A stretch of DNA of 27,591 nt, from positions 1 to 27,591 of the IMG/VR virus record IMGVR_UViG_3300010354_000491, one strand, 5' to 3'. The stretch is from a virus. Below the pieces are notes generated by a model that did not search any database, was not told where the DNA came from, and saw nothing but the letters and a program-made list of their open reading frames with translations. Below, piece after piece: positions 1-27,591 of the stretch. A program made the position numbers and the translations under genes. The stretch's first letter is position 1. Each line of letters starts with the position of its first letter.

Positions 1-80
1 CCCGTGGCACCAGCAGGCCCCATCGCGCCAGTGGCACCCGTAGCACCAGCAGGCCCCATCGCGCCAGTGGCACCCGTAGC
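1..80. repeat. 36-bp tandem repeat in collagen block
   Basis: Bases 9-44 and 45-80 are identical, and bases 1-8 match the end of the unit with one mismatch, so the array continues past the left edge. Each unit encodes twelve residues of Gly-X-Y collagen-like sequence ([12 protein letters not shown] in one register). The identity at DNA level, unlike the diverged hexapeptides elsewhere in the gene, points to recent copy-number change. Confidence 0.85.
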
Positions 81-1433
81 ACCCTCGGCCACGCCACTCG
101 ATTGGACGTCTCCAGGTTTCCATTTCTCGTCTGTGCCATCCCAAACTAAGGCTTGACCAGTAGTTGGAGGAACCTCGGACGTATCGACATCTCCTATTTC
201 GTCAATTGATGCCATTGCGGCCTGAGCGCCAGTAGCGCCAATCGGGCCTTCGGGACCAGTTGCTCCGTCGTTACCCTGAGGGCCAGTGGCGCCAGTTGCA
301 CCGCTCGGGCCTTCTGCGCCAGTCGCTCCGTTGTCGCCCTGGGGGCCAGTGGCACCGGTTGCGCCGGTCGGTCCTTCTGCGCCGGTAACACCAATCTCTC
401 CCTGGAGGCCAGTCGGGCCAGTTTCACCTACGGCACCCGTTGCGCCTATCTCTCCTTCTGGGCCGGTAGCACCAGTGTCACCTTGGATGCCAGTAACACC
501 AGTTACACCATCGGCACCTGTCGCACCTACTGCGCCCTGAATGCCGGTAGCACCAGTGTCGCCTTGAATACCCGTCGCGCCAGTTACACCCTGCGGCCCG
601 GTTTCACCAGTAATTCCGTTTACTACAGCAATGAAAACCGGATGATTATTGGCGAAACCTGTGGTTCCAGTGCCGCCAGAGCTGACAAGCGTTACCGGAT
701 AAGACCAGTATGCGTTAGCGGTGCCACCGTCTACATGAACAGGCGTGCCGCTAATCTCCCATACCTGATAGTTTGCGCTATCTGACTGGTCCTGAACGGT
801 TACCTGCTCCGTGTTTTCGATGTAAGCTAAAAAGATTTCAATATCAAGTACATCATCAGTTAAATAGCTGACAAGTAAATTAGTTGCCGAAATTTGATTA
901 ACATTATTCCATGCCAGGTTGCCGCCACCAGGATTACCAGAGGTTACTGAGGTTGTCGATTTGTACTTGAAAATACTGGAAGAGAAGCCGCGTGAACCCG
1001 TTGCTCCGACAACGCCAGTTGCGCCCTGAATGCCGGTCGTACCCTGAGCGCCAGTCGCTCCAATGGGGCCGGTCGCACCCTGGATACCAGTTGCACCTTG
1101 AACGCCAGTTGCGCCCTGAACGCCGATAGTACCTTGAACGCCAGTTGCTCCACGTACACCAGTTGCGCCCTGGGTGCCTGTTGCGCCCACTACGCCTTGA
1201 ACACCAGTAGAGCCACGGACACCTGTTGCACCCTGGATACCCGTTGCACCCTGGATGCCCGTTGCACCTACTGCGCCCTGGATGCCAGTTGCACCGCGAA
1301 CGCCAGTTGCGCCCTGAATGCCGGTCGTTCCCTGAACGCCAGTAGAACCACGGACGCCGGTGGCCCCTTGGACACCAGTAGCTCCGCGAGGACCGGTTGC
1401 CCCAGTTTTTGAAGACCCAATGAATATAGCCAT
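1..1433 (-). CDS. Collagen-like tail fibre protein, 3' end outside window
   Basis: The minus-strand frame is open from ATG at 1433 to the window edge (477 codons seen, no stop). After a short N-terminus (MAIFIGSSK) comes a Gly-X-Y block at about residues 10-148, dominated by the hexapeptides [12 protein letters not shown] and GIQGAT. A non-collagen domain follows at about 150-273. A second, more acidic Gly-X-Y block covers about 274-405 (GDTGATG, GPEGPIG types). A short linker at about 407-445 contains the phage-fibre motif [18 protein letters not shown] third block starts near 446 and runs off the edge. Collagen repeats in phage proteins form rigid trimeric rods in tail or head fibres, so a virion-surface adhesin rod is the likely role. 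The start overlaps the upstream stop by one base (TGATG), implying coupled translation with the 118-residue protein. The adhesive C-terminus is not visible. Family call is firm; position on the virion is inference. Confidence 0.9.
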
Positions 1434-1789
1434 CAGACGTACTCCGTTACTTGGGCGGCACCGTTAACTTGAGACCAAATGCCATATATCGCACCCGTAA
1501 CCATCAGTTGCTGATCAAGCAAGATAAATGCACCGGGTGGTACCTCGATGAACGAGTTAGCGGTGGCGGCAGGGCTCGTGAAACTTAGGTAAAGATTCGA
1601 GGTACTGATATTACTAACAGAAAATCCCTTCCTGTTAGTATTACTAGCCAGTATCGTCACCGAAGTGTTGGAACTTGGCACACGCACCGTTACCGGAGTC
1701 CTCGACGGCACCCCAACTGGGATGGGCCCACCCGTTCCGGCCAGCTTGTCCCGGATCTCCTTAACGATCTGGCCAAGGGTTCCGATCAT
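1433..1789 (-). CDS. Small virion-associated protein (118 aa), cyanophage-like
   Basis: This 118-residue protein begins [14 protein letters not shown] and ends QVTEYV. From about residue 33 it has a beta-rich pattern: [28 protein letters not shown] with a later [10 protein letters not shown] and a GIWS near the C-terminus. The 'N-R-K-G-F-S-V-S-N' strand followed by 'L-Y-L-S-F' and a C-terminal 'G-I-W-S...V-T-E' resembles a small structural protein commonly found among phage fibre and baseplate genes; I recognise the type but know no precise function. No signal peptide or membrane segment is seen. It is the first gene of a two-gene unit, its stop overlapping the collagen fibre ATG by one base, and a promoter-like element lies 22 bases upstream. 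A role as accessory or base protein of the collagen fibre is inferred from this pairing only. Confidence 0.7.
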
Positions 1790-1810
1790 CGCAATTATCC
1801 AGGGGCTGTA

Positions 1811-1821
1811 CTAGTATTCCA
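1811..1821 (-). promoter_or_regulatory. Promoter-like element TGGAATACTAG
   Basis: Minus-strand TGGAATACTAG lies 22 bases upstream of the ATG at 1789, in the 108-base gap after the 1720-residue fibre gene. It fits an extended -10 (TGG plus AATACT). No good -35 is visible. The same element recurs upstream of other late genes in this window. Confidence 0.55.
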
Positions 1822-1897
1822 TTCCAGTAGCCAAATTTGACATAGTTGCTAAACATCACTGAATCAGATTACTGCCATGCTGCGGCGATGCAGTACT

Positions 1898-4800
1898 TCA
1901 AGAAAGAGTGATACCCCATTTTGCAGCAAGCCATGCCTGTACTGCGTTGCGGTCAGTGGGGCTTAGAACGGAGGGGAAGATGACGTACTCGCCAATCAAG
2001 CCGGACCAGCCACGGGTGAGACTGGAGAAGCCGCGATCATTACCTATTTGAATACCAGAACTTGAGACGATTGTGTTACCGGAGGAGCTGTTGATTTGCA
2101 TAATGGCAGGATCGTCAATAGAGGGCGAACCAAACAAGCCCCCTGAAAACTTGTTGCTAGTGCCACCATTGATGAAAAGTTGGTCAAAACCAGTCCCATC
2201 TTGCGTCAACGATGAGGCGACTGCCAGCACGTACCAATTACCACTGTGTGCGGTAAGAAGACCGGCATAGTTACTTGCGGTGCCGCCAAAAGCAGCATCA
2301 ACAACTACATACACTTCCCCGATTGTTATTGGAGTACCATCGTTGTTAGCGTGGTACATGAAGTTGGCATGAGCTGGACTTGTGCCCCAGTCCAGGCACT
2401 TCAGTCCATTGATGCCAGTCACGTATTGTGGGCTTGTGCCGCCAACCGACAGGGCCCACCCTCTGCTTCCCTTGTCTGTAACCGAAGTGATCGCAGTTCC
2501 CGATGTGGTAACAGTCGATTCATCGGCAAAGTCGTACCAGAGAACGGGGGAAAGCGCGGGGATTGGATTTGACGGGGTAGGCGGAACAGACGGAAGTGGA
2601 TTCGGGAAAGGAGCGGTGGGAGGCGTGAAGTTAGCGGTGTAGCGGGCGCCGCCCTTGGTGATGCGCAGCTCGTCTATCCACCCTTGGAAGAACTCGCCTG
2701 TGCTAGGTCCGTTGCTTCCGACCCGCAATCGCCCAAAAGTCATGTTATTGCTGTTTGTAGATGTATTAACCAGAACGCCATCTAAGAAAACTCGGAGGGT
2801 CGTACCCTGACGACTTGCGGCGACGTGATACCAAGTATCAACAGCGATTGCGCCCGCTGCTGTCCCTGAGTTATACCATACTACCGTGCTATTTAACATG
2901 TAGAGCGTGTCAGCATCGAACTCTTCAAGCCCGATCAAACCTTTATAACCAGAGCTTGCTGCTGACCCAGTGGGACGAATAAACGCCTCCACCGTAAAGT
3001 CGCCAGTGCCCATTTGAAAAGGTGCTAACGAGCTGGCAGTTGACAGGTAGTCACCGCTGCCATCAAAGTAAGCAGATGAGCCACCAAACCTGCTTTGAGC
3101 GGTACTAATTTGTGCGTTTCCGTAACCCGTGACGGCAATGGCATGGCCACTACTGTCTGTAAACGTGGTGCTGCCATTACTGCCGTCCATGTGCAGCAGT
3201 AAAGACACGTTGTCCGAATAGGGGTCGTATATTTGCCCTGGTGCCAGAGCGTAAAACTCCGAGATCAGCACCCAGTTCCCGCCGCCTGCTCCCTTCGAGA
3301 ACCTGATGTAACGGGCAGTGAAGTTTACAGGGTAAGTATAAATACCGTTATCCGGGTAGGTGTTTGGAGTAGATTCAGATCCATGAATGCCAGGCGTCGT
3401 AAACGCATAGGTCCAGTTTGTTCCATCGCTTGAATACTCAATATCTCTATTTTCTGACCAGGATTTATTCCATCCACCTGGAACATTAGAGGTGCCTGTT
3501 CCGATTACCACGGAACCAACCAGGTAAATGTCTCCAAGATCCATTTGCACCCACTCAAGGGTGCCATTTGCGTTAGTGGCCGTTCTGTTATCCACGAACG
3601 ATCCATTTGTCATGGTTGCGTTATTTGCTGGGCTGACACCCGAATAGACAGATGACTGACTGTAGGTAATTGATGCGATTGGAATTGGGTTCACACCTTG
3701 GAATGGAGCAGTGGGCGGCGTGAAGTTGGCGATATAACGGGCGATACCTTTTGTTACCCTGAATTCGTCAACTTTGCCGCTGATTGCATAGTCAGCACTA
3801 TAGTAATATCCAATCTTCAGGGTGTCTTGTATGAAGTTACTGGAATTAGAAACTGATCCAGCCGATACTCCGTTAACAAAGAATCGTAGCGCCGTCCCAT
3901 ATCTGGTTACAGCAAGATGAGTCCAGACCCCCGTTGTTGCTGCAACTGTATGAGTAAAGTAACTAGCACCGACAACAGAAACCCTCCAATTGCCGCTCTC
4001 TAGAGCTACTGCTAGACCGCTAGTTGTATCGCCAAATGTAAACAGCCCGTCGTTGGAATTGCCGCCATTAGCATAGACCCAGCATTCGACAGTAAAGTCA
4101 CTACTACCAAGCTGCAGTGCGCTGCTTGGGCCAATGGTGATATAGTCGCTGCCGCCATCAAGCAGCAGAGAGCCAGTTCCGAACTTGGGATCGGTTGTAG
4201 TAATCTGAGCGTCACCAGAGGCGGTAACTGTTAGCGTATTGATGCTACTATCTGTAAATGTCGTGCTGCCATTGCTGCCATTCATGTGCAGTAACAGCGA
4301 TACATTGTTGATATATTGATCGGTCGGATTCAAGAATGCGGTCGTCGGCGGCGTAAAATTGGCCGTGTAACGAGCGACACCTTTGGTGATACGCAGATCA
4401 TCGATATAAGCATTGATTGCTGAAGCCCCAGCAGCGCCGGATCCAATCGTTACAGGGCTGGTGTTATTATCAAGTGTTATCGAATATGTTTGTTCAACTT
4501 CTTTCACGCCGTTGAAGAAGCCTCGGAAGACGTTGCCACTGCGTGTTATTGCAACATGATGCCACGCTTCCTTGCTCGGATTTGATTGAATTTGTAGATT
4601 GGTTATATCCCATGTGCCGTTGCCAGTACTTGCGTAAAATCCAAGCTCGGAACCCCCGCCGTAGTAAACCAAGAAGGAAGCAACGCCACTCGGCCACGTG
4701 CCTTTTGAAATCAACGCTTTACCGCCAGTAGCACCAGCGGTCAAATAGAACCAAAATTCAATGGTAAAATCTTCGTTGCCAAAGTCAAAAGCAGCGTCAT

Positions 4801-7060
4801 CCGCAATACTGAGATAGTCGCCACTGCCATCAAAATAACCACTTGCGCCGCCGTATTTACTTTGCGTTGTACTAACTTGCGCGTTGCCGTTGGCGGTTAC
4901 AGTAAATACATTGTTACTGTTGTCAGCGAAAGTTGTATTGCCATTACTGCCGTCCATATGCAGCAACAAGCTGACATTGTCGCCATACCTGTCAACCGTT
5001 GGCACGGGGTCGGGGAAGGCATCAGTATTTAGCGTGAAATTGGCCGCGTACCTAGCGACGCCTTTTGTAATGCGAAGCTCATCGATATACCCATCGTAAC
5101 CGGTACCAGCAAAGCCATGCTGGCTACCTACGGCAAATGCCGTTGCTGCGTCTATCATGGTACCATGCGATTCACTCAGCGAGTTAACGCCATTCATGTA
5201 GGTCTTTATCTGTCCTCCAGTCACGGAAATCGCTACATGTGTCCATGTCGCCAGCGGAAGTGTGCCCACAAGGTGTTGCGTGCTGACTCCCGTAGTTGCC
5301 GAGCCCATATGGAACGACATAGCGCCCATTGCGTCAACCCTTAGGGCGTAACTTGGGTAAGTTGAAAAGGGAATACCGTCCTTGACCAGGATACATTGAT
5401 CGGTCGATCTACTGTTTTGATACAGCCAGCATTCCACGGTAAAGACACCGTTAGACAAGTCAAGCGCCAAATCATGTGGAGACAACAGATAATCGCCATT
5501 CCCATCAAATAAGGCACTTCCTTCGCCAAACTTGCTTTGCGCCGTACTAACTTGCGCATTACCAATAGCTGTCACAGCCAATTCTTTTAAGCTGCTGTCA
5601 ATAAAAGTTGTACTGCCACTGCTGCCATCCATGTGCAACAACAGGCTGACATTGCTTGGGTATAGATCAGTCGTTAATACAGGATTGGGGAATGCCGCCG
5701 TAGGTGGAGTAAAGCTTGCGGTGTACCTGGCTACACCTTTGGTAATACGGAAATCATCCATCCGGCCATTGTAGAAACCCCTGTAGATGCATTTGCCAAT
5801 TGTGTTAATAGATAAAGACTGGGTATTGCCAACACTTCCGCCATCAAGAACACCATTCACAAATAACCGGATCGTCCCCGATGCTCGCGTTATTGCAACA
5901 TGTTGCCAGGTATTTGTAGCTACATTACCGCCCTCTAACGTGCTACCGTTCCAGTAGCCGGCGAGCCGACCGCCCAGTAGCGTCATTACCTGCATATTGT
6001 TACCGGTACCGTCTCCCACTATCCCATTGTCACTTGTCGCAGTTGGATAGATCCAGCCTTCAATTGTTACGTCTTCTGTTGACCCAATGGAGATCACAGG
6101 GAATTGCAGGTTATCATTGGAACCATCAAACAGGCCTGCAGCGCCACCGAATCTATATTGTGCGGTGCTAATTTGTGCGCCACCGTCGGCGGTTACAGTC
6201 AACGCATTAATACTGCTGTCAGCAAACGTCGTGCTTCCATTGACACCATCCATGTGTAACAACAGGCTGACATTTTCGCCATACGGATCAGTCGTTGGCC
6301 CTGGCGGGATAGGGTCAAGAAATGCCGCGTTAGGTATGTCGTAACTAGCAGCAAAACCATCTATTATTCTGATGTCGTCGAGGTATCCGTAGAATGTCTG
6401 GCCCGAGGTATGACGTGACTGACCTATGCGCAAGGCGGCGGCGTTGCTATTTACGGTTCTAGAATCGGTAGTCGTAAATAACACTGTTCCGTTAATCGCG
6501 AATCGAATAACATTGCTGTCGTCTCGTGTTAACGAAAAATAATCCCATGTTTGTGCGCCAAACGAATTAGTGGGCGAACCAAGGTTCGTGCCGTTAACAT
6601 AGATAGAATCCGACCTAATTAGCACGCCATTGGTATAATCTCCAAGCTCTAGTATAGTTTGCAGTGACTGGGGAGCACTGTCGAATCGTGCCCAGCCCTG
6701 AATGGAAAATGCTCCAGCGAGAAAAAACAGTGCATTGCCAACTACATCGATATATCCGCCTTGCATCGATGCACTCGCACCACCAAACCTGCTTTGGCTG
6801 GTAGCGATACTGACAGAGCTGACGGGGGTAGCCGTCAGTGCATTTAGACTGCTATCTGTAAACGTTGAACTATTGTCACTGCCATCCATGTGCAGCAACA
6901 AAGATATCTTGCTTAGATCAAAAGTTTCAGGGGCTGCTGGCCAGATCCCAGCCTGCTTGGCTAGCTTCTGCTCATCTTGAAACCACAATCCAGATGCTGC
7001 GTTGCCTGTTGGTGTGCGGATGGAGCCAAGCAATCCGCCGTTAAATCCAAGTAGTGCCAT
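1898..7060 (-). CDS. Giant multi-lectin tail fibre (six LamG modules, discoidin-like domain, C-terminal ConA-like domain)
   Basis: The protein has 1720 residues. Residues 1-45 form an anchor-like N-terminus (LLGFNGGLLG, NAASGLWFQDEQ) shared with the LamG protein at 7495-8253. Six LamG/concanavalin A-like modules follow, each opening with SLLLHM[D/N]G and closing with a D-[DE]-[LF/I]-R-[IV]-[TI] strand, usually followed by K-G-[VI]-A-R-Y; their openings fall near residues 55, 268, 474, 699, 923 and 1288. Between modules five and six, at about 1123-1275, is an F5/8 type C (discoidin)-like domain (WVQMDLGDIYLVGSVVIG, ARYIRFSKG). At about 1490-1720 a different ConA-like domain begins PVLWYDFAD and ends QAWLAAKWGITLS, an ending known from bacterial and phage LamG-type domains. 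Such folds bind glycans, so receptor or surface-polysaccharide binding is the likely role. The gene starts three bases after the assembly-chaperone stop. Domain calls are confident; the ligand is unknown. Confidence 0.9.
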   Translation of the reverse strand: MALLGFNGGLLGSIRTPTGNAASGLWFQDEQKLAKQAGIWPAAPETFDLSKISLLLHMDGSDNSSTFTDSSLNALTATPVSSVSIATSQSRFGGASASMQGGYIDVVGNALFFLAGAFSIQGWARFDSAPQSLQTILELGDYTNGVLIRSDSIYVNGTNLGSPTNSFGAQTWDYFSLTRDDSNVIRFAINGTVLFTTTDSRTVNSNAAALRIGQSRHTSGQTFYGYLDDIRIIDGFAASYDIPNAAFLDPIPPGPTTDPYGENVSLLLHMDGVNGSTTFADSSINALTVTADGGAQISTAQYRFGGAAGLFDGSNDNLQFPVISIGSTEDVTIEGWIYPTATSDNGIVGDGTGNNMQVMTLLGGRLAGYWNGSTLEGGNVATNTWQHVAITRASGTIRLFVNGVLDGGSVGNTQSLSINTIGKCIYRGFYNGRMDDFRITKGVARYTASFTPPTAAFPNPVLTTDLYPSNVSLLLHMDGSSGSTTFIDSSLKELAVTAIGNAQVSTAQSKFGEGSALFDGNGDYLLSPHDLALDLSNGVFTVECWLYQNSRSTDQCILVKDGIPFSTYPSYALRVDAMGAMSFHMGSATTGVSTQHLVGTLPLATWTHVAISVTGGQIKTYMNGVNSLSESHGTMIDAATAFAVGSQHGFAGTGYDGYIDELRITKGVARYAANFTLNTDAFPDPVPTVDRYGDNVSLLLHMDGSNGNTTFADNSNNVFTVTANGNAQVSTTQSKYGGASGYFDGSGDYLSIADDAAFDFGNEDFTIEFWFYLTAGATGGKALISKGTWPSGVASFLVYYGGGSELGFYASTGNGTWDITNLQIQSNPSKEAWHHVAITRSGNVFRGFFNGVKEVEQTYSITLDNNTSPVTIGSGAAGASAINAYIDDLRITKGVARYTANFTPPTTAFLNPTDQYINNVSLLLHMNGSNGSTTFTDSSINTLTVTASGDAQITTTDPKFGTGSLLLDGGSDYITIGPSSALQLGSSDFTVECWVYANGGNSNDGLFTFGDTTSGLAVALESGNWRVSVVGASYFTHTVAATTGVWTHLAVTRYGTALRFFVNGVSAGSVSNSSNFIQDTLKIGYYYSADYAISGKVDEFRVTKGIARYIANFTPPTAPFQGVNPIPIASITYSQSSVYSGVSPANNATMTNGSFVDNRTATNANGTLEWVQMDLGDIYLVGSVVIGTGTSNVPGGWNKSWSENRDIEYSSDGTNWTYAFTTPGIHGSESTPNTYPDNGIYTYPVNFTARYIRFSKGAGGGNWVLISEFYALAPGQIYDPYSDNVSLLLHMDGSNGSTTFTDSSGHAIAVTGYGNAQISTAQSRFGGSSAYFDGSGDYLSTASSLAPFQMGTGDFTVEAFIRPTGSAASSGYKGLIGLEEFDADTLYMLNSTVVWYNSGTAAGAIAVDTWYHVAASRQGTTLRVFLDGVLVNTSTNSNNMTFGRLRVGSNGPSTGEFFQGWIDELRITKGGARYTANFTPPTAPFPNPLPSVPPTPSNPIPALSPVLWYDFADESTVTTSGTAITSVTDKGSRGWALSVGGTSPQYVTGINGLKCLDWGTSPAHANFMYHANNDGTPITIGEVYVVVDAAFGGTASNYAGLLTAHSGNWYVLAVASSLTQDGTGFDQLFINGGTSNKFSGGLFGSPSIDDPAIMQINSSSGNTIVSSSGIQIGNDRGFSSLTRGWSGLIGEYVIFPSVLSPTDRNAVQAWLAAKWGITLS
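2640..6920 (-). repeat. Diverged LamG module array inside the fibre gene
   Basis: The module start codons for LLLHM fall near 6890, 6250, 5632, 4957, 4285 and 3189. This gives module lengths of about 640, 620, 675 and 670 bases, then about 1100 where a discoidin-like domain is inserted. Stretches around the LLLHM and KGVARYTANFTPP segments stay very similar at DNA level, while the loops between differ. Serial duplication with exchange between modules is the simplest explanation. Confidence 0.8.
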
Positions 7061-7063
7061 GAT

Positions 7064-7498
7064 TCAGGGCTCCGGTGATGTGGGTGTAGGCGGCTGCGGC
7101 CAGGTGATGTCAAACGGGTTAGGCGCATCGGCCAGGTCGCGCAGGGCCTGGCGGTAGGCGGCCCATGCGTCACGATCGGCGCCGAGGTCGTAGTCAGCAA
7201 TCTGCGTCCAGTCGCTGGCCTTGAGCAGCTCGATGCGCCGCTGGCGGACCTTGGCGTGCTGCGTTTGCAGCTCATCGAAGCTGTAGGGGCGCACGATGTA
7301 CTCAAGCGCCTCGCCGTCCCAGTCGATTGTCTCCAGCTTCGGGTCGCACTCGGGGCGCTGGTAGGGGCCGCTGTAGCCGGCACGCTCCAGCTCCTCAGGC
7401 GTGAAGGTGGTGGCGTCCGTGCGGGTGCTGCCGTCCGCAAAGCGGATGCGGTGCGGCAAGGGTGCTGGGGTGGTGGCCTTGTGGGAGTAGAGGGTCAT
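7064..7498 (-). CDS. Tail fibre assembly chaperone (Phage_tail_APC-like), GC-rich
   Basis: A 144-residue protein. The N-terminus carries a small beta region (HRIRFADGSTRTDATTFTPE). The C-terminal half has the hallmark of phage tail fibre assembly chaperones: R-R-I-E-L-L-K-A-S-D-W-T-Q, then W-A-A-Y-R-Q-A-L-R-D-L and F-D-I-T-W-P-Q-P-P close to the end. Proteins of this kind help fold or trimerise fibres and are not usually part of the finished particle. It sits between the two LamG fibre genes, with a 4-base ATGA overlap upstream and a 3-base gap downstream, so it probably serves both. Its GC content is clearly above its surroundings: 40 of 60 bases at 7081-7140 and 41 of 60 at 7321-7380, against 24 of 60 at 6481-6540. 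That suggests separate acquisition. Family assignment is fairly sure. Confidence 0.82.
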   Translation of the reverse strand: MTLYSHKATTPAPLPHRIRFADGSTRTDATTFTPEELERAGYSGPYQRPECDPKLETIDWDGEALEYIVRPYSFDELQTQHAKVRQRRIELLKASDWTQIADYDLGADRDAWAAYRQALRDLADAPNPFDITWPQPPTPTSPEP

Positions 7499-8253
7499 GC
7501 GTCAGGGAATGCTGCAGTAGGTGCAGTGAAGTTGGCGGTATAGCGGGCGACGCCTTTTGTTACCCTAAACTCATCGACTTTTGCGTTAATTGCGTAGTTG
7601 GTGCTATAGTAATACCCGAGCTTAAGCTGATTGTCTGTAAAGTCAGTGGAGCTTGTGACCGTCGATCCAATCTGCGTGCCATTGATAAACATGCGCATAC
7701 TGGTGCCGCTGCGGCACACCGCTAGATGCTGCCATTCTCCAGTGACGACGCTTCCCAATGCGTCGTCCCCGCCAGGTCGTAGGCTCCATTGTCCACTGAT
7801 AACGGCAACAGAAAGGCCAGTGCTTTGGCCGCCAAAAGTAAACAAGCCGTCATTGGTGTTTCCACTATTGACGTAAACCCAGCATTCAACTGTGAAGTCA
7901 CCTGTCCCAAAGGCAAAGGCTGTATTGGCCGGTGTTGTCAAATAGTCGCCATTGCCATCAAGGGTAAGTGAGCCAGTGCCAAACTTCGGGTCAGTAGTGC
8001 TAACTTGCGCGTCTCCAAATACTGAGATAGTGAAATTGTTTGAGCTGCTATCGACAAACGTGGTGCTGCCATTGCTCCCATTCATGTGCAGCAGCAGACT
8101 TACGTTTGCCCAGTAGGGATCACTTGCAGTAACTTCTGGCCAAATTGCAGCCCGCCTCGCCACGCTCTGCTCATTCTGAAACCACAGGCCAGACGCTGCG
8201 TTGGTTGTCGGTGTGCGCCTAACGCCCATCAAACCGCTGTTGAAGCCCAACAT
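7495..8253 (-). CDS. Single-module LamG (ConA-like) fibre protein
   Basis: A 252-residue protein. Residues 1-40 (MLGFNSGLMG, TNAASGLWFQNEQ, AIWP) match the N-terminus of the 1720-residue fibre. One LamG module then opens with VSLLLHMNG and closes with VDEFRVTKGVARY. Inside it are the typical F-D/T-V-E-C-W-V-Y strand and the W-Q-H-L-A-V-C-R strand. The module most resembles module five of the large fibre (LKLGYYYSTNYAINAKVDEF against LKIGYYYSADYAISGKVDEF), and the DNA is similar as well. The two proteins probably dock at the same virion site through the shared N-terminus and differ in reach and in number of lectin domains. The start overlaps the previous stop (TAATG) and the stop overlaps the chaperone start (ATGA), so this is a tightly coupled operon. 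The glycan ligand is unknown. Confidence 0.88.
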   Translation of the reverse strand: MLGFNSGLMGVRRTPTTNAASGLWFQNEQSVARRAAIWPEVTASDPYWANVSLLLHMNGSNGSTTFVDSSSNNFTISVFGDAQVSTTDPKFGTGSLTLDGNGDYLTTPANTAFAFGTGDFTVECWVYVNSGNTNDGLFTFGGQSTGLSVAVISGQWSLRPGGDDALGSVVTGEWQHLAVCRSGTSMRMFINGTQIGSTVTSSTDFTDNQLKLGYYYSTNYAINAKVDEFRVTKGVARYTANFTAPTAAFPDA

Positions 8254-8612
8254 TAGCTGATGTCCTCGTAGCTAATAGTCAGTTCCAAGTCGCCAGCAGT
8301 ACTGGCTTGCGCACGCAGGCTGTGACCTTCCTCCAGATAAATATAAGCTTCACGAGTCACGAGGACCTGTGTGGCATCGGCCGGCACAGTGATTGTGCTG
8401 CCAATTTTGGAGCCAGTGGTGCCATCGAAGAACTGCAGTGTGATATCAGCGGCATCGGTGCCATCAACATTCGCGCAGTACACCGAATTGATTTTCAGCA
8501 CCTTACCGCTACTGGCGGCATTACTCAGGGCTGCAGCCATCGAGGTGGTAACCGCATACGCGACCGTCTTGCCGATGATTGTGTTTGGATCGTTTAGATT
8601 CGGAGCGGCCAT
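8253..8612 (-). CDS. Small virion structural protein (119 aa), common in aquatic phages
   Basis: A 119-residue protein with a beta-rich C-terminal two thirds: V-L-K-I-N-S-V-Y-C-A-N-V-D-G-T-D-A-A-D-I-T, then T-V-P-A-D-A-T-Q-V-L-V, a Y-I-Y-L-E-E-G-H-S-L-R segment, and an ending G-D-L-E-L-T-I-S-Y-E-D-I-S. Proteins with this pattern recur near capsid or fibre genes of cyanophages and other aquatic phages and are annotated only as structural or hypothetical. The first 35 residues are alanine-rich and could be a docking helix. It is the first gene after the capsid terminator, with a promoter-like element 17 bases upstream, and it leads the fibre operon through a 1-base overlap. It could be a fibre base, head decoration or collar component; the sequence does not decide. 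Confidence 0.72.
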   Translation of the reverse strand: MAAPNLNDPNTIIGKTVAYAVTTSMAAALSNAASSGKVLKINSVYCANVDGTDAADITLQFFDGTTGSKIGSTITVPADATQVLVTREAYIYLEEGHSLRAQASTAGDLELTISYEDIS

Positions 8613-8628
8613 GATTCTGGATTTTTAC

Positions 8629-8639
8629 TTAGTATTCCA
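8629..8639 (-). promoter_or_regulatory. Promoter-like element TGGAATACTAA
   Basis: Minus-strand TGGAATACTAA lies 17 bases upstream of the ATG at 8612. It differs from the copy at 1811-1821 in the last base only. Placed after the capsid terminator at 8740-8762, it would restart transcription for the fibre operon. Confidence 0.55.
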
Positions 8640-8695
8640 TTGCGCAACCGATAAATACCAATCATCAAAACCGCTGCAAGGCAAATAAAAGGGAC

Positions 8696-8721
8696 TAAAT
8701 CAGGTACATGTCCCTGATTTA
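8696..8721. promoter_or_regulatory. 26-bp near-perfect palindrome, possible operator or RNA hairpin
   Basis: Nine-base arms TAAATCAGG (8696-8704) and CCTGATTTA (8713-8721) are perfect inverted repeats. The centre also contains the palindrome ACATGT, so twelve of thirteen base pairs match across the whole element. It lies between the capsid terminator and the fibre-operon promoter. No run of T follows directly, so it is not a standard terminator; a protein-binding site or an RNA-stabilising hairpin is possible. Confidence 0.6.
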
Positions 8722-8739
8722 CTCATCATTGCCACTGGC

Positions 8740-8762
8740 AAAAAAAGAGCCCCGAAGGGCTC
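8740..8762 (-). terminator. Rho-independent terminator after major capsid gene
   Basis: On the minus strand a six-pair stem GAGCCC/GGGCTC with the stable loop TTCG is followed immediately by seven T. It lies 28 bases beyond the capsid stop codon. This is a textbook intrinsic terminator. Confidence 0.92.
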
Positions 8763-8790
8763 GTTAGATCGCTGTCCCAGACTGGGTTTA

Positions 8791-9690
8791 TCAGACGACA
8801 GCAGCGGTTGCGTCCACGTTGGCGAGACGAGCAGCGGCCCTACCGTTGATCAAAGCAAGTCCGCAATACCATTCAACGCGAGTAACCAGAGTGGGCGAAT
8901 CGGTCGCTTCACCAAGGTCACGCACCTGAGGGCCACCGTTCTGCAGACCGGTCAGCAGATCGTTACCGAAGGCCACCACGTAGATGGACTGATCGCTGGC
9001 ATCGCTATCCAGGATAGCAACGTTCTGGTGGTCGCGATCCAGTTCAAGCACCGGAATGCCACCGTAGAACAGTTGCTGATAGCCGAAGTCGTTGCGCTCG
9101 ATGTCAATTTGACCGTTAGCGCGAGCCACCTTGCTCAGGTGACGACGAGCGGACTTGGACATCACAAGGTACTTGGTGCCACCCTGTGCATCCACTGCGT
9201 CAATAGCTTCATCCAGCTTGCCGGTATCCAGAGCGGCGGGGGAAACGCCGTTGGCGATATACTGGCTGGAGCCAGCGGGCAGGCGGTTAGCCAGGCCATC
9301 GAACTCAGCGCCACTGGCGTTGGAGTCACCGTTGATGAACAGGCCCTCGAAAGCCAGGCGCATTGCGCGGGTCTTGGCTTGCACCTGATAGGCGCGAGCC
9401 TCGGGGCCCTCCAGGTCAACGATAGCGCGGTCAACCTTGATGTCACCACCGAACAGCTTCAGCGCTTCGCTGTGCTGCTTGACGGTGGCATAGCTTTCGG
9501 TATAACCAGCGTTAAACGTACGGAAACCCACGTCGCCGAGGGACTCCTCACGCTTCCAGAACAGACCGTTGCCCTGAACTTCACGGAACGGCAGGTTCTG
9601 CAGCAGGGGACCAGCAGCAAGCTCGGTGATAATCGCGAGTTCCTGCGGATTAGTAGAATGCTTCTTGGCTTCAGCAAGAGTTAATGCCAT
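8791..9690 (-). CDS. Major capsid protein (HK97-fold type)
   Basis: A 299-residue protein, short for the family but within range. It starts MALTLAEAKKHS, followed by a helical N-terminal arm. Capsid-like features are the region L-F-G-G-D-I-K-V-D-R-A near residues 78-88, R-A-M-R-L-A-F-E-G-L-F-I-N-G-D-S with F-D-G-L-A-N-R-L near 108-137 (helix, then 'NGD..' and 'EFDGL', typical of small HK97-type capsids), a long helix with K-Y-L-V-M-S-K-S-A-R-R, and a C-terminal beta region R-V-E-W-Y-C-G-L-A-L-I-N-G-R-A-A-A-R-L. The scaffold gene directly upstream supports the call. A terminator lies on each side, and the leader between 9691 and 9823 is long, as expected for a gene needing its own expression level. 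AGGAATC precedes the ATG, though at a short spacing. It lies downstream of the tail genes, which is uncommon. Confidence 0.88.
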   Translation of the reverse strand: MALTLAEAKKHSTNPQELAIITELAAGPLLQNLPFREVQGNGLFWKREESLGDVGFRTFNAGYTESYATVKQHSEALKLFGGDIKVDRAIVDLEGPEARAYQVQAKTRAMRLAFEGLFINGDSNASGAEFDGLANRLPAGSSQYIANGVSPAALDTGKLDEAIDAVDAQGGTKYLVMSKSARRHLSKVARANGQIDIERNDFGYQQLFYGGIPVLELDRDHQNVAILDSDASDQSIYVVAFGNDLLTGLQNGGPQVRDLGEATDSPTLVTRVEWYCGLALINGRAAARLANVDATAAVV

Positions 9691-9823
9691 GATTCCTATG
9701 GGGGTAGATGAACGTAAACAGGAAAGGTAAATCGCTACATGAATGTCTCATCCATTAGCGCTAGACCCTCCCCGATAGGTCATCACAACCAACTCAGGGC
9801 TGGGTACTCAAACTTATGATACC

Positions 9824-9856
9824 TAAAAATTAAAAAGGGCCAGCAAAAGCTGACCC
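9824..9856 (-). terminator. Rho-independent terminator between scaffold and capsid genes
   Basis: Minus-strand stem GGGTCAGC/GCTGGCCC (eight pairs, one G-U) with loop TTTT is followed by TTTTTAATTTTT. It starts 22 bases after the scaffold stop. Partial readthrough or a separate capsid promoter is needed to express the capsid gene; the 9691-9823 leader shows no clear -35/-10 pair. Confidence 0.9.
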
Positions 9857-9878
9857 ATTGTGTATATTTAGGCTTGAA

Positions 9879-10616
9879 TCAGCCAAATGCCTTCAGGAAC
9901 AGCTCATCACTGCTAAGCGCACTCAGGTCTTCACTGGTCATACCATTCATGTCAGTGCCGCCGTAGCCGATACCAGCACCAGACCCCTTGGAGCCCTTGA
10001 AGAAGGTGCCATAGATTGGATGCGTTTTGAATCCACTCAGGTAGTCTTCAGGGTTGATGCGCCGGCCGGACTCCTTGTCCAGGATCGGCACACCATTGGA
10101 ATCAACAACAGTAATACTGTTGTCGGGTTCCAGGCGGAAGTGGCCACCGATTTGATTGGCTAACATGTCAAAAAATGACACGCCATCTGCCGAATCAGTG
10201 CGACCGCCAGCGGAGAAGAATACCTTCTCCAGTGAATAACGCTTACGGAACTCCAGCAGTTCCTTGTAGGCACCATCCCGCTGCTGAACAGCTTCCGCTG
10301 CCTGCTTGCCGTACTTTTCCTCCAGCAATGCCGTGCGCTCATCGGCCGCAGCCTTTTCACGCGCAGCAATAGCTGCTTCCTCCTGCAGTTTGCGGTATTC
10401 GTCTGGGTTGATTTGCGCAAACTTCTCCAGTTGGGCGCTTTTCTCTTTTACCTCTTTCTCGTAAATCTTGCGCGTTTCACGTTCGGATTTCAGCGCCTTC
10501 AGCAGGTTCTGAACTTCTTCTTCGGAATAGCTGCGATCATCTGCGGCTTCCGTCGCTTTCTGCTCTTCCGTGTTGTCTGCACTCGTCTCAAGTGCATTGT
10601 TGTTGTCTTCGGGCAT
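9879..10616 (-). CDS. Head scaffolding protein
   Basis: A 245-residue protein with the normal architecture of a phage scaffold. Residues 1-30 are acidic and disordered. Residues about 30-130 are strongly charged and helical (E-E-V-Q-N-L-L-K-A-L-K-S-E-R-E-T-R-K, then E-E-A-A-I-A-A-R-E-K-A-A-A-D-E-R), which reads as a coiled coil. The C-terminal third (about 140-215) carries short ordered segments such as F-D-M-L-A-N-Q-I-G-G, P-E-D-Y-L-S-G-F and P-I-Y-G-T-F-F-K-G, followed by a Gly-rich linker and a final helix S-S-D-E-L-F-L-K-A-F-G that could contact the capsid protein. Scaffolds direct procapsid assembly and leave before DNA packaging. No serine protease motif is seen, so it is not an obvious protease-scaffold fusion. 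Position directly upstream of the capsid gene supports the role. Confidence 0.82.
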   Translation of the reverse strand: MPEDNNNALETSADNTEEQKATEAADDRSYSEEEVQNLLKALKSERETRKIYEKEVKEKSAQLEKFAQINPDEYRKLQEEAAIAAREKAAADERTALLEEKYGKQAAEAVQQRDGAYKELLEFRKRYSLEKVFFSAGGRTDSADGVSFFDMLANQIGGHFRLEPDNSITVVDSNGVPILDKESGRRINPEDYLSGFKTHPIYGTFFKGSKGSGAGIGYGGTDMNGMTSEDLSALSSDELFLKAFG

Positions 10617-10647
10617 TGTTACCAGGCATCACGCCATTTAGTGCCCG

Positions 10648-10677
10648 CTAGTATGCCAAATCAGCGCGTATTTGCAA
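10648..10677 (-). promoter_or_regulatory. Sigma70-like promoter of the scaffold gene
   Basis: Minus-strand TTGCAA (10672-10677) and CATACT (10650-10655) are separated by 16 bases, with TGG directly before the -10 as in an extended -10. The -10 is part of the recurring element TGGCATACTAG (10648-10658), whose edge is 32 bases from the scaffold ATG. This is the copy with the most convincing -35. Confidence 0.65.
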
Positions 10678-10786
10678 TGATTTTTTTTGCGATCTTTTCG
10701 TTCTTTTTGTTACGCAGGTGATTGTATCTGTTTGCCAGTATTGTGATACTAGCTTTTTCGGAGGTACTGGACGTTGGTGCGTTCAT
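10661..10786 (-). CDS. Possible 41-aa basic peptide
   Basis: A short ATG-started frame in the 227-base gap between the 515-residue protein and the scaffold. It encodes 41 residues, with a Ser/Thr-rich start (MNAPTSSTSEKAS) and a very basic second half rich in Lys, Arg and Asn, ending KKIIANTR. No Shine-Dalgarno sequence precedes the ATG, and the -35 of the scaffold promoter lies inside it, which argues against a gene. I know no matching family. Its uninterrupted helical, charged composition is the only support. Confidence 0.25.
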   Translation of the reverse strand: MNAPTSSTSEKASITILANRYNHLRNKKNEKIAKKIIANTR

Positions 10787-10843
10787 TGTGAGCACTACTT
10801 GTATTGCAATAGTTTACCACCACGAATAGCTCGGGATGGGTAT

Positions 10844-12391
10844 CTAGGCAGGTCCAAGGATCTCAGACGGGGGGTCAAAACTGTCGCCGACATACAATGG
10901 CCGTTCTGTGTATCTGATGCCCTTGATTTTGACTGGCCCTTGAACTTGATTGTAGTCAACACCACTATTGTAGTCAAAGTAGTATGGGGGATTGCCATAC
11001 TCACCTGTAGTGCTGGATATCGTCGCATCACCGTATCCAGCGTTATACAAGTCGATTCGCGCGAAGCCCATATTAGCAACAAGTTTGTTGTAATCCTCAG
11101 TCGATAAATGGTTATAGGGCTGGGCAAGCGATACTAGTTTCTGACCATTTAAGTACGCCCTTGCCTCCTGTTGGCTTACGACTACTGCAATATGGTTCCA
11201 TCCGGGGCGCATATAATCGTCGTCCCTTGAGCCTTCAGATATTGGCGTTTCACCAGTTCCTGCAGTAATTTCACTAACAAGCGTAAAACTAGCAAAATTC
11301 GTCTTATAGAGAACCAATTCGGGCTGCGGCGGATTTATATATGTCCACATGGGACCGAGGGCATTAAGTCGAAACGCTATACTGGCCCAACTTATATTAA
11401 ATTCATGGCGGGCGTACTGGTTGTAAAATGCTTGACCTTGTAGAAACTGGATCCCTTCGTTGGGGGCAAGGTAAGATATATTAGTATTGGACAGCCAGCA
11501 CAAACACTCAAAGGTCCTGCCGTTTACTATAGCATTTTGAGTTGGTCTGTACTTCTGAAATGGCGTAAAAAGATCTGGCCAATAATCATTGAGGTCGCCC
11601 GTCTCTCTTGGATCTGGCCCCCAGTCTCGTTGGGCGATGTCCGGTGGAGGAGCTGCACTGGTCACAAAGCCAAGTTGTATTTTACTGTAATACCATGATG
11701 TATCTGCTGTCATCGTGTTTCCGGGGGTGTCAAGAAACGGAAGAGAGTTTCCCTTCTTTCTGGCCTCATAATTAGTTACCCTGCCTATAAAAGCGCCCTC
11801 TGATTCGGAATATAATGGTGTGACGTCAAAATCCTCGGTGACATTTTGCACAACAGTAGTTGTAGTCGCAAGTACGTCGTAGTTAGTTTCAAGATATACG
11901 GTATACCTGAGAAAACTATTACTAAGGAGAGCGTACAAAAATACACCTGTATCTCTTCTGGGGGCTGTATTTATTTTTGTTCGAACGGTTACATTATAGC
12001 CATCTGCTGGAGGCCAGATAACTCGGTTGTTTAGGCCATATACACCCTCGTACCCCCAGGTGCCACCAGGAACCACGACAAACCCTCCACGAAGTTGAGT
12101 CAAAAGATTCACAAAGGCGCTAGCCTTCTTTTTGGCGGGCACGTATGGCCTGGTGTTAATTAGTGGTGTCTTTGTTTTGCTTGCACTCGAAGTTGAAGTT
12201 AGTGTCGTCAACGCAGTTGACGCATTTGACGCTTTGGAGTTCGTTTTTTTTGCAACTTCCTTTTTGACTTGTTTTTGAGCCGATTTTGATTCTAGTGAAT
12301 CCTGCCTGTTTGATATGATAGTATTCTTGGCAGCAGATGACAACCTTTTTGTTTTTGCGTTTAACTTGACATTGATATTGATCCTAGTCAT
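10844..12391 (-). CDS. Lectin-like virion protein with Lys/Ser/Thr-rich N-terminus
   Basis: A 515-residue protein. Residues 1-75 are rich in Lys, Ser, Thr and Ala (KKEVAKKTNSKASNAS) and probably disordered. From about residue 90 a beta-rich region begins (RGGFVVVPGGTWGYEGVYG). Near residue 295 is a CLCWLSNTN strand, then I-S-W-A-S-I-A-F-R-L. A ConA-like segment lies near 392-412: W-N-H-I-A-V-V-V-S-Q-Q-E-A-R-A-Y-L-N-G-Q-K-L, matching the 'W-H-H-V-A-V-T-R...F-V-N-G' strand pair of LamG folds in the other fibres. The protein is therefore probably one LamG-like jellyroll with extra insertions. It ends a three-gene unit whose start overlaps the 134-residue protein by 8 bases. A tail-tip or fibre role is inferred from the position after the hub gene. 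The central region is not recognised. Confidence 0.65.
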   Translation of the reverse strand: MTRININVKLNAKTKRLSSAAKNTIISNRQDSLESKSAQKQVKKEVAKKTNSKASNASTALTTLTSTSSASKTKTPLINTRPYVPAKKKASAFVNLLTQLRGGFVVVPGGTWGYEGVYGLNNRVIWPPADGYNVTVRTKINTAPRRDTGVFLYALLSNSFLRYTVYLETNYDVLATTTTVVQNVTEDFDVTPLYSESEGAFIGRVTNYEARKKGNSLPFLDTPGNTMTADTSWYYSKIQLGFVTSAAPPPDIAQRDWGPDPRETGDLNDYWPDLFTPFQKYRPTQNAIVNGRTFECLCWLSNTNISYLAPNEGIQFLQGQAFYNQYARHEFNISWASIAFRLNALGPMWTYINPPQPELVLYKTNFASFTLVSEITAGTGETPISEGSRDDDYMRPGWNHIAVVVSQQEARAYLNGQKLVSLAQPYNHLSTEDYNKLVANMGFARIDLYNAGYGDATISSTTGEYGNPPYYFDYNSGVDYNQVQGPVKIKGIRYTERPLYVGDSFDPPSEILGPA

Positions 12392-12788
12392 CTTGACGGA
12401 AGCTAATCCTGTAGGTTTGCTTCATCCCAGGAACCATCGTAATACCTGGGCTCTCTGTTATCATGCTGTGAATGTACGTTTCACCGCTAAGGTACAGTAT
12501 TACCCTGTCGTAGGAGTAACCAGCGCCGGTTGACGTAAATTCAAAATCAACATCTGGAATTCTGAATAGTCCAAGGGTGGTATCGTACGAACCAGCAAGC
12601 AACGGCGCCGACTTCCTGGTGTAGCCGTTGCCAGTTACTTCAACCGTTTGCCACTGCGCTACAGTACTAGCTGCCGTGAAACCAGAAAAACCCGGACTGC
12701 AAAGCATGGCATAGGCAGTTTTACCACCGAATACCAGGCCGGCCTGGCGTTCCAATTCTTTTACGCTCAACTCAGTGGTTTGTGCCAT
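12384..12788 (-). CDS. Small virion protein (134 aa), tail-tip region
   Basis: A 134-residue protein with a helical start (TTELSVKELERQAGLVFGG) and then a beta-rich body: A-Y-A-M-L-C-S-P-G-F, W-Q-T-V-E-V-T-G-N-G-Y-T-R, F-R-I-P-D-V-D-F-E-F-T-S-T-G-A-G-Y-S-Y-D-R-V-I-L-Y-L and a C-terminal Q-T-Y-R-I-S-F. The 'G-N-G-Y' element and the 'Y-D-R-V-I-L-Y' strand parallel the layout of the neighbouring 149-residue protein, so the two may be diverged paralogues. Such pairs occur near fibres in aquatic phages and are annotated as structural or hypothetical. It overlaps upstream by one base (TAATG) and downstream by eight. Function unknown; a tail-tip or fibre attachment component is a guess from position. 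Confidence 0.65.
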   Translation of the reverse strand: MAQTTELSVKELERQAGLVFGGKTAYAMLCSPGFSGFTAASTVAQWQTVEVTGNGYTRKSAPLLAGSYDTTLGLFRIPDVDFEFTSTGAGYSYDRVILYLSGETYIHSMITESPGITMVPGMKQTYRISFRQDD

Positions 12789-13237
12789 TAAACAACCCTA
12801 CTCCATCTAATTATACCATTACTGCTCCATGTAATGCGAAATTCCTGAGTGTCTGCTGCTGTCACGGTGCCACCAAAATTTATAAAGAGCAGCACTGGTG
12901 TGTTTGCATCAGTATTGTTCACAAGAATACCGTGACTGGCAGAGATGCCGACACCAGTCGCTTGCCACACAACGTCATCTGCGTCAAAATAGCACCCATC
13001 AAGGCTTCCGGTACCGGTATCTACTCGGTTAAAAACCACGCTCTCTAGCAGCTTTCCGCCTGTGGTATAGCCGTTGCCGTTCGCAACTTCGGTGTAGATA
13101 AGATCGCCAAGTACTTCGTGAGCGATATTGTAATTTGCCGCTGTACACAGAATCAGTTTGTATTCATCACCTGCAACGTTTTCACCACTGGCAAATCGTA
13201 TCAGTGTCTTGTTGTATGGACTAACTGTTACAGGCAT
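12788..13237 (-). CDS. Small virion protein (149 aa), widespread phage family
   Basis: A 149-residue protein with a pattern met in many phages: Y-K-L-I-L-C-T-A-A-N-Y-N, then G-N-G-Y-T-T-G-G-K-L-L, F-D-A-D-D-V-V-W-Q-A, S-H-G-I-L-V-N-N-T and a C-terminal V-L-L-F-I-N-F-G-G-T-V-T-A-A with I-T-W-S-S-N-G-I-I-R-W. I recognise the type (Gly-Tyr-Thr-x-Gly-Gly-Lys and the closing 'F-G-G...W...G-I-[IL]-R') as a phage structural protein near tail-tip or fibre genes, without a known biochemical role. It begins a three-gene unit, with a promoter-like element and an inverted repeat in the 49 bases after the hub gene. Confidence 0.7.
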   Translation of the reverse strand: MPVTVSPYNKTLIRFASGENVAGDEYKLILCTAANYNIAHEVLGDLIYTEVANGNGYTTGGKLLESVVFNRVDTGTGSLDGCYFDADDVVWQATGVGISASHGILVNNTDANTPVLLFINFGGTVTAADTQEFRITWSSNGIIRWSRVV

Positions 13238-13255
13238 TTGCTTGGCTTTTCTAGG

Positions 13256-13285
13256 TTAGGATACCATATTTCCGATCAATGGTAT
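13256..13285 (-). promoter_or_regulatory. Promoter-like element overlapping an inverted repeat
   Basis: Minus-strand TGGTATCCTAA (13256-13266) is a variant of the recurring element, 19 bases from the ATG at 13237. It overlaps an inverted repeat, ATACCAT (13261-13267) and ATGGTAT (13279-13285), with an 11-base spacer. The repeat lacks a T run, so an operator covering the promoter is as likely as a weak terminator for the hub gene. Confidence 0.45.
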
Positions 13286-13286
13286 T

Positions 13287-15815
13287 CTATGCACTTGTTA
13301 CATCCGGCGGATAGATCTGAACATTAACCAAGCTTACTGGTGCTGGCGAAAGCAGCGGGAATGTCTGAACGGTTCCTATCGTTGTGTTAACATTTGTCGC
13401 TGGGACCTGTACTGGTATGGACGGTGCGTACGGGTTGACCGTTACATCGACAGTATCAACCACCCGAGCTATTATGGTTTTAACATTTGCGCGTGTCTTT
13501 GATGTTGGCGCAACTTCTGTTAGTGTAACCAGTTCATAGTCAAACCGCCTGACAAAAACCTTTGTCCTGGATGTAGCTCCAAATTTTGTTAACTCATTAA
13601 CTGGTGGCAGGAATACATCGGTTTGTATCTCACCGCCAACGATTGGAGGTGTTTCCGGCAGCACAGTAACACCAGGCGCCAACGGAAACCATACATCTGC
13701 GATCCCGCCATTGTCGGATCCTATTGCACCCCAAAACAGAGCGTCAGTGCTAGCGATAATACCACCCTGGTCGATTGTCCACGAAGTTCCATTCGTAACA
13801 TAAGCGGCATATGTACCCTTGTATTCCAAGGATATTAAACTGAAGGGCCTGTCTGGCATCTTGTCGGGGGTCATTTGCATGCTCATCCCGAACCTGTTGC
13901 CAAGCAGTAGTCTGTTTTGTATTCGACCAAATGCAGTTGCGTAACCGCTTGCGCCGCTGGAAAAAGATATATATCTGTATAGAAAAACTAGGTTTCCTGT
14001 GTCCGGGTCAGTAATCGAGCCATTTGGAATTTTCACAAATGTATCATCAGGGGCGTATGGCAGGCTAAAGCTAACGACATTTTTGCTATCACCGAATCCG
14101 CCTTGTACAATAATTTCAGATTCGCTTGTGGTACTGTAGGCAGATGTTCCATCATCAACATTCGCCGTACTACTAGAGGACGAATTACCAATTGTCGCCC
14201 CTCCAGGGTTGGCGAACTGCTTGTTTAGCAGCTCAGCCTTTGATGGCCTGCTTTGTAGTACGGCTTCGCGGCCAGAAACAATTCTAACTTCGGTGCCATC
14301 GTCAACCAGGTCATCCGCAAGCGAGATTACTAGCGCTGGATCATTTTCCTGTTGTGCCAATCGCGATAAAAGTGCCGAGCCTGCACTTGTTGAGATGTAA
14401 GACCTCTTCCTTTTTACAATTGTCTTTGTGACCGGAAAATCGGCACGGGTGCTGGCTGCGCTGGCGCCGGGTCCGACCTGGATGAACAACGATCTTGTGC
14501 CTTTCTCGTAAGTGGTTTCAGTTATTTCTGTGACTGTGTAGCCGCTCGGAGGGCTAGCTAACCGCAAGATAAAGTTATTGTCATAGTATAGCCAATTCAC
14601 TGGTGCGCCACATACGACAGTCGCCCTTGCATCTGTTACCGTTGTAAGCTCTGATTTGACTTCATCGTAATTTTCTGGTCTTGGTTTTGCTCCAGCGCCA
14701 AGAGTAGTGTAGGGATCGACCGGTATTTCGTAAAAAATTTCATCAACCGTTGTTTTGACAAGCGGTGTGTTGCCAGTAGCAGGCCAGCCAGCCTGATTGA
14801 ACGCCTTGAAAGAATACTCACAACTTGCACTAATGAAAGAAGAACACGTAACAGCACCAATGTAATGCTCTTCTGTTACCCTTTTTACTACCCTATCCCA
14901 CTCATCATAAGTTGTTTTGATGAAAGTTCTTGGTATGTATTCATAAGAACTAGTTGATTCCCTGTCGCCGTCTTTGGCGGTTATAAAGATGATTTGATTG
15001 GCACCGGTAAAGCTGTCCTCCTCCCACAATACTCTGTCGGTAGTTTGCTCTGGCGTGGCTGGATCTGCTGGATCTGACGGTGCCGCTGGGTCTATTTCAG
15101 CCACCTTTAATTTCAGACTACTGTAGCTAACCGTGACCTTGCTTCCAGGTGTGTCGCCACTGCCAATTTCACCAATATCTATTAAATCATTGGCGGATAT
15201 AACACTTCTGCCTGCCGGTTCATCATTTCTGAACGTATCGAAAAACCCATCTTCTCTCATGTAACCGCACTTACCGGCGGATACCAGTAAGTCACTTAAT
15301 ATATTAGCGTAACCGCCACCAAAATCAAAACTTGGAATACTGAACAACATGCTGTTAGTGCCAGCCCCGGTTCCCCCTGGGGGAATTGTTAGTCCCAGCC
15401 CATCAATGCATTGTTGCGCAATGGAGCCAGCCGAGATTGGTCGCGTAACAATGCGTGTCTCTTCTTCCGTTAAGTCGCTATTCAATGGATCATCAAAAGG
15501 CGTCCATGACAGCACCTCTGTTGCGCTTTCGTTGAACGTAATATCACATCCGACCTGTACGCTGGTCTTACCCCTGAACGGGTCACAAAAATAGCTTAAT
15601 ACCAGCATCCTCCGTGGAATACTGCCGGTCGCTCCGTTGCTCATCACGTAGCTTATTGTAACTACCGTTCCGGTACCTGGCGTTACAATACCTTCGATCT
15701 CAATAGATCCACTCGTTTTTATAAGACCAGAACCCTGGATATAGTCATCACTTATTGAAGCGCTAATAATAGGGCCCAGGCTGCAGGTAACAGTAGCTCT
15801 TGCGTCAATTGTCAT
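13287..15815 (-). CDS. Tail hub/tip protein (large baseplate-type tail protein)
   Basis: An 842-residue protein placed directly after the tape measure and the probable distal tail protein, where siphoviruses encode the tail-associated hub. The N-terminus (about 1-130) is beta-rich, with S-A-S-I-S-D-D-Y-I-Q-G-S-G-L and V-L-S-Y-F-C-D-P-F-R-G-K-T-S-V-Q-V-G-C-D-I-T-F as expected for a hub fold. A middle domain at about 130-230 has a short helix-rich stretch (Q-Q-C-I-D-G-L-G-L and L-S-D-L-L-V-S-A-G-K-C-G-Y-M) reminiscent of hub insertion domains. The C-terminal part is beta-rich and low in complexity, ending in repeated proline/valine segments. No peptidase or lysozyme motif is recognised. The start overlaps the previous stop by one base. 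The role rests on gene order plus fold-like features, so the identification is moderate. Confidence 0.7.
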   Translation of the reverse strand: MTIDARATVTCSLGPIISASISDDYIQGSGLIKTSGSIEIEGIVTPGTGTVVTISYVMSNGATGSIPRRMLVLSYFCDPFRGKTSVQVGCDITFNESATEVLSWTPFDDPLNSDLTEEETRIVTRPISAGSIAQQCIDGLGLTIPPGGTGAGTNSMLFSIPSFDFGGGYANILSDLLVSAGKCGYMREDGFFDTFRNDEPAGRSVISANDLIDIGEIGSGDTPGSKVTVSYSSLKLKVAEIDPAAPSDPADPATPEQTTDRVLWEEDSFTGANQIIFITAKDGDRESTSSYEYIPRTFIKTTYDEWDRVVKRVTEEHYIGAVTCSSFISASCEYSFKAFNQAGWPATGNTPLVKTTVDEIFYEIPVDPYTTLGAGAKPRPENYDEVKSELTTVTDARATVVCGAPVNWLYYDNNFILRLASPPSGYTVTEITETTYEKGTRSLFIQVGPGASAASTRADFPVTKTIVKRKRSYISTSAGSALLSRLAQQENDPALVISLADDLVDDGTEVRIVSGREAVLQSRPSKAELLNKQFANPGGATIGNSSSSSTANVDDGTSAYSTTSESEIIVQGGFGDSKNVVSFSLPYAPDDTFVKIPNGSITDPDTGNLVFLYRYISFSSGASGYATAFGRIQNRLLLGNRFGMSMQMTPDKMPDRPFSLISLEYKGTYAAYVTNGTSWTIDQGGIIASTDALFWGAIGSDNGGIADVWFPLAPGVTVLPETPPIVGGEIQTDVFLPPVNELTKFGATSRTKVFVRRFDYELVTLTEVAPTSKTRANVKTIIARVVDTVDVTVNPYAPSIPVQVPATNVNTTIGTVQTFPLLSPAPVSLVNVQIYPPDVTSA

Positions 15816-16558
15816 TATATGACTAATCCGAGCTGTATTGACACAGTATACACAGTTCGCTTTATTCCGCTGATGATTTTATTTTCTGCCGTTGCCGATG
15901 GTATACTGATTGGGAAATAGCTACCGGTAAGCGGATATGCCACTATTTGTTGCTCATACCAGGTGCGTATATTATTCCACCCAGCTAAATCGGTTGTACC
16001 CTCCACATCTTTGATTTTGTAAACAGCAAGGGGGCCACTGATATAATGTTGTCCCCCTGGCGTCAACTCCATACTTGGGCCCTCACCATAGGAATCTGGC
16101 GGCTTTATCAGTGTGACCACAGTCGTACCAAGTGTTATCGTGCCAAAATCCGGTAAATCCTCTACGGTCTCCTGCTCTTGTCCACTCTGCAGTACCGCTA
16201 GTGCTTGGTTGGCATCAATTAACTCAACCGTAGCCGACACCCACACGCCGCTCTGCTCGGCTTGCGGTGCACTTGAAAACCAGCATTGAACATTCGTCCA
16301 AGTCTCCCCGCCGAAACCTGTGCCGCTCAGCGTTACTACGCTGCCAACGCCCCCAGAGACCAGGCTATCTTCATCCTGGATGCGGCTATCGCGCCACGCG
16401 TTATAGACGTCAAGTAATTCCAGCCACTCCAGTCCAGTCAGCAGACCACTGACAGACCACTTCCTTGCCGTCAGACCAGTCCTGACATCAGATTCATCAT
16501 AGCCAAATGGCTGCGCCGTCAGTCTTGAAAATTCAACTGTTCCAATTGTGATCGACAT
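15815..16558 (-). CDS. Probable distal tail protein (Dit-like)
   Basis: A 247-residue protein between the tape measure and the hub, the standard site of the distal tail protein in siphoviruses. It opens with a short strand (I-T-I-G-T-V-E-F-S-R-L) and a T-A-R-K-W-S-V-S-G-L-L-T-G-L-E-W-L-E-L-L-D-V-Y-N-A-W-R segment, compatible with the belt-type beta domain plus helix of Dit/tail-tip proteins. A second beta region at about 130-245 ends T-V-Y-T-V-S-I-Q-L-G-L-V-I. Both junctions are TAATG overlaps, so it is translationally coupled to tape measure and hub. No motif proves the family; the call depends on position, size and the two-domain beta pattern. Confidence 0.6.
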   Translation of the reverse strand: MSITIGTVEFSRLTAQPFGYDESDVRTGLTARKWSVSGLLTGLEWLELLDVYNAWRDSRIQDEDSLVSGGVGSVVTLSGTGFGGETWTNVQCWFSSAPQAEQSGVWVSATVELIDANQALAVLQSGQEQETVEDLPDFGTITLGTTVVTLIKPPDSYGEGPSMELTPGGQHYISGPLAVYKIKDVEGTTDLAGWNNIRTWYEQQIVAYPLTGSYFPISIPSATAENKIISGIKRTVYTVSIQLGLVI

Positions 16559-19500
16559 TACAGCCTATGATTCAGGGCCTCCAGGATCGCAGCGCCGCCA
16601 CCGCTGCTTCTTAGCTTTACGTTTACATTCCAGTCCTTTTCTGTTAAGTCCTGGACGGCGCGACTTAGTTTACCGATCTGAACTGCCTGCTGTGCTTGAA
16701 CATTGGCAAGTTGGCCCAGGTCACCATTACTCTTACCGGCGGCAATCGCGCCAATATAGCGAGTTAGTTTGTTGACAAATCGATCCTGCCCAGAAGAGGC
16801 TGGGTTGACGCTTTTCACCCTTGGTTTTACATTAGCCTGAGGGATTGCCATTTGGCTGATCACATTAGCCGGAATGACGATACCGGAACTGGGTGCTCTC
16901 CACATCGCATTTTGAGGCTTATTGATCATACTGAAATTGCCAGACCTTGACAGGAAGCCTTCTTGGCCCAGTTCGTTCACCTTGTACATCAATCCACTGG
17001 AGACAGGCCCACCGGCCCACCTTGCCCTGGATTGACCGATATTTACGGTTACATTGCCAAGGTTTTTTATGGCCAGTAGCGCTTCTTTTAATTCATTCGC
17101 AGAAACAGTAGCATTTTTCAATTGTTCGTTGACACCGCTAAGTTTCTCTTGGAGTTGACTAGCATTGGTTACATTCTCTTGGGGCACTAGCGTGCCGATG
17201 CCGCCAGCGGCAAGGGCCTTTAGTTGCCCAATAGTGTTGACGATAGCTTGCAATTGCGGATTGACGGCAGATAAAGCTGATCCGAGTTCAGCGGCACCCA
17301 GTCCAGCACTAAAAGCCGCCTTCACGCTGCCAACAGAGGCAGCAAGGCCTTGCAGTTTAGTATTAGTGCCTTGTATTTGCGTATCAAGTTGACCGACCTG
17401 GCTGGCGCCAAGGCCTGAGCTTAAGGCGCCAGACAAGCCTTTAGCAGAAGCAGTGGTGTTCTGTATTGCAGTATTAACGGCTCCTATTTTTGTCTCAAGT
17501 TCACCAACCTTGATGATGTTTTCCTGTGGTAACAGTGAATTAAGATCCATAGTTTTTCCGCCTACTGTAATTGTCGATCTTTCCTGCAGGGCTTGGTTGC
17601 CAGCTTGGATTTGGGCAGTTTCGCTGGTTCTTGCCTGGATGATTTGATTGATTGCTGCAATCTCTGCATTTGTTCTTTGGGCGATCAGCGCAGCTAACTC
17701 GTTTTCTTGTGGTATTTTAGAATCTTCGCGTTGCTGCTGCTCAAGCTGAATGGCTTCTCTTTGAGCCTGAAGTCTTTCCTGGTCGGCCCGCTTCTGTTTT
17801 TCGATGTTAGCAATCTGTTCTTGCGCCAGTTCGCGTTCCAGTTGCGCTCTTGCACGCAGGCCTTCTTCTCCTCCCTTTTTAGAGTCCGCAATCAGTCGAT
17901 TCCTTTCTAGTTTGGCAAGTTCTTTTTGTGCTGGCCCAAGTTCCTGTAGTTTTGAAATTTGTGAATCGTAATACCTGTCGACTTTTTGCTGTTGGGCGTC
18001 AATATTTCGCAGTGCTTGCTGCGAATTGCGATCCTCGGCCGCTCGCACTGCGTCCATCCTGGATATCTGTTTTTCTATTAGTTGAATTCTCAGGTTTGAT
18101 GTCGTTTGCGCTCCATACTGTGCGAGTCGCTCCAGGTTCTCGATTTGCGTTGCGACTTGATCAGCGCCAGCAGTCCTGACATCAATGGTGGCTTGCTGTC
18201 CCTGGAGTGCCTCTATCAGTCTTTTTATGTTATTCAAGCTTGCGGGAATATTGCCAGCCTGGGCTCCTTGCTGAAATAACTGCACGTAAATTGCTGCTTT
18301 TTTGCCATTAAGTTGATCAACGCGTTGCTGCGCTGCAATCAAGCCTTTTGTTACAACTTGCAATTCTGGCGCACTTATATCGAGCCCTATTCTTGCTTCC
18401 TCCAGTTTTTTGACCACCAGCTCCGCGTTGGCAACGGAGTTGGTGAAAGTACCAAGGTTTATGCCTTGCACCAATGCTGCGGCACTATAAAGCGCCTGTA
18501 GAGCCGCTGCTTTGTTTCCAAGTTCTTCGTACTTGACGCTTGCCTCGGCTACCGACTTGTTTTGCGCATTCCACTTTTCAGGCTGCAATGCTGGGTCGAT
18601 AGACAGCAGTCCAGCCCTCGCATCTTTCAGCTTTTCTTCTAGGTTGGTAGTTGTATTAGCCGTTTTTGACTGTTCGAGTGAAAGATTGCCCGAAGAAGCG
18701 GCAACAGCATCTAGTGCTGACTTTTGTTTGTTGAATTCACTTGTTACCCGAGCCGCTGTTGCCTCCAATGGTCTTAGCTTCTTTTCACCTATTTCGTAAG
18801 CCTTAAGGCCATCAGGTGAATCAGCTACAGCCTTTCTCAGATCACTTATTTGCTTTTTTGTATCAGCCAAGGCCTGTGCTGTTGGAGTATTTTTGCGTGG
18901 TGCATTTTCCTTTGCCCTAATCTTCTCTAATTCCTTTTGTTTTGCTTCCAGCTTGCCTAGCTGTGCTACTTGGTTGCGCAATGACTGGGGGATTTGCGAC
19001 AGTTGTGATTTGTATGTGGCAACTTGATTGTTAAGTGCCTGTTGCTTTTGGTCCAGTGCTTTTACGCCAGCCAGGGCCGCAGTATAGCCAGCCTGTACCT
19101 TGGGTGCCAGTCCATCCAGTTGCTGTTGCTGTTGCGGCGTGAACGTAGCGGCGCTTCCACCTTTACTGCCACCCTTGCCGCTTTCTGCTGCCTTCTTGGC
19201 TGCAATCAGCTTTTCCTGTTCCGCTACCTGCTTTTTGAGTTCCGATGTTAGCAAGCCAACCGCTGTTGCTTGCTCTATCGTGCTTGTTTTTGTTGCCTCA
19301 AGTGCATCTGTAAATTTTTGTTGCGCCACCTCCGAGCCACTGCCAAGTCCAGCTATAGCGACGCCAATACCTACGATCGTTCCAACCACAGCGCCGCCGG
19401 TGGCGGTCACAGCGGCAAACGGACCACCAAGCGCACCAAGGCCTGCGCCGATAGCTGCTCCAGTTCCAGCAAATCCACCTACGGTGGCTGCGAACGCACC

Positions 19501-22500
19501 AGCAAAGTCGTACCACTTCTTTTCGGCAGCTTTCGTGTCACCAGAGAACCTGGCCAGGCCACTGCTTATTGAGCCAAACAGGCCACTGCCAACATCCGCG
19601 ATTCCTTTTATCAGGAAGCCAAACCTTTCCCACGCCAGTGCCAGTCCAGTTGCTGGTTTTTGTGCCTCTACACTGCCGCCCTTTAATTCCTGCAGTGCGC
19701 TAGTTAGTTCTTTTACTTTTATCTTGCTTTCTTCTTGTATTGCCCTTGATTGCTCTGTTACCTTATTATATGCGGACTGTGCTGCGCCAACCGCTAAAAA
19801 GGCAATACCAAGTACCCCCAGTTCGGAAGCTAAGGTAACAATACCCTTCCCAAGCAGGCCAAGTAAGCCCCTGCCTGCCTTCAGGCTACCGCCAAGGCCA
19901 GCGCTTACTATTCCGCCGAACCTGGAAGTCGAGGCGGACGCTTTTTCTTGGGCGGCGGTATAATCCCTTATTGCGTTGGTGTTAGCATCAACTGCATCCG
20001 CATTAGCCAGTATCTGTTGGCCCGCCAGTTGGCGCCTCTCCAGTAAATTCCTTTCAGTGGCCAGTGCCTTCTGCAGAGCTTGTTGGTCTTCTTTTTGCTG
20101 CTGCGGGTCAAGTGACCTAAAGACATTATCAGGGTCACCAAGTCTCTTGATCTGGCCGCGCACCGTACGCAGATCCCTATTAAGTGATACGATGCCATCT
20201 TGTGCTAATTTTGTTGAATTCTTCAGTGCCTTGTTTTCGTCTGATAGCTGCTTGATCCCTGCGGCGGCACGTTCAGCGGCGCTGGACTGAGCCGTTAAAC
20301 CTTCTGTGTATCTGGATCCCTCCTTGGCGCTTGCGGCAATTTGCGCGACGCGATCTCTTTCCTGTTTCTCAAGCTTCTTTAGTTTTTTTTGTGCTTCAGC
20401 TCTAGCGGCAAGTGATCGGTCGGTGCCGCCACCCTGATCAGGCTTGGTACGGTCTAATGTATCCCTCAGTAGCTGCTGCCTTTCTTTCAGCGATTTTATG
20501 GTAGCATCGGTTGCAACTTTTGAGTTGATCTCATCTGTTATTGCTTGTCTGAAGTAGCGATTTGATATTTGCTGGACCGTTCTTACTTCTCGACCGAGGC
20601 CGCTATAGCCTTTGGTTTGCGCATCCAGAGCGCTTGTGTCCACTTTGGCTGCATAGGCATCTCTCAGGGATTTGCGTAAATCACGCAGTGCTGCTTGCTG
20701 TGTCCTGATGGTGCTGTTAAGGGCCGCTGGGTCTGTTGCTCCACCACTGGCCTGGATGGATTGGTTCTGACTCAGCTCCTTCCTTAGCGTCCTCTGCCTT
20801 TCCCTCAAGGTTTTTATGCTGTTGTCCAGCGCGGTATCGTCTACCTTGATGCCAAAAGAGCTTTTTAATGATTTGCGCAAATTGCTTAGTTGCGAATCTA
20901 GCGCAGGTATTCTGCTCTCTATTTTGGCTAATTCCCTGTCGTATTTGCTGGGACCAAAGGAAGCTGGCAGACTTGCTATCTGCGATTGCAGCGCACCTTG
21001 CTTACTGATCAGATCCTGTCTTCGATTGAATACCCTTCTGTAGCTAGCGATCAGTTTTTTCTGGTTTCCCGATTGCGCCTTGGTCGCCCTTGCGTCTGAC
21101 GCAATCACCGCGTCCGCTGTACTCGCAGCTTGGGCTGCCAGACCTGTCAGTCCTGCAGATGCTGATTCAGCGGATGATTTTATACCACCAAAAAGACCTG
21201 CTTTTATCTTGCTATTCAGGTTTTGCTTTAATTGATCAGTTGTTTGCCCTATGGATAGTACTCTTTTCTCGAAATCGTCTAACTGGTCAAATGTTTTGCC
21301 AGCGAATAACCCCTTCAGTTCAATACCGCTAGCTTTGTTCTGCACATCACGCAGTGGTCTCAGTATAAACCCAGCGAGACCTTTCGAGAATATATCCTGA
21401 CTACTCCTGAACGGAGCCGCTAACTTACCCAGCAGCGCAAGGCCAGCCAGCTCTGCAGCACCAGGAATGCTGAGCAGGGCGTTTGCAAATTGCAATATTG
21501 GACCAATAGCTTTTGCAAATGCTTCGATGCCAGATAATACGGTTTCAGCCAGATTGACGACGCTTCCGCCTATTTGGTTGAAGATACCCACCAGACTTTT
21601 CGTGCCCTCCAGCTCTATTATTCTGGTAATAAAGTCCGTGACACTGGCTTGAGCCCTGAGGAACAGTATGACCAGCGGTTCGGCCAGCTTGGCAAACTTC
21701 TCCAGGTTTAACTGATTCAGTGATCCCAGGTTTGCTTGTACCTGCGTAATTGTGACATTGCCAGCCTCCAGGGCGGCAATAGCGGAAGCGCCACTGCTGC
21801 CAAGCTTACCAAACAGCAGCTCCGATTTCGAGATTAAAGGTATCAGCCTTATCAGTTCTTGCGATGTAATCTTGCCTGCTTTTACCAGCGCCTCCAGTTC
21901 GGCCGTCGTACCATTAACTGCCAAGCCAGCCGTCTTTGCTGCTTTCGCTAAATCAATCTTGAATGCAGGATCAGCTTCTGATATCTGCTGAGTTAATTCT
22001 TCCGCCTGCAGCTTACCTTTAGCAAATGCCTGGATAACACCATTTAATACCCGACGTGATTGGTCGGCATTTAATCCAAATGCCGCAAATCGGCTGCTCA
22101 GTGATTCGACAACACTGGAAACATCGCCCAGATTGCCGCCGGAACTTAAAATAACAGGTGCCAGCTTCTGGAAGCCTTCTCTGGTTGTAGTGATACTGGA
22201 GCCAAGACCAAGTGCAATCCTGCGGGATTCACTCAGGGCTTGGTTGGCACCACTGGCACCAGCGCCAATTGCCTCAAAGCTAAGGGCAAAGCCCTGCAGG
22301 TCGGCCAGTGCCTTACTTGCGGCTGTTATTGGTGCAACCAGTTGGCCAGCAACAATTCCAATGCTTTGGAAGATTGCAACAATATCCGTCAGTCCTCGAC
22401 CGGCCTTCAGGACACCGCCAAGATCAATACCAGCGGCAAATCTGTCAAAAGCATTGCCACTGGCCGCCTCCAACAGACGCACCTGTTGAGTTAAATCTGA

Positions 22501-22920
22501 GACCTTCTGTTGCGCTAAGGTGAAGTCCTTGGTGGGGATTTGACCGAATATTCCACCGCCAGATGCCTTTGCACTTGAACCAAAAGCTGCTATTGCATCC
22601 CTGTCCTGTTTTGCTTTGTTTAACTGCTGTCGGACACTTGTTAAGCTGTCAGCCTGTACCTTATTTGCCTTTTGATAAGAAGCAGTCAGCTTATCAACTT
22701 CAGATCTGACACTCTTGGTTATTGCCTCCAGCTCTTGTCCGCCGCCAGGTGCCTTTGCCAGTCGCACCTGAACCAGCTTCTCTACCTTGCCACCCAGCAT
22801 TTGGTTGGCCATGTCGCCGGCTTTTTTTGAGCCATTGACATATTCAGTGAACAGCGTCTGGAATTCACGGGCAGCTTGCTCTGTCTTGAATGATACATTA
22901 AAGTCAAGCTTGCCGGACAT
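16558..22920 (-). CDS. Tape measure protein (2120 aa)
   Basis: The longest gene in the window. The N-terminal region (about 180-400) carries the conserved tape-measure domain: G-G-N-L-G-D-V-S-S-V-V-E-S-L, L-N-G-V-I-Q-A-F-A-K-G-K-L-Q-A-E-E-L-T-Q-Q-I and A-G-L-A-V-N-G-T-T-A-E-L-E. Long charged coiled-coil stretches cover about 640-1000 and 1590-1760. Two hydrophobic segments, about 1025-1057 and 1137-1190, are rich in Gly, Ala, Val and Ile; tape measures insert such segments in the host membrane during DNA entry. Near 1797 and 1912 the motif L-[LV]-P-Q-E-N marks an internal duplication. The C-terminus (K-V-N-E-L-G-Q-E-G-F-L) is typical. At roughly 1.5 angstrom per residue the tail would be near 320 nm. 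No lysozyme or peptidase domain is recognised. A promoter-like element lies 25 bases upstream. Confidence 0.95.
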   Translation of the reverse strand: MSGKLDFNVSFKTEQAAREFQTLFTEYVNGSKKAGDMANQMLGGKVEKLVQVRLAKAPGGGQELEAITKSVRSEVDKLTASYQKANKVQADSLTSVRQQLNKAKQDRDAIAAFGSSAKASGGGIFGQIPTKDFTLAQQKVSDLTQQVRLLEAASGNAFDRFAAGIDLGGVLKAGRGLTDIVAIFQSIGIVAGQLVAPITAASKALADLQGFALSFEAIGAGASGANQALSESRRIALGLGSSITTTREGFQKLAPVILSSGGNLGDVSSVVESLSSRFAAFGLNADQSRRVLNGVIQAFAKGKLQAEELTQQISEADPAFKIDLAKAAKTAGLAVNGTTAELEALVKAGKITSQELIRLIPLISKSELLFGKLGSSGASAIAALEAGNVTITQVQANLGSLNQLNLEKFAKLAEPLVILFLRAQASVTDFITRIIELEGTKSLVGIFNQIGGSVVNLAETVLSGIEAFAKAIGPILQFANALLSIPGAAELAGLALLGKLAAPFRSSQDIFSKGLAGFILRPLRDVQNKASGIELKGLFAGKTFDQLDDFEKRVLSIGQTTDQLKQNLNSKIKAGLFGGIKSSAESASAGLTGLAAQAASTADAVIASDARATKAQSGNQKKLIASYRRVFNRRQDLISKQGALQSQIASLPASFGPSKYDRELAKIESRIPALDSQLSNLRKSLKSSFGIKVDDTALDNSIKTLRERQRTLRKELSQNQSIQASGGATDPAALNSTIRTQQAALRDLRKSLRDAYAAKVDTSALDAQTKGYSGLGREVRTVQQISNRYFRQAITDEINSKVATDATIKSLKERQQLLRDTLDRTKPDQGGGTDRSLAARAEAQKKLKKLEKQERDRVAQIAASAKEGSRYTEGLTAQSSAAERAAAGIKQLSDENKALKNSTKLAQDGIVSLNRDLRTVRGQIKRLGDPDNVFRSLDPQQQKEDQQALQKALATERNLLERRQLAGQQILANADAVDANTNAIRDYTAAQEKASASTSRFGGIVSAGLGGSLKAGRGLLGLLGKGIVTLASELGVLGIAFLAVGAAQSAYNKVTEQSRAIQEESKIKVKELTSALQELKGGSVEAQKPATGLALAWERFGFLIKGIADVGSGLFGSISSGLARFSGDTKAAEKKWYDFAGAFAATVGGFAGTGAAIGAGLGALGGPFAAVTATGGAVVGTIVGIGVAIAGLGSGSEVAQQKFTDALEATKTSTIEQATAVGLLTSELKKQVAEQEKLIAAKKAAESGKGGSKGGSAATFTPQQQQQLDGLAPKVQAGYTAALAGVKALDQKQQALNNQVATYKSQLSQIPQSLRNQVAQLGKLEAKQKELEKIRAKENAPRKNTPTAQALADTKKQISDLRKAVADSPDGLKAYEIGEKKLRPLEATAARVTSEFNKQKSALDAVAASSGNLSLEQSKTANTTTNLEEKLKDARAGLLSIDPALQPEKWNAQNKSVAEASVKYEELGNKAAALQALYSAAALVQGINLGTFTNSVANAELVVKKLEEARIGLDISAPELQVVTKGLIAAQQRVDQLNGKKAAIYVQLFQQGAQAGNIPASLNNIKRLIEALQGQQATIDVRTAGADQVATQIENLERLAQYGAQTTSNLRIQLIEKQISRMDAVRAAEDRNSQQALRNIDAQQQKVDRYYDSQISKLQELGPAQKELAKLERNRLIADSKKGGEEGLRARAQLERELAQEQIANIEKQKRADQERLQAQREAIQLEQQQREDSKIPQENELAALIAQRTNAEIAAINQIIQARTSETAQIQAGNQALQERSTITVGGKTMDLNSLLPQENIIKVGELETKIGAVNTAIQNTTASAKGLSGALSSGLGASQVGQLDTQIQGTNTKLQGLAASVGSVKAAFSAGLGAAELGSALSAVNPQLQAIVNTIGQLKALAAGGIGTLVPQENVTNASQLQEKLSGVNEQLKNATVSANELKEALLAIKNLGNVTVNIGQSRARWAGGPVSSGLMYKVNELGQEGFLSRSGNFSMINKPQNAMWRAPSSGIVIPANVISQMAIPQANVKPRVKSVNPASSGQDRFVNKLTRYIGAIAAGKSNGDLGQLANVQAQQAVQIGKLSRAVQDLTEKDWNVNVKLRSSGGGAAILEALNHRL

Positions 22921-22943
22921 CTGGTATAATTAGATTATCTGGT

Positions 22944-22955
22944 ACTAGATTTCCG
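22944..22955 (-). promoter_or_regulatory. Promoter-like element CGGAAATCTAGT
   Basis: Minus-strand CGGAAATCTAGT is 24-25 bases upstream of the tape measure ATG. A TTGAAA occurs just 5' of it; with a spacer of 18 it could also pair with GATAAT farther downstream, so two overlapping promoter readings are possible. Confidence 0.45.
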
Positions 22956-22961
22956 GTTTTC

Positions 22962-22996
22962 AAACAAAAATGGACGAACTGGAATCCAGCTCGCCC
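22962..22996 (-). terminator. Rho-independent terminator after tail tube gene
   Basis: On the minus strand an eleven-pair stem, GGGCGAGCTGG with CCAGTTCGTCC (two G-U pairs, loop ATT), is followed by ATTTTTGTTT. It begins 32 bases after the tube stop and separates tube from tape measure, allowing far more tube than tape measure product. Confidence 0.88.
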
Positions 22997-23027
22997 ATCA
23001 TTTCATTGACTGTCGATGTTACGTCGA

Positions 23028-23639
23028 TCAGTTCACGTCAAGGTCAATGCGATATGCGCCGTAACCCTGCACGGTGGCCTCCCAGGACACGATAGAACCG
23101 GCTTCAATCGATTCCGTGTACCCAGTGAGGGTGCCGTAGCCATAGACACACTCATCGGTGCCCGTGGGGCCCACACGTGCGAACTTAACGCGCAGTGCAT
23201 CTGCCACCGTGTTCTGCTCCGTCAGGCGCAGGATCTGATAGCCAGCATCCTTGAAGTCAGCCACGCCAGCCAGGGAGATGCTCCAGGTCTTGGACGTAGG
23301 CAGGCTCAGGTTGAAACCACCAGTCTCAGAGTCGTAGGTCACGACATCTTCGGAGTTGGTATCAGTCTCCAGGGCGGCGTTAGTCAGACCATACAGTCGC
23401 ACAACGTCATCAGTACCGTCCATTGCGAACGGGGTTGCTGCAACCGTAAAGATGCCGCCGGTGTAGCTAACCGCTGCGCTGGGCGAAACCAGATTGGCAT
23501 TACTGGCGCCAAGGTTCACGAAGGCAGCAGAGCTAGTGCCAACACCAGTGGAAACACCGGTGAATGCACTGTCGACTTCAGCGGCTGCCACGGGAATGAT
23601 GTAAACATCATAACCGAATGCGGTAGAAATGTTTGCCAT
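23028..23639 (-). CDS. Major tail tube protein
   Basis: A 203-residue protein directly upstream of the tape measure unit. It starts MANISTAFGYDVYIIPV and has a mainly beta pattern. The C-terminal strand group, Y-G-Y-G-T-L-T-G-Y-T-E-S-I-E-A-G-S-I-V-S-W-E-A-T-V-Q-G-Y-G, is characteristic of siphophage tube proteins (the G-x-[IL]-x-x-[WF]-x-x-x-[FLV]-x-G-x-G type of ending). Two segments, T-W-S-I-S-L-A-G-V-A-D-F and G-Y-Q-I-L-R-L-T-E-Q, fit the tube fold helix and strand order. Tube subunits stack in hexameric rings to form the tail shaft. A strong terminator follows and an element-rich 166-base leader precedes it, consistent with high, separate expression. The N-terminal third is unusually rich in Ala, Ser, Val and Gly. 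Confidence 0.85.
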   Translation of the reverse strand: MANISTAFGYDVYIIPVAAAEVDSAFTGVSTGVGTSSAAFVNLGASNANLVSPSAAVSYTGGIFTVAATPFAMDGTDDVVRLYGLTNAALETDTNSEDVVTYDSETGGFNLSLPTSKTWSISLAGVADFKDAGYQILRLTEQNTVADALRVKFARVGPTGTDECVYGYGTLTGYTESIEAGSIVSWEATVQGYGAYRIDLDVN

Positions 23640-23805
23640 GGTTGTATCAGCTAGGTAGGGGTCCTAGTGCGAGACGACAAGGATTTATAGCAGGTACCTA
23701 CCTGCCCAAACTAGGTTTCCAATAAACACAAAAATGCGCAAATTGTCCTGCTAGATGTAAAATGCGCAGATGGTCGCAACGTACTAGGTTTCCTAAAAAC
23801 TGGTA
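23640..23805 (-). promoter_or_regulatory. Tail tube leader with duplicated elements
   Basis: This 166-base gap holds several ordered elements. GGAAACCTAGT occurs twice on the minus strand (23710-23720 and 23783-23793), a variant of the recurring late-gene element. TGCGCATTTT occurs twice on the minus strand (23731-23740 and 23759-23768), 28 bases apart. A perfect inverted repeat GCAGGTA/TACCTGC with a two-base spacer lies at 23690-23705, right before a minus-strand TATAAA. A smaller inverted repeat CTAGG/CCTAG lies at 23651-23667. The layout reads as a tandem promoter with an operator for a highly expressed gene. Confidence 0.5.
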
Positions 23806-24252
23806 TCAGGCGGTAATCAGGGCGCTGTCGGGGATTAAAGCCAATGTTTGCACCAAACTGGTCAATTCATTGGGTGCAGGTACAACATTTATAGACCTAG
23901 AGCCACTGAACAGTTGAACGATCCTGGCGGCCGCACTGGTCATCGTTACACCAGTAGCCTCTGGCCATACGACCAGATACACCTGGTAGGTGATTAAAGG
24001 GTCACTGGCATCAGTAATATAGTCCTTGCGGCTAACAATTCCAGTGTCGTGGATCAATACCTCAAGCCCAGACTGGTTTTTCAATGCAGGTAATGCCTGC
24101 CCTGGGGTTACGATGCTGATGGAATCCAGTACGGTGTCATCTTTAGCAAACGTATATTGGCCCACATATGACATGAATTCCGTATCACCCGTCAAGGTGT
24201 TATAAATATCCAGTGGTGATGTTACCCTGAGTTGTGCCACTAATTTTACCAA
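23806..24252 (-). CDS. Probable tail terminator protein
   Basis: A protein of up to 148 residues directly upstream of the tail tube gene. The sequence is compatible with a tail terminator/completion protein: an N-terminal helix (P-L-D-I-Y-N-T-L), then a strand pattern with S-I-S-I-V-T-P, S-G-L-E-V-L-I-H-D, I-T-Y-Q-V-Y-L-V-V-W-P and a helix A-A-A-R-I-V-Q-L-F. Terminators cap the tail at its head-proximal end. No ATG is available near the 5' end: a TAA closes the frame four codons before 24252, leaving TTG at 24252 or GTG at 24240 as the only upstream start codons. The first 53 bases overlap the 66-residue gene in another frame. Initiation at TTG or GTG by coupling is most likely, a frameshift from the upstream frame less so. 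Role is inferred from position and fold pattern. Confidence 0.65.
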   Translation of the reverse strand: MVKLVAQLRVTSPLDIYNTLTGDTEFMSYVGQYTFAKDDTVLDSISIVTPGQALPALKNQSGLEVLIHDTGIVSRKDYITDASDPLITYQVYLVVWPEATGVTMTSAAARIVQLFSGSRSINVVPAPNELTSLVQTLALIPDSALITA

Positions 24253-24400
24253 CTGCTGCTGTTATGTTACCGTAGTTATATGGCATCAATTCAGGAACCC
24301 TAGGGGCGAACAATTCAATAAATGGTATGGAAACGCCGGCACGCAACTTACCTTGTGCATTGTTCAACACCAATACATCAAAAAAGCAGCTTCTGTTCAT
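24200..24400 (-). CDS. Small unknown protein (66 aa)
   Basis: A 66-residue frame with ATG at 24400. It starts MNRSCFFDVLV, continues with G-K-L-R-A-G-V-S-I-P-F-I-E-L-F-A-P, and ends G-N-I-T-T-G-Y-L. I do not recognise it. The final 53 bases overlap the probable tail terminator gene in another frame. A striking point is that its start (C-F-F-D-V-L-V) resembles the very end of the frameshifted chaperone product on the far side of the HNH gene (C-Y-F-D-I-L-V), and the DNA there is partly alike. It may be a genuine small tail protein or a gene whose start was reshaped by the HNH insertion. A CTAGG lies only 7 bases before the start. Confidence 0.55.
   Translation of the reverse strand: MNRSCFFDVLVLNNAQGKLRAGVSIPFIELFAPRVPELMPYNYGNITAAVGKISGTTQGNITTGYL
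24370..24392. repeat. Imperfect direct repeat flanking the HNH gene, left copy
   Basis: Bases 24370-24392 and 24890-24912 agree at 18 of 23 positions (both start CCAA and share ATCAAAA and AGCA). The copies lie in the start of the 66-residue gene and at the end of the chaperone extension, one on each side of the HNH gene. Confidence 0.5.
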
Positions 24401-24496
24401 AGTTACCTAGTGATTCGGCCGCAAAATTTGACCTGAAATACGCCAGCGGACGTTGTATTCGCTGTACTATCTATGCACCGTCGCGTAAGGGATTAC

Positions 24497-24829
24497 ATGT
24501 ACAACATGGAAGCGTTGACGCACAAAGAAGCAAAACAAAAATGGAGGCAATCAATCAAAGATAGTTGGAACAATTGCTGCGCTTATTGCGGTCAGCCGCC
24601 AATCGATGATTCAAGTTTGACACTTGATCATGTAAAAGCAAAATGCAAGGGCGGCGAAGACCTTAGCGCCAATATTGTGCCCGCCGACAGGTCATGCAAC
24701 CTGGATAAAGGGTCTGCCGATTGGCGTGAATGGTTCAGGCGGCAACCATTCTATCAAAAATGGCGCGAAAGTCGCATTGATCACTGGTTAGAACATGGAA
24801 TTGTCTTGCCAGAGGATTACGAATGGTAA
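24497..24829 (+). CDS. HNH homing-type endonuclease
   Basis: The only confident plus-strand gene. The 110-residue product has an HNH core: a zinc pair C-A-Y-C-G near residue 28, the catalytic L-T-L-D-H-V-K-A-K near 41, G-G-E-D-L-S-A-N-I-V-P-A and a second ligand C-N-L near 66, then a D-W-R-E-W-F-R-R-Q-P-F tail common to phage HNH proteins. Such free-standing nucleases cut one DNA site and spread between phage genomes. The start chosen is ATG at 24497, since AAGGG ends five bases before it; ATG at 24473 in the same frame would add eight residues, and ATG at 24506 would remove three. It lies between tail genes on the opposite strand and probably moved in independently. Confidence 0.9.
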   Translation: MYNMEALTHKEAKQKWRQSIKDSWNNCCAYCGQPPIDDSSLTLDHVKAKCKGGEDLSANIVPADRSCNLDKGSADWREWFRRQPFYQKWRESRIDHWLEHGIVLPEDYEW

Positions 24830-24884
24830 AATTGTAACAAATCGTAACGTCAGTATCAGAATAATTACACAATTTCTTTATATT

Positions 24885-25517
24885 TCAGACCAAGATATCA
24901 AAATAGCAATTTTCATTGGCAACAACTTTTGTCTTTATCTCCGGCATCCGTACCCTGTAGACTTTTTGCTTGTCGTCAGTCATGCTGATCGTCTTGTTTG
25001 ATGCGCCCTCCAGAGCAATTAACATGCCGTTACAACCGGTATCATTGAATTCTGGCGCTAAAATGATTGCATTTTCGCCAATCAGACATAAATGTTCTGG
25101 TACTTTGCCCTTGTCTGCATTTTCCATCAGTTCCTTGTAGACAAATAGCCCCCATCGTGGGAACCTGCCACTGCTGATTAGTTCTTTTGCTGCTGCACCA
25201 TACTTCCCTGAGATGCTGTCCTTTTCCCCATCCATTGGGTAAATATAAAACTCATCAATAGCAAACGGTCGTTTCCGTTTCTTTGCATCACGATTTACCT
25301 CTGCTTGTTGTGCCACAAGCTGCGCAATAGGAATTTCTTGTTCGTGCAGTTCCTGGTGTCTTATCTTTCTGCTGTTTACAATTGCTTCTATCACATATTC
25401 ATACGGCAGCAACCAGTAGTTCTGGTGCGTGAACTCCGGGTCACCGCAAAATACTCTTTTCAGCTTCCAGTAGTATTCGTCAAACGGTATTACTCCGTCT
25501 TCGCCTTTGCCCTCGGC
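24885..25517 (-). CDS. Tail assembly chaperone, -1 frameshift extension (GT-like)
   Basis: This frame has no ATG, GTG or TTG between its upstream stop and its conserved start, but it is entered by a -1 slip at A AAA AAG (25517-25523) in the preceding gene. Read from the slip it gives 210 residues, so the fusion would be about 404 residues. The coding signal starts at once: G-V-I-P-F-D-E-Y-Y-W-K-L, then F-T-H-Q-N-Y-W-L-L-P-Y-E-Y-V-I-E-A-I, like the T part of siphophage tail chaperones (Tyr/Trp before a Leu-Pro, then an amphipathic helix). Helices around 65-100 and a more beta-like end follow, closing C-Y-F-D-I-L-V. The fused form binds the tape measure during tail assembly in known phages. A TTG-started 175-residue product from 25412 is the alternative but would lose the most typical segment. 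Confidence 0.75.
   Translation of the reverse strand, partial: AEGKGEDGVIPFDEYYWKLKRVFCGDPEFTHQNYWLLPYEYVIEAIVNSRKIRHQELHEQEIPIAQLVAQQAEVNRDAKKRKRPFAIDEFYIYPMDGEKDSISGKYGAAAKELISSGRFPRWGLFVYKELMENADKGKVPEHLCLIGENAIILAPEFNDTGCNGMLIALEGASNKTISMTDDKQKVYRVRMPEIKTKVVANENCYFDILV
24890..24912. repeat. Imperfect direct repeat flanking the HNH gene, right copy
   Basis: Partner of the copy at 24370-24392, with 18 of 23 bases shared. It lies within the last ten codons of the chaperone extension frame. Confidence 0.5.
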
Positions 25518-26098
25518 TTTTTTATCGTTTTTTGCAGCTCCGTTTCTTGTTCCGCTTCATCCGGTGGCTCATCACTTGCCATTGCATTGTTTAAGCGTTC
25601 CATTGATCGGCTTTCTTCATCGCGATATAATTCCACCAGCCCTGTAATCAGGTCAGGGTGCAATGCCATTACATCTGCTACATCCATGTCAGGATCAACG
25701 CGATACTTCACCAGGCATGTTGCAGCCAGTATCTCCTCCTTCGATTGCAGTAATGCCAGGTTCTTCAGCAGTTCGTTCAATTGCTCAGTATATTGCTGCT
25801 CGATTTCATATTCTTCTGGTCCAACAGCGCCTGACATGAACCGCAGACACATCTGGTACGCATCTTCCAGGCCCATTGATTGGTCCTTGGATACCTGTCG
25901 CGCCAGGCCAATGATCAGTCCAGGTGTTGAATCATAATTTACTGCTTGCTGGACAAATGCCTTTTCACCACTCGTCAGGTAGCCGCGTCGTTCGATTTCA
26001 ATCTTTCCGCTTTCTTCTGATCCGATCTGCTCAATGATTGGCTTCAGCTTGGGTTGTACAACAAATGGCAGCCCTTTTGTCTTGACTTTGGAATCCAT
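25490..26098 (-). CDS. Tail assembly chaperone, 0-frame product (G-like)
   Basis: The 0-frame product has 202 residues. After an N-terminus of about 35 residues comes the segment R-R-G-Y-L-T-S-G-E-K-A-F-V-Q-Q-A. The body is helical (G-L-E-D-A-Y-Q-M-C-L-R-F-M, E-I-E-Q-Q-Y-T-E-Q-L-N-E-L-L-K-N-L), followed by I-L-A-A-T-C-L-V-K-Y-R-V with A-D-V-M-A-L-H-P-D-L-I-T-G-L-V-E-L-Y-R-D-E, similar to the end of G-type chaperones. An acidic linker precedes a basic tail I-K-K-P-R-A-K-A-K-T-E. Codons ATA AAA AAG form an in-phase slippery heptamer at residues 192-194, eleven codons before the stop, so most ribosomes would end here and some would continue in the -1 frame. This is the usual layout for tail chaperones. 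Here it lies upstream of terminator and tube genes rather than directly before the tape measure. Confidence 0.72.
   Translation of the reverse strand: MDSKVKTKGLPFVVQPKLKPIIEQIGSEESGKIEIERRGYLTSGEKAFVQQAVNYDSTPGLIIGLARQVSKDQSMGLEDAYQMCLRFMSGAVGPEEYEIEQQYTEQLNELLKNLALLQSKEEILAATCLVKYRVDPDMDVADVMALHPDLITGLVELYRDEESRSMERLNNAMASDEPPDEAEQETELQKTIKKPRAKAKTE
25517..25523 (-). other. Programmed -1 frameshift site AAAAAAG
   Basis: Minus-strand AAAAAAG is read as A AAA AAG in the 0 frame of the gene starting at 26098 (ATA begins at 25525, exactly 191 codons after the start). After a -1 slip the next codon is GCC at 25517-25515, in phase with the frame ending at 24885. A weak hairpin (ACGG and CCGT with a 7-base loop) lies downstream. 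The neighbouring AAAAAAC is not in phase. Confidence 0.75.
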
Positions 26099-26125
26099 AT
26101 CCGTAGCAACTGTCCTGGGAGCCGT

Positions 26126-26136
26126 CTAGTATGCCA
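26126..26136 (-). promoter_or_regulatory. Promoter-like element TGGCATACTAG
   Basis: Minus-strand TGGCATACTAG is identical to the copy upstream of the scaffold gene and lies 28 bases from the ATG at 26098. The 47-base gap leaves no room for a clear -35 outside the preceding coding end. Confidence 0.55.
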
Positions 26137-26145
26137 ATCCAGACT

Positions 26146-26628
26146 TCAATTACTGTTTAGTTGATTCAGTATTATCGTATAGTAGTCCGGTGGTGTTAAT
26201 CCATAACCACTCGTTAACGCTGCTTCAATAAATGGCCTGCCAGGAATAAATACCTTGTTGTTTGAACCGTATACATTGATATAACCGCCATAATGCACCA
26301 AATTTGCATATGGTACGTCATAACTGATTATGATATCACCCGAATCGTTTAATGTAATATTTTTTGACCTCAGTAAATTGCCACTTTCAACAATATCAGA
26401 TCCGCCAAATGCGCTGCCCGTAATCGCCTTGTCCAAATTTGCAGATATCGCCGCTACGATATCCGTTAATCCGTCCCTGAGACCAGCCCTGATACTAGTG
26501 ACATATCTGCTGATGTCAATATCACTTGAACTTGATCCTGAATTGTACTTTATGTTACAATTCGCACCAAATTTCATATTGCTTGCCTTGAACCCAATAT
26601 CGCTATTTGTTAACTTGAAACCAGACAT
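26146..26628 (-). CDS. HK97-gp10-like neck / tail completion protein
   Basis: A 160-residue protein. ATG at 26628 was chosen over a GTG one codon upstream. A helical region, I-R-A-G-L-R-D-G-L-T-D-I-V-A-A-I-S-A-N-L-D-K, is followed by L-L-R-S-K-N-I-T-L and then the hallmark D-V-P-Y-A-N-L-V-H-Y-G-G-Y-I, with P-G-R-P-F-I-E-A-A-L toward the C-terminus. The 'Y-A-x-x-V-H-Y-G' and '[AG]-R-P-F' pair is the signature of HK97 gp10-like proteins, which act at the head-tail joint or in tail completion. The first 40 residues are polar and rich in Ser and Asn. Ten bases separate it from the upstream gene, and the chaperone unit begins 47 bases later. The call is well supported. Confidence 0.8.
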   Translation of the reverse strand: MSGFKLTNSDIGFKASNMKFGANCNIKYNSGSSSSDIDISRYVTSIRAGLRDGLTDIVAAISANLDKAITGSAFGGSDIVESGNLLRSKNITLNDSGDIIISYDVPYANLVHYGGYINVYGSNNKVFIPGRPFIEAALTSGYGLTPPDYYTIILNQLNSN

Positions 26629-26638
26629 CACATACCCA

Positions 26639-27163
26639 TCAATTTAAGATCTCACTGATCCTGAGAACAATAGGTAACCCCCTGATCTCAGATGCAATGA
26701 TCTGGTCAATCCCTAAATCACCATATACACCACTGCATTCTATGATAATACCAGTCATCCTGGAACTTGATCCGAATTTTATAGATCCCATCACACCAGG
26801 TCTGATATATTCAGGTGCACTGGTGTTCGCTAAATATTCACTGCTGTTCATTAAGTCATCATACACCAGCTCATCTGGTGGTGTTGATGGGTTGTAGATG
26901 TCATATTCATTGCTGACATCAGAAATACCTAACATGTACCCCCTGTATAAATATCCAGTACCCGATGCACCACTTGATGGTAACTTGTATTCTCGGCCGC
27001 CAGTATCTGTACTGGTGCCCTGGGAGCGCTTCAAAAATAAACTGATGACATGTTGATTGGTTTGCGGGTCCACAAATCGCCCATCTTCAATTATTGGTGC
27101 GCTGCTTTCCGTAACACTGAAATAGCTGTTTACATATTCACTGAGCACACTGCTGGTTGCCAT
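26639..27163 (-). CDS. Unrecognised neck-region structural protein (174 aa)
   Basis: A 174-residue protein with the start taken as ATG at 27163, since the alternative TTG at 27178 gives only five more residues and the promoter-like element sits 25 bases from the ATG. An N-terminal helix (S-V-L-S-E-Y-V-N-S-Y-F-S-V) precedes a polar, mostly beta body with H-V-I-S-L-F-L-K-R, a Gly/Ser/Thr-rich loop near residues 50-70, G-Y-L-Y-R-G-Y-M-L-G, and a C-terminal strand set M-T-G-I-I-I-E-C-S-G-V-Y-G and L-P-I-V-L-R-I-S-E-I-L. I do not recognise the family. Its place before the HK97-gp10-like gene suggests a head-tail connector or stopper; this is an inference from gene order only. Confidence 0.6.
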   Translation of the reverse strand: MATSSVLSEYVNSYFSVTESSAPIIEDGRFVDPQTNQHVISLFLKRSQGTSTDTGGREYKLPSSGASGTGYLYRGYMLGISDVSNEYDIYNPSTPPDELVYDDLMNSSEYLANTSAPEYIRPGVMGSIKFGSSSRMTGIIIECSGVYGDLGIDQIIASEIRGLPIVLRISEILN

Positions 27164-27187
27164 CTCAGGCGCTGTCAAATAGCCTAA

Positions 27188-27198
27188 CTAGATTGCCG
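27188..27198 (-). promoter_or_regulatory. Promoter-like element CGGCAATCTAG
   Basis: Minus-strand CGGCAATCTAG spans the stop codon of the 62-residue zinc-ribbon gene and lies 25 bases upstream of the ATG at 27163, within the usual distance of the other copies. Confidence 0.4.
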
Positions 27199-27376
27199 AT
27201 TCGTTGTCCGAACGGCAAAATCTGCATGAGTCCAGTGTCGTTATATATGGTGCATATGCCTTGTTCATCTGACGGTGCATCTGACAGCCATTACACCATA
27301 TATCCACTAAACTGATCGCATTTATCTCGTCGATTAAATCGTTTATAATCGCCTCATTCTCTGGATGCTTGTTCAT
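27188..27376 (-). CDS. Small zinc-ribbon-like protein (62 aa)
   Basis: A 62-residue protein with two Cys pairs: C-N-G-C at residues 28-31 and C-R-F-C at about 51-54, separated by some 19 residues. This is a compact zinc-ribbon-like spacing. A short acidic helix precedes the first pair (I-I-N-D-L-I-D-E-I-N-A-I). No DNA-binding or enzymatic motif is visible. Small phage zinc ribbons may bind nucleic acid or proteins, so no exact function can be given. It starts with ATG at 27376 and lies ahead of the neck genes; the region upstream holds no sure gene. Confidence 0.6.
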   Translation of the reverse strand: MNKHPENEAIINDLIDEINAISLVDIWCNGCQMHRQMNKAYAPYITTLDSCRFCRSDNESAI

Positions 27377-27591
27377 TTGAATTGGGACCGATCAGGCGGT
27401 TAGTTAGCTTAGCGTACCAGTTTTTTTGAAAAATTTTGTGGGGGGGTTGATAGGAAGTGCGTTTCCGGCATTCGGGGTGGGGGGGGGAGCCCAGGAAGAA
27501 GGCCGAATGTCCGACAAAATCTCCGGCAAGTACCAAGCCCGAATGTACTCGCAACTAACTGGATTGAGTTATAGTTATCGAACGCGGTGAG
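27377..27591. other. Edge region with G-tracts and no certain gene
   Basis: On the plus strand are runs of seven G (27440-27446 region) and nine G (27479-27487 region), plus seven T at 27421-27427. Several short frames are open on both strands. The most protein-like is a plus-strand frame ending with a stop at 27588-27590; from ATG at 27507 it gives 27 residues (MSDKISGKYQARMYSQ and so on), and from TTG at 27426 about 54 residues with a Gly-rich start. A minus-strand frame with a TTG start at 27554 overlaps the zinc-ribbon gene and is proline-rich. None has a ribosome binding site, and homopolymer length errors would change the frames. Confidence 0.35.

Follow-up and report, generated by a model that had tools for sequence, protein, structure and literature searches.

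The nearest counterparts of the gene considered here are the tail assembly chaperone genes of long-tailed phages. The slip of lambda gpG/gpGT (Levin 1993; Xu 2004, 2013, 2014, as cited in PMC5009743) is the textbook conserved -1 slip of the morphogenesis cluster of such phages (PMC5009743). According to the same account, G binds the tape measure protein and T binds the major tail subunit, the ratio is about 30 to 1, and neither gpG nor gpGT occurs in mature virions. By comparing these genes with a gene on the minus strand of the window (the whole of a 27,591-base IMG/VR virus record), both likenesses and differences become apparent. Like gpG/gpGT of lambda and the equivalents in N15, phi80 and LLS, the gene has two parts, and a -1 slip is predicted at an X XXY YYZ-type heptamer shortly before the 0-frame ends; the long form would add a domain that lacks a start of its own, and the products are expected outside the virion. 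Unlike the lambda pair, its first part (part 1) has no detectable homology to gpG, its second part (part 2) is longer (210 vs 144 aa) with a beta-rich C-terminal half, and the gene is situated upstream of the genes for the major tail protein and in the tail-terminator position, whereas the order in lambda is V-G-T-H, with the pair between major tail and tape measure.

The virus is akin to phages that infect marine cyanobacteria. Its gene is directly homologous to S-CBS2 gp015/gp016, S-CRES1 gp72/gp73, S-CRES3 gp79/gp80 and P-SS2 ORF 064/065, which share its frame relation and have an in-phase heptamer. The records of the S-CBS2, S-CRES and P-SS2 phages list them as two separate genes, mostly hypothetical and without a frameshift note, although the second gene is annotated as 'tail assembly protein' in the S-CRES phages. 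In all of these records the second gene starts late, inside the domain, and the start of PHROG 34388 matches that of the P-SS2 ORF. The P-SS2 and S-LBS1 papers mention neither a frameshift nor a chaperone, and a literature search returned no paper linking S-CBS2, PSS2 and frameshift; the sole paper combining P-SS2 with frameshift concerns gene prediction.

Reading frames and slip site in the window

The features of the gene and its surroundings are listed in Table 1. The heptamer is separated from the 0-frame TAA by 8 codons, or by 11 if ATA AAA AAG is counted, and it is in the latter sense that the earlier note had placed it eleven codons before the stop. Position 25556 marks the opening of the -1 frame, and the 210 open residues that had been claimed for it are borne out. 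The trans-frame product would be 404 aa long, and its junction would read ...IKK-AEGKGEDGVIPFDEYYWKLKRVFCGDPEF... The first ATG, GTG or TTG of the -1 frame is the TTG at 25412, which is 35 codons past the slip and beyond the IPFDEYYWKLK..CGDPEF block, so that the absence of a standard start before the conserved segment was correctly described. Mechanical ORF calling indeed yielded the truncated, TTG-started ORF (25412..24885) that had been foreseen. The 18 genes of the window, comprising 7761 codons, contain 25 in-phase X XXY YYZ heptamers. Only behind the one described here does the -1 frame stay open for long, namely 210 codons as against 47 for the next best of the 25, so that chance does not account for it.

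Table 1. Coordinates of the two-part gene, its neighbours and other features of the window
Feature	Position	Strand	Remarks
0-frame gene, gpG-like part (normal product)	26098..25490	-	202 codons/202 aa; ATG at 26098, TAA at 25490; 89-sequence alignment
Slippery heptamer A AAA AAG	25523..25517	-	in phase with 0-frame; context ACG AT[A AAA AAG] CCG
-1 frame part (T-like)	25523..24885	-	210 codons past the slip plus stop at 24887-24885
Conserved block IPFDEYYWKLKRVFCGDPEF, start of -1 part	25490..25431	-	precedes every start codon of that frame
Stretch aligned to Phage_tail_T / lambda gpT-like (IAQLVAQQAEVNRDAKK..DEFYIYP)	25328..25212	-	sub-threshold, always this place
Second gene in head-tail connector position, upstream	27178..26639	-	no family match; synteny
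Tail completion / Neck1-like connector, upstream neighbour	26631..26146	-	phrog_5; synteny
HNH endonuclease right behind the gene	24473..24829	+ (opposite strand)	present in 98/99 loci
Gene in tail-terminator position	24252..23806	-	no family match; position
Major tail protein	23639..23028	-	phrog_38654; Phage_tail_2
Tape measure protein	22920..16558	-	TMP_3
Major capsid protein (GP7/SU10 type) and scaffold-like gene	8791-9690 and 9879-10616	-	downstream of the tail genes
1720-aa repeat protein	1898-7060	-	many LLLHMDGSNGSTTFTDSS-type repeat units; LamG/concanavalin-like look
Collagen-like GATG-repeat protein	3-1433		near the 1720-aa repeat protein
G and T runs (ggggggg, gggggggggg, ttttttt)	27420-27490		near contig end; may be low-quality sequence

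Relatives were collected by tblastn with the joined protein, which matched S-CBS2, S-CRES1-3 and P-SS2, and by scanning IMG/VR with alignments of part 2 and of part 1. The resulting set comprises 99 non-redundant loci including the window, the 98 others being S-CBS2, S-CRES1, S-CRES3, P-SS2 and IMG/VR contigs. In every one of the 99 loci, part 2 is read in the -1 frame with respect to part 1. No relative of part 2 was found in bacterial genome contigs.

Relationships and neighbourhood of the two-part gene

The earlier note had described the second frame as chaperone-like from its very beginning, a wording that proved overstated. When both parts were searched with HMMs against tail chaperone families, part 1 matched none and part 2 gave matches only below threshold. 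In fact, part 1 has no significant match to any known family; the Phage_TAC_2 profile (PF06894, lambda gpG) did not match it in 12 records, and in an hhalign comparison its profile showed no likeness to that of the lambda G family (P 0.71). The AlphaFold model of part 1 (mean pLDDT 88.9) consists of an N-terminal beta hairpin and helices. In BFVD, the best named match of related function is with Xylella phage Sano, namely its 'Pre-tape measure frameshift protein G' (E 0.074, prob 0.69). Several tail assembly chaperones of mycobacteriophages come next, at E values near 1 to 3; these neighbours of a predicted model are suggestive only. Nothing in the PDB resembled the part-1 fold at E<=0.001, and the prophage protein YqbN (3klu), which ranked ninth, was too weak a fold match to use. 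By sequence, the PDB held no match for part 2 and no useful one for part 1.

Part 2, whose model (pLDDT 87.9) has a helical first half and a beta-rich second half, belongs with phrog_34388, a group of unknown function (E 2.5e-37 for the window; 92/92 members match). The phrog_34388 profile begins only at residue 45 of part 2, without the first ~44 residues, which include the most conserved block; most likely PHROG 34388 is truncated, its members having been called from a late start after the frameshift was missed. Phage_tail_T (PF06223) matched 17 of the 92 part-2 sequences at E<=0.1, with a best E of 0.0012, and wherever positions were shown the matches fell on one stretch, about 22-61 of the 73 profile positions. 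Similarly, phrog_5297 'tail protein' was matched by 12 of the 92 sequences, at best with an E of 1.6e-4. When 48 whole records (1.38 Mb) were searched in six frames, the seven Phage_tail_T matches, compared by hand with the part-2 locations, were all inside part 2, which makes up ~2% of the bases. None of the 48 records reached the curated Pfam cut-off (25.9 bits), and 6 of 14 control genomes also matched, mostly below the cut-off. By hhalign, the part-2 alignment gave a weak match to 20 more diverse T proteins (P 0.0046, probability 7.6%), covering the same stretch as the Pfam matches, and none to eight lambda-type T proteins. In addition, phrog_337 is reached both by part 2 of P-SS2 (at an E of only 0.078) and by lambda gpT. 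Taken together, these similarities make it plausible that part 2 is distantly akin to gpT, in the sense of kinship and not of demonstrated membership in the family.

The gene is set among the tail morphogenesis genes of a long-tailed phage, with connector, major tail and tape measure genes around it. Wherever a contig shows it, the order is connector, connector, frameshifted gene, HNH endonuclease (reversed), terminator position, major tail and tape measure, and in some loci a small gene like S-CBS2 gp20 precedes the tape measure. In every locus where the terminator-position and major tail genes were found, the frameshifted gene is upstream of them, in departure from the usual, though not strictly defining, G/GT order. 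In the window only 107 nt separate the major tail gene from the tape measure gene, so the usual slot is empty and holds no G/GT pair. In P-SS2, the block from the connectors to the terminator position, with the frameshifted gene and the HNH gene, stands apart from the major tail and tape measure genes, as fibre genes spanning ~18 kb intervene.

Although HNH endonucleases are often mobile, the one behind the frameshifted gene occupies a strikingly fixed place (98/99 loci), and it might serve packaging or hold the block together. Its P-SS2 counterpart (50% identical over 104 aa) is unannotated in the record and lies between ORF 065 and ORF 066, at 4822-5133 of locus L196 (GQ334450, about 35821-36132, minus strand). 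Elsewhere in the window, the capsid and scaffold-like genes follow the tail genes, the reverse of the usual head-then-tail order, and the 1720-aa repeat protein and the GATG-repeat protein are probably tail fibres.

Another finding concerns the virion of P-SS2. Table 2 of PMC2784084 reports peptides for ORFs 061, 062, 063 and for ORFs 066, 067, 068 and 069. ORFs 064 and 065, which correspond to the two ORFs of the frameshifted gene (34537-35211 and 35232-35765), are not listed, and we take this to mean that the products of the P-SS2 homologue were not detected in the virion. Their absence is what would be expected of a chaperone, because gpG and gpGT are likewise missing from mature virions.

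Based on the results presented above, the gene is very likely a gpG/gpGT-type tail assembly chaperone of a cyanosiphophage. A chaperone is the best explanation because the gene is two-part, -1 frameshifted and apparently non-virion, and stands in a siphophage neck-tail cluster; position, two-part design and virion absence in P-SS2 thus support the earlier suggestion that the locus follows the G/GT logic of siphophages. An improbable reading is that the frameshift is programmed while the products act otherwise, as a head-tail connector, a scaffold or another non-virion morphogenesis factor with a long form. It would suit a gene that adjoins connector genes and is not between major tail and tape measure, whose part 1 is without a known family and whose link to gpT through part 2 is below threshold. 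It is at odds with the precedent of gpG/gpGT for a conserved -1 slip in such clusters, with the fact that the Phage_tail_T matches of part 2 all occur in one place, and with the lack of any other candidate beside the tape measure in the window.

The slip very probably fixes the proportion in which two helper proteins for tail building are produced. Most ribosomes would read the 0-frame to its stop at 25490 and release the short chaperone of 202 aa. In a minority, set by a presumed slip rate, both tRNAs would shift back by one base on A AAA AAG and pair anew (from AAA AAG to AAA AAA); these ribosomes would pass the stop unread and continue through the -1 part of 210 residues, so that the protein reaches 404 residues. 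If the lambda system is a guide, the numerous short copies may coat the tape measure protein, a few long copies may use their added part to recruit the major tail protein, and both forms would leave before the tail is finished.

Conservation of the slippery site among relatives

An in-phase X XXY YYZ heptamer is present inside the ORF overlap in 98 of the 99 loci, as opposed to the ~2.9 expected by chance from the background rate in the remainder of these genes. With one site counted for each of the 98 loci, namely the first suitable one, 51 are A AAA AAG, 37 G GGA AAG, 9 G GGA AAA and 1 A AAA AAA. The sole locus without such a heptamer (L045) is nested in a G GGA AAG clade and has G GAA AAG; in Escherichia phage LLS, the same GGAAAAG is annotated as the place of the -1 slip in G/GT. 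On a quick tree of the joined protein, the heptamer type was switched at least 13 times and never lost. The KK or GK dipeptide at the slip site always has the slippery spelling, compared with 6 of 108 KK and 0 of 56 GK elsewhere in the same genes. Moreover, in a close relative (L002, 98% identical, with 32 differences in 940 bases), an A to G change at -7 breaks a nearby out-of-phase A run but leaves the in-phase heptamer untouched. A TAA or TAG immediately follows the heptamer in 45 of the 98 loci. To judge from these comparisons, the slip site is under selection.

Around the slip site, folding of the RNA downstream of the heptamer is only mildly better than that of shuffled sequence (mean z -0.3 to -0.9, broad), and 60-nt windows along the 99 loci revealed no clear conserved stem-loop or pseudoknot as a strong common stimulator; such a downstream structure is usual for slips of this type but not required. 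Similarly, inspection of the sites by eye revealed no clear shared Shine-Dalgarno-like stimulator upstream of the heptamer.

The earlier note had named as counter-evidence homologues whose second frame carries its own ATG upstream of the conserved segment, or relatives that have lost the heptamer but kept both frames. In 90 of the 99 loci, the stretch between the point where the -1 frame opens and the conserved W-x-L-K block is free of ATG, GTG and TTG, and only three (L064, L077 and L111) have an ATG there; with L045 carrying the site annotated in LLS, no loss of the slip site was seen. These counts bear directly on the idea of two separate genes, the second being translated either from a start of its own, be it the TTG at 25412 or some non-standard codon, or by ribosomes that re-initiate once past the 0-frame stop. 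Published annotations do split the gene, mechanical calling does use the TTG at 25412, and the -1 frame contains ATA codons (25490). Nevertheless, the most conserved block lies 5' of any start codon, the nine-tenths of relatives noted above offer no start before it, and a heptamer that would be useless for re-initiation is yet kept in all, which makes this arrangement very improbable. Slippage of RNA polymerase instead of the ribosome, as might be imagined at the A-rich site of half of the family, is still harder to uphold, since the run has no more than 6-7 A, a long run is absent from the members with G GGA AAG or G GGA AAA, and every heptamer keeps the codon phase. A sequencing or assembly error or a broken gene, conceivable for a metagenomic contig with a homopolymer A run at the junction, is refuted by the relatives, as the same -1 relation recurs in 99 independent loci including four isolate genomes and in many of these the A run is replaced by G GGA AAG.

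The programmed -1 frameshift is therefore near certain to be real on comparative grounds. In silico, frameshifting is close to certain because the -1 relation holds in every locus, the heptamer occurs in 98 where about 3 would be expected, and its types switch but stay slippery.

Implications for cyanosiphophages

The gene represents a new, sequence-divergent family of the known G/GT kind in an unusual gene position. It also seems reasonably probable, although with less assurance than the chaperone role itself, that the phages resembling P-SS2 and S-CBS2 possess a sequence-novel G/GT class of cyanosiphophages, in which the gene travels with the neck-terminator block (nearly always together with the reversed HNH gene) and not with the genes for the major tail and tape measure proteins, its presumed partners, and in which the long form carries an extra beta-rich domain. 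If this is true, the usual rule of looking just upstream of the tape measure would miss this chaperone, and a tail chaperone gene would have become uncoupled from the tape measure. A function is thereby proposed for a gene pair that is annotated as two genes, mostly hypothetical, in several cyanophage isolates and that is present in about a hundred environmental phages. In addition, a widespread truncated gene call, that of PHROG 34388 without the first ~45 residues of the domain, is corrected. Finally, the family provides a natural data set of selected slippery sites in phages of cyanobacteria.
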